Shown piece after piece: positions 1-64,000 of a stretch of DNA of 64,000 nucleotides. Position numbers and translations under genes: made by a program. Numbering within the stretch: position 1 is the stretch's first letter; the number at the start of each line of letters is the position of its first letter. This DNA comes from Moheibacter sediminis. GTDB taxonomy: Bacteria > Bacteroidota > Bacteroidia > Flavobacteriales > Weeksellaceae. The notes under the pieces are model-generated. The model was not told the DNA's origin, ran no database searches, and was given only the letters and a program-made list of their open reading frames with translations. Where the stretch lies: the NCBI RefSeq assembly GCF_900176425.1, contig NZ_FWXS01000001.1:434001-498000 (forward strand), given 5' to 3'.

Positions 1-1
1 G

Positions 2-265
2 ACTTTAGCGACTTTGCTCAAAAGGATGCAGGACAAAGGTTTTGTGGATTTTGAACTTTTCGGGAATTCAAGAAGGTATTTTGCGCTGGTCAGAAAAGAA
101 GATTATTTCTCAGGGCAGATGAATGGAATCATCAAAAATTTCTTCAACAATTCGGCATTGCAGTTTGCTTCTTTTTTCACTTCTTCGGCAAATCTGTCGG
201 ACAAGGAATTAGAAGATTTGAAAAAAATAGTGGATAAAGAACTTAAAAAAAGACAAGATGATTGA
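2..265 (+). CDS. BlaI/MecI/CopY-family transcriptional repressor, C-terminal part (5' end outside window)
   Basis: The reading frame is open from base 2, so the gene starts to the left of the window and only the last 87 or so residues are seen. The visible start, TLATLLKRMQDKGFV, matches the recognition-helix and wing region of the BlaI/MecI winged-helix fold; the rest (a stretch with FSGQMNGIIKNFF and a charged helix ending in KKRQDD) fits the dimerisation domain. The stop overlaps the start of the M56 protease by 8 bases, the usual BlaI-BlaR1 arrangement in Bacteroidota. Family knowledge: such repressors keep the pair silent until the membrane protease triggers their cleavage. The ligand and targets here are unknown. 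Confidence 0.85.
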   Translation, partial: TLATLLKRMQDKGFVDFELFGNSRRYFALVRKEDYFSGQMNGIIKNFFNNSALQFASFFTSSANLSDKELEDLKKIVDKELKKRQDD

Positions 266-1925
266 ACTGATTTTTAAAACCTTAGCCTGTTCCGGATTGT
301 TTATCGCATTTTATTTGTTGATTTTACAACGTGAAAAAATGTTTGCTTTCAACCGCTTTTATTTGATTGCAACTTTGCTGCTTTCGTTTGCGATTCCTTT
401 TATGGAATTTGGAATGAACCAAATGGAAAATGTTCCTGTTGTTGCGGAAGTAATTCCGGTCGAAATCGCCAAAAATGATATAAATATAGCTGAACTGGTT
501 GCTCAGAAAAATGTAGAAAAACAAACAATTTCAACTGCAGGTAGTTCTCAATCAACATTCAATTGGTGGATTTTAGTTCCGTTGATTTATCTGGTTCTGA
601 CTTTGGTGATGTTGCTTCGATTTATTTCTAATTTGTTGAATTTATTTGTAATGACACGAATGAATGATAGGATTCAGAAACAAGGATTTACAATAGTTTC
701 AGTTAAAACTGATATTTCGACTTTTAGTTTTTTCAATTATTTATTTGTTCCAAAAAATGAAATTCATTCTGAAAGGATCCAACCTGAAATTTTCCGTCAC
801 GAATTGGCACACATGAAACAAAAACACAGTTTTGATGTGCTCTTGATTGAATTCCTGAAAATATTTTTCTGGTTCAATCCATTCCTTTATATGTATAAAA
901 AATCAATTCAAACCAATCACGAATTCCTTGCGGATGCTGAAGTGTTGAATCAAAATCTCGATACCGTTCATTATCAGCGGCTTTTGTTAGAGAAGGTTTC
1001 TGCAAAATCACAAACCGCCTTGGCAAGCCCGTTTAATTATTTAGTAACCAAAAAAAGATTTATTATGATGACAAAAAAGACTTCTAGAATGAAAACCATA
1101 GCGTTAAAATTATTCAGCATTCCGCTATTGGTCATAACTATGCTCGTATTCAGCGAGAAAGTTTCCGCTCAGGTTCAACCCGGAAAAGGTGTCTCAAAAG
1201 AAATGTTCCGCGAATACAAAAAACAAGTTCGTAAAGCAACGGTAAAAGTTAAAAATGCAGACGGAACCAAAACGGAAAAAATTCAAACTGAAAACCTTGA
1301 CACAGAATTGCTTGCCAATATTTATAACCAAATGAGTGACGAGCAGAAATTGAAAGTAAAACCGCTTCCACAGAACAAAAGCTTTAATTTGAATCTTGGA
1401 GACTTAGGTGTTCATTTAGGTAATTTGGGTGTAGAGCTCGGTGATATGGGTGTTGACTTGGGTAACATAAATGTTGACTTAGGTGACCTTGGTGTAGAAT
1501 TGGGCAATTTGGGCGTTGATTTAGGGGATATGTTTTCTTCTCCGGAATTCTTGGACTTAATTGCCGGTATTAATATTGATTCGGAAGAAATTCAGAAATA
1601 TGCGGATTCACCTGAAATGCAGAAAAAAATAAAAGAAATTGAAAAGAAAGCAGCCGAAATTGAAAAATATTATGATTCTCCTGAATTTAACAAAAAAATT
1701 AAGGATATCGAAGACAGAGCCGCAGAAATAGAGAAATACTATGACTCGCCGGAATTCAAGAAAAAAATAGAAGATATCGAGCGCAAAGCTGCTGAAATAG
1801 AAAAATACTACGATTCTCCTGAGTTTCAAAACAAAATCAAAGAAATAGAAAGAAAGGCAGAAGAAATGGGTAAAGAGGCTGAGAAAAAAGCTGCAGAAGC
1901 GGAAAGAAAAGCTAAAAAAGCCTAA
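258..1925 (+). CDS. M56-family (BlaR1-like) membrane metallopeptidase with repeat-rich C-terminus
   Basis: 555 residues. The N-terminal half has hydrophobic segments near residues 5-23, 36-52 and 104-126. The zinc motif HELAH lies at 181-185 and a downstream NHEFLADAE supplies the further glutamate typical of M56 peptidases. A fourth membrane segment (about 282-302) is followed by a large presumably periplasmic tail instead of a penicillin-binding sensor domain. That tail has two repeat blocks: six 7-residue units of the form LGxLGVx (about 379-425) and four 23-residue charged units containing EKYYDSPEF (about 442-533), ending in a Lys/Ala/Glu coiled coil. Translationally coupled to the BlaI-like repressor. 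It probably senses an envelope signal and relieves repression; the beta-lactam role of true BlaR1 is not supported because the sensor domain is absent. Confidence 0.85.
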   Translation: MIELIFKTLACSGLFIAFYLLILQREKMFAFNRFYLIATLLLSFAIPFMEFGMNQMENVPVVAEVIPVEIAKNDINIAELVAQKNVEKQTISTAGSSQSTFNWWILVPLIYLVLTLVMLLRFISNLLNLFVMTRMNDRIQKQGFTIVSVKTDISTFSFFNYLFVPKNEIHSERIQPEIFRHELAHMKQKHSFDVLLIEFLKIFFWFNPFLYMYKKSIQTNHEFLADAEVLNQNLDTVHYQRLLLEKVSAKSQTALASPFNYLVTKKRFIMMTKKTSRMKTIALKLFSIPLLVITMLVFSEKVSAQVQPGKGVSKEMFREYKKQVRKATVKVKNADGTKTEKIQTENLDTELLANIYNQMSDEQKLKVKPLPQNKSFNLNLGDLGVHLGNLGVELGDMGVDLGNINVDLGDLGVELGNLGVDLGDMFSSPEFLDLIAGINIDSEEIQKYADSPEMQKKIKEIEKKAAEIEKYYDSPEFNKKIKDIEDRAAEIEKYYDSPEFKKKIEDIERKAAEIEKYYDSPEFQNKIKEIERKAEEMGKEAEKKAAEAERKAKKA

Positions 1926-1996
1926 AGAAAATAAATAGCAAAGACGCAATACATCATGTCTTTGTACAGTTTCTCAATAATTTTTTGTTTCAAGAT

Positions 1997-2033
1997 AAAG
2001 CCGGATTTTATAGTCCGGCTTTATTTATTTTTT
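1997..2033 (+). terminator. Rho-independent terminator after the M56 gene
   Basis: Nine-base perfect stem AAAGCCGGA / TCCGGCTTT (1997-2005 and 2014-2022) with an 8-base loop, followed by a T-rich run. It lies between two convergent genes and stops the upstream plus-strand transcript. Confidence 0.8.
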
Positions 2034-4308
2034 AATCTTTTCCAGTTAAAATCAAACAAGAAGGAATGTCCGAAAGCCAAAGACTTTTTGATTCTACCAA
2101 TTTTTTCCAGGTTTCCAGACTAACCAACATCAAATCATTTTTTTTCAAAAGTTCTTTATCGATAGTTTTATCATGAATCAAACTGATATGATTCGGTGCT
2201 GTATGCTCGATGGCACGGATCGATTCTTTGATTTCGGCATTGGTTTTTATCTGATTCGCAACATCTAATATTGTAATCTGAGACGAAGAATTATTGATGA
2301 ATTTTTGTGCGAAATTCATCAGAAATACATCTTCTTTTGATAAAATAGGAATGAAAATTCTATCTAGTTTTTCTAATTCTTTATCGATTAAAACCCCAAC
2401 CGGAACTTTAGATTTGCTTAGGATCAATTCAGTTCCTTCGTCAAAAGGCGAATTTTCAAATATGTTTTGCCTTCCCGTAACCTGACCGAGAATATTTTTT
2501 GGATTGATGATTTTTGTAGTAAATCCTAAAACTCTTCCGAGTAAACTTCCTTCAAAAATAGAATGCCCAACCCCGATTAGCAATAAATCATATTCTCCCT
2601 TGTTGGCAACTTCGACTATATCTCCGCCAATGTCATTTGAACCTTTGAACAAAGTGGTAATCTCCTGATCCAGATTATTGGATTCTTCAATAATTGGCTC
2701 AAAACTTTCTTTCTCATATTCATCCATGTTATAATGGTGCAAATCATCGGTGGGAGAGAGGTGCATCGCAGTTATGGAGGCGTTTCCATTCAAAGTACGA
2801 ATCATCCCGTCAGCCAATTTCAACAAAGACCTTCCGCGTTCAGGATTGCCAAATGAAATGAGAATTTTGTATTTGCTAATTTCCGAAACTTCCTGCAAAG
2901 CATTTTCTGATTTTGATTTAAATGCCCAATTGATAAAATCCATTGCCGGTCCCGTCATGAAAGTCGTTACCAATGCCATGATGACCATCATCGCAAATAT
3001 TTCAGGCGAAAGTACACCCAAATCGTAACCGATATTAAGCACGACGAGCTCCATCAATCCGCGCGTATTCATCAAGGCACCGATGGACAAACTGTCTTTC
3101 CAGTTTTGTCCGACAAATTTTGCTGCCAATGCGCTTCCTACGAATTTTCCGACTACAGCAACCACAATGATTAAACCTGTGATTTTCCAAAGTTCAATGT
3201 CATTTAACAAACCGATTTGTGTCCGTAACCCCGTGAAAACAAAGAATAGCGGAAGTAATAAAACCATCCCGACATCTTCCACTTTTTCGATGAATAAATT
3301 TCTGAATTTTGCGCTTTCAGGCATAATTGCTCCTGCCATAAATGCTCCAAACAATGCATGGATTCCGATTACTTCAGTTGCATAAGAGGAAAGAATTAAT
3401 ACAATAAAGAAAATGGCAACAATCGGTTTGCTTAAACTTCCTTTGGTCGAATGCAAATCACCGATTCGTTTCAAAAATGGACGAACGGCTTTGATCATAA
3501 AAATCACATAAATGACAGCCAATACAATGACATACAATGAACTAACGAATGAGCCTGCTTTGACAATGGCAATCACAGCTGCTAAAATACACCAGGCCGT
3601 GATGTCATCTGCTGCTGCACAAGTAATTACAATCGTTCCCAATCGGGAGCGTTGAATGCCACGTTCTTGTACAATCCGTGCGAGTACCGGAAATGCGGTA
3701 ACGCTCATAGCAATTCCGATGAACAATCCGAAAGATGAGAATTCAATATTGTCCGGGGCAAATCTTTCAAAAAGAAAATAAGACATCCCCATCCCCAACG
3801 CAAATGGGAAAATGATACTTGCATGACTGATCACAACCGCATCATGCGCTTTGTTTCTCAGGATTTTCAAATCGAGTTCCATCCCTACGATGAACATGAA
3901 TAAAATTAATCCTATCTGACTGAGGAATTGTAAATTACCCAAAGATTCCATTGGGAATAAAACCGCAGAAACATCTGGAAAATGCATTCCCAAAAATGAA
4001 GGCCCCAGCATGATACCCGCAATCATTTCTCCAATCACAGTGGGCTGTCCGATTTTATTACAAACCCATCCAAACAAGCGCGCCACTAAAATAATAGTCA
4101 CAATCTGAGCCAATAACAAAGCCAGCGGATGTTGTAAATTATGTGCTAATGAATCGATAAATTGGTTCCAGGAATCCGGCTCCGTTTCAAAGAGTGCAAT
4201 ATTTCTTCCTTCATTGAACTTAGAACCTAAAACGATTATCCAATAAATCAAAGCCGAAAATCCTGCAATTGTACTTATATAGAAAATGAGATTTTTGAAT
4301 TTTTTCAT
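2032..4308 (-). CDS. CPA2-family cation:proton antiporter with C-terminal USP-like region
   Basis: 758 residues. After an N-terminal anchor segment, about twelve membrane helices occupy roughly residues 50-470, with the CPA2 (KefB/NapA-like) signatures VIGEMIAGIMLGPSFLG, the acidic pair in CAAADDITAWCILA and LFGAFMAGAIMP. The conserved DD in the transport core fits electrogenic exchange of Na+ or K+ for protons. The remaining 280 or so residues are soluble and resemble two degenerate universal-stress-protein folds (ISFGNPERGRSLLKLADGMI), common on bacterial members of this family and probably regulatory. The ion cannot be chosen from sequence. It stands alone, with its own promoter upstream and the LytTR genes in the same direction behind a 126-base gap. 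Confidence 0.88.
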   Translation of the reverse strand: MKKFKNLIFYISTIAGFSALIYWIIVLGSKFNEGRNIALFETEPDSWNQFIDSLAHNLQHPLALLLAQIVTIILVARLFGWVCNKIGQPTVIGEMIAGIMLGPSFLGMHFPDVSAVLFPMESLGNLQFLSQIGLILFMFIVGMELDLKILRNKAHDAVVISHASIIFPFALGMGMSYFLFERFAPDNIEFSSFGLFIGIAMSVTAFPVLARIVQERGIQRSRLGTIVITCAAADDITAWCILAAVIAIVKAGSFVSSLYVIVLAVIYVIFMIKAVRPFLKRIGDLHSTKGSLSKPIVAIFFIVLILSSYATEVIGIHALFGAFMAGAIMPESAKFRNLFIEKVEDVGMVLLLPLFFVFTGLRTQIGLLNDIELWKITGLIIVVAVVGKFVGSALAAKFVGQNWKDSLSIGALMNTRGLMELVVLNIGYDLGVLSPEIFAMMVIMALVTTFMTGPAMDFINWAFKSKSENALQEVSEISKYKILISFGNPERGRSLLKLADGMIRTLNGNASITAMHLSPTDDLHHYNMDEYEKESFEPIIEESNNLDQEITTLFKGSNDIGGDIVEVANKGEYDLLLIGVGHSIFEGSLLGRVLGFTTKIINPKNILGQVTGRQNIFENSPFDEGTELILSKSKVPVGVLIDKELEKLDRIFIPILSKEDVFLMNFAQKFINNSSSQITILDVANQIKTNAEIKESIRAIEHTAPNHISLIHDKTIDKELLKKNDLMLVSLETWKKLVESKSLWLSDIPSCLILTGKD

Positions 4309-4345
4309 GTGTAAATTATTAGAATACCTCTATATGAATTTTGCT

Positions 4346-4373
4346 CAAAGGTAATTTGACTTTTATGGAACAA
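4346..4373 (-). promoter_or_regulatory. Candidate promoter of the antiporter gene
   Basis: On the minus strand a perfect Bacteroidota -7 box TACCTTTG (4346-4353) is preceded, 17 bases upstream, by ATTG as a -33 element. The start codon lies 38 bases downstream of the -7 box. Confidence 0.45.
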
Positions 4374-4434
4374 TGTTAAGGTTGGGATTAATTAAAGGCA
4401 GAATGTAATGAGGCAGAAAAATTATGTAATGAAA

Positions 4435-5154
4435 TCAAAACTGAACTTTTCTTAAGAAATTTTCGCGGTAAATTTCGCTCAAAGTCAAGCGCAAAAAACT
4501 ACCCGGAGTCGTTGGGATATTTGTGGTAATTTCATCAAAAGAAAACACCTGGACGGTCTTTAAAGCAACCATTTCTTTTTTGTTAATTTGACAAAATGAA
4601 TGCGCCGGAAGGATTTTCTGTAATTTATCAAACGAAATATTTTTCAAAGTCAAAACCGAACCATCCATCATTTGAACAACTTTGTCGCGGCTGTCGATTT
4701 CAGAAGTTTTGATATAAGCCGGCTGGTCAAAAAATACAATCGCTTTTCCTTTGTCAGTATTGAATTGCGCAAATTCTTTCTTCGGAACTTTCTGTCGAAA
4801 TCTGTCCAATGCTTTGGCAACAGCCTGTTGCAATCTTTCTTTTTTCACGGGTTTTCTGACATAATCCACCGCATCCAAATCAAAAGCTTCCACTGCATAT
4901 TCTTTGTAAGCTGTCGTGAAAATAATCAATTTAGAATCGAGTAAATTAGCGACTTGCAGACCATTCATCGTCGGCATTTCAATATCAAGGATGCACAAAT
5001 CGAAATCATAATTATTCATTTCAGACAAGAAAACTTCAGGGCTGTTGAATGCCTTTACAACTTCCAATTCAGGAATTTGTTCGCACATCATTTTCAGATA
5101 AGTCAGTCCAGGCAGCTCATCATCGAGCAGCAAGCATTTTAGCTTTGTGTTCAA
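4435..5154 (-). CDS. LytTR-family response regulator
   Basis: 239 residues. The receiver domain (about 4-120) has the acidic pair DD at 11-12, phosphoacceptor Asp57 in CILDIEMP, the Thr of IFTTAY and the Lys of VRKPVKK. The C-terminal part (about 135-239) is a LytTR DNA-binding domain (AYIKTSEIDSRDKVVQMMDGS, with the later SFCQINKKEMVALKTV). The start overlaps the histidine kinase gene upstream by 35 bases, so the two are one transcription unit and almost certainly one signalling pair. Family knowledge: LytS/LytTR systems in Bacteroidota often act on envelope or transport genes; target genes cannot be named here. Confidence 0.9.
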   Translation of the reverse strand: MNTKLKCLLLDDELPGLTYLKMMCEQIPELEVVKAFNSPEVFLSEMNNYDFDLCILDIEMPTMNGLQVANLLDSKLIIFTTAYKEYAVEAFDLDAVDYVRKPVKKERLQQAVAKALDRFRQKVPKKEFAQFNTDKGKAIVFFDQPAYIKTSEIDSRDKVVQMMDGSVLTLKNISFDKLQKILPAHSFCQINKKEMVALKTVQVFSFDEITTNIPTTPGSFLRLTLSEIYRENFLRKVQF

Positions 5155-5899
5155 GAAGATTTATTTTTAAATGGGCAATGTAAACGTCGCCTTCGGCAAA
5201 TCGCTCCAGTTTGAAATTGTCTTTGTAAATGATTTTTAAACGTTGGTCAAGCGTTTCGGTTCCGATTCCGCTTTTCTCTTTTTGCAAAGGACTTCGAGGT
5301 GAAATTTTATTGGCAACAGTCAACGAAAAAGTATTGTCACGAAATTCAAAAGTTACTGCAATAAAGGCATTTTGACTTTGTAGATCTGCATGTTTGAAGG
5401 CATTTTCAATGAAATCAATTGAAATCATCGGAGCCAATAATCTTTGCTCGTAAAGTGGCTCATTTTCATTGATTTTAGATTTAACTTTCAACTCAAAAAG
5501 CGGACTTACTTTTATTTTATTGATCTCAATCAAATTCATTGCAAATTCGATTTCTTCCTTTGGAGTAACGAATTTTTTCCGGCTTTCATAAAGGATATAA
5601 TCCAAAACATTCGCCAATTTATCCAGTGCAAAATAAGTCTGATAAGCGTGGGATTGAATCGTATTCAAAATATTTTTAAACAAATGCGGATTGAGTTTCG
5701 ATTCCAGACTTTCGAGCTGAAGCGTGTTGATTTTTCGCTCAAATTCATAAAAACGAACTTCGATTTCTTTTTTTTGTTTGTTGGATTTTTCAAGGCGGTA
5801 AATCAAATATCCGATTACTGCAAGCACTACCACGCCCACAATTATCAAAATATTTAAAGAAATCTCAGAACCTTGCATCGACAAAATCGTTTCCTGCAA
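5120..5899 (-). CDS. LytS-type sensor histidine kinase (His_kinase/HATPase)
   Basis: 259 residues with a single membrane helix at about 15-33, a short coiled coil, then the LytS phosphoacceptor motif LNPHLFKNILN. The ATPase domain has an N-box (IDFIENAFKHAD) and a G-box (KSGIGTETLDQRL). There is no extracellular sensor domain to speak of: only about 14 residues precede the helix, so it probably senses within the membrane or through a partner. The gene overlaps the LytTR regulator downstream by 35 bases. It is smaller than typical Bacteroidota members that carry a TPR or two-component propeller sensor. Confidence 0.88.
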   Translation of the reverse strand: MQETILSMQGSEISLNILIIVGVVVLAVIGYLIYRLEKSNKQKKEIEVRFYEFERKINTLQLESLESKLNPHLFKNILNTIQSHAYQTYFALDKLANVLDYILYESRKKFVTPKEEIEFAMNLIEINKIKVSPLFELKVKSKINENEPLYEQRLLAPMISIDFIENAFKHADLQSQNAFIAVTFEFRDNTFSLTVANKISPRSPLQKEKSGIGTETLDQRLKIIYKDNFKLERFAEGDVYIAHLKINLLEHKAKMLAAR

Positions 5900-5931
5900 A
5901 GTTAAATCTTATTTGAAAACAAACCGAGAAA

Positions 5932-6450
5932 CTATTTCGGCGGATATTTTTTGAATAATTTCGAAACACCTTTTTGGATGTTGGCTTCGCGCATTTCAGG
6001 CGAAGCATTTACAGGCATTTGTATATCAAGCCGGCCTTCCCAAACCAGATTTCCTTCGGTTGTGGTCATCGTGACTTTGTAGTTTTGATTTAATTTTTCT
6101 GAATTAATCGGAATCCCAAATCCGACAGAAGTTCCAAATCCTCCGCTTCCTCCGCCCATGCCGACTCCAACACTTGAACTTTGGTTTTCAGAAATGAATT
6201 CTTCTGGAACGACATTGATAATCACATCCGGATTGCCTGACTCATTCAAGCCTTTCGCTGCCAATTCCTGATTTAAACTTTGTTTCAATCTTGCTTCGTC
6301 CAATTCTCCTAAAGAACCAGAAGTTAATTCGACCGAATAATTTTTAATCTGACTGAAATCCTGACTGCGGTCATAATCAACCGTTACCGTTTGGGTGCTG
6401 CAAGCCGCTAATAACAAAATCGAAAAACTAAGTAAAATGAATTTTTTCAT
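5932..6450 (-). CDS. DUF4136-domain lipoprotein
   Basis: 172 residues from the chosen start; an in-frame ATG two codons upstream also exists, but MKKFILLSF is the ordinary signal-peptide start. A lipobox LLAAC is followed by a short linker and a DUF4136 domain (VDYDRSQDFSQIKNYSV at its start, GNLVWEGRLDIQMP near its end). A glycine-rich loop lies in the middle (GVGMGGGSGGFGTSVGFG). Expected at the inner or outer membrane facing the periplasm. The function of the family is not known. It lies 32 bases from the kinase gene on the same strand, so it could be co-transcribed with the LytS/LytTR pair, but this is only inferred from spacing. Confidence 0.82.
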   Translation of the reverse strand: MKKFILLSFSILLLAACSTQTVTVDYDRSQDFSQIKNYSVELTSGSLGELDEARLKQSLNQELAAKGLNESGNPDVIINVVPEEFISENQSSSVGVGMGGGSGGFGTSVGFGIPINSEKLNQNYKVTMTTTEGNLVWEGRLDIQMPVNASPEMREANIQKGVSKLFKKYPPK

Positions 6451-6469
6451 GAACAATTAATAACAAAAA

Positions 6470-7018
6470 TTATTCCTTTTGTAATCTTCGTTGTTTAATA
6501 AGTTTGTTTGAGAAGTAAACAATTAAAATTGAGTTGAGTACAAATAAATAATAACCGATTTTAATTTGATTTATATTTTCTATTGACTTGATTAAATATA
6601 GATTCAAAGTTGATGAAAATAGAATAATCAAATTTATAATACTTAACACATAAATGATTTTGAGTTTTTCTCTAAAAGAAAAAATTAAAATTAAAATTGA
6701 AAGAATGAGTATCACAGTAAAAGCACAAAATGACCAAAAAGTTCTATCAAAAAAGTTATCTAGTCTGAAGTCATCTAAACTTACAAGTGACAATGAGTAA
6801 AAGTTAAAAGTATAATTTTCCTTTTTATCTTCAGTTAACTTTCGTGCTTTTTCATCCTTAAGAAAATCATTATTTTCATAAGGTGTAGATTTTGTAACTT
6901 CTATTTGTTCTTTTACTGAAAATCTAATTTCCTCATCCGAGCAAGTCCTCATGAAAGGCAAAAAGAAAATTACAAACGAAAAGACAGCTAAAGCCCGTAA
7001 GGTAAAGATGGTTTTCAT
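6470..7018 (-). CDS. Hypothetical membrane protein
   Basis: 182 residues, no family recognised. It begins with a membrane or signal segment (about 7-24), then a roughly 65-residue hydrophilic, Lys/Glu-rich loop holding one Cys (TCSDEE), then three hydrophobic helices (about 92-112, 118-137 and 147-170) and a basic tail. The gene is more AT-rich than its neighbours. It lies between the NUDIX and DUF4136 genes, all on the minus strand with 5-20 base gaps, so a shared transcript is likely. The AT-rich composition and lack of recognisable relatives suggest a fast-evolving or acquired gene. Confidence 0.6.
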   Translation of the reverse strand: MKTIFTLRALAVFSFVIFFLPFMRTCSDEEIRFSVKEQIEVTKSTPYENNDFLKDEKARKLTEDKKENYTFNFYSLSLVSLDDFRLDNFFDRTFWSFCAFTVILILSILILIFSFREKLKIIYVLSIINLIILFSSTLNLYLIKSIENINQIKIGYYLFVLNSILIVYFSNKLIKQRRLQKE

Positions 7019-7023
7019 TGCTT

Positions 7024-7542
7024 TTAGATGTACAATTTCAAATGTTCTTCAACAGCCTTTCTAAGGGATTCAAATCCAATTTCTTCCAGATTTATTTCCG
7101 ACATTTTAATCCATTTTACAGACTGGATTTCAGATTCTTCCAATGTTAATTCAGCATTTTCAGGGCATTCTACGATGAAAATTAAATCTTCAGTTTTGTA
7201 AGGAATTCCTTTGTATAAATAATTATTGGGAAAGGATTTGAAATATTTAAAACGCTCCGAATCAATGTTCAGATTTAATTCTTCCTTCAATTCACGCGCG
7301 CAAGTTTCTTCAGCCGTTTCGTCCGGATCGGTAAATCCACCCGGCAAATCCAGCATTCCCAATTTCGGCTCGCGGTTTCTGACGGTAAAAAGCATCTCAT
7401 CCCTTCTGATGATAATTACCGCAACGGCCGTCGCAACATTTTGAAAATAAACCATCCCGCAATCAAAACATTCAAATCTTCTGTTGTTTTCAAATTGGAT
7501 GTTTTGCGATGCGCAATTGGGACAAAATTTAAAGTAACTCAT
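7024..7542 (-). CDS. NUDIX hydrolase with N-terminal zinc ribbon
   Basis: 172 residues. The first 35 residues form a zinc ribbon (CPNC at 8-11 and CFDC further on), as in NudC-like and NADH-pyrophosphatase-like enzymes. The NUDIX domain follows, with a complete Nudix box: GGFTDPDE, then EETCARELKEEL holding the REXXEE core that binds the catalytic metal. The length and the ribbon suggest a nucleoside diphosphate derivative or NAD(H)-type substrate, but the SQPWPFPxS signature of NADH pyrophosphatases is not visible, so the substrate is left open. It is first in the minus-strand run and divergent from bcp. Confidence 0.88.
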   Translation of the reverse strand: MSYFKFCPNCASQNIQFENNRRFECFDCGMVYFQNVATAVAVIIIRRDEMLFTVRNREPKLGMLDLPGGFTDPDETAEETCARELKEELNLNIDSERFKYFKSFPNNYLYKGIPYKTEDLIFIVECPENAELTLEESEIQSVKWIKMSEINLEEIGFESLRKAVEEHLKLYI

Positions 7543-7601
7543 TTTTAATGGTTTAATTCATAACAAACAATCAGCGTGCCGTTTTGTTGGGTAAATTTAG
7601 G

Positions 7602-7609
7602 TAAATTTG
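7602..7609 (+). promoter_or_regulatory. Candidate -7 promoter box of bcp
   Basis: TAAATTTG, a perfect match to TAnnTTTG, 23 bases upstream of the chosen bcp start. A TTTG at 7583-7586 is a possible -33 element with a short 15-base spacer. The position argues against the longer upstream reading of the gene from 7576. Confidence 0.4.
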
Positions 7610-7632
7610 TGCAAAACGATAAATCGCAGCGA

Positions 7633-8082
7633 ATGTTACAAAAAGGACAGAAAGTGCCTGATTTTCAGGGGTCAGATCAAGATGGAAATACAATAAAATC
7701 ATCGGATTATAAAGGTAAGAAATATGTTTTGTTTTTCTACCCAAAGGCGAGTACGCCTGGTTGTACAGCAGAAGCGTGCGATTTGCGCGACAATGAAGAA
7801 GCATTGAAAGCGAAAGGATATGAAATCATCGGCGTAAGTGCGGATTCGGTCAAAAGACAGAAAAATTTCGCGACAAAATATGACTTAAACTATCCATTGA
7901 TTGCAGATGAAAACAGAGAAGTTATAGAAGCTTTTGGCGTTTGGGGACCCAAGAAATTTATGGGAAGAGAATTTGACGGAATCCATCGAACTACCTTTCT
8001 AATTGATGAAAAAGGAATCATCGAAGAAGTCATTGAAAAGGTAAAAACAAAAGAACACGCAAAACAAATTCTGGAAATTTAA
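7633..8082 (+). CDS. bcp: Thioredoxin-dependent thiol peroxidase (peroxiredoxin Q / BCP)
   Basis: 149 residues from the ATG at 7633. An in-frame start at 7576 would add 19 residues unlike the family and would lie upstream of the probable promoter. The peroxidatic cysteine sits in PKASTPGCTAEACDL, with the second cysteine five residues later (CTAEAC), the 2-Cys BCP pattern. GVSADSVKRQKNFATKYDLNYPLIAD and GIHRTTFLIDEKG are standard for the fold. It reduces hydrogen peroxide and organic hydroperoxides in the cytoplasm using thioredoxin. It sits 129 bases before recA on the same strand; co-transcription is possible, but recA has its own promoter-like box. Confidence 0.93.
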   Translation: MLQKGQKVPDFQGSDQDGNTIKSSDYKGKKYVLFFYPKASTPGCTAEACDLRDNEEALKAKGYEIIGVSADSVKRQKNFATKYDLNYPLIADENREVIEAFGVWGPKKFMGREFDGIHRTTFLIDEKGIIEEVIEKVKTKEHAKQILEI

Positions 8083-8131
8083 TTTGTGGATAATTTTATT
8101 TACAACGACACGTTTTGTCACTTTTTCCAAT

Positions 8132-8139
8132 TAATTTTG
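8132..8139 (+). promoter_or_regulatory. Candidate -7 promoter box of recA
   Basis: TAATTTTG (TAnnTTTG) 72 bases upstream of the recA ATG. The nearest TTTG (8114-8117) is only 14 bases away, so the -33 element is uncertain. No clear LexA-type palindrome was noticed in the leader. Confidence 0.3.
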
Positions 8140-8211
8140 AAACAAATAAAAGAACATAATTATAAGGGTTGAAACCTCAAACTTTGAGCCTTAAACTTAA
8201 AACATTAGAAA

Positions 8212-9210
8212 ATGAGTGATTTAGATAATAAAAAGAAAGCATTACAATTGGTTTTGGACAAAATGGACAAAACCTACGGAAAAGGAACCGTGATGCGTAT
8301 GGGCGACAGCGCCGTTGATGATTCTATTGGGGTAATTCCTACAGGTTCATTAGGATTGGACATTGCTTTGGGGATTGGCGGTTATCCCCGCGGACGTGTG
8401 ATTGAAATCTACGGACCGGAATCTTCGGGTAAAACGACATTGACTTTACATGCCATTGCAGAAGCACAAAAAGCAGGCGGATTGGCAGCATTCATCGATG
8501 CTGAGCACGCTTTTGACCGTAATTATGCTGAGAAATTAGGGATTGATGTAGAAAATCTCATCATTTCTCAACCGGACAATGGCGAGCAGGCGTTGGAAAT
8601 TGCCGATAATTTGATTCGTTCGGGAGCGATTGACATCATTGTCATTGACTCAGTTGCGGCTTTGACGCCAAAAGCGGAAATCGAAGGTGAGATGGGTGAT
8701 TCCAAAATGGGATTGCAGGCACGTTTGATGTCGCAGGCTTTGAGAAAATTGACTGCAACCATCAATAAAACCAAATGTACTTGTATATTTATCAATCAGT
8801 TACGTGAAAAAATAGGTGTGATGTTCGGAAATCCTGAAACGACAACCGGAGGAAACGCCTTGAAGTTTTATGCATCCGTTCGTTTAGACATTCGCCGTGT
8901 TTCTCAGATTAAAACCGGTGATGATCCAAGCGGAAACCATGTGCGTGTGAAAGTGGTGAAAAATAAGGTAGCACCACCTTTCCGTCAGGCAGAATTTGAC
9001 ATCATGTTTGGAGAAGGGATTTCTAAAGTAGGAGAAATCTTGGATGTAGGCGTTGAAAAAGGAATCGTTCAGAAAAGCGGTTCTTGGTATAGCTACAACG
9101 ACAGCAAACTTGGTCAGGGACGCGACGCTGTAAAAGATTTGTTGAAAGATAACCCCGAATTGTCAGAAGAACTGGAAGCAAACATCAAAGAAGCAATCGC
9201 TGCAGGATAG
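8212..9210 (+). CDS. recA: Recombinase RecA
   Basis: 332 residues, the usual RecA length. The Walker A motif GPESSGKT lies at 68-75 and the Walker B region around [12 protein letters not shown]. The L1 loop ([22 protein letters not shown]) and L2 loop ([30 protein letters not shown]) are intact, as is the C-terminal region with the acidic tail [15 protein letters not shown]. RecA drives homologous strand exchange and stimulates LexA-type autocleavage. A strong hairpin terminator follows. Confidence 0.98.
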
Positions 9211-9231
9211 TTTTAAATTTTGAATAAAAGC

Positions 9232-9272
9232 AATCGCATCAAATCACTCAAATGATTTGATGCGATTTTTTA
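9232..9272 (+). terminator. Strong Rho-independent terminator of recA
   Basis: A perfect 15-base stem (9232-9246 and 9253-9267, starting AATCGCATCAAATCA) with a 6-base loop and a T run. Confidence 0.92.
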
Positions 9273-9356
9273 TTGTGTTAAGTAAGAATTAGTTAAATGT
9301 TTAATGGGATTAATTTTTTTTATACATTTATACAAAACAATCAAAATAATTAACAC

Positions 9357-10964
9357 ATGAAAAAATTTACTTTCCTTCTGATTGCATTTGCAGGAATAAA
9401 CCTATCGGCGCAATCAGCTGCATACAATCCAAATGAAATTTTGGTGCGTTTTGCTCCCCAAGTTCAGCCTGAAGCACTTCGTGCACAAGGTTTACAATTT
9501 GAAAATGCTCAACAAATTTCTAAAGTATTGAACATTTGGAAACTTGAAGTGAATACCTCAAATTTTACAGAAAAACAGATTATCGGTGAATTTCATAGAA
9601 ATTCAAATGTTTTGGGTGCGCAGCTAAATCATATCGGTTCATTTCGTAACAACGAACCCAATGACCCGATGTACGACCAGCAATGGCAATATTATCAGGC
9701 AAATGACAAAGACATTGATGCTGATGAGGCTTGGGAAATCACAACGGGCGGACTCAATACAGATGGTGATGAAATTGTGGTGGCAGTCATTGATGATGGA
9801 ATAAACCTTAATCATCCTGATATAGAAGACAATCTTTGGATAAATCAAGGTGAGATTCCAGGGGATGGTATTGACAATGATAACAATGGCTACATAGATG
9901 ATGTATATGGATGGAATATTATCAGCAACAACGGAAATGTCAATATTGGCGGCTGGCACGGGACACCTGTTTCAGGAATCATAGGAGCAGTGGGTGATAA
10001 TGGAATCGGAGTAGCAGGGGTTAACTGGAATGTGAAAATAATGACAATAGCTCCGATCAGTACACTGGAATCAAATGTTATTGAAGCTTATGATTATGCA
10101 TTGCAAGCCAGAATCAGATTCAATGAAACAAATGGTGAAGAAGGAGCTTTGGTCGTAGCAACCAATTCTTCTTGGGGAGTTGATTTTGGGCAGCCTGAAG
10201 ACGCACCTCTTTGGTGTGCTTTCTATGATGAAATGGGAGAAGCCGGAATTTTGAGCGCGGGTGCAACCATCAACGGAAACCAAAATGTAGATGTAGTAGG
10301 GGATTTGCCAACTGCCTGCCCGAGCGACTATTTGATTACCGTAACCAATATGAATCAAAATGATGTAAAAGTAAATGGAGCAGGTTATGGGTTGGAAACC
10401 ATAGATTTAGGAGCGCATGGTGAAAATGCATTTACGACGGCGTTTTCAGGCTATGGTGGATTTGGGGGAACTTCAGGTGCGACTCCGCATGTGGCAGGAA
10501 CTATAGCATTGCTGTATTCTGCGCCATGTGAAAGTTTTACTGCATTGGCAAAATCAGATCCGGCAGGGGCCGCTCAGAAAATCAGGAATTATATCTTTGA
10601 CGGTGTTGACCCAAATCCTTCTTTAGAAGGAATTACCGTTACTGGTGGAAGATTAAACGTAAACAATGCTGTTCAGCTTCTGATGGAAGAATGTGAAGTG
10701 ATGAACACTGAAAATATGCAATTTGCGAATTCAGTTGAAATTTATCCAAATCCTGCAAAAGAAAAATTGATGATTAGCAACAAAGATGGGAAATTGATTG
10801 ACCAGATTCAGATCTTTTCAATGGATGGGAAATTAATCAAATCTCAAAATAAATTAATTTCAAATGAAGTTGATGTAACTGTACTTCCCAAAGGCGTTTA
10901 TAAAATCAGAATTAAATTCAACGGACAACAAAATTTGATTTCGAAAAAATTTATCAAAAATTAA
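9357..10964 (+). CDS. Secreted subtilisin-like serine peptidase (S8) with type IX sorting domain
   Basis: 535 residues. A signal peptide (1-18, ending LSAQ) is followed by a short propeptide-like segment. The catalytic domain spans about 115-440, with the Asp in VVAVIDDGINLNHPD, the His in GWHGTPVSGIIGA and the Ser in GGTSGATPHVAGT, the complete S8 triad. A Ca-binding-like stretch DGIDNDNNGYIDD lies between Asp and His. The last 75 or so residues (VEIYPNPAKEKLMIS to VYKIRIKFNGQ) are a type A T9SS sorting domain, so the enzyme is exported through SprA/PorU-type machinery to the cell surface or medium. Substrate specificity is unknown. It has its own terminator. Confidence 0.94.
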   Translation: MKKFTFLLIAFAGINLSAQSAAYNPNEILVRFAPQVQPEALRAQGLQFENAQQISKVLNIWKLEVNTSNFTEKQIIGEFHRNSNVLGAQLNHIGSFRNNEPNDPMYDQQWQYYQANDKDIDADEAWEITTGGLNTDGDEIVVAVIDDGINLNHPDIEDNLWINQGEIPGDGIDNDNNGYIDDVYGWNIISNNGNVNIGGWHGTPVSGIIGAVGDNGIGVAGVNWNVKIMTIAPISTLESNVIEAYDYALQARIRFNETNGEEGALVVATNSSWGVDFGQPEDAPLWCAFYDEMGEAGILSAGATINGNQNVDVVGDLPTACPSDYLITVTNMNQNDVKVNGAGYGLETIDLGAHGENAFTTAFSGYGGFGGTSGATPHVAGTIALLYSAPCESFTALAKSDPAGAAQKIRNYIFDGVDPNPSLEGITVTGGRLNVNNAVQLLMEECEVMNTENMQFANSVEIYPNPAKEKLMISNKDGKLIDQIQIFSMDGKLIKSQNKLISNEVDVTVLPKGVYKIRIKFNGQQNLISKKFIKN

Positions 10965-10989
10965 ACATAACTAAATTAAAAATCCTCGT

Positions 10990-11032
10990 AAGCTTTGACA
11001 AGGTTCTGAACTTAGTCAAAGCTTTTTATTTT
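10990..11032 (+). terminator. Rho-independent terminator of the S8 peptidase gene
   Basis: Ten-base stem AAGCTTTGAC / GTCAAAGCTT (10990-10999 and 11015-11024), a 15-base loop and a T-rich tail. The rest of the 301-base gap up to nadB (10965-11265) holds only the promoter and repeat described next; no ORF, tRNA or other hairpin was seen. Confidence 0.85.
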
Positions 11033-11212
11033 AATAAAAATTCAACTCATCTTGCTGTCACAATAAACCTCAATCCAAATTATCAAAATTAGTGACTAAA
11101 ATGCTCAAATTTACTTCAAAACCCATTCACAGTAAGGGTTTTGCAAGGTCTGCACACAGGTAAAACAGTTACGCAAACAAGTATTCAAATTCCCAATTTT
11201 ACTTTAGACATT

Positions 11213-11237
11213 ATACTTTGTACAATTCTACTTAAAT
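11213..11237 (+). repeat. 25-base repeat, copy 1 (nadB promoter region)
   Basis: A 25-base stretch beginning ATACTTTGTACAATTC, identical to the minus-strand sequence at 24527-24551 upstream of glnS. Both copies carry the TTTG that serves as -33 element, and both lie 29-34 bases from the start codon. Confidence 0.9.
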
Positions 11238-11246
11238 CTTATCTTG
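11217..11246 (+). promoter_or_regulatory. Candidate promoter of nadB
   Basis: TTTG (11217-11220), 19-base spacer, then TATCTTG (11240-11246), one step from the TAnnTTTG consensus, 19 bases upstream of the nadB ATG. Confidence 0.45.
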
Positions 11247-11265
11247 CAAGTCAATTTAGAATGAA

Positions 11266-12840
11266 ATGATTACAACAGACGTACTTGTCATCGGTTCCGG
11301 AATTTCGGGGCTGTCTTATGCGATTAAAATTGCTCAAAAATTACCCGAAGCCAAAATCACAATCGTAACCAAAGCCGATGGAGAAGAGTCCAATACCAAA
11401 TATGCGCAGGGCGGCGTTGCCGTTGTGACCGATTTCGAGAATGACAGTTTCGAAAAACACATCGAAGATACATTGCGCGCCGGAGACGGTTTGTGCAAGC
11501 GAGAAGCAGTGGAGGTCGTTGTTAAAGAAGGTCCCCAGCGTTTCCGTGAAATCGTGGAATGGGGCGCACAATTTGACAAGAGTGACGTCGGAAGTTATGA
11601 TTTGGGACGCGAGGGCGGACATACCGAAAACCGCGTCGTTCACCACAAAGACATTACAGGTTATGAGATCGAAAGAGCGCTTTTGGCAGTGGTGGAAAAC
11701 ACGTCAAACATCAAATTACTGCCGCACCATTACGTGATTGATTTGATTACCGAACATCACATTCAGGGCGAGGATTTCAATAAATTTAACCTGAATTGTT
11801 ACGGTGCTTATGTGTTGGATTTAAAATCTGAAAAAGTAAAAAGAATTACTTCAAAAATTACGCTCATGGCCACGGGCGGCTGCGGTCATGTATATAAGAA
11901 CACGACCAATCCTGTAATTGCAACCGGCGACGGAATTGGTTTGGCGCACAGGGCGAAGGCAAAAATTTCGCACATGCAGTTCATTCAGTTTCATCCGACT
12001 GCATTTTACAGTAAGCATTCGGGGCAGTTATTTCTAATTTCCGAAGCCGTTCGCGGATTCGGCGCGAAATTAAAAACAAAAGACGGACATCCGTTCATGC
12101 ATAAATATGATGAACGTGAGGAATTGGCTTCGCGTGACATCGTTGCACGTGCCATCGACAACGAAATGAAATTGCGCGGTGATGATTATGTTTGTTTGGA
12201 TTGCCGTGATTCGGACAAAGAAAAATTCCTTGCACATTTCCCAAACATTTACGAAAAATGTCAGGAAGAAGGTTTGGATATGTTCAAAGATTTGATTCCT
12301 GTGGTGCCGGCAGCACATTATTTATGCGGAGGAATTGATGTGGATTTGGAAGGGCAATCGACCATCCAAAACATGTTTGCCGTGGGCGAATGTACCAATA
12401 CCGGTTTGCACGGCGCGAATCGCCTGGCTTCGAATTCCTTGTTGGAAGCGATGGTTTTTGGGCACCGCGCTGCATTGAAATCAGTTGAATTGTTGCAAAA
12501 GAATGATTTTCATTTTGATAAAATTGACAAAATTCCGGAATGGAATGACGAAGGCCTGACTGTTCCCAATGAAATGGTTTTGCTCAATTATTTAAAGAAA
12601 GAATTGCAAATCATCATGAGTGATTTGGTCGGAATCGTGCGAAGCAATGCCCGTTTGGATTTGGCAAAAAAGAAAGAAGAAGAAATTTACCAATCGGTAA
12701 AAGAAATTTATAAAATGAATTTACTTTCGCCACAACTTTCCGAATTGAGGAATTTGGTGAGCGTCGCTTGGCTGATTATCACACAAAGCATCGAACAGAA
12801 GGAAAATAGAGGTGCTTTTTTTAATAAGGATTTGGAATAA
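11266..12840 (+). CDS. nadB: L-aspartate oxidase
   Basis: 524 residues. The N-terminal FAD-binding motif VIGSGISGLSYAIKIA is followed by the conserved NTKYAQGGVAVV, the active-site region GREGGHTENRVVHHKDITG, the succinate-dehydrogenase/NadB-type IQFHPTAFY and RGFGAKL, the substrate Arg in ASRDIVARAI, and GLHGANRLASNSLLEAMVFG. It oxidises L-aspartate to iminoaspartate, the first step of de novo NAD synthesis, with fumarate or oxygen as acceptor. nadA and nadC are not in the window. The gene carries its own promoter; the next gene starts only 16 bases after the stop, so read-through into the TonB-C-like cluster is possible. Confidence 0.96.
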   Translation: MITTDVLVIGSGISGLSYAIKIAQKLPEAKITIVTKADGEESNTKYAQGGVAVVTDFENDSFEKHIEDTLRAGDGLCKREAVEVVVKEGPQRFREIVEWGAQFDKSDVGSYDLGREGGHTENRVVHHKDITGYEIERALLAVVENTSNIKLLPHHYVIDLITEHHIQGEDFNKFNLNCYGAYVLDLKSEKVKRITSKITLMATGGCGHVYKNTTNPVIATGDGIGLAHRAKAKISHMQFIQFHPTAFYSKHSGQLFLISEAVRGFGAKLKTKDGHPFMHKYDEREELASRDIVARAIDNEMKLRGDDYVCLDCRDSDKEKFLAHFPNIYEKCQEEGLDMFKDLIPVVPAAHYLCGGIDVDLEGQSTIQNMFAVGECTNTGLHGANRLASNSLLEAMVFGHRAALKSVELLQKNDFHFDKIDKIPEWNDEGLTVPNEMVLLNYLKKELQIIMSDLVGIVRSNARLDLAKKKEEEIYQSVKEIYKMNLLSPQLSELRNLVSVAWLIITQSIEQKENRGAFFNKDLE

Positions 12841-12856
12841 ATTCAAAAAATCAATC

Positions 12857-13366
12857 ATGAAAAAACTATTTACAGCATTATGTTTTGCTATTTCTTTGGG
12901 TGGATTTTCTCAGGAAAGCCAGATTTGGTCAATCCCTACATCTCCCGCAGCACCTGCGAAAATAATAAAATCTGACAATTTCACTGCCAGAGAAGTTGAC
13001 AAAATGGTTGTTTTGAAAGAATGTCAAAAGACAGATGAAAATAATAAAAATGACTTGCAGAGATGTATGGCTGAAATCTTAAAAAGTAGAATTGAAGAAA
13101 GTTATTCGGAGTTTGATGGAAAAGCCGATAGTCTACAAATACAAGATGCCATGATGAAGCTGCAATTTGTACTAGATAAAAACGAGAAAGTAAATGACAT
13201 TAAAACAGTTAGCGGAGGAAACTCTCATTTTTCAGAATTTGTAAAAAAAGTTTTTGAAGAGATGAAAGAAACAATTGAATTCGAATCAGCACAAATTGGT
13301 GGTGAGAAAGTAAATTTAGTATTTCAGTTACCTGTAAAATATCTTCGCAACCGAGAGCAAAATTGA
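12857..13366 (+). CDS. Exported TonB-C-like domain protein, cluster member 1
   Basis: 169 residues from the ATG at 12857 (an upstream start inside nadB is ignored because MKKLFTALCF is a clean signal peptide). Signal peptide about 1-18, then a linker, a Cys-containing helix (VVLKECQKTDENN and DLQRCMAEILKSRI) and a C-terminal TonB-C-like fold: KLQFVLDKNEKVNDIK, a helix, then an FQLPVKYL strand. The pattern (two Cys about 20 apart, then the TonB-C signature) is shared with the next three genes and is common in small Flavobacteriales periplasmic proteins. It lacks the Pro-rich spacer and inner-membrane helix of a true TonB, so an energy-transducing role is unlikely. Function unknown. Confidence 0.75.
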   Translation: MKKLFTALCFAISLGGFSQESQIWSIPTSPAAPAKIIKSDNFTAREVDKMVVLKECQKTDENNKNDLQRCMAEILKSRIEESYSEFDGKADSLQIQDAMMKLQFVLDKNEKVNDIKTVSGGNSHFSEFVKKVFEEMKETIEFESAQIGGEKVNLVFQLPVKYLRNREQN

Positions 13367-13374
13367 ATTAACAA

Positions 13375-13860
13375 ATGAAAAAAATAATCCTAACTTTTAC
13401 ATTATTCCTTTTCGGGATCGGCATTTTAAACGCCCAGGAGGCGCCGGGAATAGTTGGGGTGGCACCCCAAATAGTTGAGAATTTAGACGAAATTATCAGT
13501 AAACCGATTCTTCCGGGTTGTGAACATATTCAGGATACAAATAGTGTTGAAGTGGAAAGCTGTTTCCGCAGTATTATGAATGTTAAAATAACAAACCAAC
13601 TTCTCTCAAAAGTAAGCGAAATTGGTGATATTGGGCTTGATCGATTGACTTCAATTGTGACTGTAGTGATAACAAAAGAAGGATTGATGAGCAATGTGAA
13701 AATTGAAAGTACCAATGATGCTCAATTTGGGAAAATCGTCGAACAACAAATGAATCAAATCGCAGCTAATGTTCCATCCATCACTCCCGCAAAATCAAAT
13801 AATGGAGAAGCTGTAAACTATATGTACCGAATTCCTGTAACATTTGTTTTTACGGATTAA
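13375..13860 (+). CDS. Exported TonB-C-like domain protein, cluster member 2
   Basis: 161 residues; signal peptide 1-20 (ending LNAQ). The Cys helix reads ILPGCEHIQDTNSVEVESCFRSIM; then SIVTVVITKEGLMSNVKIES, and the final strand YMYRIPVTFVF follows a typical TonB-C segment ITPAKSNNGEAVNY. Same architecture as its neighbours but only distantly similar in sequence, so the duplications are old or fast-evolving. It starts 8 bases after the previous stop and so probably shares its transcript. Confidence 0.75.
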   Translation: MKKIILTFTLFLFGIGILNAQEAPGIVGVAPQIVENLDEIISKPILPGCEHIQDTNSVEVESCFRSIMNVKITNQLLSKVSEIGDIGLDRLTSIVTVVITKEGLMSNVKIESTNDAQFGKIVEQQMNQIAANVPSITPAKSNNGEAVNYMYRIPVTFVFTD

Positions 13861-13898
13861 CCTAAATTTGGAGCAAAAAAAATATCCAACCTCAAATT

Positions 13899-14777
13899 AT
13901 GAAACACTATTTATCACTTACATTTTTACTTTATTTATTTGTTTTGAATGCTCAGAATTCTGAATTAAATAAAATCCCTATAGATGTATCTAAAAAAGAA
14001 TTGACAGCAAAAGAAGTAAGTCACATGGCGGTTTTTCCGGGATGTGAAAACCATGATGTCAACGATAAAAAAGTTTTGCAAAGTTGTATTGCATCTGAAA
14101 TTAATAGCCGATTGGGCGCTAAACTTGAAAATTTCGCCGAAGAATTAGATAAAAAAGGATACACTTCAGCTGTTGCGAAACTACAATTTGTTATAGATAA
14201 AAATGGAAAAATCATTCAGGTAAAAGCAATGGAAGGAGGAAATGCAGATCTTAAAGAAGCTTCTAAAAATGCTTTGATAGAAATTTCAAATGAAATTGGA
14301 AAAATTTCTCCTGCAACTCTGGAGGATGGCACGCCCGTCAATTTGATTTTTCAATTACCTGTCAAATATGTGGTCACACAAGATGAGGAACAGCCACAAT
14401 TTGAATGGAACGAATTGGTTTTGGCAACATTAAAAGATAATAATATAATGTATGAAATACGTGCTTCTAAAAATGAAGAGTTGTTAGTATATGAAATTTC
14501 GCAAGAGAGTCAAATATTTTTAGGTAAATACAAATTCCTGAATGAAATTTATATGGTTGAACCTTATAGGTCAATTTACGAAAAAGCAGACGGTAAAAAT
14601 TTGATAACAGAAGGTGATTTAAATAATACATTTTACAGATTTTATAGTCAGAAAGATGATGTTTCAAAGGTTTTTATATATCAAGTTGTAAATGGTAAAG
14701 AAAATTTATCTGAAACATTGAATTTCAAAGATTTCTTTTTTCTGCCAAAATATTCAGAGTTACTAAAAAGAAATTAG
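13899..14777 (+). CDS. Exported two-module protein: TonB-C-like domain plus C-terminal unknown module, cluster member 3
   Basis: 292 residues; signal peptide 1-18. The first module (about 35-160) has VFPGCENHDVNDKKVLQSCI, KLQFVIDKNGKIIQVKAMEGG and VNLIFQLPVKYVV, the full Cys-helix plus TonB-C pattern. The second module (about 168-292) is homologous to the whole mature 158-residue protein at 15325-15801: NELVLATLKDNNIMYEIRAS against DEIVLFTLVEGDLRYEIRLF, LGKYKFLNEIYMVEPYRS against LGKFMNLMEVERSEPYKT, and FLPKYSELLKRN against SPFAPLLRRD. So the two modules exist both fused and separate in one cluster, which suggests they work together. No enzyme motif is seen. Confidence 0.75.
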   Translation: MKHYLSLTFLLYLFVLNAQNSELNKIPIDVSKKELTAKEVSHMAVFPGCENHDVNDKKVLQSCIASEINSRLGAKLENFAEELDKKGYTSAVAKLQFVIDKNGKIIQVKAMEGGNADLKEASKNALIEISNEIGKISPATLEDGTPVNLIFQLPVKYVVTQDEEQPQFEWNELVLATLKDNNIMYEIRASKNEELLVYEISQESQIFLGKYKFLNEIYMVEPYRSIYEKADGKNLITEGDLNNTFYRFYSQKDDVSKVFIYQVVNGKENLSETLNFKDFFFLPKYSELLKRN

Positions 14778-14778
14778 G

Positions 14779-15276
14779 ATGAAAAAATTCTGCTTGAATT
14801 TTGTATTAATCTTATTTACACCTTTCATTTCAAATGCACAAGAAAAACCTTATATTGAATATGAAAGACCAAAATATTCAACCGGTCCATATCCTAAAAT
14901 TTCCCCAATATTTCCAGGATGTGAAATATTTAAAGAAAATAATGATTTGCTTGATAGATGTTTTGGAGTTAAAGTCGCGAATAAAATTGCTGAAAAACTC
15001 GAAATGGAAATTTTATTTGATTCTAAAACAGACAGTGCAAGTTTAAATATTTTCCGAACTAAAGTAATTATCGATATTAAGCAATCTGGAAAATTAGAAA
15101 TGAAGCTGAAGGAAAGAGTTTATTCTGAATTTGAAAATCAATTAGTTGAGAAATTAAATGCAATTTCAGATAAAACGACTGGGATAATTCCTGCAAAACT
15201 GGAAAATAATTATTGTTCCGTTTACAGATATCAACTTCCTATAATGTTTGATTTAACAGAATGGAACGAATATTGA
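14779..15276 (+). CDS. Exported TonB-C-like domain protein, cluster member 4
   Basis: 165 residues; signal peptide 1-20 (ending SNAQ). The Cys pair is in IFPGCEIFKENNDLLDRCFG; the TonB-C-like part (TKVIIDIKQSGKLEMK to YRYQLPIMFDLTEWNEY) is the most diverged of the four. The start is 1 base after the stop of member 3, indicating translational coupling. Markedly AT-rich. Function unknown. Confidence 0.72.
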   Translation: MKKFCLNFVLILFTPFISNAQEKPYIEYERPKYSTGPYPKISPIFPGCEIFKENNDLLDRCFGVKVANKIAEKLEMEILFDSKTDSASLNIFRTKVIIDIKQSGKLEMKLKERVYSEFENQLVEKLNAISDKTTGIIPAKLENNYCSVYRYQLPIMFDLTEWNEY

Positions 15277-15324
15277 TGTGAGATAAATCATGTTTTTGTT
15301 TATATTTGACTCAGATTTAGACTT

Positions 15325-15801
15325 ATGAAAAACTTTCTAACTTCAATGCTCTTTATTTCTTTGCTAAACTTTAGTTTTGCTCAGGAATTAGAAACATCTT
15401 CTCCCGTTGATGAAATCGTTCTATTTACTTTGGTAGAAGGAGATTTGCGTTATGAAATCAGGCTTTTTCAAAATAAAAACATCAAAACTTACGAAATCAA
15501 AAATGGAGAGATTACCTATTTGGGGAAATTCATGAATTTGATGGAAGTTGAAAGGTCGGAACCTTACAAAACATTGCTCACGAACGAAAGAAATGCTACC
15601 AAAACCTTTGTAACAGACGGTTATTTAGGGAATGATTTTTATGAAATTTACATTCACAATTTATTCAATACCAAAAAAGAGAAACCGATTTTTGTAGAAG
15701 TTTTGAAAGTGGAAGATAAAAAATCTGAGGTTGTTTCAAAATATGAAAAAGAATCAGATTTCAATGAATCACCTTTTGCTCCTTTGCTTCGCAGAGATTG
15801 A
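15325..15801 (+). CDS. Exported protein equal to the second module of cluster member 3
   Basis: 158 residues; signal peptide 1-19 (ending FAQ). The mature part matches residues about 168-292 of the protein at 13899-14777 along its length (YEIR, the LGKF/LGKY strand, EPYKT/EPYRS, a terminal LLRRD/LLKRN). It has no Cys and no TonB-C part. It is the free-standing form of a module otherwise fused to TonB-C. No function can be assigned. Confidence 0.72.
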   Translation: MKNFLTSMLFISLLNFSFAQELETSSPVDEIVLFTLVEGDLRYEIRLFQNKNIKTYEIKNGEITYLGKFMNLMEVERSEPYKTLLTNERNATKTFVTDGYLGNDFYEIYIHNLFNTKKEKPIFVEVLKVEDKKSEVVSKYEKESDFNESPFAPLLRRD

Positions 15802-15871
15802 TGTAAATGTTAAGAGATTTGCGCTAAGCGTTAATTTTCTACACTTTACTTTATACTTTTCACTTTATGCT

Positions 15872-15901
15872 TTTGCTTTCAGTAAATTCTGACTATTTTT
15901 G
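15872..15901 (+). promoter_or_regulatory. Promoter of ndk
   Basis: TTTG (15872-15875), an 18-base spacer, then TATTTTTG (15894-15901): a textbook Bacteroidota promoter, 21 bases before the ndk ATG. Confidence 0.6.
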
Positions 15902-15922
15902 CCGCTCAAAATAAAACAAAAA

Positions 15923-16342
15923 ATGTCAGGAAAAATTACCCTTACAATGATTAAACCCGATGCCGTAAAAAATGGTCACATCGGAAATATTTTAGCAGAT
16001 ATCACAACAGCCGGATTCGGAATCAAAGCTTTGAAATTGACACAATTGTCAAGAAGAGATGCTGAGTTGTTCTATTCAGTTCACAAAGAGCGTCCATTCT
16101 TTGGAGAATTGGTTGACTTCATGATTTCTGGACCAATAGTAGCTGCAATTTTGGAAAAAAACAATGCAATCGAAGAATTCAGAAACTTGATTGGAGCTAC
16201 AAATCCTCAAGAAGCTGCTGAAGGAACGATCCGTCAGAAATATGCTGAATCTATCGCTGCAAATGCAATCCACGGTTCTGACAGCGATGAAAATGCAATC
16301 ATCGAAGCAAACTTCCATTTCTCAGGAAGAGAAGTTTACTAA
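15923..16342 (+). CDS. ndk: Nucleoside-diphosphate kinase
   Basis: 139 residues from the ATG at 15923, which follows a good promoter; an in-frame TTG-like extension of 8 residues is rejected. [13 protein letters not shown] near the N-terminus and the active-site His in [12 protein letters not shown] are typical, and the length is that of the bacterial enzyme. It transfers the gamma phosphate from ATP to nucleoside diphosphates through a phosphohistidine. Monocistronic, with a strong terminator. Confidence 0.96.
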
Positions 16343-16367
16343 GAAAAATAGAAATATCTCAATAAAG

Positions 16368-16398
16368 AAAGCCGGTTCCCACAAAGAACCGGCTTTTC
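16368..16398 (+). terminator. Rho-independent terminator of ndk
   Basis: Eleven-base stem AAAGCCGGTTC / GAACCGGCTTT (16368-16378 and 16386-16396), a 7-base loop and T-rich tail. It lies between convergent genes, and A-richness on its left side means it may also work for the minus-strand RCC1 gene. Confidence 0.9.
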
Positions 16399-16440
16399 TA
16401 AACATAAAAATTAAACACAATGAGTTTCGGCTCAAGTCGG

Positions 16441-19215
16441 TTAGTTCTTGATAACTTTAACCGTTTGCGTGAGTTTATTTTCAAGTTTGATTTTCAATAT
16501 GTATGTTCCTCTTGGTAATGAACTTAAATCAATTTCATTTTTATAGGCAACTGCCACTTTTTGTCCGTTTAAGCTGATAGCGACAATTGATTCCACTTTA
16601 TCCTTAGCATTTACAAATACTTTATTTGTTGTCGGATTTGGATAAATGCTGAACTGAGCATTATTCAATTCCACATTTCCTAAATATCCTGAAATATTGA
16701 TTGTAATTTCTCCGAATTTAGAAGTGTCTTCAACTGAAGTTGCTCGAATTGTAGCCGTTCCATTCGCTAAAGCCGTTACTAATCCGTTTTCATTTACTGA
16801 AGCAAATTCTTCACCTAATTGAACTGACCAAGTAACCTCTGAATTGTATTCTTCAGGTGTTACAGTTGCAATCAGTTGTAAAGTCCCGGCTTCTTCTGTG
16901 ATTTCTGCCGCAACATTATTTTCTGTAGTTACAACAACTAAAATTTCTCCTTCCTCTTCAGGAGTAACTGCCGCTACTCCACACTGGAAAGTATTGTAGC
17001 TGATCTCATCTGTTCCCAAACCAACTTCTCCGTTTGCATTTCTACCCACCATGCAAACATCGGTTCTTTGCACTTTCAAGATACTTCTGTGATTTTGTCC
17101 TGAATTTACCTGCACGATGTCTTTGTGCTCAGGTAGAAGGGTAGGAGTTGGGTGATTTTGTCCATCGCCGATTCCCAATTCATGAAAAATAGTTGCAAAA
17201 TTACTCCAAACCATTAATTCTCCATTTGATTTGATGGCAGCACCTGACCATGAAGCCAATTTCGATTGAGTGAATAAATCTTCTCCGATGCGTGTAGGTT
17301 CTGTCAATTTTGTAGGAACCGGAAGCGGTTGTCCCAATTGTCCCATGCTTCCTGCACCCCAACCCCAAAGAGTTCCATCTGCTTTCAGAGCATATGAAGC
17401 CATGGTGTGTGCACTTACAGAAACCCAATCGTTTTCAGTTCCGATTTGTTTTGGTGTTAAAATGTCGCTTGTGTCAGTTCCGCCACCGGCTTCGCCTGCG
17501 TAATTTCTTCCCCATCCCCAAAGCGTTCCGTCTTCTTTTACTGCAATTGTGTGGAATCCGCCGATTGAAATACTTACCCATCTGTCATCATTTATACCGA
17601 CTTGTTTGGGTTCGTAGGCATGATTTTTAGTTCCGTCTCCTATTTCTCCGTAAAAATTTGAACCCCAAATCCAAAGTGTTCCGTTGGATTTAATTCCCGC
17701 AGAAGTAAATGAACCTGCAACAACACTGATCCAGTCATTATTTTCTCCGATTTGAATTGGATTAATTTCATAATCTTCTCCTGAATTGGTTCCGATCGCT
17801 CCTGAACTATTGTCGCCCCATCCCCAAGCGGTTCCGTTGTCTTTCAAAACTAAAGTAGTTCCAAATCCTGTTGAAACAGAAATATTGTTATTCTCGGCCA
17901 GCGGAACAGCTACTGGAGAAAGTTCGTCCGTATCTGTTCCCAATCCTAAATTGTAATCAGAATTATATCCCCAACCTTTCAAGGTTCCATTGGAATAAAG
18001 CACGATGTTCGAAAATCCGTGTCCTGCACCAACCATGATGATTTCATTGCTTTTGTTTCCATTGTAAGCAGCAATTTGTGTTGGAGTCGCAGATGTATTT
18101 CCGTTGGCAAATTGTCCGAAATTGTTTTTTCCCCACGCATAGATTTGACCATCCGATTTCAAAGCGAGTGAATATCCTTCTCCCGCTGTGATTTGACTAA
18201 TTCCACTTAATTCAGGCTTATGAGTAGGAATTGTTGCCTGATTGATATTTTGTCCTAATTCATCTCCCCATGCCCAAACTGTTCCGTCTGGTCTAAGTGC
18301 AACAATGTGATTTCTTCCTGCATCGATATTTTTCCATAAATCATTTCCGATTTTTACAGGTGTGGAACTTCCGGTTGTATTTCCATTTGCTAATTGTCCG
18401 TAATAATTATCTCCCCAAGCCCACAAAGTTCCGTCGGTTTTGATGGCAGTTGAGAAAAACGCACCAGCAGAAATGGTTCTCCATTTTGCATCAGTTGCAA
18501 TCTGAGTGGGTGTTGTTACGTTTGAATTGTCGCCGTTTCCGATTTGTCCCAAAGTATTTTCACCCCAAGCCCAGAGTGTTCCGTTGGCTTTCAAAGCTAA
18601 ATTATGATTGTATCCGGTTGAAATTGTAACCCAATCAGAATCCGTTCCAACTTGCGCCGGATCTGGAAATGCCTGACTCCATCCTGAAGTCGTTCCGTTT
18701 CCTAATTGTCCGAAATAATTGTATCCCCAAGCCCAAAGCGTTCCATCATTTTTTAATGCGATTACGTGTTTGCTCCCTGCGGCAACTGAAATCCAGTCAG
18801 TATCAGTTCCAACTTGAACAGGCACATTTGTGTTTTCCGTATTTCCATTTCCTAATTGACCGCGTTCATTTTTCCCCCATGACCAAAGCGTTCCGTCTGC
18901 TTTGATTGCCAATGAAAAATCTTCTCCCGCAGTGAGCAAAGTCCAGTTGTCGTCAGTACCGACTTGTGTAGAAACATTTGAATTATTATTGGTTCCATTT
19001 CCTAATTGTCCATTGGTGTTGAGTCCGCTGGCAAATAATTTACCGTTTCGGATTTCCAATTGGTGATTGTATCCTGCTGTAAATCTTTGGTATTGGTCTT
19101 GGTAAGGGTTTTGAAGCCTGTTTCCGATTTTAGAAAATTGGGCATTCATCAGCAAAGGGATTAATGTCAATAGCATTATCATTCCTTGCTTGTAGAAGAA
19201 ATAAAATTTATTCAT
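16441..19215 (-). CDS. Secreted RCC1-repeat protein with Big_2 and type IX sorting domains
   Basis: 924 residues. A signal peptide (about 1-25) precedes some 13 or more RCC1-type repeats of about 50 residues, each with a core like DGTLWAWGxNxxGQLGNG, which in known structures fold as seven-bladed propellers; the number suggests two propellers. A Big_2-like immunoglobulin domain follows (TVTPEEYNSEVTWSV to ANGTATIRATSVED, about 765-845), then a type A T9SS sorting domain (FSIYPNPTTNKVFVN to YILKIKLENKLTQTV). Expected on the cell surface or in the medium. Whether it binds protein, polysaccharide or other cells is unknown. It follows the GEVED/FISUMP gene on the same strand after 87 bases. Confidence 0.9.
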   Translation of the reverse strand: MNKFYFFYKQGMIMLLTLIPLLMNAQFSKIGNRLQNPYQDQYQRFTAGYNHQLEIRNGKLFASGLNTNGQLGNGTNNNSNVSTQVGTDDNWTLLTAGEDFSLAIKADGTLWSWGKNERGQLGNGNTENTNVPVQVGTDTDWISVAAGSKHVIALKNDGTLWAWGYNYFGQLGNGTTSGWSQAFPDPAQVGTDSDWVTISTGYNHNLALKANGTLWAWGENTLGQIGNGDNSNVTTPTQIATDAKWRTISAGAFFSTAIKTDGTLWAWGDNYYGQLANGNTTGSSTPVKIGNDLWKNIDAGRNHIVALRPDGTVWAWGDELGQNINQATIPTHKPELSGISQITAGEGYSLALKSDGQIYAWGKNNFGQFANGNTSATPTQIAAYNGNKSNEIIMVGAGHGFSNIVLYSNGTLKGWGYNSDYNLGLGTDTDELSPVAVPLAENNNISVSTGFGTTLVLKDNGTAWGWGDNSSGAIGTNSGEDYEINPIQIGENNDWISVVAGSFTSAGIKSNGTLWIWGSNFYGEIGDGTKNHAYEPKQVGINDDRWVSISIGGFHTIAVKEDGTLWGWGRNYAGEAGGGTDTSDILTPKQIGTENDWVSVSAHTMASYALKADGTLWGWGAGSMGQLGQPLPVPTKLTEPTRIGEDLFTQSKLASWSGAAIKSNGELMVWSNFATIFHELGIGDGQNHPTPTLLPEHKDIVQVNSGQNHRSILKVQRTDVCMVGRNANGEVGLGTDEISYNTFQCGVAAVTPEEEGEILVVVTTENNVAAEITEEAGTLQLIATVTPEEYNSEVTWSVQLGEEFASVNENGLVTALANGTATIRATSVEDTSKFGEITINISGYLGNVELNNAQFSIYPNPTTNKVFVNAKDKVESIVAISLNGQKVAVAYKNEIDLSSLPRGTYILKIKLENKLTQTVKVIKN

Positions 19216-19235
19216 TTTTGTAAAAGATTTTAGAA

Positions 19236-19295
19236 TGCCCGAGGAAAACTACTTGCGCCAATTGCAGTTGAAAAGCAGGTTGTAATACTCGGGCA
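19236..19295 (-). promoter_or_regulatory. Inverted repeat in the leader of the RCC1 gene
   Basis: TGCCCGAG (19236-19243) and CTCGGGCA (19288-19295) are perfect complements 44 bases apart and occupy most of the 87-base gap between the two type IX cargo genes. Without a T run it is not an ordinary terminator; it may be a leader-RNA structure or an operator. Confidence 0.35.
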
Positions 19296-19302
19296 ATATT
19301 TA

Positions 19303-20895
19303 TTAGTTTTTAACGATTTTTAATGTTTGTTGAGTGTTATTTTCTAAAGTAACTTTGATTAAATAAACCCCTTTTACGAAGCTGCTTAAATTAATGTTTG
19401 CATCATTGGATTCTTTGATTTTCTGACCATTTAAGTTGTAAAGTTCCAGTTTTTTTACTTTTTCTTTTGCATTGAAATAAACAATTCCATTGGTTGGATT
19501 TGGATAAACTAAAACATTTGATTTAGTCAAATCTGAAACTGACATCACTTCTCCTTTTTTCACACATCGTACAGAATAACCGTGGCTTTTTGCGTCACCT
19601 CCAAAACCGGTTGTACTTCCTGCATAAGTTCCCAAATAAACAAATCCATAGAAATCAGGATTGGAACTTGCAGATTTTGTCCAGATGTAAGCACGCTGCC
19701 CCTCGAAAGCAAAACTGTCATCTTTACGAGCGCCCGCTCCTGCAATTTTCAGATTACTTTCAAAACCTCTTGTAATTCCGTTATTGCTAGAGCCTGTCGG
19801 AGCCGGGAATATATTTTCAAGTGTCAAAACGTTGTCCCAATCTGCTTCAGTCGGGATTTCCCAATCGTTTCCAATTGCTTTACAAGGATCCATTCCATTG
19901 TGTTCTGTCACTTCTTCCAAAGTCGCAGCTGTCCAAGTGTCATTTTGATTTGGATTGGCAAACCAGCCTGTATATTCTGAATAAGGAGAACCACCTCCGA
20001 TGTAAAAAATCTCAGTTCCGCTTCCCAAACCTGCAGGATTGTTGGGGGTTGGATATACTTCGCTCATTTCAGAATCTTTCAACTGATGGCCGTCATCCCA
20101 ACGTCCCCATTGGAAATAATCTCCTCTTGCAGCTTCATCTTCAATGCTCTCAGCAGTCTGTACGCTTCCTAAATTTTGCTGTAACCAGATATTACCGTCT
20201 GCGGCACGCACGGTTTGGTAGCCTACGGTTTGTCCTTGATAAGTTAAATTCACACAACCTGTATCGCCGATATTTTCTCCAGGCTCTGAAGGCTCACAAA
20301 CTACATTTGTTGTAGTCTTTACCAAAATCGTATAATCTTCAGCCTGACCATAGTTATCAATATCATCCCAGCCACAAGGACCGGAATACATTGGTTCATC
20401 TGGAATTGTTCTTGCATAACTGAAAATATTGATGACTCTCATTCTGGTTTCGCCCAAAATTGCATCAGCTGGAACATCAATGTCAGTTAAAATATAATTG
20501 ATTGTTTCATCATTGATTAAATCATCCTCAGTTCCATCTGTATTTTTTAACCATCCTAAATCGTAGAATTCATTTTCTTCAAATTCGTCGTTTTGATTCC
20601 AATCAATAAACAAACGAACAGCAGTATAAAAATCACCTGAAGTATTTGCTTTTATTTTGATGGAATAATTTTTTCCTTGTTCAACTTCTCCCGTTACATC
20701 GGTAAAGTTTTCATGCTCGGAAGTCCAGATATCATTTGTAGAGGATTGTTGAATTCCTGCAAATTGAACTAAAGTTATCGGATGTGCATAAATATACGCA
20801 AGATCAACCTGGCAATAAGGCGCAGGAAATTCATTGGATTGCCCGAATCCAATAGTAGCTAATAGGAAAAAGGCTAAAGAATAAATCACTTTCAT
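19303..20895 (-). CDS. Secreted GEVED/FISUMP-domain protein with type IX sorting domain
   Basis: 530 residues. Signal peptide 1-18 (ending GFGQ). A GEVED-type domain (about 30-195) has the hallmark RLFIDWNQNDEFEENE and a closing GQAEDYTI. A FISUMP-type (F. succinogenes major paralogous) domain (about 210-455) follows, with GYQTVRAADGNIWLQQNLG, GDYFQWGRWDDGHQ, WEIPTEADW and the terminal SHGYSVRCVK. A type A T9SS sorting domain ends the protein (VLVYPNPTNGIVYFNAK to YLIKVTLENNTQQ). The modules are carbohydrate- or adhesion-like folds of unknown ligand. It is likely to share a secretion route with its neighbour at 16441. Confidence 0.85.
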   Translation of the reverse strand: MKVIYSLAFFLLATIGFGQSNEFPAPYCQVDLAYIYAHPITLVQFAGIQQSSTNDIWTSEHENFTDVTGEVEQGKNYSIKIKANTSGDFYTAVRLFIDWNQNDEFEENEFYDLGWLKNTDGTEDDLINDETINYILTDIDVPADAILGETRMRVINIFSYARTIPDEPMYSGPCGWDDIDNYGQAEDYTILVKTTTNVVCEPSEPGENIGDTGCVNLTYQGQTVGYQTVRAADGNIWLQQNLGSVQTAESIEDEAARGDYFQWGRWDDGHQLKDSEMSEVYPTPNNPAGLGSGTEIFYIGGGSPYSEYTGWFANPNQNDTWTAATLEEVTEHNGMDPCKAIGNDWEIPTEADWDNVLTLENIFPAPTGSSNNGITRGFESNLKIAGAGARKDDSFAFEGQRAYIWTKSASSNPDFYGFVYLGTYAGSTTGFGGDAKSHGYSVRCVKKGEVMSVSDLTKSNVLVYPNPTNGIVYFNAKEKVKKLELYNLNGQKIKESNDANINLSSFVKGVYLIKVTLENNTQQTLKIVKN

Positions 20896-21041
20896 AAAAT
20901 CATTTTAAAATTATGATGCAAATTTATACTTATTTAGACTGAATAAAAATAATATTCTATATGAAACTTGTCACTGTAAGGGTTAAATTTTAATAAATAT
21001 GTATTGAGGATTTTGTAGGTTTATCCTAAAATAAATTACAA

Positions 21042-21602
21042 ATGAAAACAAGATGCGGCTGGGTAGGCAAGGAAGATTTTTATATCAAATACCATGATGA
21101 GGAATGGGGTGTTCCCGTGAAGGATGATGACAAACAATTTGAATTTTTAATTTTAGAAACCTTTCAGGCAGGCTTGAGCTGGATTACAATTCTGAGAAAA
21201 AGAGAAAATTTTCGAAAGGCTTTTGATAATTTTAACTATAAAAAAATTTCGAAATACAATGAAGATAAGATTCAGTCGTTATTACAAAACGAAGGAATCA
21301 TCCGCAATCAATTAAAAATCCGTGCAACGGTTACCAATGCACAGGCATTTATGAAAATTCAGGAAGAATTCGGTTCATTTACGGATTACATCTGGGTTTT
21401 TGTAAACAATGAACCTGTCAACGAAAAAAGAAAGAATCTTAAAGAAGTTCCTGTAACAACGGAAGTCTCGGACAAGCTGAGTAAAGATTTGAAAAAGCGC
21501 GGATTTAAATTCGTTGGAAGCACCGTAGTCTATGCGCATTTGCAGGCAACAGGGTTGGTCAACGACCACACAATAGATTGCTTTAGACATGATGAGGTTT
21601 AA
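21042..21602 (+). CDS. tag: DNA-3-methyladenine glycosylase I
   Basis: 186 residues, the normal Tag length. TRCGWV at the start and YHDEEWGVPVKDD carry conserved zinc and substrate residues; FQAGLSWITILRKRENFRKAFDNF is the most characteristic family segment, and VNDHTIDCFRH supplies the last zinc ligands (His, Cys, His). It excises 3-methyladenine from alkylated DNA to start base-excision repair. Stands alone. Confidence 0.95.
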   Translation: MKTRCGWVGKEDFYIKYHDEEWGVPVKDDDKQFEFLILETFQAGLSWITILRKRENFRKAFDNFNYKKISKYNEDKIQSLLQNEGIIRNQLKIRATVTNAQAFMKIQEEFGSFTDYIWVFVNNEPVNEKRKNLKEVPVTTEVSDKLSKDLKKRGFKFVGSTVVYAHLQATGLVNDHTIDCFRHDEV

Positions 21603-21652
21603 ACATACGCAACCATTTGGAAATTAATACGTCAATAATGTAAATATCTGAT

Positions 21653-22597
21653 ATGAAAAATTTTAAACCAATAGTATTAGTTGTCACAGTACTGATTTCT
21701 GTTTCAACTTTTTATCAATGTACGAATGACGAAGGATTATTCACGCCAATTTTTGGAAACAATACTTTTGCAAATTTTGACCAATTGCATGACAGCATTT
21801 CAGCAGATACAATTAAATTTCAAATTATAAATCCTGCAAATGACACAATTTTAGAAGGACCGCAGGGAATTCGCCTTTCTTTTCCTGCTTATACAGGTTC
21901 AGCACCGGCACCATTTGATGTAGAACTGATTGAAATTTTCCGAAGAGGACATATGATTGCACAAAATATTCAAACTTTTGCAGACGATGCCGCTTTGATT
22001 TCGGGTGGAATGTTTTGGGTACGCGTGAAAGACGCCAATGGAGCTGAATTAAATTTACCGGGAGCTCAGGCAATTTTACCTTACCAGACAGATGCAACAG
22101 GATACGAAAACTCCATGCAATATTTTACAGGAGAAAACCAGACAGCACCAAGCGGACCGGTTCTTTCATGGGGACCTGGTCAATCTGAACTTACTTTTGA
22201 TGCAGATGCCGGAGCCAATGGCGAATTTACCATTTGGAGCATCATGGGCGGTTGGAGCAACTGCGATGCTTTCAACCAATTTACAGGACAAACCCCAACC
22301 CAATTCAGCGTGAAGGTTTCAAATGTTACAGATTATACCGATACAAAAGTATTCTTTGCCTTGGATGAATTCTCAACAGTAGCCGCTCTGACGACCCCAA
22401 TTGTAGGCGGATTGAAGACCTATGACAACAGCATCGCAACAGGAGCAACCGGCAAAGTGATTGCGATTTCACTGATAGATGGTGAATTACAGTTCGCTTC
22501 CCAAGATGTGACCGTTGCCGGGAATGATGAATTTACACTTGCAGTTGCACCGGGGACCTTTGCACAGCTGGAAACGCTTCTTAATTCTTTAGATTAA
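21653..22597 (+). CDS. Exported hypothetical protein (possible lipoprotein)
   Basis: 314 residues, no family recognised. The N-terminus MKNFKPIVLVVTVLISVSTFYQC is a signal peptide ending in a Cys that could be a poor lipobox (FYQC). The mature part looks all-beta: an Ig-like start (IINPANDTILEGPQGIRLSFPAYTG), a Gly-rich middle and a Trp-containing segment (FTIWSIMGGWSNCDAFNQF), then two more strand-rich halves. There is no type IX sorting tail, so it probably stays in the periplasm or on the outer membrane. A bidirectional terminator follows. Confidence 0.65.
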   Translation: MKNFKPIVLVVTVLISVSTFYQCTNDEGLFTPIFGNNTFANFDQLHDSISADTIKFQIINPANDTILEGPQGIRLSFPAYTGSAPAPFDVELIEIFRRGHMIAQNIQTFADDAALISGGMFWVRVKDANGAELNLPGAQAILPYQTDATGYENSMQYFTGENQTAPSGPVLSWGPGQSELTFDADAGANGEFTIWSIMGGWSNCDAFNQFTGQTPTQFSVKVSNVTDYTDTKVFFALDEFSTVAALTTPIVGGLKTYDNSIATGATGKVIAISLIDGELQFASQDVTVAGNDEFTLAVAPGTFAQLETLLNSLD

Positions 22598-22660
22598 AAC
22601 TTAAATTTTGACAAAGCTTTATTCATTGTGAAAATTACTTTGTCAAAGCTATTTAAATAA

Positions 22661-22692
22661 AAAATCCAATCATGTAAGTGATTGGATTTTTC
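22661..22692 (+). terminator. Bidirectional Rho-independent terminator
   Basis: Twelve-base perfect stem AAAATCCAATCA / TGATTGGATTTT (22661-22672 and 22679-22690) with a 6-base loop. A-rich on the left and T-rich on the right, so it can end both the plus-strand gene at 21653 and the minus-strand glnS transcript. Confidence 0.85.
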
Positions 22693-22697
22693 TATTT

Positions 22698-22806
22698 TAT
22701 TGGGCGCCTTATCGGGCTTCTTCGGGCTCCGCTTTGCTTCGGTCTTTCGTTTCACTAAGACCGGCTCGTACCTCGCCGCCACTCCATATCCCGGGCGCAG
22801 GCTTTT
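22698..22806. repeat. GC-rich intergenic block, probable dispersed repeat unit
   Basis: About 105 bases far richer in G+C than any neighbouring gap, bounded by GGGCGCC on the left and CCCGGGCGC on the right, with a 7-base hairpin CGGTCTT / AAGACCG (22740-22746 and 22757-22763) in its middle. It also has three near-repeats of CGGGCT. It encodes no gene. Similar GC-rich blocks next to terminators are known from several Flavobacteriales genomes as dispersed elements; that this is one of them is inferred. Confidence 0.5.
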
Positions 22807-22807
22807 C

Positions 22808-24493
22808 CTATTTATGCTGTTCCTTAGCCCAAGTATCGCGCAATCCAACCGTTCGGTTAAAAACAAATTTCTCCACAGTAGAGTCCTTGTCCAACGTGAA
22901 ATAACCAATTCTCTGAAACTGAAATTTATCTTCCGGTTTTGCATTTTTCAATGATGGTTCCGCAAAACCATGAACGATTTTCATAGAATCAGGATTCACA
23001 AATTGCAGGAAATCACCATCGCCTTCAGAATCCGGAGATTCAACCGTGAAAAGCCTGTCGTACAAACGAACTTCAATGGGTAAATTTTCCGTTGCCGAAA
23101 CCCAATGAAGCGTTCCTTTCACTTTACGCATGCTTGCTTCAGAACCAGATCCTGATTTTGAATCTGCATCATATTCCGCAAAAATCGTAGTGATATTTCC
23201 TTCAGCATCTTTCTCAATACGAGTTGCTTTCACAATGTATCCACCTTTCAATCGAACTTCATTTCCAATCGACAATCGAAAGAATTTTTTCGGTGCATCT
23301 TCCATGAAATCTTCACGTTCGATGTACAATTCTCTTGTAAATGGAACTTCTCTGTTTCCGGCAGTTTCGTCTTCCGGATTATTTTCAACCGAAAGCAATT
23401 CTGTTTTTCCTTCAGGATAATTTTCAATCACCAATTTCACAGGATCAATTACCGCAAAAACACGTGGCGCAATTTTATTCAAATGGTCACGGATCGCAAA
23501 TTCCAAAAGAGAAATGTCAATCACGTTGTCACGCTTTGCTACACCAGCTTTTTCCCAAAACATTCTTATGGATTCAGGCGTGTAACCACGTCTTCTATGT
23601 CCGGAAATCGTCGGCATTCTTGGGTCGTCCCAACCGGTCACAACTCCTTTGTCAACTAACAATTTCAATTTACGTTTAGATGTAATCATGTAACTTACAT
23701 TTCCACGCGCAAATTCTCTTTGTTTAGGCTTAATATTTTGATTATCAATTTCAACCTGATTCAAATACCATTCGTAAAGTGGTCTGTGGTTCTCAAATTC
23801 AAGAGAACAAAGCGAATGCGAAATTCCTTCAATATAATCTGATTCACCATGTGCCCAATCGTACATCGGGTAGATTTTCCATTTGTTGCCGCTTCGGTGG
23901 TGTTCTTTGTGTAAAACGCGGTACATAACAGGGTCACGCATGTTCATATTCGGCGAAGTCATATCAACTTTCGCGCGTAAAACGTGACTTCCTTCCGGAA
24001 ATTCACCGTTTTTCATTTTTTCGAATAATTCCAAATTTTCCTCTACCGAACGCAAACGGCAAGGTGAATCGATTCCGGGCTCGAAAGGAGTTTTTCTTTG
24101 TTCATTAATTATTTCAGAAGATTGGTCATCTACATACGCTTTTCCATCTTTAATCATTTGAATTGCCCAATTGTAAAGAGTTTCAAAATAATCGGATGCA
24201 AATCTTTCCTCTGCCCAATTGAATCCCAACCATTTCACATCTTCGCGGATAGAATCTACAAATTCCTGTTCTTCTTTAGCAGGATTGGTATCATCGAAAC
24301 GCAGATTGACAGGTGCTCCGTAGCGCTCCCCTAATCCGAAATTGATGCAAATGGCTTTTGCATGCCCGATGTGTAAATAACCATTGGGTTCCGGCGGAAA
24401 ACGAAAGCGCAATTTACTTTTGTCGTATCCGTTGGCTAAATCATCTTCTATAATTTGCTCAAGGAAATTGAGCGGTTTTTTTTCTTCCTCCAT
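22808..24493 (-). CDS. glnS: Glutaminyl-tRNA synthetase
   Basis: 561 residues from the ATG at 24493; a further 36 in-frame residues upstream are rejected because they contain the promoter and do not resemble the family. The class I signature HIGH is in PPEPNGYLHIGHAKAICINF and the KMSKS counterpart is MITSKRKLKLL. VMYRVLHKEHHRSGNKWKIYPMYDWAHG and GWDDPRMPTISGHRRRGYTPE are typical of GlnRS rather than GluRS, and the C-terminal anticodon-binding beta-barrels are complete. It charges tRNA-Gln with glutamine. The presence of glnS suggests that glutamine is attached directly in this organism. Confidence 0.97.
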   Translation of the reverse strand: MEEEKKPLNFLEQIIEDDLANGYDKSKLRFRFPPEPNGYLHIGHAKAICINFGLGERYGAPVNLRFDDTNPAKEEQEFVDSIREDVKWLGFNWAEERFASDYFETLYNWAIQMIKDGKAYVDDQSSEIINEQRKTPFEPGIDSPCRLRSVEENLELFEKMKNGEFPEGSHVLRAKVDMTSPNMNMRDPVMYRVLHKEHHRSGNKWKIYPMYDWAHGESDYIEGISHSLCSLEFENHRPLYEWYLNQVEIDNQNIKPKQREFARGNVSYMITSKRKLKLLVDKGVVTGWDDPRMPTISGHRRRGYTPESIRMFWEKAGVAKRDNVIDISLLEFAIRDHLNKIAPRVFAVIDPVKLVIENYPEGKTELLSVENNPEDETAGNREVPFTRELYIEREDFMEDAPKKFFRLSIGNEVRLKGGYIVKATRIEKDAEGNITTIFAEYDADSKSGSGSEASMRKVKGTLHWVSATENLPIEVRLYDRLFTVESPDSEGDGDFLQFVNPDSMKIVHGFAEPSLKNAKPEDKFQFQRIGYFTLDKDSTVEKFVFNRTVGLRDTWAKEQHK

Positions 24494-24514
24494 TTTGATT
24501 TCTGAAATAAGTTG

Positions 24515-24547
24515 CAAATTTACTTTATTTAAGTAGAATTGTACAAA
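24515..24547 (-). promoter_or_regulatory. Promoter of glnS
   Basis: On the minus strand TTTG (24544-24547), a 21-base spacer and a perfect TAAATTTG (24515-24522), 21 bases before the ATG. The -33 element and most of the spacer are inside the 25-base repeat shared with nadB. Confidence 0.6.
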
Positions 24548-24551
24548 GTAT
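24527..24551 (-). repeat. 25-base repeat, copy 2 (glnS promoter region)
   Basis: Reverse complement of 11213-11237 with no mismatch. See the copy upstream of nadB. Confidence 0.9.
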
Positions 24552-24637
24552 TGGTCGTCATCAACGAATTTTTGTAAAAAAGAATAGAAACATTTAACCA
24601 AACTCTTAGAAAAATGTAAGTAGGAGATTTAAAAAGA

Positions 24638-25162
24638 TTATTCCAAATACAAATCCACCAATCCTTCCGGTGTTTCGATTTTGATGAATTTTTCTTCGCG
24701 GTTGACTTCGATGATCCATTCATCCACAACAGGAATGAGGATTTCTTTTCGGTCTGATTTTATTTCAAATAAAGCCTGAGCGCCGCTGTCATTCACACTT
24801 TTGATGATTCCGATGTCGCCGTGCGTTGAGTCAATTACTTGGAATCCGGTGATTTCGTGGTAATAAAAATCCGTTCCGTCCAATTCAGGCAAAGTATCCA
24901 TCGGCAAATAAATCGCACGATTGATCAATCTTTCGGCTTCTTCAGGAGAAATATCCTCAAATTTTACCAATAATTTTCCTTTCGAATAAGGTTGGGCAAA
25001 CTCGAAAAAAAAAGGAACCAGCATTCCATCTTTTTCGATGAATACTGATTCCAGGTTTTCGTATAATTCAGGTTCGTCTGTTTCGAGATGCAATATCAAA
25101 TTTCCTTTGAAACCATGGGTTTTAGTGATTTTACCTAAGTAAAAGCAATCTTCCTTTTGCAT
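24638..25162 (-). CDS. rimM: 16S rRNA processing protein RimM
   Basis: 174 residues. The N-terminal barrel starts with CFYLGKITKTHGFKGNLILH, the family signature, and the PRC-barrel part contains DGTDFYYHEITGFQVID and ILIPVVDEWIIEVNREEKFIKIETPEGLVDLYLE. RimM binds S19 in the 30S head and helps mature the 3' domain of 16S rRNA. It follows rpsP after 15 bases, the conserved rpsP-rimM order. Confidence 0.95.
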   Translation of the reverse strand: MQKEDCFYLGKITKTHGFKGNLILHLETDEPELYENLESVFIEKDGMLVPFFFEFAQPYSKGKLLVKFEDISPEEAERLINRAIYLPMDTLPELDGTDFYYHEITGFQVIDSTHGDIGIIKSVNDSGAQALFEIKSDRKEILIPVVDEWIIEVNREEKFIKIETPEGLVDLYLE

Positions 25163-25177
25163 CTGGACGAATTTAAA

Positions 25178-25738
25178 TTATTCTTCTGTTTTTTCTTCTG
25201 AAGCTTCCTCAGCAGCAGTTTCTGGTTGAGTTTCTTCAGCAGCAGCTTCAACTTCTTCTGTTACAGTTTCAGTTTCAACTTCTTCAGCAGCAGGTTCTTC
25301 AACCGCTACACGCGCTTCAGATTTTTTCTTTTCAGCTTCCAAAGCAGCAGATTTTGCATCTTCTTTCGATTTTGCCAAACCATCTTTTTTAGACTGAACT
25401 GCATTTGATCTTTCTTCTAACCAAGCAGCGAAACGTTTTTCAGCTTCTTCTTCGCTGAAAGCACCTTTTGCTACACCGCCCAACAAGTGTTTTTTCATCA
25501 TCGCTCCTTTGTAAGAAAGGATGTTTTTTGCAGTGTTGGTAGGTTGTGCCCCTTTTATTAACCAAGAAACAGCAGCATCAACATTCAATTCGATGGTTGC
25601 AGGATTGGTAATTGGGTTATAGATTCCGATTTTTTCGATGAAACGACCATCACGTGGTGCTCTTGAATCTGCGACTACGATGTGAAAAACTGGTTTTCCT
25701 TTACGACCGTGTCTTTGCAATCTGATTTTTGTTGCCAT
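25178..25738 (-). CDS. rpsP: Ribosomal protein S16 with long acidic tail
   Basis: 186 residues. The S16 core is residues 1-80 ([36 protein letters not shown]). The following 105 or so residues form a charged, Ala/Glu/Lys-rich low-complexity tail (ending in repeated Glu and Glu-Thr). A C-terminal extension is usual in Bacteroidota S16, though its length varies, and its role on the ribosome is not known. First gene of rpsP-rimM. Confidence 0.95.
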
Positions 25739-25793
25739 TTTTATATGTATTTTTGGGAACTCGTCCCGAGATTAATTACATTTTTTAAGGGTG

Positions 25794-25801
25794 CAAATAT
25801 A
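25794..25801 (-). promoter_or_regulatory. Candidate promoter box of rpsP-rimM
   Basis: Minus-strand TATATTTG (TAnnTTTG), 55 bases upstream of the rpsP ATG. A TTTC about 17 bases further upstream may be the -33 element; it lies within the start of the divergent HD-domain gene. Confidence 0.4.
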
Positions 25802-25812
25802 AAACATTTTAT

Positions 25813-26415
25813 ATGAATGAAATAGAAATTTTACAAAAAACACAAGAATTTATCTTTAAAGGATTTACGGGCGAAGGAACCGGACACGATTATTTCCACA
25901 TCGAACGTGTCGTGAAGGTAGCCAAACGCATTGCCAGAGAAGAAGATGCCGATTTGTTTTTGGTGGAATTGGCGGCTTGGCTGCACGATGTCGGGGATTA
26001 TAAATTACATGGAGGAGTTGATAAATCGTCAGAATTGATCACCGAATTTTTATCAGAATTAAATGTTTCACAAGAAATCATTTACAAAACGATTTCAATC
26101 GTTTCCCAAGTTTCATTTAGCAAAGGAAAAACAGCCGAAAGTTTAGAAGCACAAATCGTACAGGACGCAGACCGGTTAGATGCTATTGGCGCAATAGGAC
26201 TGGCGCGTGTTTTCGCTTATGGCGGAAGCAAAGAAAGAGAAATTTGGAATCCCGAAAATCCGGAAATGACTACGGTTCAACATTTTTATGATAAACTTTT
26301 GAAATTGAAAGATTTAATGAATACAAATTCAGCCAGGAAAATTGCAGAAGAACGCCATCAATATTTGGAAGAATTTTTAGGTAGATTTTACAAAGAGTGG
26401 GAGGGACATTATTAA
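25813..26415 (+). CDS. HD-domain phosphohydrolase
   Basis: 200 residues. HD-superfamily metal ligands are visible in order: His of GHDYFHIERV, the HD pair in ELAAWLHDVGDYK, and the later Asp in QIVQDADRLDAIGAIGLARVFAYGG. The combination, with a conserved AYGGSKEREIW, matches the YedJ-like group of small HD hydrolases. The substrate is unknown; nucleotides are the usual guess. A degenerate copy of its 3' end lies at 36474-36540. Confidence 0.88.
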   Translation: MNEIEILQKTQEFIFKGFTGEGTGHDYFHIERVVKVAKRIAREEDADLFLVELAAWLHDVGDYKLHGGVDKSSELITEFLSELNVSQEIIYKTISIVSQVSFSKGKTAESLEAQIVQDADRLDAIGAIGLARVFAYGGSKEREIWNPENPEMTTVQHFYDKLLKLKDLMNTNSARKIAEERHQYLEEFLGRFYKEWEGHY

Positions 26416-26466
26416 TGATTTGAGGAATGAGATTTTTAGGATTTTAAATTCTTAAAGCGTTTATAT

Positions 26467-27180
26467 TTAATGACCATGGTCTTCGCCATTGATTTGAAGC
26501 TCACCACTTGAAGGAGAAACAAGAAATATATTTAGTTCTAGTCCACGAAGAATAAATATAATCCCCAATAATATCATCAGATACGGAAGAAATTTCAAGA
26601 TTTTTTGCCGTGTTTGAATGCTTATCAAATTACCTGCAACTACCGATGCAAACATCAACGGAATGGTTCCTAGACCGAAAAACGTCATAAATATCGCACC
26701 ACCCCTAATACTTCCCATCGCCATAGAACCTGTAAGTGCTGCATAAACTGCTCCGCAAGGAAGTAACCCGTTGAGTAATCCCGTGATATAAAGTGAGGAA
26801 TAGTTTTTTTTTCTGAGGAATTTACCTAAGTTCATTTTGATTTTATACATCAATTTTGAAAAAGGTTTAATCCCTAAGTTATCAGCTCCTAAATTTTTTG
26901 GTAACAACGCCATTAGTATCATTACTACACCCACTGCGATGCTGAGAGGATTTTGTAATCCAACGAATGAAAAACCATAACCCACAATTCCCAATAATGC
27001 GCCTAAAATGCTATAAGTTGTAACTCTGCCGAATTGATAAATAAGGTTTCGAAATGTAAAGTCTAGTTTATTGTCTGGATTTAATCCCAATGAAAATGCA
27101 ATTGGACCACACATGCCTACGCAGTGGAGGCTGGATGCGAGTCCTAATCCGAGTGCTGCTATGACTAATGAGCTTTCCAA
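26467..27180 (-). CDS. SafE/TauE-like membrane protein of the cbb3 oxidase locus
   Basis: 237 residues, six or so membrane helices. The start (LGLASSLHCVGMCGPIAFSLGL) holds the CxxxC in a HCVGMCGP motif typical of the SafE/CcdA-like group found at the end of cbb3 loci; a second half carries GLLPCGAVYAALTG with the matching Pro-Cys. Paired cysteines in the two halves hint at copper or thiol transport for oxidase assembly. It overlaps ccoH by 16 bases. The name sulfite exporter is a family label only. Confidence 0.85.
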   Translation of the reverse strand: MESSLVIAALGLGLASSLHCVGMCGPIAFSLGLNPDNKLDFTFRNLIYQFGRVTTYSILGALLGIVGYGFSFVGLQNPLSIAVGVVMILMALLPKNLGADNLGIKPFSKLMYKIKMNLGKFLRKKNYSSLYITGLLNGLLPCGAVYAALTGSMAMGSIRGGAIFMTFFGLGTIPLMFASVVAGNLISIQTRQKILKFLPYLMILLGIIFILRGLELNIFLVSPSSGELQINGEDHGH

Positions 27181-27599
27181 TTCACTCTTTCTTTGACTAA
27201 ATAATTTTGGTTATTTTGCTTCCAGCGAAGAGAGACTTCGTATTCGCCATTGATCAAATCTACTGAATGAATAAGCATTTCGTTTTTGGCATTAAGTTTC
27301 AAAGGTTGTACAATGTCTTTTTTACTATTTTCAGAACGCAGAAAAAAGACATCACCGCTTTGAACTGCTTCATCGAAATGAATCATAAATCCATTTGCCT
27401 GTTGTGTAATTTGAGGTTTTACTGCAAGTGCATTGGCACGGTTGACAGCATCTATATCGTCTTGGTAGTTGATGGTTTTTTCATAGTAGTCTTCCGTTAC
27501 CATTTCACCCATGTCACCTGAAAAGAAAATCAAACTTAAAATGAATATCATAAAGCAACCCAATGCTACCATAATTCCGTGTCCCCAAGTAAATTTCAT
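27165..27599 (-). CDS. ccoH: FixH/CcoH-like cbb3 oxidase assembly protein
   Basis: 144 residues. One N-terminal membrane helix (about 7-27, MVALGCFMIFILSLIFF) and a periplasmic beta domain with EDYYEKTINYQDDIDAVNRA, the FixH signature. It stabilises assembly of the cbb3 oxidase. Follows ccoG after 18 bases and overlaps the SafE-like gene. Confidence 0.9.
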   Translation of the reverse strand: MKFTWGHGIMVALGCFMIFILSLIFFSGDMGEMVTEDYYEKTINYQDDIDAVNRANALAVKPQITQQANGFMIHFDEAVQSGDVFFLRSENSKKDIVQPLKLNAKNEMLIHSVDLINGEYEVSLRWKQNNQNYLVKERVNWKAH

Positions 27600-27617
27600 T
27601 AGTTTTTATTTTATTGA

Positions 27618-29075
27618 TTAAAATGGTGCGGCAAAACTTGTGGAGTAATCATCGAGTTCTTTACCTTCTTCATCTACAGCGACCATAACCACTCTTTCTT
27701 TATAAGAAGTAATGTCCGCTTTGGGGATGTCGATTTCGACTACACCTTGTTTGATTTCTGCCTTTTTCAAAACGATGGATGAAGCTCCGTTCAGCATGAT
27801 GATTTTACCATCTTTATGAGACTTCAGTACAAATTTTACACGAAGGTCATTATTGGTTTTATTGTACAAAGTGTATTCATAAAGGTTAATGATATTTTGA
27901 CCATCCACTTTGAAATTTTTTCCTGGAATTTGAAGGAATTTGACTTCCACGTCATTTCGATTAAATAAAAATACATTGATAGAAGAAAGGATAATCAGCA
28001 GCGCAATCGTGTATGCAACCATTCTTCCCGTTATCTTGAACTTAGTGCTTTTCTCTATATTTTCTTCCGAAGCATAACGAATCAATCCTTTTGGAAGATT
28101 AATTTTATCCATTACTTCATCACAAGCATCTATACAAGCAGTACAACCGATGCATTCCATCTGAGTCCCATTTCTGATGTCAATTCCTGTTGGGCAAACC
28201 ACCACACATTGTTTACAGTCAATACAATCTCCCTTTCCAACTGCTTCGCGGTCTTCACCTTTTTTGAATTTTGCCCTTCCTGCAGAAGATTCTCCGCGTT
28301 TGAAATCATAAGCTACAATTACAGTCTGCTTGTCAATCAAAACACCCTGCAAACGACCATAAGGACAAACAAGTGTGCAAACCTGCTCACGGAACCATGC
28401 AAAAATGAAATAAAACAACCCTGTGAAAACAATCAATCCTATAAATGTGCTGAGGTTCTCACCTCCAGGACCTTCTTTTACTAAATCAATTAATGCATCT
28501 GAACCGATTATATATGCAAGAAAAACATTGGCTATAAAAAATGAAATCAAAGCAAAAACTGTCCATTTCAACAATCGTTTTCTGATTTTTTCTTCGTCCC
28601 AAGGTTGTTGAGCCAATCGCATTTGTTTGGCGCGGTCGCCTTCTATGGCGTACTCTATTTTACGAAAAATATGTTCCATGAAAATGGTTTGCGGACAAAT
28701 CCATCCACAGAAAATTCTTCCATAAACCACGGTAAATAAGAGCACTGAAACGATGGTCGCAATCATGCCGATTGCCAACAAAAAGAAATCGGATGTAAAG
28801 AATGGGAACCCAAATATAATGAACTGTCCTTGTGGGACGTTGAACATAAATACAGGATTTCCGTTGGGTAATTTGATGAATGGGTTTAAAACCAAAATGG
28901 CTAATAAAACCCAAGCAACATAAGTTCTGTATTTTGTGAATTTTCCAGACGGTTTTTTGGGGAACACCCATTGGCGTTTCCCTTTTCTATCCATCGTTGC
29001 TATCGATGTTCTAAATTCTGCTTCCTCTTCAGAAAGTTTGGCTAAATCCTGATCTTTGATTTGAGATTCCTTCAT
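27618..29075 (-). CDS. ccoG: Cytochrome c oxidase accessory protein CcoG (RdxA/FixG-like)
   Basis: 485 residues. Several membrane helices, the cysteine motifs FCGWICPQT and CTLVCPYGR, and two 4Fe-4S clusters' worth of cysteines in CIDCKQCVVVCPTG and CIGCTACIDACDE. A C-terminal periplasmic Ig-like domain (about 375-485) ends with YSTSFAAPF. CcoG reduces and releases copper for the CuB centre of cbb3 oxidase in studied species. It lies in the cco operon between ccoP and ccoH. Confidence 0.95.
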   Translation of the reverse strand: MKESQIKDQDLAKLSEEEAEFRTSIATMDRKGKRQWVFPKKPSGKFTKYRTYVAWVLLAILVLNPFIKLPNGNPVFMFNVPQGQFIIFGFPFFTSDFFLLAIGMIATIVSVLLFTVVYGRIFCGWICPQTIFMEHIFRKIEYAIEGDRAKQMRLAQQPWDEEKIRKRLLKWTVFALISFFIANVFLAYIIGSDALIDLVKEGPGGENLSTFIGLIVFTGLFYFIFAWFREQVCTLVCPYGRLQGVLIDKQTVIVAYDFKRGESSAGRAKFKKGEDREAVGKGDCIDCKQCVVVCPTGIDIRNGTQMECIGCTACIDACDEVMDKINLPKGLIRYASEENIEKSTKFKITGRMVAYTIALLIILSSINVFLFNRNDVEVKFLQIPGKNFKVDGQNIINLYEYTLYNKTNNDLRVKFVLKSHKDGKIIMLNGASSIVLKKAEIKQGVVEIDIPKADITSYKERVVMVAVDEEGKELDDYSTSFAAPF

Positions 29076-29119
29076 TCCTCATTTTCCACTTCAAATTATT
29101 TAACCCAACAAGGGTTTGA

Positions 29120-30130
29120 TTATTCAGATGCAGTAGCTGTCGAGTCTGATTTTGCGGGCACTTCCGCTTTCGTTGCTGCTGCAGCATTTCCGCCGTCTTT
29201 TGCCCATGCAGGGACGATATCTCCCTGAGGTGCGCTTCCGCCTACAGCATTTGGTTGTTCCTGATTTAAGTAGTACACATACGAAGCCACTTTTTCGATA
29301 GCCAATCCGGTCAATTCATCTCTTTGTCCAAAAGCTCTCATCTGCGGATTTTTTGGGCTACCGTTATAAACGATGTCATAAATATTTAGGAATAAATCAT
29401 CTTGAACCTTATTAACCCAATAATCATCAGTCAAATTTGGACCAATACCACCCCCACCGGTTGCTGTGTGACAAGTAGCACAGATATTTTCGAAAATCTG
29501 CTTTCCTTCTGCAATTGCAGCTGCGTCAGCAAATTTATTTTCTGCACCTTCTATTGTGATATCATTTTCTTCAATCCATTTATCAACTCTTGCTTGTTCA
29601 ACTGTATTGAATTCTTCATATTCCACTTCAGGATGAGCAAAGTCTGTAAAGCTATAAGCCAATACATACACTACTGCAAAAACACAACCTCCATAGAACA
29701 TTGCCAACCACCATTGTGGCAAAGCATTGTCTAATTCTTTAATCCCGTCAAAGCCATGATCAAGAATCATTGCTTCCTCTTCCTCATCGGTTTGTCTTTC
29801 ACGGCTGCTTCGCAATAGACTTTTTAAATATCCTTGTTTTGAAAGCGCCAAATAATGTTTCTGAGCTTCCGGGCTTAATTTTTTAAATTTATTACTTTCT
29901 ACAACTCTGTTGACTGCATTTACAATCAAAAGCATGATGAATGCAATCAAAATGATTCCTATCGCGACACCACTTGAAAATGTTTCAACAAAGTGTTTCC
30001 ATCCATTTACAAAAGAGCCTGTAAAACCACTTGATTTTTCAAATCCTATTGGCGTAACCATCATTAAAATTACTACGATGGCAATTAATACGATTGGAAT
30101 GAATATATATCCGGGAGTACGTTGTTTCAT
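29120..30130 (-). CDS. ccoP: cbb3 oxidase subunit III, CcoP (single-haem form)
   Basis: 336 residues. Membrane helices near 8-27, 47-70 and 145-165; the soluble c-type cytochrome domain has one CxxCH motif (ICATCHTATGGGGIGPNL) and a methionine ligand candidate in KNPQMRAFGQ. Proteobacterial CcoP has two haem motifs; only one is present here, a form known in Bacteroidota. The tail after about 300 is Ala/Lys/Ser-rich. It delivers electrons to CcoN/O. Confidence 0.93.
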   Translation of the reverse strand: MKQRTPGYIFIPIVLIAIVVILMMVTPIGFEKSSGFTGSFVNGWKHFVETFSSGVAIGIILIAFIMLLIVNAVNRVVESNKFKKLSPEAQKHYLALSKQGYLKSLLRSSRERQTDEEEEAMILDHGFDGIKELDNALPQWWLAMFYGGCVFAVVYVLAYSFTDFAHPEVEYEEFNTVEQARVDKWIEENDITIEGAENKFADAAAIAEGKQIFENICATCHTATGGGGIGPNLTDDYWVNKVQDDLFLNIYDIVYNGSPKNPQMRAFGQRDELTGLAIEKVASYVYYLNQEQPNAVGGSAPQGDIVPAWAKDGGNAAAATKAEVPAKSDSTATASE

Positions 30131-30145
30131 TTTTGAGAATTGTTT

Positions 30146-30319
30146 TTAATCTTTATCGTCTAAAGGTAGTTCTGAATCTTCTTGGTAATATTCTTTGGGA
30201 CGCCTCCAAATAAAATACATCAATAAGGAGAAGAATATAACAAACAATAATAAAGATACTGTCTGCAAAACTCCTGCATATTCATAATTTGTAAAAGCGT
30301 CTTTAAAGTATTTTAACAT
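30146..30319 (-). CDS. ccoQ: cbb3 oxidase small subunit CcoQ
   Basis: 57 residues, found by reading the gap between ccoNO and ccoP. It starts MLKYFKDAFTN, has one membrane helix (about 18-38, VLQTVSLLLFVIFFSLLMYF) followed by IWRRPKEYYQED, the usual CcoQ tail, and ends in an acidic stretch. The start lies 2 bases beyond the ccoNO stop and the stop 15 bases before ccoP. CcoQ stabilises the oxidase complex. Confidence 0.9.
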   Translation of the reverse strand: MLKYFKDAFTNYEYAGVLQTVSLLLFVIFFSLLMYFIWRRPKEYYQEDSELPLDDKD

Positions 30320-30321
30320 GA

Positions 30322-32598
30322 TTATTTCGCTATACTTGTTGTTTCAGTTTTTTCAGTTGAAATATCTGTTCCAAGTCTTTGAAGGTAAGCAATCAATGCT
30401 ACGATTTCTCTGTCTCTTAACTGAACAAATGTTTCTCCTTTCTCTTTCTGTTCTTTTTCGTATTTGCTCTTCAAGTCAGGTGCATCTTTGAAAATGCTCT
30501 GCTCGATTGCCAAAGCTTGTTTATTCATTGAAACTTCAATGCTGTCAAAATCTTCTTCCTGATAAGGAACTCCAAGACTTACCATCGCCTTCATTTTATC
30601 CTTGGTCAATTCTGTATTTCTTTTATTGAATGCAAGCCATGGGTATCTTGGCATAATCGATCCCGGCGAAGTAGATCGTGGATCCCACATATGCTTGTAA
30701 TGCCATGCATCCGGGTTTTTACCACCTTGTCTATGCAAATCCGGACCTGAACGCTGAGAACCCCATAAGAACGGGTGGTGATATACATATTCACCCGGCT
30801 TTGAATATTCGCCATAACGTTTTACTTCATCACGGAACGGACGAATCATCTGTGTATGACAAGCATTACAACCTTCTCTAATGTACAAATCACGACCCTC
30901 TAATTCCAAAGCTGAATAAGGCGTTACCGAAGCAATTGTCGGGACGTTTGCTTTTACTACAATTGTCGGGATGATTTCCACCGCGCCTCCGATACCTACT
31001 GCCAAGAAGGACAATACAGTCAACAAAGTCGGCATTCTCTCTAACCAAGTATGCGCTCCTTCTCCTTTTTTACGGGCAGAACTAATTTTTGCCAATGCAG
31101 GTGCTTCCACATCTTCATTTGCTACGAAATGACCTTGACGAACGGTTCTCCAAACATTAACGACCATCAGAATTCCCCCAATCAAATAAAGTGTCCCACC
31201 AAATGCACGCATCGGGTACAACCAATCTTTAAGAATTGTCACTGTTTGAAGGAAGTTTCCATATTTTAAGGTTCCGTCTTCGTTGAATTGCTGCCACATC
31301 AAACCTTGTGTCCAACCTGCAACATACATTGGAATTACCCAGAATAAAATTCCTAAAGTTCCAATCCAGAAGTGAGCATTTGCCAATCTGTATGATGCTA
31401 ATTTTGTATTAAATAACTTAGGAACCAACCAATAAATCATACCAAATATGATAAACCCGTTCCACCCTAAAGTTCCCACGTGAACGTGTGCCGGAACCCA
31501 GTCTGTAAAGTGACCGATTTTGTTTAATGTTTTTGTTGCCAATAAAGGTCCTTCGAAAGTTGCCATACCATAACAAGTAATTGCAACTACCATGAATTTC
31601 AATACTGGTTCTTCTCTTACTTTGTCCCATGCACCTCTCAATGTAAGCAATCCGTTCAACATTCCTCCCCAAGACGGTGCAATCAACATGATTGAAAACC
31701 CTGTTCCTACTGCCTGAACCCAAGCCGGCAGTGAAGTATATAATAAGTGGTGTGGTCCTGCCCAGATATAGATGAATATCAAAGACCAGAAGTGAATAAT
31801 TGATAATTTATAAGAGAAAACCGGACGGTTGGCTGCTTTTGGAACGAAATAATACATTAATCCCAAAATCGGTGTTGTCAATACGAATGCAACCGCATTG
31901 TGACCGTACCACCATTGAACCAAAGCATCCTGCACGCCTGAATAAAGCGAATAACTTTTTGGTGCAAATACATTCCAATGAACCGGTAGCTCTAAGTTGT
32001 TAAACACGTGTAACATCGTTACTGCAACCCAAGTTCCTAAGTAAAACCAAATTGCAACATACAAGTGTCTTACTCTTCTTTTTGCAATCGTGCTGAACAT
32101 GTTCAATCCGAAGATGATCCAAACTACTGCGATTAAAATATCAATTGGCCACTCGTGCTCAGCATATTCTTTTGAAGTATTGTAACCCATTAAGAAAGTT
32201 ACCAAAGACAAACCGATGAACAACTGCCATCCCCAGAAATGCGTCCAACTCATCACGTCACTTCCCATTCTGGTTTTAAGCAATCGCTGCATTGAGTAAT
32301 AAGCTCCTGCAAAAAAACCGTTTCCTACAAAGGCGAAAACTGCAAATGTGGTATGGATCATCCTAAGACGACCAAATCCCATCGCACCATTTGTAGAAGC
32401 CAATCCTTCGATACCTCCTCCAAATAAAGATTTTACAGAACCGTCATCGGACCCGAAAATATAATCAGGAAGCTCGGGGAAGAACTTTAGGGTTGCAACC
32501 AAAACACCAAATGTGAAAGCCATAATGGCCCAAAAAACGGTCGCATAAACGAAATACTTTACGATCTTATTATCGTAACTGAAGGTTTGCATTTGCAT
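30322..32598 (-). CDS. ccoNO: Fused cbb3 oxidase subunits I and II (CcoN-CcoO)
   Basis: 758 residues. The CcoN part (about 1-500) is the twelve-helix haem-copper core, with the His ligands in regions such as MIHTTFAVFAF, WWYGHNAVAFVLT and PAHVHVGTLGWNGF. The CcoO part (about 550-758) is a membrane-anchored cytochrome c with the single haem motif REGCNACHTQMIRP and the later SIMPRYPWL Met ligand. The fusion is a Bacteroidota trait. The enzyme is a high-affinity proton-pumping terminal oxidase used at low oxygen. The start codon overlaps the ccoS stop by one base (TAATG). Confidence 0.96.
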   Translation of the reverse strand: MQMQTFSYDNKIVKYFVYATVFWAIMAFTFGVLVATLKFFPELPDYIFGSDDGSVKSLFGGGIEGLASTNGAMGFGRLRMIHTTFAVFAFVGNGFFAGAYYSMQRLLKTRMGSDVMSWTHFWGWQLFIGLSLVTFLMGYNTSKEYAEHEWPIDILIAVVWIIFGLNMFSTIAKRRVRHLYVAIWFYLGTWVAVTMLHVFNNLELPVHWNVFAPKSYSLYSGVQDALVQWWYGHNAVAFVLTTPILGLMYYFVPKAANRPVFSYKLSIIHFWSLIFIYIWAGPHHLLYTSLPAWVQAVGTGFSIMLIAPSWGGMLNGLLTLRGAWDKVREEPVLKFMVVAITCYGMATFEGPLLATKTLNKIGHFTDWVPAHVHVGTLGWNGFIIFGMIYWLVPKLFNTKLASYRLANAHFWIGTLGILFWVIPMYVAGWTQGLMWQQFNEDGTLKYGNFLQTVTILKDWLYPMRAFGGTLYLIGGILMVVNVWRTVRQGHFVANEDVEAPALAKISSARKKGEGAHTWLERMPTLLTVLSFLAVGIGGAVEIIPTIVVKANVPTIASVTPYSALELEGRDLYIREGCNACHTQMIRPFRDEVKRYGEYSKPGEYVYHHPFLWGSQRSGPDLHRQGGKNPDAWHYKHMWDPRSTSPGSIMPRYPWLAFNKRNTELTKDKMKAMVSLGVPYQEEDFDSIEVSMNKQALAIEQSIFKDAPDLKSKYEKEQKEKGETFVQLRDREIVALIAYLQRLGTDISTEKTETTSIAK

Positions 32599-32762
32599 TA
32601 CGTGTCAATTTTGTCTTTTAATTTTTTATCGTCAAACAACATCCTAACAGCAGGCGATTCATCTTCATCAAACTGTCCTCTCTTGGCTCCAATGAGGAAC
32701 AACGCCAAAAAGACGGCAGCAAGTGAAACACTCGCAATAACCATTAAAATGATGATTCCCAT
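32598..32762 (-). CDS. ccoS: cbb3 oxidase maturation protein CcoS
   Basis: 54 residues, read by hand from the gap between ccoI and ccoNO. A single membrane helix (MGIIILMVIASVSLAAVFLA) followed by the family hallmark GAKRGQFDEDESPAVRMLFDD, with the acidic, Pro-containing CcoS signature. It is needed for cofactor insertion into the oxidase. Overlaps ccoNO by one base. Confidence 0.92.
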   Translation of the reverse strand: MGIIILMVIASVSLAAVFLALFLIGAKRGQFDEDESPAVRMLFDDKKLKDKIDT

Positions 32763-32842
32763 AACGCCTACAAATGTACAATTGCAAAGGGAAAATTGTA
32801 ATGATTTTGGTCAGAGCGTTCCGTGAAAATGTTAATTTATAT

Positions 32843-35236
32843 TCATTCTAAATTCCATTTCATGAATCTGGAAACGAGTCTGGTACTCAATGTCGCAAAA
32901 ATCACCACAGAAATTGAACTTACAGGCATCAGTATTGCTGCCACAACGGGTTCTAAATTTCCTGTGATTGCAAATCCAAGTCCGATAACATTGTATAAAA
33001 AACTGATGGTAAAAGCTGCCCAAATTAGTTTAATAGAAATTTTAGAAAATTTCAGGAAAGCAGGAAAAGATTTAAAACTTTTCGCATCTAAAATCGCATC
33101 ACAAGAAGGTGAAAAATTATTCACATCTTCAGACAAGACAATTCCCACATCGCTCTGTTTGATTGCCCCGGCATCATTTAATCCATCGCCGAACATCAAA
33201 ACTTTATGGTTTTCATTTTGTTTGTTTCTAATGAATTCCAATTTATCTTCCGGACTTTGGTTGAAGTGAATTCCAGCAGAATCAGGGAAAATATTTCTCA
33301 GATTTTGCATTTCCGAGTCGTTATCTCCGGAAAGAATTGAAATTTTATACAAATCCAATTCTGAAATCATTTCTTTCAATCCGCTTCTGTACTGATTTTT
33401 GAACTCAAACTTTCCTTTGATTTTACCATTGATTGAAATGTAAACTCTTGTTTGATTCAGCGCCGATTCATCATTTGCATTTACAAAAGATTTCGAACCG
33501 ATTTTCATTTCAATTCCATCGACCAGTGCCTTTTGTCCTTTTCCTGAAATCTCTTCATAATGATTTACAGGTATGATTTGAGTTGAATTAAATTTATTGT
33601 ATAAAATTCGACTCAATGGATGATTTGAATTTTTCAAAACCGATTTTACAGCGATTTTTTCTTCTTCGGTCAATATTTCTCCGATGTATTCCACCGTCGA
33701 ACTGTGGCTTTCAGTGATGGTTCCTGTTTTGTCGAAAACGATGTCGTTGATTTTTGCCAAAGATTCTATCGTCGCCGTACTTTTTATGTACAATTTCTTT
33801 TCGCCAAAAACCCGCATCACATTCCCTAAAATAAACGGGGAAGAAAGCGCCAAAGCACACGGACAAGTAATAATTAAAATCGCAGTTACGACTTGTAAAA
33901 TTTGTTTCGAATCATAAAAATACCAGAAAACTGCTGACCCGAGTGCGATGAACAAAATAATGATCACGAAATAACGGCTCATGTTGGTCGTCAATCGGTT
34001 GAGTTTTGATTCTTCTTTTTGAAATGCCTCGTTGTTCCAAAGCTGTGTCAAATAACTTTGCTTTACATCTTTGATGATTTCGAGTTCGATTGCCTGACCT
34101 GATTGTTTTCCGCCGGCAAAGATTTTATCTCCGGGCTGTTTCGTAATTAATCTGGCTTCACCCGTCACGAAACTATTGTCAATCATGGCTTCGCCTTTCA
34201 TGAGGATGGCATCTGCAGGAATGATTTCTTCATTTCGAATTAAAATCCGATCTCCTTTTTGCAATTCAGAAAGTAAAATCGGCTGTTCAATTCCATCAGA
34301 AATTTTCAAAACCGCAATAGGATAAAATGATTTATAATCGCGGTCAAATGCCATCGATTTATAGGTTTGCTGCTGAAACCATTTTCCAATTAACATAAAA
34401 AAGGCTAAGGCGGCAATGCTGTCAAAAAAACCTGAACTTAAATCAAAAACAATGTCATAAGTGCTTCGCAAAAACAAAACCCAAAACCCAATCGCAATCG
34501 GCAAATCGATGTTGATGTATTTATTTTTAATTCCCTGCCAAGCCGATTTGAAATAATCTGTTGCAGAAAAAAACATCACAGGAAGTGACAACAAGAACAT
34601 TCCCCATCGGAAAAATTCTTTATTTCCTTCCAACCATGCCTCGGGCGTCGAATTGGAAAAAGGCAATGTGTATTCCGGAAATGCCAAAAGCATAATATTT
34701 CCCAAACAAAATCCTGCCACTCCGATTTTGAGAATGATCGATCGGTCTTGTTTCGATTTCTCTTTGTCGAGCGTTTGTAAATTTAGTGTCGGTTTATAAC
34801 CTAATTGTGTAAGCAACCTTGCGACTTCACTCAATTTTAATTCTTCACTTCTGAATGAAATCTGAACATTTTTTTGGGTGAAATTCACAGTGGAATAAAT
34901 CACATTCGGATTCACTTCTTGTAAACTTTCCAACAACCAAACGCAAGACGTACAATGAATAACGGGAATATGGAATGTAACCAAAGTGATGCCGTCATCA
35001 GAAAAATCAACTACTTTTTCAAAGATTTCAGGCGTATCTAAAAATTGGAAATGGTGGTTTTCTTTGGCATCCGGGCGCACACCAGCATCAGCGTTCATGG
35101 CATAAAAATTCTCTAATCCTGTCGAGTTTAAAATTTCATAAACAGTCTTGCAACCGGCACAGCAAAAATGTTTTTCATCGAAGAGAATATCTTCGATTTC
35201 AATCTTTTGCCCGCAATGAAAACAATCTTCTTTCAT
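32843..35236 (-). CDS. ccoI: Copper-translocating P-type ATPase CcoI (FixI-like)
   Basis: 797 residues. An N-terminal zinc-like CFHCGQ and CCAGCK region (3-30) is typical of oxidase-linked ATPases in this phylum; a heavy-metal-associated domain has CTSC in IHCTSCVWLLE. The membrane part carries the CPC ion motif (ITCPCALALSSP), the phosphorylation motif DKTGTITES, and MFGDGLNDAGA. It exports copper towards the periplasm for oxidase assembly. First gene of the cco operon, divergent from the Crp/Fnr gene. Confidence 0.95.
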   Translation of the reverse strand: MKEDCFHCGQKIEIEDILFDEKHFCCAGCKTVYEILNSTGLENFYAMNADAGVRPDAKENHHFQFLDTPEIFEKVVDFSDDGITLVTFHIPVIHCTSCVWLLESLQEVNPNVIYSTVNFTQKNVQISFRSEELKLSEVARLLTQLGYKPTLNLQTLDKEKSKQDRSIILKIGVAGFCLGNIMLLAFPEYTLPFSNSTPEAWLEGNKEFFRWGMFLLSLPVMFFSATDYFKSAWQGIKNKYINIDLPIAIGFWVLFLRSTYDIVFDLSSGFFDSIAALAFFMLIGKWFQQQTYKSMAFDRDYKSFYPIAVLKISDGIEQPILLSELQKGDRILIRNEEIIPADAILMKGEAMIDNSFVTGEARLITKQPGDKIFAGGKQSGQAIELEIIKDVKQSYLTQLWNNEAFQKEESKLNRLTTNMSRYFVIIILFIALGSAVFWYFYDSKQILQVVTAILIITCPCALALSSPFILGNVMRVFGEKKLYIKSTATIESLAKINDIVFDKTGTITESHSSTVEYIGEILTEEEKIAVKSVLKNSNHPLSRILYNKFNSTQIIPVNHYEEISGKGQKALVDGIEMKIGSKSFVNANDESALNQTRVYISINGKIKGKFEFKNQYRSGLKEMISELDLYKISILSGDNDSEMQNLRNIFPDSAGIHFNQSPEDKLEFIRNKQNENHKVLMFGDGLNDAGAIKQSDVGIVLSEDVNNFSPSCDAILDAKSFKSFPAFLKFSKISIKLIWAAFTISFLYNVIGLGFAITGNLEPVVAAILMPVSSISVVIFATLSTRLVSRFMKWNLE

Positions 35237-35244
35237 ACTATTTG

Positions 35245-35252
35245 CAAAATTA
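35245..35252 (-). promoter_or_regulatory. Candidate -7 promoter box of the cco operon
   Basis: Minus-strand TAATTTTG ends only 8 bases before the ccoI ATG, so the mRNA would have almost no leader. No convincing -33 element at the usual distance, which fits activation by a bound regulator at the neighbouring palindrome. Confidence 0.35.
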
Positions 35253-35253
35253 C

Positions 35254-35284
35254 TTTCTATTTCAAGTGATTTGACTTAAATTTG
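35254..35284 (+). promoter_or_regulatory. Candidate promoter of the Crp/Fnr gene
   Basis: TTTC (35254-35257), a 19-base spacer and a perfect TAAATTTG (35277-35284), 21 bases before the ATG. The -7 box overlaps the left arm of the palindrome 35272-35299, so a regulator bound there would block it. Confidence 0.45.
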
Positions 35285-35299
35285 ACGTGATTTAAGTCA
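35272..35299. promoter_or_regulatory. Palindromic operator between ccoI and the Crp/Fnr gene
   Basis: TGACTTAAAT (35272-35281) and ATTTAAGTCA (35290-35299) are perfect inverted repeats with 8 bases between. The right half includes TGATTTAAGTCA (35288-35299), a TGA-N6-TCA arrangement as in Crp/Fnr boxes. It lies 35-60 bases from ccoI on one side and next to the regulator gene on the other. Confidence 0.55.
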
Positions 35300-35305
35300 T
35301 TACGT

Positions 35306-36010
35306 ATGTCCGATATTTTAGAAAATGTAGATAACATCTGTACATTATTTGAAAACCCTGAAATTTTAAAATATTTTTCCAAGGAAGAATTAGCTGAACT
35401 GAGCCACGAAAAGAAAATAATTTCTTTTAAAAAAGGTGATTTACTCATAGAAGAAGGCGCTACGCCCAAAGGTATTTACTACATCGACAAAGGTACAGCG
35501 AAAATGTTTAAATTGGGCTTCAACGGTAAAGAACAGATTTTGCGTTTCATAAAAACGGGCGACATCTTAGGTTATCGTTCTATTTTGTCTAAACAACCTT
35601 ATGGCGCTTCTGCAACGGCAATGGAAGATACGGAAGTATGTTTCATTCCTGAAAAATTCTTCATAAAAGTTTTGGAACATCATCCGAAATTGTCATTTGA
35701 TATTTTGAGAAGAATCTCTGAAGATTTAGGCGAATCGGCTCAAACCATCACTTTCTTGGCGCAGAAAACGGTGCGTGAACGTTTGGCTGAAGTTTTACTT
35801 TTGCTCGAAAAGAAATTGGGTGTAGACAAAGATGGCTTCATCAAAATTTCTCTTACGCGTGAAGAAATGGCAAACCTCATCGGAACGGCAACTGAATCTG
35901 CAATCCGTTTAATTTCGGAATTTAAAACCGATAATTTAATTGAGGTAGAAGGACGAAAAATCAAAATCCTTGCGCACCAGAAACTGACGAAGCTGGGGCA
36001 TGTAAATTGA
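35306..36010 (+). CDS. Crp/Fnr-family transcriptional regulator
   Basis: 234 residues. A cyclic-nucleotide-binding-like barrel (about 15-130; KKGDLLIEEGATPKGIYYIDKG, GDILGYRSILS) and a C-terminal winged helix (about 155-230) with the recognition helix in SLTREEMANLIGTATESAIRLISEFK. No N-terminal cysteine cluster: there is a single Cys at position 12, so an FNR-type iron-sulfur oxygen sensor is not supported. It probably controls the divergent cco operon, as related regulators do at this conserved position; it may also regulate itself through the shared palindrome. Confidence 0.85.
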   Translation: MSDILENVDNICTLFENPEILKYFSKEELAELSHEKKIISFKKGDLLIEEGATPKGIYYIDKGTAKMFKLGFNGKEQILRFIKTGDILGYRSILSKQPYGASATAMEDTEVCFIPEKFFIKVLEHHPKLSFDILRRISEDLGESAQTITFLAQKTVRERLAEVLLLLEKKLGVDKDGFIKISLTREEMANLIGTATESAIRLISEFKTDNLIEVEGRKIKILAHQKLTKLGHVN

Positions 36011-36036
36011 TTTATTAGAGTTTTTATAAATGATCA

Positions 36037-36315
36037 TTAAAAATTATCCTTGTATTTAAATTCAACAATTCCTTTTTCATTTACATTAAATACAAATTCA
36101 TTTAATATTGTATAATAAAATACGGTTTTACCTCTTTTGTTGTATTGCATAACTATATCCGGCTCTCCCCAGTTTTCCTTAAATGTTTTGAAAGAAACTG
36201 GAATTTCGGTGTTAGAAAATTTTGAGGTATAATGTCTTTCATAAAATATGATGGCTGTAATTCCTGTAATTATAAAAAGAATCAACATCGAAACAAGATT
36301 CTCAACTTTTTTCAT
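36037..36315 (-). CDS. Small membrane-anchored hypothetical protein
   Basis: 92 residues, no family recognised. One N-terminal membrane helix (about 8-25, LVSMLILFIITGITAIIF) and a small soluble domain with FKENWGEPDIVMQYNKRGKTVFYYTI, reminiscent of the SmpA/BamE-type fold in which GEPD/GxPD precedes strands, but too short for a firm call. AT-rich, single gene, without a visible promoter. Confidence 0.5.
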   Translation of the reverse strand: MKKVENLVSMLILFIITGITAIIFYERHYTSKFSNTEIPVSFKTFKENWGEPDIVMQYNKRGKTVFYYTILNEFVFNVNEKGIVEFKYKDNF

Positions 36316-36473
36316 TTTAAGATAATTTCAGTTAAAACGATAAAATCAATCTGAAATTTCAAGGAAAAATTATTTAAATAACCTTTACCCAATGAAAGTA
36401 GAAGTTTTATTGATAGTTTTTAATTACAACATCATATAATAGTAATTATTTAAGAAAAAAAACGCAGAAAAGA

Positions 36474-36540
36474 CACAATTATCTTGAGGAAATTTTAGAA
36501 AGGATTTTACAAAGAATGGGGAAGATTGTTAATGATTTGT
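36474..36540 (+). pseudogene. Degenerate duplicate of the 3' end of the HD-hydrolase gene
   Basis: About 67 bases align with 26356-26422, covering the last 15 or so codons of the HD-domain gene and 9 bases after its stop. Shared runs include GATTTTACAAAG and TTAATGATTTG. The copy is broken by a frameshift after LEEILER, yet FYKEWG continues in the next frame. The rest of the 287-base gap 36316-36602 shows no gene. Confidence 0.6.
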
Positions 36541-36602
36541 AAAGACGGAAATTTAAGATTGAATTTCACTTATATTTAAGCCTCAAAAATAACAATCACA
36601 CA

Positions 36603-39077
36603 ATGCGGAAGTTTTTCTACTTTTTATTTTTTCTTATTACCATCTCTAATTTTGCCCAATCGCCTAAAAAAACCAATTCATCAGAAATTTATGAATCGAT
36701 CCAAAAACTTAATTTTTTAGGTTCGGTTTTGTACGTGGCAGCGCATCCTGACGATGAAAATACCCATTTGATTTCGTATTTTGCAAACGATGTTCACGCT
36801 CGTACAGCATATATTTCTCTGACGCGTGGCGATGGCGGACAAAATCTAATCGGGCCTGAATTGCGTGAATTGTTAGGAGTCATCCGCACGCAGGAATTGA
36901 TGCAAGCAAGGAAAATAGATGGTGGAATTCAGTATTTTTCGAGAGCCAATGATTTCGGTTTTTCCAAACACCCAGACGAAACATTTGAAATCTGGGATAA
37001 AGAACAAGTTTTGAGTGATTTGGTATATGTGATTCGGCAATTTCAACCCGATATTATCATCAACCGTTTTGACCACCGTTCACCAGGAACTACTCACGGA
37101 CACCACACGGGATCAGCTATGTTGAGTGTCGAAGCATTTGATATTGCAAACGATAAAACTAAATTTCCTGAACACTTAAATCAGTATTCAACTTGGAGTC
37201 CAAAACGATTATTTTTTAACCAATCCTGGTTTTTTTATGGAAGTCAGGAAAAATTTGACCAAGCCGACAAAAGTAAATTATTTCAGTTAGACATCGGTTC
37301 TTATTATCCTACTTTAGGTTTGAGTAATTCTGAAATTGCCGCCAAAAGCCGCAGCCAGCACAGCTCACAAGGATTTGGCGCGACGCCGGAACGTGGTGTT
37401 GATTTGGAATACCTCGAAATTGTCAAAGGAACGCAGCCGCAAAAAGATGTTTTTGAAGGAATTGATACGAGTTGGAATCGAGTAAGAGGCGGTAAGGAAA
37501 TCGGAGAAATTCTTTCGAAAGTGGAAAAAGAATTTGAATTTAAAAATCCGTCGAAATCCGTTCCTGAATTGATAAAAGCGTATCAATTGATTCAAAAATT
37601 AGAAGACAAACATTGGCGGGAAATCAAATCGGAAGAAATAAAAAACATTATCGTTTCATGCGCCGGATTGTATCTGGAAGTGGTTTCGAGCTCGACGACT
37701 GCGGTCGCAGGAGAGAATTTGAAATTCAATTTGGAAGCAATTAATAGAAGCGAACTTTCCATCAAATTAAATTCAGTTAAAGTCAATGACAAAACTATTT
37801 CAGTTGATTCAAATTTAACCAACAATAAAATCTTAAAATCTGAAAATTCATTTCAGATTCCTGACAATAAAATTCCTACAACTCCTTATTGGCTCAACGA
37901 AAAAGGAAGTTTAGGAATGTACAAAGTTTCTGATGGTGAATTGATTGGATTGCCGGAAACGCCCGATGCTTTTTCAGTAAAATTTAATTTAAGTATTGAA
38001 AATCAGCAGTTTGAAATTTTAAGACCTTTGGTTTATAAAATAAATGACCCAACAAAAGGCGAAACTTATAAACCATTCGTCATTGTTCCGAAGGCTATTG
38101 TAAATGTGGAAGAAAAAGTGTTGATTTTCGCGGATGAAAGACCTCAAAAAGTTGCTGTGAAGGTAAAATCTTTTACAGAAAATTTGAAAGGAAATTTAAG
38201 CTTAAAAGCTGCCGGCTGGAAAATTTCTCCTGGAAATCAAGAAATTTCATTGAATGTAAAAGGTGAAGAAAAAATATTTTGGTTTGAAGTTTCACCTCCT
38301 GAAAATCAATCTGAAACAGAATTAATTCCACAATTGAAAATTGGAAATGAAATTTTTGATAAACAAATGTTTGAATTGAATTATGAGCATATTCCCGAAC
38401 AAAAAATTTTATTGCCAGGCGGAAGTAAATTGGTTCATATTGACATTCAGAAAAAAGGAGAAAAAATCGGATACATCATTGGGGCAGGAGATTCGGTTCC
38501 TGAAAATCTAAGACAAATCGGATATGATGTTCAAATCATTTCTCCGCAAAACATTACAACAGAAAATTTGAAAGATTATGATGCCATTGTTTTGGGAATC
38601 AGAGCATTTAATGTAATTCCCGAATTGAAATTCAAAAACCAAATTTTGTTTGATTATGTGAAAAACGGAGGAAATCTGATTGTTCAATATAACACTTCAC
38701 GAGATGTTTTTACAGAAGAAATCGCACCTTTTCCGCTTATACTTTCGCGTGACCGTGTGACTGATGAAAATTCGGAAGTTAAATTTTTGAACGAAAATCA
38801 CCCTGCTTTGAATTTTCCCAATAAAATTACATCGAAGGATTTTACAGGTTGGAACCAAGAGCGAGGGCTGTATTTTCCATCCGATTGGTCGAAAGAATTT
38901 GTGCCGCTTTTGTCGATGCACGACAAAGGAGAATCCGCTATGAAAGGCAGTTTGCTGGTCGCCAAATACGGGAAAGGAAATTATGTTTACACTGGTTTGA
39001 GTTTCTTCCGCCTTTTGCCGGAAGGTGTTCCGGGCGCGTATCGTTTGTTTGCGAATTTATTGTCACTAGGAAAATAA
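36603..39077 (+). CDS. Secreted PIG-L family deacetylase with C-terminal ThuA-like domain
   Basis: 824 residues. Signal peptide 1-19 (ending NFAQ). The PIG-L/LmbE domain (about 38-300) has the zinc motif AAHPDDE (46-52) and the later THGHHTG. The middle (about 370-600) is beta-rich, and the C-terminal part (about 620-824) resembles a class-I glutamine-amidotransferase-like fold used as a binding domain (YDAIVLGIRAFN, GGNLIVQYNTS). Such multidomain proteins are common in Bacteroidota and are thought to deacetylate an N-acetylated sugar; the substrate here is not known. The next two genes, a 36-residue peptide and a sodium symporter, begin 2 and 114 bases after its stop, suggesting a joint uptake function. 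Confidence 0.88.
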   Translation: MRKFFYFLFFLITISNFAQSPKKTNSSEIYESIQKLNFLGSVLYVAAHPDDENTHLISYFANDVHARTAYISLTRGDGGQNLIGPELRELLGVIRTQELMQARKIDGGIQYFSRANDFGFSKHPDETFEIWDKEQVLSDLVYVIRQFQPDIIINRFDHRSPGTTHGHHTGSAMLSVEAFDIANDKTKFPEHLNQYSTWSPKRLFFNQSWFFYGSQEKFDQADKSKLFQLDIGSYYPTLGLSNSEIAAKSRSQHSSQGFGATPERGVDLEYLEIVKGTQPQKDVFEGIDTSWNRVRGGKEIGEILSKVEKEFEFKNPSKSVPELIKAYQLIQKLEDKHWREIKSEEIKNIIVSCAGLYLEVVSSSTTAVAGENLKFNLEAINRSELSIKLNSVKVNDKTISVDSNLTNNKILKSENSFQIPDNKIPTTPYWLNEKGSLGMYKVSDGELIGLPETPDAFSVKFNLSIENQQFEILRPLVYKINDPTKGETYKPFVIVPKAIVNVEEKVLIFADERPQKVAVKVKSFTENLKGNLSLKAAGWKISPGNQEISLNVKGEEKIFWFEVSPPENQSETELIPQLKIGNEIFDKQMFELNYEHIPEQKILLPGGSKLVHIDIQKKGEKIGYIIGAGDSVPENLRQIGYDVQIISPQNITTENLKDYDAIVLGIRAFNVIPELKFKNQILFDYVKNGGNLIVQYNTSRDVFTEEIAPFPLILSRDRVTDENSEVKFLNENHPALNFPNKITSKDFTGWNQERGLYFPSDWSKEFVPLLSMHDKGESAMKGSLLVAKYGKGNYVYTGLSFFRLLPEGVPGAYRLFANLLSLGK

Positions 39078-39079
39078 AT

Positions 39080-39190
39080 ATGGAAAATAAATTGGAATCA
39101 AAAAGGATTTGGAAAAAATCTTATACTTGGGTTTTGCTCGTCAACGCCGCTTATATCATTGTGTTTTATTTGTTAATGAAATTTTTGTAA
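39080..39190 (+). CDS. Small membrane peptide between the deacetylase and the symporter
   Basis: 36 residues starting 2 bases after the PIG-L stop and ending 1 base before the symporter start. A basic N-terminus (ESKRIWKKSYTW) is followed by one membrane helix (VLLVNAAYIIVFYLLMKF). The tight packing and the single helix resemble small companion subunits of sodium/solute symporters. No sequence family is recognised. Confidence 0.7.
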   Translation: MENKLESKRIWKKSYTWVLLVNAAYIIVFYLLMKFL

Positions 39191-39191
39191 A

Positions 39192-40874
39192 ATGCAGTGG
39201 ATTGACTGGTTGATATTGATAAGTTCCATGCTGTTCATCGTGATTTACGGTACATGGAAAACGCGCGGAAGTCAAAATGTACAAGACTTCTTGAAAGGAA
39301 ATGATTCCACTTGGTTCACGGTCGGATTGTCAGTGATGGCCACGCAAGCGAGTGCGATTACGTTTCTTTCCACGCCCGGACAAGCATTCCATGACGGAAT
39401 GGGGTTTGTGCAATTCTATTTCGGATTGCCGATTGCGATGGTCATCATTTGTCTCGTTTTCATTCCGATTTATCATAAATTAAATGTTTATACGGCTTAC
39501 GAATTTTTGGAAAGTCGTTTCGATCAGAAAACCAGAGCGTTAACGGCTATTTTATTTTTAATTCAAAGAGGGTTGTCGTGTGGAATTACAATTTTCGCAC
39601 CGGCGATTATTTTATCAGCAGTTTTAGGTTGGAATCTGATTTGGCTCAACATCATTCTCGGCGTTTTGGTTATTATTTACACCGTTTCCGGTGGAACAAA
39701 AGCTGTAAACGTCACGCAGAAACAGCAAATGGCGATTATGATGGGAGGAATGGCGGTAGCATTTGTGATTTTGGTTTATTCGCTTCCGGACGGAATTAAT
39801 TTCGGAAATGCGATGCAAATTGCGGCGGCAAGCGGGAAGATGGAAATTCTCGATTTTTCGTTTGATTTTGATAATCGATATACTTTTTGGAGCGGAATTA
39901 TCGGCGGAACTTTTCTCGCATTGTCTTATTTCGGAACGGATCAGAGTCAGGTCCAGCGCTATCTTTCAGGAAAATCGGTGAAAGAGAGTCAAATGGGAAT
40001 GATCATGAACGGACTTTTGAAAGTACCGATGCAATTTTTTATTCTTTTGGTTGGAGTGATGGTTTTCTTGTTTTATCAATTTAATTCCTCTCCGCTTAAT
40101 TTCAATCCGGTAGCGACGAAAAGTATTGCAAATTCAAATTATGTGCAAGAATATTTGGATTTGGAAAAACAGCAAAATGAAAATTTTGAATCGAAAAAGA
40201 ATTTAATGTTTGATTATGTAAATGCTCCATCCAATGAAAAAGAAAATATCCAAAAAGAAATTGTTTCATTAAATCAAAAAGACAGAGAGTTACGAAACGA
40301 AGCGCAAACCGTTATAAAAAAAGCGAATCCGCAAGCTGAAGCAAATGATAAAGATTACGTTTTCATTCATTTCATATTGAATCATTTGCCAAAAGGCGTG
40401 ATTGGGCTTTTGCTGGCCATGGCTTTGTGTGCGGCGATGTCTTCCACTTCTTCGGAATTGAATGCATTGGCGACCACGACCACAATGGATTTGTACAAAC
40501 GAAACCAAAAGTCAGAAAAGCCTGATAATCATTACCTGAAAGCCTCGAAATGGTTCACACTTTTGTGGGGTATTTTGGCGATTTTGTTTGCGTGTGTGGC
40601 GAATTTATTTGATAATTTAATTCAGCTTGTCAATATCATTGGATCTATATTCTATGGAAATGTTTTGGGGATTTTCCTGCTGGCATTTTTCTTTAAATTT
40701 ATTAAGTCCAATTCGGTTTTTATCTCAGCATTAATTACGCAAATAATCGTAATATTTGGGTGGTGGTATGATTGGATGCCTTATTTGTGGCTGAATTTGT
40801 TTGGATGTATAGTTGTAATTATTTTAGCAATAATAATTCAAATGTCTTCCAAAAGCTTAAGTTTAGAAAAATAA
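39192..40874 (+). CDS. Sodium:solute symporter (SSS family)
   Basis: 560 residues, about 13-14 membrane helices. Typical segments are GLSVMATQASAITFLSTPGQAFHDGMGFVQF, YTAYEFLESRFDQKTRAL, YTVSGGTKAVNVT and LSYFGTDQSQVQRYLSGKS. A 70-residue charged cytoplasmic loop (about 310-385) precedes the last helices. It imports a solute with Na+. The genome position behind the PIG-L deacetylase suggests a sugar or sugar-derived substrate, but this is inference. Confidence 0.93.
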   Translation: MQWIDWLILISSMLFIVIYGTWKTRGSQNVQDFLKGNDSTWFTVGLSVMATQASAITFLSTPGQAFHDGMGFVQFYFGLPIAMVIICLVFIPIYHKLNVYTAYEFLESRFDQKTRALTAILFLIQRGLSCGITIFAPAIILSAVLGWNLIWLNIILGVLVIIYTVSGGTKAVNVTQKQQMAIMMGGMAVAFVILVYSLPDGINFGNAMQIAAASGKMEILDFSFDFDNRYTFWSGIIGGTFLALSYFGTDQSQVQRYLSGKSVKESQMGMIMNGLLKVPMQFFILLVGVMVFLFYQFNSSPLNFNPVATKSIANSNYVQEYLDLEKQQNENFESKKNLMFDYVNAPSNEKENIQKEIVSLNQKDRELRNEAQTVIKKANPQAEANDKDYVFIHFILNHLPKGVIGLLLAMALCAAMSSTSSELNALATTTTMDLYKRNQKSEKPDNHYLKASKWFTLLWGILAILFACVANLFDNLIQLVNIIGSIFYGNVLGIFLLAFFFKFIKSNSVFISALITQIIVIFGWWYDWMPYLWLNLFGCIVVIILAIIIQMSSKSLSLEK

Positions 40875-40875
40875 A

Positions 40876-40906
40876 ATTGGATATTTAAAATCAATTTTTA
40901 TATTTG
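40876..40906 (+). promoter_or_regulatory. Promoter of the trp operon
   Basis: ATTG (40876-40879), a 19-base spacer and a perfect TATATTTG (40899-40906). Transcription should begin about 7 bases further, within 5 or so bases of the trpL start codon, so the leader peptide would be translated from a nearly leaderless RNA. Confidence 0.65.
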
Positions 40907-40916
40907 TAAAATCAAA

Positions 40917-40976
40917 ATGAGAAAAATAATATTAAATAACAATTGGTGGTGGATTTCGCAACTTCATAAGTCGTGA
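40917..40976 (+). CDS. trpL: trp operon leader peptide
   Basis: 19 residues containing three consecutive Trp codons (TGG TGG TGG at 40944-40952), in the sequence NNNWWWISQ, before a TGA stop. It lies just downstream of the trp promoter and upstream of the attenuator, as expected of a leader peptide that senses charged tRNA-Trp by ribosome stalling. Very short, so translation rests on the Trp codons and context. Confidence 0.85.
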   Translation: MRKIILNNNWWWISQLHKS

Positions 40977-41020
40977 AAGAACTCCTCTTGTTTATAAAAT
41001 CAAAGGCCTGTCTTCATGAC
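40970..41020 (+). promoter_or_regulatory. Putative antiterminator fold of the trp leader
   Basis: Bases 40970-40980 (GTCGTGAAAGA, covering the trpL stop) can pair with 41011-41020 (TCTTCATGAC) in 10 pairs with one bulge and one G-U. Pairing uses bases needed for the terminator stem. A ribosome stalled at Trp codons leaves the first arm free; one at the stop codon would cover it. Confidence 0.55.
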
Positions 41021-41033
41021 AGGCCTTTTTTTA
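41002..41033 (+). terminator. trp attenuator (Rho-independent)
   Basis: Eleven-base perfect stem AAAGGCCTGTC / GACAGGCCTTT (41002-41012 and 41018-41028), a 5-base loop TTCAT and a run of seven T. It ends 22 bases before trpE. Confidence 0.93.
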
Positions 41034-41054
41034 TTCAATAAAATCTAAATTAAA

Positions 41055-42455
41055 ATGAAATATAAATTACATACAAAAAGTATAAATTTTCTGGCTGATA
41101 CCATCACGCCGGTGTCGGTCTATCTCAGATTGAGAGACAAATTCCCAAATAGTATTTTGTTGGAAAGCAGTGATTACAGAGCCAATGACAATACGTTTAG
41201 CTACATATGCAGCGCACCGATTGCCTTTATCAAAATCCAAAATGAAATCATCACACAGCAATTTCCGGATGGTAGAAATACACTCACTGAAATTAGAAAA
41301 GATACCGATGTGGTTCAAATTATTCAAGATTTTGCGACTTCATTTGAAGCCGAAGATTCTCAATTGAAATTCATTCACAATGGACTTTTCGGCTACATCG
41401 CTTATGACGCCGTGCGGTATTTTGAAAATATCGAATTGAAAATGAAGAAAGATAAGTTGGATATTCCTGATATTTATTATGCTGTTTATCAAAATGTTGT
41501 AGCAATTAATCATTTCAATAATGAAGCTTATATCTTTCATCATGGGATTTCAGAAGGAGAAGATAAAACGCAGGAAATCGCGCAATTATTAAAAGTAAAA
41601 ACTTTCGCAGAATTCCAATTTAAAAAAGAAGATGAAGTCACCACGAATATTTCAGATGAAGATTTCAAGAAATTGGTTTCAAAATGTAAACAACATTGTC
41701 AGCGTGGCGACGTATTTCAGATTGTGGTTTCCAAAAGGTTTTCCCAGAAATTTTCAGGTGATGAATTCAATGTTTACAGGACGCTCCGAAGCATCAATCC
41801 TTCGCCTTATTTATTTTATTTTGATTATGGTGATTTTAAAATTTTCGGTAGTTCACCTGAAGCACAATTAATTATGAAAGACGGACAAGCTGAAATTCAT
41901 CCAATCGCAGGAACAATCAAACGAACTGGAAATGATGAACAAGATGCTGAACTCGCTAAAAAATTAAGTGAAGACAAAAAAGAAAACAGCGAACATGTTA
42001 TGTTGGTAGATTTGGCGCGCAATGATTTGAGCAGAAATGCCAAAAATGTAAAAGTTGAAACCTACCGCGAAGTCCAATTTTTCTCTCATGTCATTCATTT
42101 GGTAAGTAAAGTTTCAGGTAAAATCAAACCGGAAATTTCTCCTTTCAAAGTGGTAGCAGAAACGTTTCCTGCAGGGACATTGAGTGGTGCTCCGAAACAT
42201 AATGCAATGAAAATTATCGACAAATACGAAAATATAAATCGTCAGTTTTATGGTGGGGCGATCGGATTTATGGATTTCAAAGGAAATTTTAACCACGCAA
42301 TTATCATCCGCTCTTTTTTGAGTAAAAATCATACACTGCATTATCAGGCCGGGGCAGGAATAGTTTCAGAAAGCACACCTGAAAATGAATTGCAGGAAGT
42401 TTACAATAAACTCGGTGCGCTGAACAAAGCACTTGAATTAGCAGAAAAAATTTAA
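41055..42455 (+). CDS. trpE: Anthranilate synthase component I
   Basis: 466 residues. The chorismate-binding domain includes the family signature [19 protein letters not shown] and the catalytic segments [12 protein letters not shown] and [12 protein letters not shown]. The N-terminal region has [16 protein letters not shown], the LLES motif associated with tryptophan feedback inhibition. With TrpG it converts chorismate and glutamine to anthranilate. First structural gene, expression controlled by the attenuator. Confidence 0.96.
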
Positions 42456-42524
42456 ACTATGAAATTGCAGATTACCTCCTTTGAGGCGGTAAAAACATTT
42501 CACGAACACAAAAAAACAAATAAA

Positions 42525-43106
42525 ATGAATGTGAGTAAAAACAAAATATTGGTAATCGACAACTATGATTCATTTGTGTACAATCTGGTTCATTATTTAG
42601 AAGAATTAGATTGCGAAGTCACGGTTAAACGAAATAATCAAATCGAATTAGAAGAGGTAAATGAATTTCAAAAAATTCTGCTTTCTCCCGGTCCCGGAAT
42701 TCCCTCTGAAGCCGGAATCATGAACGAAGTCATTCAAAAATATGCCGCTACGAAAAGCATTTTTGGTGTATGTTTAGGGCAGCAGGCGATAGGTGAGGTT
42801 TTCGGTGGGAAATTAGACAATCTCAACGATGTGTACCACGGCGTTTCGAGCTTTACCATACGAACTTTGGACGATGAGAAAATTTACAATGACGTTCCCA
42901 AATATTTCGAAGTCGGACGCTATCATTCCTGGGTGGTTTCCAATGATGAATTTCCGGAAGAATTAGAAATCACGGCAGTCGATGAAAACGGACAAATCAT
43001 GTCTTTGCGCCACAAACATTACGATTTGCGCGGTGTCCAGTTTCATCCGGAAAGCATTTTGACTCCGCAGGGAAAGAAAATAATTGAAAACTGGGTAAAT
43101 AATTAA
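42525..43106 (+). CDS. trpG: Anthranilate synthase component II (glutamine amidotransferase)
   Basis: 193 residues from the ATG at 42525; a start at 42459 would add 22 residues unlike TrpG, whose fold begins at KILVIDNYDSFVYNLVHYLEE. The catalytic Cys is in GVCLGQQAIGEVFGG and the His and Glu in VQFHPESIL. It releases ammonia from glutamine for TrpE. Separate from trpE by 69 bases, not fused. Confidence 0.94.
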   Translation: MNVSKNKILVIDNYDSFVYNLVHYLEELDCEVTVKRNNQIELEEVNEFQKILLSPGPGIPSEAGIMNEVIQKYAATKSIFGVCLGQQAIGEVFGGKLDNLNDVYHGVSSFTIRTLDDEKIYNDVPKYFEVGRYHSWVVSNDEFPEELEITAVDENGQIMSLRHKHYDLRGVQFHPESILTPQGKKIIENWVNN

Positions 43107-43179
43107 ACCAAAAATACTCCTCATAGAGAGAAACTCAAATCCAATTCGTCAGAATAATTTAAGACAAAATCAAAAAACG

Positions 43180-44172
43180 ATGACACGCATAATTCAAAGG
43201 CTAACACACTTCGAACAGCTCAGCAAAGAAGAAGCGAAAAAACTATTAATTGATATTTCACAAGGTGAATTCAATGCCAATTCGATTGCTGTATTGTTGA
43301 CTGTTTTTATGATGCGTCCGATTACGATAGACGAATTGGAAGGGTTTCGAGATGCCCTTCTCGAATCCTGCATAAAAGTTGATTTTTCTGAATATGAAAC
43401 GATTGATTTATGCGGAACAGGCGGTGACGGGAAACATACTTTCAATATTTCCACTTTGGCTTCGTTAGTCGTTGCAGGTTCGGGAATTATGGTGACGAAA
43501 CATGGTAATTATGGGGTTTCTTCTATCAGCGGAAGCAGCAATGTTTTGGAGCAATTGGGAGTGAAATTCAGCAATGAACAAGACTTCCTGAAACGTTGTC
43601 TGGAAGAAGCAAATATCTGTATTTTACATGCACCATTGTTTCATCCGGCAATGAAAAATGTAGCGCCAATTCGCAAAGATTTAGGTTTGAAGACATTTTT
43701 TAATATGCTGGGTCCGATGATCAACCCTTCTCAACCGAAAAATCAATTGGTGGGTGTTTTTGATTTGGAATTGATGCGTATTTATGGTTACACTTATCAA
43801 AAAACTGATAAAAATTTCACCATCATTCACTCACTTTCAGGTCATGATGAAATCTCACTGACAACAAATTGTAAATACATTTCGAACGATGCAGAAGGAA
43901 TTATAAAACCTTCTTATTTTGGGATTAATTACACAAAAGAAACTGAAATTTCAGGAGGAAATTCTGAAAAGCAATCGGCAGAAATATTTCTTCAAATAAT
44001 TAATGGAAACGGAACGCAAGCACAAAATAATGTGGTTTGCGCAAATGCAGCGGCTGCAATTTCTACAATTAAAAAGATTCCTTTGATGAATGCTTTTGAA
44101 CAAGCACAAGAATCACTCAAAATGGGATTTGCAAAAGAGTCTTTGAATAAGTTAATCCAATCAAGCAAATGA
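43180..44172 (+). CDS. trpD: Anthranilate phosphoribosyltransferase
   Basis: 330 residues. The PRPP-binding glycine motif DLCGTGGDGKHTFNISTLAS and the anthranilate pocket KHGNYGVSSISGSSNVLEQLG are intact; HPAMKNVAPIRKDLGLKTFFNMLGPMINP is typical. It adds phosphoribose to anthranilate. Overlaps trpC by 4 bases. Confidence 0.96.
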   Translation: MTRIIQRLTHFEQLSKEEAKKLLIDISQGEFNANSIAVLLTVFMMRPITIDELEGFRDALLESCIKVDFSEYETIDLCGTGGDGKHTFNISTLASLVVAGSGIMVTKHGNYGVSSISGSSNVLEQLGVKFSNEQDFLKRCLEEANICILHAPLFHPAMKNVAPIRKDLGLKTFFNMLGPMINPSQPKNQLVGVFDLELMRIYGYTYQKTDKNFTIIHSLSGHDEISLTTNCKYISNDAEGIIKPSYFGINYTKETEISGGNSEKQSAEIFLQIINGNGTQAQNNVVCANAAAAISTIKKIPLMNAFEQAQESLKMGFAKESLNKLIQSSK

Positions 44173-44960
44173 ATATATTAGACCAAATAGTAGCAAATAA
44201 AAAGATTGAAGTTGAATTGAATAAATTAAAAGTCAAGGTTTCCGATTTGACCAAAACACAATTTTTTGAAAGAGAAAATCTGTCATTATCTCAAAATTTA
44301 AAGAATTCAAAATCAGGAATTATTGCTGAATTCAAAAGGAAATCGCCTAGCAAATCTATCATCAATATCGATTCTTCGGTTTCTGAAGTTGTATTAGGCT
44401 ATCAAAAAGCCGGCGCATGTGGAATTTCTATTTTGACCGACAATCAGTTTTTTGGAGGGAACCTAGAAGATGTGATTTTAGCGAGAAATTTAGTCGAAAC
44501 ACCGATTCTCAGAAAGGAATTTATCATAGATGAATACCAAATCATCGAAGCCAAATCTTCCGGCGCTGATTGTATTTTGTTGATTGCGGCGATTCTTTCT
44601 CCGTCAGAAATTCAGAAATTTTCGATTTTCGCAAAAAGTCTCGATTTGGAAGTTTTATTAGAAGTGCATGAGGAAACGGAATTGGAGCGAAATTTATTTC
44701 CTTCAATCGATATGATTGGTGTAAATAATCGAAATCTGAAAACTTTTCAGGTATATGTTGAAACTAGTAAAACTTTATCGGGGTTAATTCCAAAGGAATT
44801 TGTGAAAGTCTCAGAAAGTGGAATTTCAGAGGTAAAAACGGTAAATGAGTTAAGAGAATTTGATTTTGAAGGATTTTTGATTGGAGAAAATTTTATGAAA
44901 ACAAATGATCCCGGCTCAAATGCAATTGAATTTATAAAACAAGTTGAAAATGGAAATTAA
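44169..44960 (+). CDS. trpC: Indole-3-glycerol phosphate synthase
   Basis: 263 residues, TIM barrel. IIAEFKRKSPSKS holds catalytic Glu and Lys; further signatures are GACGISILTDNQFFGG, ILRKEFIIDEYQI, IGVNNRNLKTF and VSESGIS. It closes the indole ring. Not fused with trpF as in enterobacteria: the trpF start lies within the last codons (11-base overlap). Confidence 0.95.
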   Translation: MNILDQIVANKKIEVELNKLKVKVSDLTKTQFFERENLSLSQNLKNSKSGIIAEFKRKSPSKSIINIDSSVSEVVLGYQKAGACGISILTDNQFFGGNLEDVILARNLVETPILRKEFIIDEYQIIEAKSSGADCILLIAAILSPSEIQKFSIFAKSLDLEVLLEVHEETELERNLFPSIDMIGVNNRNLKTFQVYVETSKTLSGLIPKEFVKVSESGISEVKTVNELREFDFEGFLIGENFMKTNDPGSNAIEFIKQVENGN

Positions 44961-45567
44961 GATTTGCGGAATGAAATACAACGTTCGCGAAGTTGCAGCA
45001 TTGCAGCCTGATTATCTGGGATTTATTTTCTACGATAAATCTGCTCGAAATTTTGAAAATGAAATGCCTGCTCTTAATTCAAATATTAAAAAAGTGGGTG
45101 TTTTTGTGGATGAGAAAATTTCTGTGATTTCAAAAAAAGTAAAAGAATTAAAATTAAATGTAATTCAGCTTCACGGAAACGAATCCGAAAGTTATTGTCA
45201 GGAATTAAAATGTTCAAATCCCGAAATTGAAATCTGGAAAGCATTTTCTGTGGATGAAAAATTTGATTTTGAATCAATAAAAGTGTACAAATCAATTGAT
45301 AAAATTTTGTTGGATACAAAAGGTGAAAATCCTGGGGGAAACGGACATAAATTCAATTGGAAGACACTTGAAAATATAAAATTTGGAAAGCTATTTATTT
45401 TGAGCGGCGGAATCAATTCCGAAGATGCTCAATTAATCAAAAATTTAAAAGAAAAGAATTCAGATTTGGTTGCGATAGACTTAAATAGTGGGTTTGAAAT
45501 CAAATCAGGATTCAAGGATTTTGAAAAATTACGAAGATTTATAAAAGAATTAAAAGAAATTATATGA
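44950..45567 (+). CDS. trpF: Phosphoribosylanthranilate isomerase
   Basis: 205 residues from the ATG at 44950, two codons after an alternative TTG. The catalytic Cys is in KICGMKYN and the Asp in [20 protein letters not shown]; the fold continues with [10 protein letters not shown] and [14 protein letters not shown], the phosphate-binding motif. It isomerises PRA to CdRP. Overlaps both trpC and trpB (4 bases). Confidence 0.94.
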
Positions 45568-46745
45568 ATTTTAGTGTAGATGAAAAAGGATTTTACGGGA
45601 ATTTCGGTGGCGCATTTATCCCTGAAATGTTGTATTCAAATGTAGAAGAATTAAAGAATAATTACCTGGAAATCATTAATTCAGATGAATTTCAAAATGA
45701 ATTCAAACAATTGCTCAAAGATTATGTCGGGCGGCCAACGCCTTTGTATTTGTCAGAGCGCCTTTCGGACAAATACAATTGTAAAATTTACCTCAAACGA
45801 GAAGATTTATGCCACACCGGCGCACATAAAATTAACAATACGATTGGTCAGATTTTATTGGCAAAACAATTGGGGAAAACACGAATCATTGCTGAAACGG
45901 GTGCCGGCCAGCATGGCGTTGCTACTGCAACAGTCTGCGCATTAATGGGTTTGGAATGTGTAATTTACATGGGTGAAGTTGATATTGAACGGCAAGCGCC
46001 AAATGTGAGCCGTATGAAAATGCTGGGTGCAAAAGTTTGTCCTGCAACATCGGGAAGCAAAACGCTCAAAGACGCGACCAACGAAGCAATCCGCGATTGG
46101 ATTAATCATCCGGAAAATACTTATTACATCATCGGAAGTGTGGTTGGTCCGCATCCGTACCCTGATATGGTTGCACGTTTGCAAAGTGTAATTTCGGGGG
46201 AAATTAAAATTCAATTAAAAGAAAAAGAAGGACGAGAAAATCCGGATTATCTCATCGCTTGTGTCGGCGGTGGAAGCAATGCTGCGGGTCTTTATTTTAA
46301 TTATTTAGAAGAAAATTCTGTGAAATTAATTGCAGTCGAAGCGGCAGGAAAAGGAATCGATTCAGGGAAAAGCGCAGCAACCTCTGTGTTGGGTAAACCC
46401 GGAATTATTCACGGAAGCAAAACTTTATTGATGCAAACGGAAGATGGTCAGATTACAGAGCCCTACTCTATTTCAGCAGGATTGGATTATCCGGGAGTAG
46501 GTCCTTTGCATGCGCATTTATCTGAAACAGGTAGGGCGGAATTTTATGCTATAACCGATGAAGAGGCGATGAATGCTGCGATGGAATTGGCGCAATGGGA
46601 CGGGATAATTCCGGCAATAGAATCTTCGCATGCTTTGGCAGTTTTGCATAAAATTCAATTCAAAAAAGATGATATCGTTGTTTTGAATTTGAGCGGAAGA
46701 GGAGACAAAGATCTCCAGACTTATATTAAATATTTTGATTTATAA
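45564..46745 (+). CDS. trpB: Tryptophan synthase beta chain
   Basis: 393 residues. The PLP lysine is in [18 protein letters not shown]; the phosphate loop GGGSNAAG, the monovalent-cation and COMM region [19 protein letters not shown] and the terminal LSGRGDKD are all intact. It condenses indole and serine to tryptophan. The start overlaps the trpF stop by 4 bases. Confidence 0.97.
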
Positions 46746-46752
46746 ATTAGAC

Positions 46753-47514
46753 ATGAATAGGATTTTAGAGAAATTAAATACAGATAAAAAATTATTATCT
46801 ATTTATTTTACAGCAGGTTATGTAAATTTAAATGATACGGCTTCAATCATTGAGTCACTGGAAGAGTCGGGTGTAGATATGATCGAAATCGGGCTTCCGT
46901 TCAGTGATCCTTTGGCAGACGGAGTTGTCATTCAGAATTCTTCCACTATTGCTTTACAAAATGGAATGACTACAGATTTGCTTTTCAAACAGCTTGAAAA
47001 AATCAGGGAAAAGGTCAAAATTCCTTTGTTGATTATGGGTTATTTCAATCCGATTTTACAATATGGCGTCGAAAAATTTTGTTCAAAATGTGCAGAAATC
47101 GGAATCGATGGTTTAATCATTCCTGATCTACCCATCGAAGTTTACAAGGAAAATTACGAATCTATTTTTGATGAATTTAATTTGCTGAATGTATTTTTAA
47201 TCACACCGCAAACAATTGAAAACCGTATCCGACTTATCGATAAAGTTTCAAAAAGCTTTATTTATATGGTAAGTTCGGCGAGTGTGACAGGGACAAAAGA
47301 TACTTTTGACGATGAGCAAATCAATTATTTTGAAAGAATTAAATCCATGAATCTCAAATCTCCTCAAATCATTGGTTTTGGAATCAGCAACAAAGAAACA
47401 TTTGAAATTTCAACCGAATATGCAAAAGGAGCCATCATCGGGTCGGCATTTATAAAGCATTTGTCTGATGAAAATTCAGGTTCGATAGAGGAATTCATTC
47501 GAAGCATCCGTTAA
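46753..47514 (+). CDS. trpA: Tryptophan synthase alpha chain
   Basis: 253 residues from the ATG at 46753; an in-frame TTG six codons upstream, inside trpB, is a less likely start. Catalytic Glu in DMIEIGLPFSDPLADGVVIQ and Asp in LIIPDLPIE are present; YMVSSASVTGTKDTF and GFGISNKETF are family signatures. It cleaves indole-3-glycerol phosphate and passes indole to TrpB. Last gene of the operon, followed by a hairpin. Confidence 0.95.
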   Translation: MNRILEKLNTDKKLLSIYFTAGYVNLNDTASIIESLEESGVDMIEIGLPFSDPLADGVVIQNSSTIALQNGMTTDLLFKQLEKIREKVKIPLLIMGYFNPILQYGVEKFCSKCAEIGIDGLIIPDLPIEVYKENYESIFDEFNLLNVFLITPQTIENRIRLIDKVSKSFIYMVSSASVTGTKDTFDDEQINYFERIKSMNLKSPQIIGFGISNKETFEISTEYAKGAIIGSAFIKHLSDENSGSIEEFIRSIR

Positions 47515-47517
47515 CAA

Positions 47518-47545
47518 AATAAGCCGGCAAAAACCGGCTTATTCA
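47518..47545 (+). terminator. Terminator after trpA
   Basis: Ten-base stem AATAAGCCGG / CCGGCTTATT (47518-47527 and 47534-47543) with a 6-base A-rich loop. The following T tract is weak (TCATTATTTT). It lies between convergent genes and could serve both. Confidence 0.7.
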
Positions 47546-47567
47546 TTATTTTAATATTTTGGAAAAC

Positions 47568-48416
47568 TTATTTCGCTCCCCATTCTTTCAAAGAAGTTTC
47601 ATTCATTTTTACATAATCAGCATTTCCTGCTTTCTGGGCTAAATCCAAAGATTTTTTAGCCAAATCAATTGCACCTTTTTTGTCACCTGCTTTTGCATAA
47701 ATCAAAGACTGCTGGCGCAATTGCCAGAATTTTGGCTCTTTATTGGCTTTCATTCCTTCATCGAACCAAGTTTTTGCTTGTTTGATATCTTTGTTTGCTG
47801 TGAAATAATAGTTTGCAGCAGCTAAATAATCTTCCGGTTTTGGAGAATTTTTCATCGTTGCATCAATGGAAGCCATCACTTTTTGTTCAGTAGGAACTTC
47901 GATTTTCACTCCTACATAAATGTTTTCCCAAAGAATTCCAAGCATCGCATGGTCTGCCTGTACTTCGTCGATCAACATTGTGAAAGTTTCCATTTTCATC
48001 GGCATAGGATACACTTCTGCAGTCGCTTTAGCAGCTACTTTTTTGTCGTCCCATTTTTCAGGTAATCCCCAGTTTTCAGTATCAGAATAGAAATAAACTT
48101 CCCAAGATTTTTGTCCCGGTTTGGTGAAAATGGCATATTTTCCGGCTTTTACTTTTTGTCCGCTGATTACTACATCATCAGAAAATTCGATGGTAGAATT
48201 TTTGTTAGCACCTGTTCTCCACAATTTATCATAAGGAACCAAATCCCCAAAAACAGTACGTCCACTTACATTTGGGCGCGCATATTCAACTTCTATTTTA
48301 GTCAATCCCACAGTTTGTTCAAATTCAGAAGAAGGACTTGCTTGAGGTGTTTGCACTTGTGCATTTACAGAAATCATCAAAGCACAAATAGCAAGAGTTG
48401 TAAAGATTTTTTTCAT
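47568..48416 (-). CDS. Exported DUF2911 protein
   Basis: 282 residues. Signal peptide 1-19 (ending NAQ). The DUF2911 domain (about 27-175) has IEVEYARPNVSGRTVFGDLVPYDKLWRTGANKN and AGKYAIFTKPG, a beta-sandwich common in Bacteroidota with no assigned function. A C-terminal helical part (about 185-282) looks like two TPR-type repeats (AAANYYFTANKDIKQAKTWFDEGMKAN). It is the last gene before the mobile element. Expected in the periplasm or on the surface. Confidence 0.88.
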   Translation of the reverse strand: MKKIFTTLAICALMISVNAQVQTPQASPSSEFEQTVGLTKIEVEYARPNVSGRTVFGDLVPYDKLWRTGANKNSTIEFSDDVVISGQKVKAGKYAIFTKPGQKSWEVYFYSDTENWGLPEKWDDKKVAAKATAEVYPMPMKMETFTMLIDEVQADHAMLGILWENIYVGVKIEVPTEQKVMASIDATMKNSPKPEDYLAAANYYFTANKDIKQAKTWFDEGMKANKEPKFWQLRQQSLIYAKAGDKKGAIDLAKKSLDLAQKAGNADYVKMNETSLKEWGAK

Positions 48417-48529
48417 TTTAATTTTTGATGTTAAATTTAAGGAATTTAAGCGGATAGCCTTTTAAAAAATGATTAATAACATAAACTTATTTTCGATTAA
48501 ATGAAATTCATATCTTAGAACCGTCATTA

Positions 48530-48697
48530 ATAGGTTGAGATGGGGAATAATTCCTTTTTTTTGAAAAAAAGATTAGTATAAAGCAAAAATAAGCAAAACG
48601 GTTAAAACCGTTTATATACAATGCTTTATAAAACAGTAGTCTTAGTTTGGAACTCGGTGTCTGATAGGTTTTGGTCTTAAAAATACAAAGATAGGTT
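48530..48697. repeat. Three ATAGGTT copies left of the integrase gene
   Basis: ATAGGTT occurs at 48530-48536, 48664-48670 and 48691-48697 within the 408-base gap 48417-48824, which otherwise holds no gene and no tRNA. They may be arm-type integrase binding sites. A hairpin AAACGG / CCGTTT lies nearby (about 48597-48614). Confidence 0.35.
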
Positions 48698-48716
48698 ACT
48701 AATTCGTTACCGATTA

Positions 48717-48726
48717 GCAAAGGTAA
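48717..48726 (-). other. Candidate core att site (left end of the mobile element)
   Basis: The minus strand reads TTACCTTTGC, nine of ten matches to GTANNTTTGC, the core sequence shared by CTnDOT-family att sites. It lies 99 bases upstream of the integrase ATG, with an inverted TTACC/GGTAA pair around the likely cut region (48708-48726) and the element genes to its right. The partner site beyond the right edge cannot be checked. Confidence 0.4.
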
Positions 48727-48824
48727 TCAAAGATGTAACAGGTTATATTTCAGTGTTTTGCCCTATTTTTCATATTCCCTTGTAACTCAATACAATTTAA
48801 TTTTAAACATTAAACATTTGAGTT

Positions 48825-50090
48825 ATGGAGCAGACAAAAAAATCTACGTTCAAATTACTTTTCTACCTGAAAAAGAACGAGCCGAAAAAGAACGGTAATG
48901 CCCCGATTATGGCACGTATTACTATTGATGGAACACCTAAGACTTTAGGAACAAAGTTAGAGATCAATCCAAAGAATTGGGATTTAAAGTATGGAAGAGT
49001 TGAAGGTAAGAGTGCAAAAGCACTAGGTATTAACCAAAAATTGGATAATATAAGGGCACGTATCGATACCCTTTATGAAGATATGCTGAAACACGAGGGT
49101 TTTGTAACGGCACAAAAGCTGAAACTTGCATTTCTCGGTGTTGGTATTATGGAAGATTCCTTGCTGAAAGTATTTAAAAAGAACAATGATGATTTTGGGA
49201 AAATGGTAGTACAAGGAGAACGCTCCGAAAGTACCTACTACAAGTACAAAATTGTCTATAACCACGTTGCTGAATTTATCAAAAGCAGGTATCATCGTGA
49301 TGACATGGCGTTCAGGGAATTGACGTGTGATTTTATCAGAGAGTTTGATTTCTTCCTTCGAATAGACAAAAAGTGCACACACAATACTGTTTGGGTATAT
49401 ACTATGCCACTCTATCGTGTTGCGGAAATAGCTGTCAAAAACGGTCTTATCAGGAAAAATCCTTTTGAAGATTATGAAATATCGATGAAGGAAAATGACC
49501 GTAGCTATTTACTTAAGGAAAACGTTGAATCCCTGTTATTACACAATCCTTCAAAACAAAATTATGAAATTGTAAAGGATCTTTTTGTATTCAGCTGTTT
49601 TACAGGACTATCTTACATAGATATTAAACAACTTAAAAGTACTAACATACAATCCTTTTTTGATGGTCACGATTGGATTATAAGCCGAAGACAGAAATCT
49701 GATGTTGCTTCTAATGTAAGGCTTATGGAAATACCCAAACGAATTATTGAAAAATATAAAGGTACCACCCGAAATGATTCTATTTTTCCTGTTCCTACAA
49801 ACAAAATTTGTAACAGCCATATAGACAAACTAATTCAAGAATTAGGTATTGTTACAGAACAAAAAGTAACCTTTCACACCGCAAGACACACATTTGGAAC
49901 AATGTTTTTGACTGAAGGCGTACCACTTGAAAGCCTTAGTAAAATGATGGGGCATAAAAATATTTCTACCACACAGATTTATGCTAAAATTACAAGCCAG
50001 AAAATAAGTAAAGATATGGATTTGGTATCGCATAAATTTGCTGGAATGGAAGCATCATTTGCAGAAATGGAGAAAGAAGTTCTCGTTTAG
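48825..50090 (+). CDS. int: Tyrosine recombinase / integrase (IntDOT-like)
   Basis: 421 residues. An N-terminal arm-binding-type domain (TFKLLFYLKKNEPKKNGNAPIMARITIDG), a core-binding region (about 105-215) and the catalytic domain. Catalytic residues seen: His-x-x-Arg in FHTARHTFGTMF, the His in MMGHKNISTTQ and the nucleophile Tyr in IYAKI. The first catalytic Arg is replaced: the motif reads CFTGLSYIDI instead of TGLR, as known for IntDOT of CTnDOT, which lacks Arg I. It integrates and excises the element. A strong terminator follows. Confidence 0.92.
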   Translation: MEQTKKSTFKLLFYLKKNEPKKNGNAPIMARITIDGTPKTLGTKLEINPKNWDLKYGRVEGKSAKALGINQKLDNIRARIDTLYEDMLKHEGFVTAQKLKLAFLGVGIMEDSLLKVFKKNNDDFGKMVVQGERSESTYYKYKIVYNHVAEFIKSRYHRDDMAFRELTCDFIREFDFFLRIDKKCTHNTVWVYTMPLYRVAEIAVKNGLIRKNPFEDYEISMKENDRSYLLKENVESLLLHNPSKQNYEIVKDLFVFSCFTGLSYIDIKQLKSTNIQSFFDGHDWIISRRQKSDVASNVRLMEIPKRIIEKYKGTTRNDSIFPVPTNKICNSHIDKLIQELGIVTEQKVTFHTARHTFGTMFLTEGVPLESLSKMMGHKNISTTQIYAKITSQKISKDMDLVSHKFAGMEASFAEMEKEVLV

Positions 50091-50104
50091 AATTATTGCT
50101 TACT

Positions 50105-50137
50105 AAACAAAGCAGGATGATTTCCTGCTTTGTTTGT
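50105..50137 (+). terminator. Rho-independent terminator of the integrase gene
   Basis: Thirteen-base perfect stem AAACAAAGCAGGA / TCCTGCTTTGTTT (50105-50117 and 50123-50135) with a 5-base loop. It isolates the integrase from the next gene and rules out a start of that gene upstream of it. Confidence 0.85.
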
Positions 50138-50212
50138 TTCGAGAAGCTGGGTGCTTTTAATAAAATTCTTTTTTTTAAATTTACTTACAACAATTCTTTA
50201 AACAAAAAAACT

Positions 50213-51226
50213 ATGTCTTTATGTAAACTGTGTCTTGAACGCGAAGCAAACAAAAAGAATACTCACTATCTTACTGATGCAATTATCCGCACCTGTCTTA
50301 ACATAGAAGGTAGTAATGAACGCGAGAAAGGATTATATTTTGCTCTGGATAATACCAATCCATTTATAGACTTTAATTTCCAACGTCTTGATGAGCTGAC
50401 CCTCGAGACTACAATTGGAAGAAAACCAACAGAGGAAGAAATTGAAAATGCGAAATCCATTCCATTTTCAGTGGATTACGTATTTTGTAGTGATTGCGAA
50501 AACCTGTTTACAGATATTGAAACACCATTTATTCAAAACATACTACCACACTTCCGACAAGCAGATCTTTCAGGTCTCAAAATAGTGAGCGAAGCTGATG
50601 TTGTTACAATTCGTAACTTCTTTCACATACAGTTGTACAGAAGTGCAGTCTGTGAAGATATTTTGGCGTTTTCACCTGAGTTTAAGGAGAAGTTACGTCA
50701 CAGTATCCTCCAAAAAAATGGTGACACATCCATCCCCCTTTCGGTGACACATCTCCAAACTCTTGGAGGAAACGCGATATATACAGAAAACTACATTGGA
50801 TTTACTGATGATAAAAACCCTTTTATTGTCTTCATGAATGATTTTGTTATACAGGTTTACGAGAATGAAGATGCAATAAAATTTCTACCTTTCCATGGAC
50901 TAAATGAACAAGAAACTTTTGTCTCTGCTATAAACATCAACGAAGAATCTTTTGCTTTTAAAATATTTGACAATGCAGAAAGAAAGGTTTTTCTCAATAC
51001 GGTAATCGTCAATGAAAAGGTTAAGAAAACAATACAATACTACCGAGATATGTTTGATATGTTCTGGAGAAAGCTATTTGGTGTCGACGCTCCGGTGCTA
51101 CAAAAAGAAAGGTATATCCAGAGTCTTATCAATGGTGATGACAATAACTTAATTAAATACTCAAAACAGCAGGTTTTTGAATTTACCGTAGCTTATATGG
51201 CTAAACTTTTCAATGTCACCAAATAA
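50213..51226 (+). CDS. Hypothetical protein with paired Cys motifs (degenerate HNH-like)
   Basis: 337 residues from the ATG at 50213. The N-terminus MSLCKLCLEREANKKNTHYLTDAII resembles proteins whose start is CxxC followed by SHIIP-type His, with a second Cys pair about 100 residues on (VFCSDCENLF). This is the layout of a zinc-bound HNH-like fold, but the catalytic SHIIPEF is replaced by THYLTD, so nuclease activity is doubtful. The remaining 220 residues are helical with no recognised domain. It sits alone between two terminators in the left end of the element, a usual place for accessory or defence cargo. Function not known. Confidence 0.65.
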   Translation: MSLCKLCLEREANKKNTHYLTDAIIRTCLNIEGSNEREKGLYFALDNTNPFIDFNFQRLDELTLETTIGRKPTEEEIENAKSIPFSVDYVFCSDCENLFTDIETPFIQNILPHFRQADLSGLKIVSEADVVTIRNFFHIQLYRSAVCEDILAFSPEFKEKLRHSILQKNGDTSIPLSVTHLQTLGGNAIYTENYIGFTDDKNPFIVFMNDFVIQVYENEDAIKFLPFHGLNEQETFVSAININEESFAFKIFDNAERKVFLNTVIVNEKVKKTIQYYRDMFDMFWRKLFGVDAPVLQKERYIQSLINGDDNNLIKYSKQQVFEFTVAYMAKLFNVTK

Positions 51227-51250
51227 ATTGCATATAATATTATACAGATA

Positions 51251-51279
51251 GCCGAGGTAAATAATCCTCGGCTTTTTTT
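51251..51279 (+). terminator. Rho-independent terminator after the Cys-motif gene
   Basis: Seven-base GC-rich stem GCCGAGG / CCTCGGC (51251-51257 and 51266-51272) with an 8-base loop and seven T. Confidence 0.88.
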
Positions 51280-51615
51280 AGCCTATACTAATCTTCAAAG
51301 CACATTTATTCCTCCAGCGCCCATCCCATGCAATAAAAGAGCTTTGGCAGGATGAGTTAATAAACCATACTGAAAAACTCCTAATATATCCTCAATAAAT
51401 ATTTTTCAGTACCGTTTACGTGGCTTCCAAAAGCCACAATACTTTAAGATACTAAACTCCAAATTTATAAATTCTGCAAAATGTAATTGCAGGTTTTGTA
51501 ATCACAAGGCCATTTACTCAATGCCTTTTTCACGTGCTTCCACATGATTTTTATTCAAGAACCGATATGCTGTTTTGTTCCATTTCAAGAGCAAAGGTAT
51601 TTCCGTGTTCTTAAC

Positions 51616-51700
51616 GCAGGAACAAGGTCGTGCCTTCCAGATTTGCAAAAAAATCTCCACCCATTCGGGTCGTATTTTTTTGACAAAACCTTGTTCCTGC
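51616..51700. repeat. Nested inverted repeat in the 544-base non-coding region before ssb
   Basis: Three nested pairs: GCAGGAACAAGGT / ACCTTGTTCCTGC (13 bases perfect, 51616-51628 and 51688-51700), AAAAAAAT / ATTTTTTT (51647-51654 and 51674-51681) and ACCC / GGGT (51659-51662 and 51667-51670). It could form a long cruciform or RNA hairpin. The surrounding 51280-51770 has no convincing gene. It may be a transfer or replication origin, a single-strand initiation site or a structured RNA; none is proven. Confidence 0.7.
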
Positions 51701-51770
51701 TAAACACTAACCTTTTTATGCTCGTGAAACGAAACAAAGCATACTCCGGCTCTTTAGACGAATAAAAAAA

Positions 51771-51896
51771 ATGTCAGAAATGAAAAAATACAGCATTGAA
51801 AATGGCAAAAGAGTGAAACGAAACTTCAGCACCTCCTCTCATTGCCGAATAAATCAAGGGAAAAATCAGAACAAAATTAATAACGCAAAAAAGTAG
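51771..51896 (+). CDS. Possible short basic peptide upstream of ssb
   Basis: 41 codons, ATG start (with a second ATG three codons on), stop 5 bases before the ssb ATG. The product is strongly basic and polar (KKYSIENGKRVKRNFSTSS, later NQGKNQNKINNAKK) with no hydrophobic core. Kept because of its position directly before ssb and the absence of stops; it may equally be leader sequence. Confidence 0.3.
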   Translation: MSEMKKYSIENGKRVKRNFSTSSHCRINQGKNQNKINNAKK

Positions 51897-51901
51897 AAAT
51901 C

Positions 51902-52279
51902 ATGAACATTACAGGAAGACTGACAAGAGATGCGGAAGTACGCACAACGTCACAGGACAAACAAGTAGTAAATTTTTCAGTAGCGACCAACGACAGCTAC
52001 CGTAACAAACAGGGCGAACGCATTGAGCAAACAACCTATTTCGACTGCTCCTATTGGATAACCCCGAATGTAGCCAAGCTACTTACAAAAGGCACTTTGG
52101 TAGAACTATCGGGACGAGTAAGTACCAGAGCGTGGACAGGTAATGACGGAGAGCCAAGAGCAGGTCTGAATTTCCATACCTCACAAATCAAATTGCACGG
52201 AGGTAGCAAAAAAAAGGAAACGGTACTAACTACCACAGGCACAAACAATAACACGACAGAAGACGACCTCCCATTTTAA
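51902..52279 (+). CDS. ssb: Single-stranded DNA-binding protein
   Basis: 125 residues. The OB fold begins MNITGRLTRDAEVRTTSQDKQVVNFSVATNDSYRNKQGER and continues with FDCSYWI and LVELSGRVSTRAW. The C-terminus has the acidic tip DDLPF that recruits partner proteins. Shorter than the chromosomal SSB, as usual for mobile-element copies. It protects single-stranded DNA during transfer. It leads the operon that runs to the ThiF gene. Confidence 0.93.
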   Translation: MNITGRLTRDAEVRTTSQDKQVVNFSVATNDSYRNKQGERIEQTTYFDCSYWITPNVAKLLTKGTLVELSGRVSTRAWTGNDGEPRAGLNFHTSQIKLHGGSKKKETVLTTTGTNNNTTEDDLPF

Positions 52280-52323
52280 CAACGAGTATTCAATCATTTT
52301 TTTCACATCAAATTTTAAGCATT

Positions 52324-53397
52324 ATGGCACATAATATCAATTTCAACGAGAGAACAGGACGTTATTCATTTTTTAGTGTACAACAAAAAGCGTGGCACGG
52401 TTTGGGGCAAATCGTAGAACAGTACCCGACAAGCGAGGAAGCTATCAAACACGCAGGGTTAGATTACGAAGTCGTAAAATCCCCACTATTTACAAAAGGT
52501 TCGGGCATTATCGAAACCACCAACAGCATAGAGATAGGCAGTAGCGAATTACAAGTACCTAACTATTTCGCCAACATCCGCACCGATAACAATGCCGTAT
52601 TGGGCGTGGTTGGCAAGGATTACCACATTGTACAAAACCGTGAAGCCTTTAATTTCTTTGATGCTATTGTAGGCGGTGGTGAGGGCATTCTCTATGAAAC
52701 CGCAGGAGCGTTAGGCAATGGAGAACGTATTTTTATCACCGCCAAATTACCCGACTATATCCGAGTTGGGAATGGCGATGACGTTACGGAAAAATACATT
52801 TTCCTAACCACTTCGCACGATGGTAGCGGAAGTATCACAGCCGCATTTACACCTATCAGAATTGTTTGCCAAAACACCTTAAATGCTTCGTTACGCAGTA
52901 TGACAAATGTTGTCCGCATCAAACACACTTCGGGAGCAAAACAACGTGTTGAGAATGCCCATAAGATTATGGGACTTGCCAATACATTTAGCAACCAATT
53001 AGAGGGAATTTTCAATGAATGGGCAAAAGTAAAGGTCACAGACCGAGAGGTAAAAAAGCTAATTCAATTGGCACTTTGCCCGAATAAGGAAACCTTTGAT
53101 TTAATCAAAAAAGGTGCGGAAGATGAAATTTCAACCCTTTTTAAAAATACCGTTGAGGACGCATTTGCATACGCAATGATAAGCGATACACAACAAATGG
53201 ACACAACAAAAGGCACTTTGTTCGGAGCGTATAACGCTGTCACAGGCTACTATCAGAACGTGAGAAATTACAAGAATGACGAAGCCAAATTGCAGAGCAT
53301 TGTATTGGGTGGTACTGCCCAACTGAAATCGCAAAAAGCATTTGAACTGTGTACCGCATTTGCTTTGGACGGTGCGGAAATCCTAAACCTTAATTAA
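52324..53397 (+). CDS. DUF932 / phage-plasmid-like protein
   Basis: 357 residues. Family signatures are GRYSFFSVQQKAWHGLGQIV, YHIVQNREAFNFFDAIVG, ARFxD-like GAGAL segments and the middle TPIRIVCQNTLNASLRS, of the DUF932 (TIGR03299-type) family found almost only on plasmids, phages and conjugative elements. Its role is not established; it often accompanies ssb and PRTRC genes. 44 bases after ssb. Confidence 0.88.
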   Translation: MAHNINFNERTGRYSFFSVQQKAWHGLGQIVEQYPTSEEAIKHAGLDYEVVKSPLFTKGSGIIETTNSIEIGSSELQVPNYFANIRTDNNAVLGVVGKDYHIVQNREAFNFFDAIVGGGEGILYETAGALGNGERIFITAKLPDYIRVGNGDDVTEKYIFLTTSHDGSGSITAAFTPIRIVCQNTLNASLRSMTNVVRIKHTSGAKQRVENAHKIMGLANTFSNQLEGIFNEWAKVKVTDREVKKLIQLALCPNKETFDLIKKGAEDEISTLFKNTVEDAFAYAMISDTQQMDTTKGTLFGAYNAVTGYYQNVRNYKNDEAKLQSIVLGGTAQLKSQKAFELCTAFALDGAEILNLN

Positions 53398-53449
53398 ATA
53401 ACAACAGGCTACCGCCTTAATCGGTGGTAGCCTACTAAAAATATTCATT

Positions 53450-53926
53450 ATGGCAAATTGGTGCAGTAACACGGTTGTATTCGAGGGAACTCCCGAAGCA
53501 ATCACAGCAATACAAGAACTTTTCCAATCAATGAAGGAAAAGGAAGAAAAAACCGAAGAAGGGCAACTACCCGAATTTATGGAAGATACCAACGGTGGGT
53601 ATTTCTTCAATATCTATTGGAACGAGGGCGATGAAGGGCAATTTCAATATGAAACAAAATGGTCGCCCAATATTGAAATTATTCAAAAGATAGCAGAATA
53701 CTACCAAGTGGATTTTGTACAGGACTATGAAGAAATGGGAAACCTTGTTTACGGGAGAGCAACTTATCGGGATGGCATACTCAGCGATATATTTTTGGGC
53801 GATGATGATTTTGAAGCCTACGAACAGGATGAAGAAACAGACCTCTACCACTTTGAGGGAGAAGAGTACGAAAGTGATTATGAGATATTGGAAACTCTTT
53901 TGGAACGCAAAATTGTAACACTATGA
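53450..53926 (+). CDS. DUF1281-like protein (ferredoxin-like Api92 fold)
   Basis: 158 residues. Starts MANWCSNTVVFEGTPEAITAIQELF, a pattern of the DUF1281/Api92-like family carried by mobile elements; the second half is very acidic (EAYEQDEETDLYHFEGEEYES). A conserved Trp-Cys at the N-terminus and SPNIEIIQKIAEYY are typical. Function unknown; the acidic, small make-up would suit a DNA-mimic, but that is only a guess. Overlaps the next gene by 4 bases (ATGA). Confidence 0.75.
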   Translation: MANWCSNTVVFEGTPEAITAIQELFQSMKEKEEKTEEGQLPEFMEDTNGGYFFNIYWNEGDEGQFQYETKWSPNIEIIQKIAEYYQVDFVQDYEEMGNLVYGRATYRDGILSDIFLGDDDFEAYEQDEETDLYHFEGEEYESDYEILETLLERKIVTL

Positions 53927-54123
53927 AAGTAACGGATTTGAACGGTTACGAAATTGAAGTAACCGACCTAAAAGAAGCTATCCGTATTGCGAAGCGAAAT
54001 ACAGGATATAGCCACGAGGACAAAAGTTTTTCAGACTTCGATAAAAGGCAAAATGCCTATTGGACGGATATACACAAGAAATTGATAGCAATCAAAAAAC
54101 AATCTTCAACAATTAAAATTTAA
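53923..54123 (+). CDS. Small hypothetical protein
   Basis: 66 residues, overlapping the DUF1281-like gene by 4 bases and ending 5 bases before PRTRC protein E. A polar protein without membrane segment: LNGYEIEVTDLKEAIRIAKRN, then HEDKSFSDFDKRQNAYWTDIHKKLIAIKK. No family recognised, but the translational coupling makes it a real part of the operon. Confidence 0.65.
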   Translation: MKVTDLNGYEIEVTDLKEAIRIAKRNTGYSHEDKSFSDFDKRQNAYWTDIHKKLIAIKKQSSTIKI

Positions 54124-54128
54124 GAACG

Positions 54129-54731
54129 ATGAATACAAATTTTTTCAATCAGATACAGCAGTTGGACTTTACAGGAGTTTTACAACTGAACATTTCAAAA
54201 GGAATAGAAAGCAACCTAATTGTAACAGTATTGCTTAACAACGAACAATGCGGAGATAGTGCCAAAAACGGTATTCCCCCATTGACATTCAACGCCACAC
54301 CCCAAGAGTTTGACGAGGGATTTTTTGAGCAGATAACAACACCTATACAAAAGGTATCGGGCTTAATGGTGGATATGGAAAAATTTCAAAAGCAACTTGA
54401 TGAAGCCAAAGCACAATCGGCAATCGAGAAAGCAAAAACCGAAAAAGAGAAAAAAGAAAAAGAAGCCAAAGACAAGAAGTTTAAAGATGCAATGGCAAAG
54501 GCGGATGAGTTGGAAAAAGAGGGCAAATTCCGTGAAGCGTGGATAAAAGTTCCCGATATAACGGAGTTCTCCGAAAAAGCGGACGAGATACGCAAACGCA
54601 AAACATCATTGTCCGACAAGTTCGCAACACCGAGCCTTTTCGGAGCAATGGAAGAAGCAACGCCCGAACCGCCAAAGGTGGAAGAACTTACTGCCGATTA
54701 TCCCATTGATGAAGCGGACGAGGAAGAATAA
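54129..54731 (+). CDS. PRTRC system protein E-like
   Basis: 200 residues. The N-terminal 90 residues (FFNQIQQLDFTGVLQLNISKG, LNNEQCGDSAKNGIPPLTFNATPQEFDEGFF) match the start of PRTRC protein E. A charged coiled coil follows (about 88-150, KEKKEKEAKDKKFKDAMAKA) and an acidic tail. PRTRC (ParB-related, ThiF-related cassette) genes occur on plasmids and conjugative elements; protein E has no known activity. 27 bases before protein C. Confidence 0.82.
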   Translation: MNTNFFNQIQQLDFTGVLQLNISKGIESNLIVTVLLNNEQCGDSAKNGIPPLTFNATPQEFDEGFFEQITTPIQKVSGLMVDMEKFQKQLDEAKAQSAIEKAKTEKEKKEKEAKDKKFKDAMAKADELEKEGKFREAWIKVPDITEFSEKADEIRKRKTSLSDKFATPSLFGAMEEATPEPPKVEELTADYPIDEADEEE

Positions 54732-54758
54732 AAGTGTTAACCCAAAAATTAGAAAGTT

Positions 54759-54977
54759 ATGTTATTAGCAACACAGTTAGAACGAGTTTTCATACTCAAA
54801 GATAAAGGACAGGACATCAGGCTGACCGACCCCGAACCACGTTGGAGCGTGGAAGCCGTAATGAATTTTTACGCCAATATGTACCCGATTTTGACAACTG
54901 CAAAAGCATCTGCACCACAGATAAAAGATGATGCAGTCGAGTACAAATTTGAGAGCGTAATGGGTACGAAAGGTTAA
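54759..54977 (+). CDS. PRTRC system protein C (ubiquitin-like candidate)
   Basis: 72 residues. It starts MLLATQLERVFILKDKGQDIRLTDPEPRWSVEAV and ends in a strand and a C-terminal Gly (ESVMGTKG). PRTRC protein C has been placed by comparative work (as recalled) among prokaryotic ubiquitin-like beta-grasp proteins that occur with ThiF/E1 and E2-like genes, and the ending at Gly fits a conjugatable or thiocarboxylated modifier. Not tested here beyond sequence pattern. It is next to a large protein and two genes before the E1-like gene. Confidence 0.85.
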   Translation: MLLATQLERVFILKDKGQDIRLTDPEPRWSVEAVMNFYANMYPILTTAKASAPQIKDDAVEYKFESVMGTKG

Positions 54978-54994
54978 ACCAAAATTTTAAAACG

Positions 54995-56161
54995 ATGAAT
55001 TATGCAACGCAATATCATATCGGGAATAATCAACATACCCGAACAGAAACGACAACAGCAGTTACACCGACAGTTGGGCGAGTTCGCCAATTGGATGCAA
55101 AGACCAAAGGACGCCAACCAAGTGCAGAAAGACAAACAGAAATCCGTACCGATAGCAATGTTGCCAATGCTATTCTAAAATGTACATTTCTGCCTAAATT
55201 GAAAACAGCACAATCCGTACAGGCTTGTCAGAAAACGGAGAGGGATTTTTACAAGTCCCTTTCCCGACTTGCCGAGCATTACAGCATTGAGCCAATGCAA
55301 ACCCAAGATTTTGAGTTTCCCTACAATATAACATTGTCTATGTGGGATATGGAAACTAAATTGAAGCGTACCAATATCAATTGGGATGGTTTCAAATTGA
55401 TACAGAATAGCGGTAAAACCTATTTTGTGAGTGAGGAACGATACAATACAGGTACAACTTTGTACTATATTCCCATTAAGCCACTGTTTAAAATGCTCAA
55501 AGACCCGAAGCGTAAAAAGACCGCACAACTTTTACTGTCGGTATGCAGTTATCTGTACCACATCGTCCTAATTCCCTATTACAGGCAGGAAGAAAGTTAT
55601 TTGTATTGGCTTTACGAAACGATGAATGATTGGGTGGAACAGGATGAGGAAACGGAAGAAACAGAAACCAACAAACGTGAATTGAGAAAAGCCGAATACA
55701 TTGGCGATAAGATAGAACAGAAGTTATTCAACCGCATCAATCTAAAGATATTTGAACAGCGTTTGAACCGATTTAAAAGTGTTGATACGTTCGATAAGGA
55801 ATGTTGGCAAGTGGCTTGTAATGCGTTTGCCCTTTGTACAGAATATCCGAACGCAACTATTTTCAGAAACGCCACATTGCCCGAAAAAGACCTTTATAAT
55901 GATGATTACGAAAATGAAATAATCGGAATGGAAAAATACATTTCATTTATTGCAGACACTAAAGGTTGGTTATACGAAAACCTTTCAGATACCATCAACA
56001 ATGAATTTAACGAGTACGGAGCAATGGAAGAACCAACTATTTCCAAGCGGTTTGACGGAAGCGAAATACCAACAACCGACCTTGATTTTGAGAACCGTTT
56101 GTTTGATTTATTGAATGATTTGAGTGGATTATTATACGAATACAAAACGATAGAAAAATGA
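54995..56161 (+). CDS. PRTRC-associated large hypothetical protein (possible protein F)
   Basis: 388 residues as read from the first ATG. From about residue 70 it looks like a helical protein (DFYKSLSRLAEHYSIEPMQTQ, KLFNRINLKIFEQRLNRFKS, a Cys-rich helix ECWQVACNAFALCTEYP, and FENRLFDLLNDLSGLLYEYK). The first 60 or so residues are Thr/Gln/Arg-rich and look unlike coding sequence; an overlapping frame (55002-55178) reads a more protein-like Gln-rich stretch, so the N-terminus is doubtful. It lies where other PRTRC loci have protein F; the homology is not certain. Overlaps protein B by 4 bases (ATGA). Confidence 0.65.
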   Translation: MNYATQYHIGNNQHTRTETTTAVTPTVGRVRQLDAKTKGRQPSAERQTEIRTDSNVANAILKCTFLPKLKTAQSVQACQKTERDFYKSLSRLAEHYSIEPMQTQDFEFPYNITLSMWDMETKLKRTNINWDGFKLIQNSGKTYFVSEERYNTGTTLYYIPIKPLFKMLKDPKRKKTAQLLLSVCSYLYHIVLIPYYRQEESYLYWLYETMNDWVEQDEETEETETNKRELRKAEYIGDKIEQKLFNRINLKIFEQRLNRFKSVDTFDKECWQVACNAFALCTEYPNATIFRNATLPEKDLYNDDYENEIIGMEKYISFIADTKGWLYENLSDTINNEFNEYGAMEEPTISKRFDGSEIPTTDLDFENRLFDLLNDLSGLLYEYKTIEK

Positions 56162-56880
56162 ACACAACAACAGATATAACAAACCATTTTGGCAGTATGT
56201 ACTATCCAAAATCCGCTTTGGTTTTCTATGAAACCAAAGGAACGGAAACCGATGTGTATGTGGAGCATTTTGATATGGATAGCAACGGAACGCCTATCAA
56301 TGCCCACCCATTGACGGTAAAAGAAGCCAATGTATTGGCAAAAGCTTTAAAGACCGATGAAGAAAAGAACGCAGCTTTTTTAAAGCCAAAAGGAATTTTG
56401 CCGACCAATATTCTGCATATCAATCCGAATGCTGAAAAAGGTACTGTGCTTTGGTGCACCAAAGCACAGCAACGGAAACTGTATTTTGTGGAAAGTTTGG
56501 GCATACCCAACGGAATGGCACAAGTACCGCCAATGCTTTGGTTAGCGAACAAAAACAGTCTTACCGTATTTGCTTTGGCAAATGATAGAAGACCCACCGA
56601 GAAAACGCCATTGTATTACGCACCTTTCTTCAATATCTACGAAAAGGGCAATGTATGTATGGGTACGGTAAGTATTGATATTAAAAATTCTGCTTCGGTT
56701 GAGGAATTTATGCAAGCGTGGGAACATTATTTTTTCAATTCCTATTTCAGTCATTCATTGAGTGCAAATTTGACAAAAAAGAACATCGTAAGTCTATGGA
56801 AAGACCTTATCGGTACGGATAAACCCTTTCCAAAAGAAGTATTGAAAAAGAACAACAAAACCCTTAAAAATCTATTGTGA
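56158..56880 (+). CDS. PRTRC system protein B (E2-like fold candidate)
   Basis: 240 residues. Family signatures are YYPKSALVFYETKG, PLTVKEANVLAKAL, KPKGILPTNILHINPN, VLWCTKAQQRKLYFV and FFNIYEKGNVCMGTVSID, with a lone conserved Cys in NVCMG, followed by WEHYFFNSYFSHSL. PRTRC B has been related (as recalled) to the prokaryotic E2/ubiquitin-conjugating-like fold; the Cys in CMG is the obvious candidate for a thioester residue. The stop codon overlaps the ThiF start (TGATG). Role not shown experimentally. Confidence 0.85.
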   Translation: MNTTTDITNHFGSMYYPKSALVFYETKGTETDVYVEHFDMDSNGTPINAHPLTVKEANVLAKALKTDEEKNAAFLKPKGILPTNILHINPNAEKGTVLWCTKAQQRKLYFVESLGIPNGMAQVPPMLWLANKNSLTVFALANDRRPTEKTPLYYAPFFNIYEKGNVCMGTVSIDIKNSASVEEFMQAWEHYFFNSYFSHSLSANLTKKNIVSLWKDLIGTDKPFPKEVLKKNNKTLKNLL

Positions 56881-57686
56881 TGAACACAGCAAAAACAGCA
56901 ATCCATTTTACAGACAATTATCTGCTCAATCCGACAAACCCGATTTCGATAAACCTTATCGGAGCAGGTGGCACAGGCTCAAAAGTATTGACCGCTTTAA
57001 TGGAAATAAACAAAAGTTTGATAGCATTGGAACACGCAGGGTTGCAAGTCCGCCTTTGGGATGATGATGTTATCACGAGTGCCAATTTAGGCAGACAACG
57101 ATTTGCAGAAAGTGAAACAGGATTGTACAAATCCGTTGCTTTAATCAATCGTTGCAACCGTTGGGCAGGTACAAATTGGAAAGCCGAAACGGTAAAATTT
57201 GAAAAGGACAATTTTGAAAGACCGCCCGAAAAAGCAAAGGCAATCATTACCATTACGTGTGTGGACAATGTACAGTCGAGGTTTGGCGTTGCTGAAATTC
57301 TTAAAGAAATAAGCTACCGCAGACACTACCAAGACGAGCCAAAATATTGGCTGGACTTTGGCAACAGCCGAGATATTGGACAAGTGCTACTATCTACTAT
57401 CGGAGAGATAAAGCAACCCAATTCAGAGAAATACCAAACGGTGGCAAGCCTGCCATTTGTTACCGATGAATTTGGCGAATTACTGAAGCAATCCGAACAG
57501 GAAGACAACACGCCAAGTTGCTCACTTGCAGAAGCATTGGAACACCAGGATTTGTTTATCAATTCATCATTAACACAAATGGGGTGTTCTTTGCTATGGA
57601 ACTTGTTCCGCAGGGGAATGACCGAATACAAAGGATTTTTTCACAACCTGAAAGATTTCCGCACCCACCCGATAAAAGTTGCCTAA
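56880..57686 (+). CDS. PRTRC system ThiF-family protein (E1-like)
   Basis: 268 residues from the ATG at 56880, one base overlapping the stop of protein B (a GTG three bases upstream is also possible). The Rossmann-like ATP motif GAGGTGSKV lies at 28-36; RLWDDDVITSANLGRQRF holds the Asp and the Asn/Arg of the E1 adenylation site; ITCVDNVQSR is the usual segment after the third strand. A Cys in NTPSCSLAEALEHQDLFIN may be the active-site Cys. No C-terminal zinc CXXC motif is present. It should adenylate the C-terminus of a ubiquitin-like protein. Confidence 0.88.
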   Translation: MNTAKTAIHFTDNYLLNPTNPISINLIGAGGTGSKVLTALMEINKSLIALEHAGLQVRLWDDDVITSANLGRQRFAESETGLYKSVALINRCNRWAGTNWKAETVKFEKDNFERPPEKAKAIITITCVDNVQSRFGVAEILKEISYRRHYQDEPKYWLDFGNSRDIGQVLLSTIGEIKQPNSEKYQTVASLPFVTDEFGELLKQSEQEDNTPSCSLAEALEHQDLFINSSLTQMGCSLLWNLFRRGMTEYKGFFHNLKDFRTHPIKVA

Positions 57687-57702
57687 AAGCCTAAGTCGGC
57701 GG

Positions 57703-57745
57703 GCAAAAATGCAATTCCTCGCTTCGGTCGGAAACGCATTTTTGC
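57703..57745 (+). terminator. Hairpin after the ThiF gene
   Basis: GCAAAAATGC / GCATTTTTGC (57703-57712 and 57736-57745), with a second inner TTCC/GGAA pair. It may end the PRTRC operon although no T run follows; the structured loop makes a regulatory or recombination role possible. A second 7-base hairpin TGGGATA/TATCCCA lies at 57838-57856. The rest of the 476-base gap 57687-58162 shows no gene except a promoter. Confidence 0.5.
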
Positions 57746-57955
57746 GGTTTAAAGCGGATGCAACCACTTTGCCAAAATGCACCACTTCACAATTCCCTTT
57801 CTTCACATTTTACCAAACAGGTTGCGAGTTTTTTGCGTGGGATATTCATTATCCCATTTGTTGTATTTACCACTGACTTTTTTTTTTCCAGACTGCGACC
57901 AAAGAAAAGATTCTGTGTTGTGAAACAATTTTTTTTAGTTTTTTTTGGTGTTAAA

Positions 57956-57986
57956 TTGTCTACAATAACTATAAATTGTACTTTTG
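57956..57986 (+). promoter_or_regulatory. Candidate promoter of the SulP gene
   Basis: TTG (57956-57958), 20-base spacer and perfect TACTTTTG (57979-57986). It would give a leader of about 170 bases before the SulP start, long for this phylum and containing a 14-codon reading frame (57998 to 58042). Confidence 0.4.
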
Positions 57987-58162
57987 CACCACTCAATGAA
58001 AAGAACAGTACAAATATCATCCCAAGTTACTCCGCCTTGATCTTAGGCTAACTGTTATATTTCCCAATTTTAATTTATTGGCTTCTCTGTCGTACCCGAA
58101 GGTTTTGCTTTCGTGTACATACTTTTCTATTTACATTTTTACCACTTTAAACATAAATTTTT

Positions 58163-59698
58163 ATGCAGAAAATTATCAATTTGTTTGATTTCAAACAGAA
58201 AATTAATTACAAAAACGAAATTCTTGCGGGTCTTGCGGTGGCTATGACCATGATACCTGAGTCTTTATCCTTTGCTATTCTGGCAGGGCTTTCGCCTTTG
58301 ACAGGGCTTTATGCAGCTTTTTTAATGGGTATTGTTACTGCAATTTTGGGAGGCAGACCCGGAATGGTTTCTGGGGGAGCCGGAGCAACGGTAGTAGTAC
58401 TTATCGCATTGGCAGCATCACACGGTGTGGAATATCTTTTTGCTGCGGTTATATTAGCAGGTGTACTGCAATTTTCAGTAGGAATTTTTAAACTGGGTAA
58501 ATTTGTCCGCCTGATCCCACAACCAGTAATGTATGGTTTTTTAAACGGCCTTGCAGTAATCATTTTCATGGCACAGGTAGCTCAATTTAAAGTTGTAGAA
58601 AACGGGATAGAAGGTTGGATGCAGGGGCCGGCGCTTTATCTAATGGCTGGATTGACATTATTAACTATAGCCATCGTATTTATATTGCCAAAATTTACAA
58701 AAGCGGTTCCTGCATCTTTAGTAGCAATAATAGTTGTCTTTGGTATTGTATATTTTTTCGGCATCGATACTAAAAAAGTTATTGATATCGCCTCTGTAGG
58801 AGGCTCTTTACCTTCATTTCACATCCCTTCTATTCCTTTTACTCTGGAAACATTGAAAATTATTTTCCCTTATGCCTTGGTAATGGCAGGGGTTGGATTG
58901 ATTGAAAGTCTGTTAACGCTTAATATGGTTGATGAAATAACCAGCACAAAGGGACAATCTAACCGTGAGGCTGCGGCGCAAGGTATAGCCAATATCACCA
59001 ACGGTTTCTTCGGCGGAATGGGTGGATGTGCAATGGTTGCCCAAACTTTAGTGAATATCGGAGCTGGAGGAAGAGCCAGACTTTCTGCAATAGTTGCAGC
59101 TATAGCAATTTTATTAATCATTCTGGTTGCAGGTCCTGTAATCGAGCAAATTCCAATGGCGGCATTAGTCGGGGTGATGATGATGGTAGCTATAGGCACA
59201 TTTGAGTGGGTCAGCTTTCGAATCATTAATAAAATGCCTCGTCACGATATTTTTATTGGTATGCTGGTAGCAGTTATAACTGTATTATTACACAACTTAG
59301 CTTTAGCCGTTTTGATAGGTGTAGTTATTTCGGCTCTTGTATTTGCTTGGGAAAGTGCCAAACGAATACGTGCTAGAAAGTATGTAGATGAAGATGGTGT
59401 AAAGCATTACGAAATTTTTGGCCCGCTTTTCTTTGGCTCTGCTATGGCATTTACCGAAAAATTTGATGTTAAAAACGATCCCGATGAGGTGATAATAGAT
59501 TTCAAGGAAAGCAAAGTTGTAGATATGTCCGCAATTGAAGCCTTGAATAAAATTACGGAGAAGTATCACAAGGAAGGTAAAAAACTACATTTACGTCATT
59601 TAAGCCAAGATTGCAGGCAATTACTTAAAAATGCAGAAACAGTTATTGATGTGAATATTATTGAAGATCCTACCTACAAAGTAATGACTAATAAATAG
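58163..59698 (+). CDS. SulP-family inorganic anion transporter with STAS domain
   Basis: 511 residues. Eleven or twelve membrane helices with the SulP signatures GLAVAMTMIPESLSFAILAGLSPLTGLYAAFLMG and GAGATVVVLIALAASHG; the C-terminal STAS domain (about 425-511) reads VIIDFKESKVVDMSAIEALNKIT. The family carries sulfate, bicarbonate and other oxyanions with Na+ or H+. Here the substrate is open. It heads the cargo after the PRTRC genes and precedes arsR, which hints at an anion role in metal or metalloid stress. Confidence 0.92.
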   Translation: MQKIINLFDFKQKINYKNEILAGLAVAMTMIPESLSFAILAGLSPLTGLYAAFLMGIVTAILGGRPGMVSGGAGATVVVLIALAASHGVEYLFAAVILAGVLQFSVGIFKLGKFVRLIPQPVMYGFLNGLAVIIFMAQVAQFKVVENGIEGWMQGPALYLMAGLTLLTIAIVFILPKFTKAVPASLVAIIVVFGIVYFFGIDTKKVIDIASVGGSLPSFHIPSIPFTLETLKIIFPYALVMAGVGLIESLLTLNMVDEITSTKGQSNREAAAQGIANITNGFFGGMGGCAMVAQTLVNIGAGGRARLSAIVAAIAILLIILVAGPVIEQIPMAALVGVMMMVAIGTFEWVSFRIINKMPRHDIFIGMLVAVITVLLHNLALAVLIGVVISALVFAWESAKRIRARKYVDEDGVKHYEIFGPLFFGSAMAFTEKFDVKNDPDEVIIDFKESKVVDMSAIEALNKITEKYHKEGKKLHLRHLSQDCRQLLKNAETVIDVNIIEDPTYKVMTNK

Positions 59699-59729
59699 CA
59701 TTGGATTATACAAGTTTAATATTACAACT

Positions 59730-59766
59730 ACAGCAATAATTTTTTAAAAATTATTGCTGTTTAAAT
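59730..59766 (+). terminator. Rho-independent terminator of the SulP gene
   Basis: Fifteen-base inverted repeat ACAGCAATAATTTTT / AAAAATTATTGCTGT (59730-59744 and 59746-59760), effectively a 13-base stem with a small loop. Confidence 0.75.
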
Positions 59767-59771
59767 TTATT

Positions 59772-59787
59772 ATCGTAATATTGCGAT
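59772..59787 (+). promoter_or_regulatory. ArsR operator candidate 1 (upstream of arsR)
   Basis: ATCGTAATATTGCGAT, a near-perfect 16-base palindrome (14 of 16 positions symmetric). Its second copy (60161-60176, ATCGTAACATTGCAAT) precedes the DUF6428 gene. It lies 20 bases before the arsR ATG. Confidence 0.7.
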
Positions 59788-59807
59788 ATATTTATTTTTT
59801 TAAACTG

Positions 59808-60137
59808 ATGGGTGTCACAAAAACCGAAATTTTTACAGAACAGCAGAACCATTTAGCTGGTATTTTAAAGGCACTGGCTCATCCTGCCCGTATAGCTATA
59901 CTGCAACATATCATTAAACAAAATGCCTGCATCTGTAATGATCTGGTAGAAGAATTGGGATTGGCACAAGCGACAATTTCACAACACTTGAAAGAGCTGA
60001 AAAATATTGGTATCATTAAAGGAAATATAGAAGGAACTAGTGTATGTTACTGTATTAATGAAACAGTCTGGAATGAGGTTAAGAAGGAACTCAATAGCTT
60101 TTTTGTCGAGAATGTAAATAGTAAAGAATGCTGTTAA
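59808..60137 (+). CDS. arsR: ArsR-family transcriptional repressor
   Basis: 109 residues from the ATG at 59808; the 18 residues upstream in frame contain the operator and are not ArsR-like. A winged helix with AGILKALAHPARIAILQHI and the recognition helix in GLAQATISQHLKELKNIGIIKG. The metalloid site is in NACICNDLVEEL (Cys-x-Cys in the alpha-3-like position), and a further Cys pair ends the protein (ECC). It should release DNA on binding arsenite or antimonite. Confidence 0.9.
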   Translation: MGVTKTEIFTEQQNHLAGILKALAHPARIAILQHIIKQNACICNDLVEELGLAQATISQHLKELKNIGIIKGNIEGTSVCYCINETVWNEVKKELNSFFVENVNSKECC

Positions 60138-60160
60138 GCGTTTTTTTTTAACACCAAAAC

Positions 60161-60176
60161 ATCGTAACATTGCAAT
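60161..60176 (+). promoter_or_regulatory. ArsR operator candidate 2 (upstream of the DUF6428 gene)
   Basis: ATCGTAACATTGCAAT, 14 of 16 identical to candidate 1, 30 bases before the next ATG. It suggests that ArsR controls both its own gene and the downstream resistance set separately. Confidence 0.65.
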
Positions 60177-60205
60177 ATAACATTTATTGAATTAATATCA
60201 GAAAT

Positions 60206-60679
60206 ATGAAGTTATCAAAAATTAAAGAAATCCTGCCAACATTAGTAAATGTTGGATTTCAATTAGAAAACGGAACTTTAGTTCCAGAACATTTCCACGT
60301 TACCGAAGTGGGACAAATTACTAAAAACTTTATAGACTGTGGTGGCGTAATCCGGTCAGAAAAAGTTGTAAACTTCCAATTATGGAATGCGGACGATTTC
60401 GAGCACAAATTAAAGCCAGTTAAACTATTAAACATCATCAAGCTATCCGAAGAAAAATTAGGTATTGAAGATGCGGAAATTGAGGTGGAATACCAAAGCG
60501 AAACGATTGGCAAGTATGATTTGGATTTCAACGGAGATACATTTGTACTGAAAAATAAAACAACAGCCTGCTTGGCTCAAGATGCCTGCGGGATTCCTTC
60601 AGATAAACAAAAGAAAAATTTGGCGGAACTGCCTGTAAATAATGCTAATGCTTGTACTCCAGGTGGCGGATGTTGTTAA
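60206..60679 (+). CDS. DUF6428-type protein of arsenic loci, Cys-rich tail
   Basis: 157 residues. Starts MKLSKIKEILPTLVNVGFQLENGTLVPEHFHVTEVGQITKNFIDCGG and continues with FQLWNADDFEHKLKP, the pattern of a small family seen next to arsR in Bacteroidota. It ends in GGGCC with further Cys (DACGIP, ACTPGG), which could bind arsenite or copper; this is inference. Follows arsR after the second operator. Name and role are not established. Confidence 0.75.
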   Translation: MKLSKIKEILPTLVNVGFQLENGTLVPEHFHVTEVGQITKNFIDCGGVIRSEKVVNFQLWNADDFEHKLKPVKLLNIIKLSEEKLGIEDAEIEVEYQSETIGKYDLDFNGDTFVLKNKTTACLAQDACGIPSDKQKKNLAELPVNNANACTPGGGCC

Positions 60680-60691
60680 AATTGAATTTAT

Positions 60692-61123
60692 ATGTTTTCA
60701 AAAATCATTCATACAGATAATTCAAAGACAACAATCATAATCCGACTGATTGTTGGAGGTGTTTTTTTATCGGAGGGCATTCAGAAATTTCTATTTCCTA
60801 CTTTACGGGGAGCCGGGCGGTTTGAAAAAATTGGCTTGCCATCTCCTGAATTTCTTGGAAGTTTTGTAGGCATATTTGAAATCCTTTGCGGAGCACTTAT
60901 TTTGCTCGGGTTGCTTACAAGGTTAGCAAGTATTCCGCTCATCATCATTATGCTGGTTGCCATTGCCACGACCAAAACATCTATTTTGGCTAATGAGGGT
61001 ATTTGGGAATTGCTGCACGGTAGCCGTACGGATTGGGCGATGCTTTTGGGAAGTATGTTTTTGTTAATCAAAGGTGCAGGTAATTGGTCTATTGATAAAA
61101 TCGTAATGAGAAATGGAGCGTGA
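60692..61123 (+). CDS. DoxX-family membrane protein
   Basis: 143 residues, four membrane helices. IIRLIVGGVFLSEGIQKFLFP at the N-terminus, GSFVGIFEILCGALILLGLLTR in the second helix and SRTDWAMLLGSMFLLIKGAGNWSID are typical for DoxX. Members serve in thiosulfate or quinol-linked electron transfer or oxidant resistance. 12 bases after the DUF6428 gene; overlaps chrA by 11 bases. Confidence 0.85.
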   Translation: MFSKIIHTDNSKTTIIIRLIVGGVFLSEGIQKFLFPTLRGAGRFEKIGLPSPEFLGSFVGIFEILCGALILLGLLTRLASIPLIIIMLVAIATTKTSILANEGIWELLHGSRTDWAMLLGSMFLLIKGAGNWSIDKIVMRNGA

Positions 61124-62240
61124 TATTCAAATAAAGGAAATTGCCAAGCTCTTTCTCAAGCTTGGTTTTATTGGCTTCGGAGGTCCCGCGGCTCATATTG
61201 CTATGATGCAGCAGGAAGTTGTTGTCAAAAAGAAATGGATGAGCGAACAGCATTTTTTGGATTTGTTGGGAGCTACTAATCTCATTCCTGGCCCCAACAG
61301 TACAGAAATGGCGATACACATCGGCTATGACAAAGGCAGTTGGAAAGGGTTAATTGTTGCGGGGTTATGCTTTATTTTACCTGCGGTTTTCATTACCGGG
61401 ATATTTGCATGGTTGTATCAGCAATACGGACAATTGCCCGAAGTACAGCCCTTTATTTACGGTATCAAACCTGCAATCATCGCTATTATCATAGGAGCTG
61501 TTTTTCCATTAGCAAAGAAATCTGTCAAGTCCACATTCTTGGCGGTTGTAGGTATTCTTGTTTTGGTACTGTCATTATTCGGCATTAGTGAAATCTATTT
61601 GATGTTTGGAGCGGGATTGCTGGCAATGGGTTTGTATTCTATTCAGAGCAAAAGAAATACGCTCCAAAGTTTTATCCCGCTCGCATTCTTACAAATCGCA
61701 CAAAGCCCCTTACTCTCTGAAACAAATACCAAATTATTTTGGATATTCCTGAAAATTGGTGCTATCCTCTATGGAAGTGGTTATGTTCTTTTCGCCTTTT
61801 TAGATACGGAGTTAGTTGCAACGGGCTTACTCACCCGGCAGCAATTAATGGATGCTATTGCTGTTGGACAGTTTACCCCAGGTCCTGTTTTTTCTTCTGT
61901 TACGTTTATTGGCTATCAAATCAACGGACTATCCGGAGCAGTTATTTCTACGATTGCTATTTTTCTGCCGTCGTTTATTTTAGTAGCATTGCTAAATCCC
62001 TTGATGAAAAAAATGCGCCAATCTAAAGGACTGTCCATTTTTCTCGATGCGGTCAATGTGGCATCTGTTGCAATCATAGTCGCTATTTGTCTTACAATGG
62101 GCAAAGAAACTATTACTGATTGGCGGACGATATTAATTGCAATGATAAGTGCGATCGTAGTTTTCAAATTCAAAAAAATAAATAGTGCCTTTGTGGTTAT
62201 TGGAGGAGCATTATTAGGGTATTTATTTAATCTTATCTAA
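61113..62240 (+). CDS. chrA: Chromate transporter, two-domain ChrA
   Basis: 375 residues, with two homologous halves, so the long-chain form. The first half has FLKLGFIGFGGPAAHIAMMQQE and ATNLIPGPNSTEMAIHIGY; the second has LKIGAILYGSGYVLFAFLDTELV and GQFTPGPVFSSVTFIGY. About 10-12 membrane helices. It exports chromate in characterised members. Overlaps the DoxX gene by 11 bases, so coupled with the arsenic set. Confidence 0.92.
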   Translation: MERDIQIKEIAKLFLKLGFIGFGGPAAHIAMMQQEVVVKKKWMSEQHFLDLLGATNLIPGPNSTEMAIHIGYDKGSWKGLIVAGLCFILPAVFITGIFAWLYQQYGQLPEVQPFIYGIKPAIIAIIIGAVFPLAKKSVKSTFLAVVGILVLVLSLFGISEIYLMFGAGLLAMGLYSIQSKRNTLQSFIPLAFLQIAQSPLLSETNTKLFWIFLKIGAILYGSGYVLFAFLDTELVATGLLTRQQLMDAIAVGQFTPGPVFSSVTFIGYQINGLSGAVISTIAIFLPSFILVALLNPLMKKMRQSKGLSIFLDAVNVASVAIIVAICLTMGKETITDWRTILIAMISAIVVFKFKKINSAFVVIGGALLGYLFNLI

Positions 62241-62283
62241 AGTTATCTTAAACAAAATATTTAAACAATAAAAATCAGACAAA

Positions 62284-63057
62284 ATGAAAATAGCATTATT
62301 CAGTGATATTCACGCCAATTTACCTGCATTAGAAGCATTTTTTGAAGATGTTGAAAAAAGAAAACCAGACAGTATTTATTGTTTGGGCGATTTGGTGGGC
62401 TATAATATTTGGCCAAACGAAGTGGTAAACGAAATCCGTAAAAGGAGAATACCAACCATTGCCGGAAATTACGATTTTGGCATTGGCAGAATGAGCAACG
62501 AATGCGGTTGTGCCTACAAAACAGACAGTGAAAAAGATAACGGAAATATTTCTATTTCATTCACAAATTCTTTGATGAAAGATGAAGAAAGAGCGTATTT
62601 GCGTACACTTCCAGCCCATATCAAAGTAGAATTTCAACTGAATGAAGATAAATTGAATTTGCTTTTGGTACACGGAAGTCCGAGAAAAATAAACGAATAT
62701 CTTTTTGAAGACCGTGAGGAAAAAAGTATGCTTCGCATTATGGAGCAAGCCGATGCAGACATTATGTGCTTCGGACACACACACAAACCTTATCACAGAG
62801 TTTTAAATTCGGGTATTGACGGTCAAAATCATTTCAGACACGCCATTAATATCGGTTCGGTTGGTAAACCGAAGGACAGCGATGTAAGAGGCGGTTATGT
62901 AATGCTTACGATTAATGAAAACAGTTCTGTGTTGGATAAAGATAGTATCAGTGTAGAATTTATACGCTTTGATTATGATATTGAAAGGGCTGCAAAAGCA
63001 GTTGAAGAAAGCATTTTACCAAACGAATACGCAGAAAATTTAAGAAGAGGTTACTAA
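62284..63057 (+). CDS. Metallophosphoesterase (calcineurin-like)
   Basis: 257 residues. Metal ligands: ALFSDIHANL (Asp, His), CLGDLVGYN (Asp), AGNYDFGIG (Asn, Asp), the His in LLLVHGSPRK and CFGHTHKPYH. A Cys motif ECGCAY follows the metal cluster. It is a phosphoesterase of unknown substrate, not a usual ars gene. 43 bases after chrA. Confidence 0.88.
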   Translation: MKIALFSDIHANLPALEAFFEDVEKRKPDSIYCLGDLVGYNIWPNEVVNEIRKRRIPTIAGNYDFGIGRMSNECGCAYKTDSEKDNGNISISFTNSLMKDEERAYLRTLPAHIKVEFQLNEDKLNLLLVHGSPRKINEYLFEDREEKSMLRIMEQADADIMCFGHTHKPYHRVLNSGIDGQNHFRHAINIGSVGKPKDSDVRGGYVMLTINENSSVLDKDSISVEFIRFDYDIERAAKAVEESILPNEYAENLRRGY

Positions 63058-63073
63058 TCTAAAATTTATAAAA

Positions 63074-63451
63074 ATGGAATTTCCAACCGATAGAAAGTAT
63101 TCAAAAGAACATACCTGGATAAGCATACAGGACAACACAGGTACAATAGGCATTACAGAATTTGCGCAAAGTGAATTGGGCGAAATCGTATATGCGGATT
63201 TACCAAACGTTGGATATAGTTTTCAGCAGGACGAAGTATTCGGCTCTGTTGAAGCAGTTAAAACGGTCAGTGATTTATTTATGCCTGTATCGGGTAAAAT
63301 CACTGAAACGAACGAACTACTTTTGAAAGCACCCACACTCATAAACGACAATCCTTATAAAGACGGTTGGATGATAAAAATTGAAATAAAAGACATTACA
63401 GAATTAGAAGACTTATTGACATCAAACCAATATAAAGAACTTACAAATTAG
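63074..63451 (+). CDS. GcvH-like lipoyl carrier protein in arsenic cargo
   Basis: 125 residues, the length of a glycine cleavage H protein. The lipoyl lysine is Lys63 in GSVEAVKTVSDLFMPVSG, and the start FPTDRKYSKEHTWISI and GITEFAQSELGEIVYADLPNVG match the H-protein fold. It is not next to other glycine-cleavage genes. It ends 2 bases before acr3, so it probably belongs to the metalloid transcript. The lipoyl dithiol may bind arsenic; see findings. Confidence 0.85.
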   Translation: MEFPTDRKYSKEHTWISIQDNTGTIGITEFAQSELGEIVYADLPNVGYSFQQDEVFGSVEAVKTVSDLFMPVSGKITETNELLLKAPTLINDNPYKDGWMIKIEIKDITELEDLLTSNQYKELTN

Positions 63452-63453
63452 CC

Positions 63454-64000
63454 ATGCAACCAAAATTAAAATTCTTAGACAGATACCTTACTTTATGGAT
63501 ATTCCTTGCAATGGCAATTGGCGTGGGTTTGGGTCATTTCTTTCCCAAAATCTCTAATGTTACCAACAGCTTATCTGTTGGCACTACCAATATTCCATTG
63601 GCAATAGGATTGATATTGATGATGTATCCACCCTTGGCAAAGGTTGATTATTCCTTATTGCCCAAAGCATTTAGAGATAAAAAAGTAATTGGCATATCCT
63701 TATTGCTCAATTGGGTAATCGGCACGGTATTGATGTTTGGATTAGCGGTTTTGTTTTTACGTAACGAACCCGATTACATGACAGGCTTAATTCTTATCGG
63801 TTTGGCAAGATGTATTGCCATGGTCATCGTTTGGAGTGACTTAGCTAAAGCAAACAGAGAATATACAGCTATGTTAGTTGCATTAAACAGCATCTTCCAG
63901 ATATTTACTTACAGCTTTTTAGTTTGGTTATTCATCAACGTATTACCTGCAAAATTAGGATTAGCCAATTTCAATGTAAGCGTATCCATGAAAGATGTTA
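63454..64000 (+). CDS. acr3: ACR3-family arsenite exporter (3' end outside window)
   Basis: The first 182 residues or so. Starts MQPKLKFLDRYLTLWIFLAM, the usual ACR3 start, with GLGHFFPKISN, the signature IPLAIGLILMMYPPLAKVDY and GLARCIAMVIVW, which contains the conserved Cys. The gene starts 2 bases after the GcvH-like stop. ACR3 exports arsenite with protons. The remainder, and any arsC, lie beyond the window. Confidence 0.94.
   Translation, partial: MQPKLKFLDRYLTLWIFLAMAIGVGLGHFFPKISNVTNSLSVGTTNIPLAIGLILMMYPPLAKVDYSLLPKAFRDKKVIGISLLLNWVIGTVLMFGLAVLFLRNEPDYMTGLILIGLARCIAMVIVWSDLAKANREYTAMLVALNSIFQIFTYSFLVWLFINVLPAKLGLANFNVSVSMKDV

Follow-up and report, generated by a model that had tools for sequence, protein, structure and literature searches.

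A PRTRC cassette without a JAB gene on a CTnDOT-like integrative conjugative element of Moheibacter sediminis: a candidate ubiquitin-like conjugation system

Introduction

The PRTRC operon was predicted to be ubiquitin-like by Iyer et al. 2006 (PMC1779556), where it appears as type 6d. In the sections of that paper used here, type 6d comprises a ubiquitin-like protein C with a terminal Gly, a helical protein, an E2-like protein B with a Cys and a downstream His, and an E1-like ThiF; the locus described below shares C, B and ThiF and has a candidate for the helical protein. Bacteroides is among the owners of the type (PMC1779556, same sections), and a JAB protein that is not fused to the E1 is described there as always encoded in an adjacent gene. 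The present locus differs from type 6d in lacking a JAB gene next to the E1 and in encoding a C with no tail. Within the portions of the PRTRC literature covered by our search, no report of an experimental test of the ubiquitin-like prediction was found.

Other systems share parts of this logic. BilABCD likewise combines E1, E2 and Ubl conjugation functions in one operon (PMC11354881, in the excerpts used), but BilA has two Ubl domains and its operon includes a JAB, whereas the locus here encodes one small protein and no JAB. The CBASS Cap2 and 6A-MBL cap2_3 proteins, which are E1-E2 proteins, are matched by the ThiF profile more weakly than eukaryotic E1s; in the present locus, by contrast, the E1 and E2 are separate proteins and the cassette has its own Ubl. 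ThiF/ThiS and MoeB/MoaD have in common with it an E1-like adenylation domain and a small protein ending in Gly, but here there is an E2-like B and no sulfur-transfer gene was seen in the cassette. Deletion of a 'Bil-like' system in B. thetaiotaomicron left hankyphage assembly unaffected, and whether that system is PRTRC is unstated in the excerpted text (PMC12135933). In the same species a published table places PRTRC E at BT2645 and B-ThiF at BT2648-49.

We analysed a 64,000-nucleotide stretch of the M. sediminis genome (the window; GCF_900176425.1, contig NZ_FWXS01000001.1, positions 434,001 to 498,000). An earlier note, made from the sequence alone, had proposed that a mobile element in this window makes its own modifier and conjugation enzymes. 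The conjugation idea itself is not new, since Iyer et al. had already described the operon type; the novel part is a JAB-less variant with an already mature C.

Methods

The comparative sample was drawn from 279 loci with a ThiF match. Removal of 32 loci in which C was not found, three with a partial ThiF and one with an open ThiF left 243 typed cassettes, 98 of them Bacteroidota loci; 71 of the 243 have the JAB protein PRTRC A (A+) and 172 do not (A-). Protein A was called with a purpose-built profile at a threshold of >60 bits. It was sought within a stretch of up to 7 kb on each side in the 79 typed genome loci and within the 9.7 kb of plasmid locus L153; L140 (Pelobacter pPRO1), whose circular record opens just after ThiF, was assigned to A+ by a whole-record search. 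Loci L276-L278, in which C finishes with GTKG but the alignment to the profile had stopped early, were assigned 'no tail' by hand. Later trees contained 109 of 112 rows after exclusion of three long-branched representatives.

Results and discussion

The stretch from 54129 to 57686 of the window is a PRTRC cassette with the order E, C (Prok_Ub), X388, B (Prok-E2_D) and ThiF:

54129-54731, plus strand: PRTRC protein E, 200 aa (PF19556, E 1.4e-74; TIGR03741)
54759-54977, plus strand: PRTRC protein C, putative ubiquitin-like modifier, last residue Gly72, 72 aa (PF14454 Prok_Ub, E 1.5e-26; TIGR03738)
54995-56161, plus strand: X388, fast-evolving helical protein at the PRTRC F position, 388 aa
56158-56880, plus strand: PRTRC protein B, E2-like, Cys167 and His199, 240 aa (PF14460, E 3.6e-37)
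56880-57686, plus strand: PRTRC ThiF, predicted adenylating enzyme of E1-like type with Cys214 as candidate thioester residue, 268 aa (TIGR03736, 222 bits; PF00899)

The five ORFs lie where the earlier note had placed them, and the tight packing that it described was confirmed, with gaps of 27 nt between E and C and 17 nt between C and X388 and overlaps of 4 nt between X388 and B and 1 nt between B and ThiF. Profile matches were far above chance for PRTRC_E (Pfam), Prok_Ub and Prok-E2_D (E-values as listed) and for PRTRC_ThiF (6.3e-66), supporting the earlier note's assignment of C, B and ThiF to these families. Purifying selection seems to act on each of the five genes, with a median dN/dS of 0.12-0.23 in 19 loci chosen by ThiF rather than by C (of the 171 locus pairs, the 24-61 that were unsaturated for a given gene). 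For C and ThiF the medians were 0.16 versus 0.12 in these 19 loci and 0.08 versus 0.12 in the ten closest. C was considered as an exceptionally conserved, slow protein on the basis of 94-100% identity in the first 80 genome loci, which had themselves been picked by C; this idea was dropped when C resembled ThiF in the 19 ThiF-picked loci (median identity 0.62 versus 0.61).

Protein C ends in MGTKG, with Gly72 as its final residue, and scored 57 bits against TIGR03738 (cut-off 45.95) and 92.4 bits against Prok_Ub. The name Prok_Ub does not by itself establish a ubiquitin beta-grasp fold. The Gly is conserved among relatives, being the last residue of C in all 98 Bacteroidota loci that were typed (GTKG in 96, GVKG in one and GIKG in one). 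Ala replaces it in L240, which is A-, and in L140, which is A+. Comparison of the C profile with seven ThiS/MoaD proteins gave no match (hhalign, probability 0.5%), and no credible relatives of C were found among solved structures.

The CMG cysteine of protein B, which had been described as the only one, is accompanied by a second Cys at residue 100. Cys100 is not conserved in the alignment; Cys167, the first residue of CMG (residues 167-169), is present in 239 of 239 readable loci and His199 in 229 of 238. The score against NCBIfam PRTRC_B (TIGR03737) was 127.8 bits, 3.7 below the cut-off of 131.45. Structural comparison with E2 enzymes, a check suggested in the earlier note, gave a divided result. 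With a predicted model of B (pLDDT 85.7), rows 1-33 of the VIA comparison were E2 or UEV by entry title (chain identity inferred), the best at a middling Z of 5.2 (rmsd 4.3 over 117 aligned residues, spanning 70-229 of the model) and the first unrelated row at Z 3.3. However, Foldseek returned no match of the model in the PDB at E <= 0.001, and no credible relatives were found with the B profile among solved structures.

ThiF starts at the ATG at 56880, carries GAGGTGS at residues 28-34 and scored well over the TIGR03736 cut-off of 144.75 bits. G28, G30, D61, N69, R72, D129 and Cys214 are each present in 243 of 243 loci. The ThiF profile was closest to the adenylation domains of ubiquitin and NEDD8 E1s (Uba1 and NEDD8-E1; ubiquitin E1, E 4e-10), in agreement with the E1-like character first proposed for it, and also matched ThiF, MoeB, Uba4 and Cap2. 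Cys214 of ThiF and Cys167 of B persist in A+ and A- cassettes alike. Neither the invariant Cys214 nor the link between JAB and the tail of C described below was part of the earlier note.

Family matches, conserved residues and, to a moderate degree, the fold of the B model favour the ubiquitin-like reading, and the cassette is probably a self-contained ubiquitin-like conjugation system of its element. ThiF would adenylate Gly72 of C and then hold C as a thioester on Cys214; C would move from there to Cys167 of B, with His199 helping, and B would join C to a target, perhaps selected with X388 or E. Sulfur-carrier chemistry, in which ThiF would make a C thiocarboxylate as in ThiF/ThiS and MoeB/MoaD and B would be a partner enzyme rather than an E2, could account for the matches of ThiF to ThiF, MoeB and Uba4 and for a stand-alone small protein with a terminal Gly. 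We consider it quite unlikely, because the best ThiF profile matches are ubiquitin E1s, one Cys of B is invariant and the B model leans towards E2, relatives with a JAB exist, and the plasmid cassettes examined carry no annotated sulfur-transfer gene in the interval from E to ThiF.

The host element is a chromosomal CTnDOT-like integrative conjugative element. The following features lie upstream of the cassette:

48554-48566, no strand: left end of the element, where DNA identity with the five relatives L012, L027, L038, L042 and L024 starts (outer flanks differ by eye)
48825-50090, plus strand: tyrosine integrase (Arm-DNA-bind_5, Phage_int_SAM_5, Phage_integrase)
51902-52279, plus strand: SSB (TIGR00621, E 2.2e-21)
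52324-53397, plus strand: DUF932 / TIGR03299 phage/plasmid-like protein (PF06067, E 2.3e-69; TIGR03299)
53450-53926, plus strand: Api92-like protein with DUF1281_C (PF18406, E 8.6e-29)

Genes for TraG, TraJ, TraM and DUF4138 are located about 12-20 kb past the cassette, beyond the window, which bears out the conjugative nature claimed from the window alone. No 14-mer of 48520-48613 was repeated within the 40 kb searched for the right end, and no tRNA was found in 46000-59000. A viral scan with a Pseudomonas ThiF found no relative. An anti-phage defence label was rejected, as PADLOC gave weak matches only, of ThiF to E1-E2 proteins (E 0.0012-0.0021) and of E to a cyclase (E 0.0045), whereas C, B and X388 were unmatched; PHROGs gave none for the cassette. 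With SSB and DUF932 as neighbours here and ParB as a neighbour elsewhere, the target may belong to the element's replication, partition or transfer. Many of the plasmid cassettes examined have ParB, SSB or replication genes annotated nearby, which, together with the lack of a visible E3, would also suit a non-covalent or self-acting set of C, B and ThiF within a partition or replication complex (C oligomers, or E or X388 as the sole modified protein). This is very unlikely, as the adenylation-site residues and both Cys are kept across the typed loci and would be superfluous in a role that is structural only.

X388 had no match in Pfam or NCBIfam. Against an alignment of F proteins it gave a probability of 37.7 (hhalign, E 3.4e-4, 116 columns), and alpha-hel2 was matched in one of 53 X members (E 0.026). 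Its model is mostly helical (pLDDT 74.3, with residues 1-68 under 50). X388 was rejected as an E3 or E2-like protein, as no solved fold stood out in structure comparison; its resemblance to UFC1 (three Foldseek rows at E 2.6-5.2, two VIA rows at Z 2.1) was at noise level.

The statement in the earlier note that no JAB-type deconjugase is seen was upheld well beyond the window. A profile search found none among the cassette proteins, and none of the 395 genomes searched from the window's phylum, its own genome among them, contained PRTRC_A, with the same search positive in two of two JAB-bearing plasmids. In the window's genome no Prok-JAB match exceeded the cut-off, two weak ones lying under it (best E 0.0104), although this model strongly matches two of two A proteins. 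Among A- loci, neither the 68 viral records, of which some may be fragments, nor the 8 whole plasmid records yielded an A, and the positive controls worked. The original interpretation is partly supported, by the families, the conserved Gly of C, the invariant Cys of B and of ThiF, the E1-like ThiF profile, the E2-type entries that lead the comparison of the B model at a middling Z, and the missing JAB.

C extends beyond the Gly position in 51 of the 71 A+ cassettes and in none of the 172 A- cassettes. Polaromonas sp. JS666 has both a protein A and a tailed C. The simplest reading is that the JAB protein trims a pro-C and that the Bacteroidota lineage, without JAB, encodes an activation-ready C. 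Such trimming has precedents, in the excerpts of these papers used here, in BilA, where cleavage by its JAB-type DUB uncovers the Gly (PMC11354881), and in an archaeal Rpn11, which processes a ubiquitin precursor (PMC6043591). In other lineages C would thus be made with a tail that protein A trims, and A may also strip C from its targets, while in the Bacteroidota branch C, made ending in Gly, would be conjugated without a reversal step of the cassette's own. The 20 A+ cassettes in which C has no tail indicate that JAB does more than trim, or serves another purpose than trimming.

On the ThiF tree, which is unrooted and leaves gain and loss of A undirected, A changes five times and the tail eight times. 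Supported independent A contrasts number two (five at most) and a sign test, which would call for six contrasts or more, was not significant; averaged over the two, the tail follows A in 1.1 and shows no difference in 0.9. Strong by count, the association of tail with JAB involves few independent changes and is a lead rather than proof. The same few changes and contrasts would be expected if the link were inherited history, with related cassettes happening to have both without a functional tie. This is rather unlikely, given that no A- locus has a tail despite the eight tail changes, that every tailed row has A, that tails range from 1 to 100 aa and differ widely in sequence and that JAB trimming is known for BilA. 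We propose, tentatively, that a tail on C predicts a JAB protein across the family and that the Bacteroidota branch, with an exposed Gly and no JAB, may be one-way, its tagging unreversed by the cassette.

With JAB absent and C encoded mature, conjugation would run in one direction, barring reversal by some other enzyme. The host genome has one RadC, which we take to be a JAB-superfamily protein and which leaves room for reversal. Conjugation in which C is taken off again by a JAB-type enzyme from the host or elsewhere, only the trimming gene being missing, would also fit the tail-less A+ cassettes, where A may have another job. The absence of a Prok-JAB match over the cut-off in the window's genome argues against it, and we judge it unlikely. 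If the one-way reading is true, a branch of mobile elements in Bacteroidota would tag an element or host protein without reversal by the cassette. The JAB-less form is a minimal version, with three core proteins, no processing step and the catalytic residues kept, and its laboratory reconstitution is accordingly direct; the tail-JAB rule makes a sharp prediction for the JAB-bearing form.

The tail of C was also considered as a uniform degron and rejected, its ends being too diverse. C[PS]LL is present in 31 of the 41 tails of 30 aa or more.

Genes of the cassette

The five genes of the cassette (window 54129–57686) lie where the earlier note had put them, run in the same direction and almost overlap. 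Four were assigned by family profile searches, in which the remaining one, X388, matched no family:

54129–54731, + strand, E (PRTRC_E)
54759–54977, + strand, C, predicted ubiquitin-like modifier of 72 aa ending in Gly72 (PRTRC_C/Prok_Ub)
54995–56161, + strand, X388
56158–56880, + strand, B (PRTRC_B/Prok-E2_D)
56880–57686, + strand, ThiF (PRTRC_ThiF)

Purifying selection was apparent on all five genes and was weakest on X388 (median dN/dS 0.23 vs 0.12–0.16 for the other four). Across 243 typed cassettes, the glycines of the ThiF GxGGxG motif were kept in 243, 243, 242 and 243, and D61, N69, R72, D129 and Cys214 in 243 each; Cys214 sits in a PSCS motif absent from the earlier note. Cys167 of B was kept in all 239 readable sequences (4 gaps) and His199 in 229 of 238. 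The CMG cysteine of B had been described as lone, wrongly, as there is a second cysteine at residue 100, unconserved in the B alignment. Against solved structures, the ThiF profile matched ubiquitin, NEDD8 and UBA6 E1s first, followed by ThiF, UBA5, SUMO E1 and Cap2, and the C and B profiles gave no credible relative.

The E2-like fold ascribed to B in the earlier note was probed by structure prediction. An AlphaFold2 model (60 sequences, mean pLDDT 85.7) retrieved nothing at E≤0.001 with Foldseek, but leans to the E2 fold in a VIA comparison, where the first 33 rows were E2 or UEV entries, judged by entry titles; UBE2S aligned over 117 residues at a middling Z of 5.2 (rmsd 4.3; first unrelated row, Z 3.3). 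The X388 model (pLDDT 74.3, below 50 for the first 68 residues) was mostly helical, with no clear relative among solved structures. Profile comparison with an alignment of PRTRC F proteins, the helical companion of other cassettes, gave a probability of 37.7 (E 3.4e-4, 116 columns); the one F protein scanned was Pfam alpha-hel2. A 'largely alpha-helical protein' belongs to the operon type of Iyer 2006 (PMC1779556), and X388 is probably a diverged F corresponding to it.

Absence of the JAB peptidase

The 2006 description (PMC1779556) lists Bacteroides among the owners of the operon type and has the JAB peptidase always fused or adjacent, whereas the present cassette contains no JAB. JAB-bearing proteobacterial cassettes have the order (ParB)-(E)-C-F-B-A-ThiF, where A is the JAB protein (DUF2016 plus Prok-JAB in two proteins scanned; HxH-x(10–12)-D motif in 70/70). 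ThiF directly follows B in Bacteroidota genomes. The lack of a JAB, already remarked in the earlier note, held across the window's phylum, with PRTRC_A in 0 of 395 genomes and in 2/2 JAB-bearing plasmids used as positive control.

PRTRC ThiF exceeded the cut-off in 16/395 genomes of this phylum, and by tblastn E-C-X-B-ThiF was complete in 18 of 20 regions around such matches. The two exceptions were L120, with ThiF only, and the degenerate L135 (G277:C1), a decayed cassette in which ThiF has three internal stops and tblastn recovered neither E nor C; a full cassette (L132) is present in that genome as well. The 80 nearest cassettes, searched by C, came from Bacteroidota according to their record titles (Chryseobacterium, Flavobacterium, Sphingobacterium and Pedobacter among them), and the window's phylum was accordingly taken to be Bacteroidota. 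JAB-less cassettes also occur on Alteromonas, Thiodictyon, Pseudomonas and Marinobacter plasmids, with A missing from the entire record. Among records behind JAB-less loci, A was found in none of 8 plasmids and none of 68 viral records; the viral searches had one positive control each, and the viral records are possibly fragments.

The gene order is rearranged, with ThiF upstream of B and no adjoining JAB, in L144 (Deinococcus gobiensis plasmid P2; C not found) and L146 (Thiodictyon). JAB-bearing cassettes occur on the 33-kb genome of Burkholderia phage BgVeeders33 (L157) and on IMG/VR viral contigs of ~14–62 kb (L162–L198, bar a few without C). Viral contigs also hold distant ThiF loci (L202–L209) in which C was not found and B matched weakly or not at all; upstream lies a long A-like ORF of ~450 codons. 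These loci are possibly another branch of the PRTRC family.

Association of the C tail with JAB

All 243 cassettes were typed for A and for residues of C beyond the conserved GxKG (the tail); their sources were genomes, plasmids, viral contigs and a single phage.

Cassettes by presence of A and of a C tail (Fisher tests, kinship ignored)
Set; A with tail; A without tail; no A, tail; no A, no tail; P
All 243; 51; 20; 0; 172; 2e-36
112 representatives (80% ThiF identity); 18; 16; 0; 78; 8e-12

The rule is one-directional: a tailed C always occurs with JAB, and JAB is not always accompanied by a tail. The tree implied 5 changes of state for A and 8 for the tail. Two independent contrasts were supported (5 if all branches are counted); in the supported ones the tail moved with A in 1.1 on average, against A in 0.0, and did not differ in 0.9. 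The sign test was not significant. The tree is unrooted, and loss of A in the JAB-less branch and gain elsewhere fit alike.

The C-terminal glycine proved conserved among relatives, ending C in 171 of 172 JAB-less loci (Ala in the other). C ends in GTKA rather than GTKG at two distant loci, L140:2349-2552 and L240:3975-4187, one with JAB and one without. In sphingomonad-type cassettes, which have JAB, C mostly ends exactly at Gly, sometimes with one further residue. Tails in phage and viral JAB-bearing cassettes (L157, most of L162–L198) are mostly ~60–100 aa, and C[PS]LL occurs in 31 of 41 tails of ≥30 aa from JAB-bearing loci (e.g. L163, L166, L004), despite differing lengths and letters.

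Trimming and removal were both proposed as roles of these JABs (Iyer 2006, PMC1779556). Because every tailed C has a JAB yet some JABs go without a tail, the pattern fits an enzyme with both jobs; the JAB-less branch would then lack both. No earlier report of the tail–JAB link, and no experimental study of PRTRC, was found in the literature searched, whose coverage largely leaves out subscription papers; a published transcriptome table includes BT2645 and BT2648-49, and other mentions of PRTRC include genome or plasmid descriptions.

Proposed pathway and mobile element

ThiF is predicted most likely to adenylate Gly72 of C, which would then be held as a thioester on ThiF Cys214, handed to Cys167 of B and attached by B to a target protein; the JAB-less cassette would not reverse this modification. 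The cassette neighbours SSB and DUF932 genes here, and ParB, SSB, helicase or DNA polymerase III genes lie near several plasmid cassettes. This weakly suggests a target in element maintenance or replication.

The surrounding element, in a 3.23 Mb host genome, begins at ~48554–48566: from there on it shares DNA identity with five relatives, whose outer flanks diverge. Its right end was sought and not found. From the left end it carries a tyrosine integrase, an ORF of unknown function (50096–51226), SSB, DUF932, an Api92-like gene and the cassette, followed by sulfate-transporter, chromate-transporter and ArsR-type genes and, ~12–20 kb beyond the cassette, TraG, TraJ, TraM and DUF4138 genes. Positions 48556–58055, including integrase and cassette, are 99.9% identical to Sphingobacterium alimentarium DNA (L027), and 52717–61974 are 99.9% identical to Pedobacter ureilyticus DNA (L028). 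This sequence identity points to recent transfer between genera.
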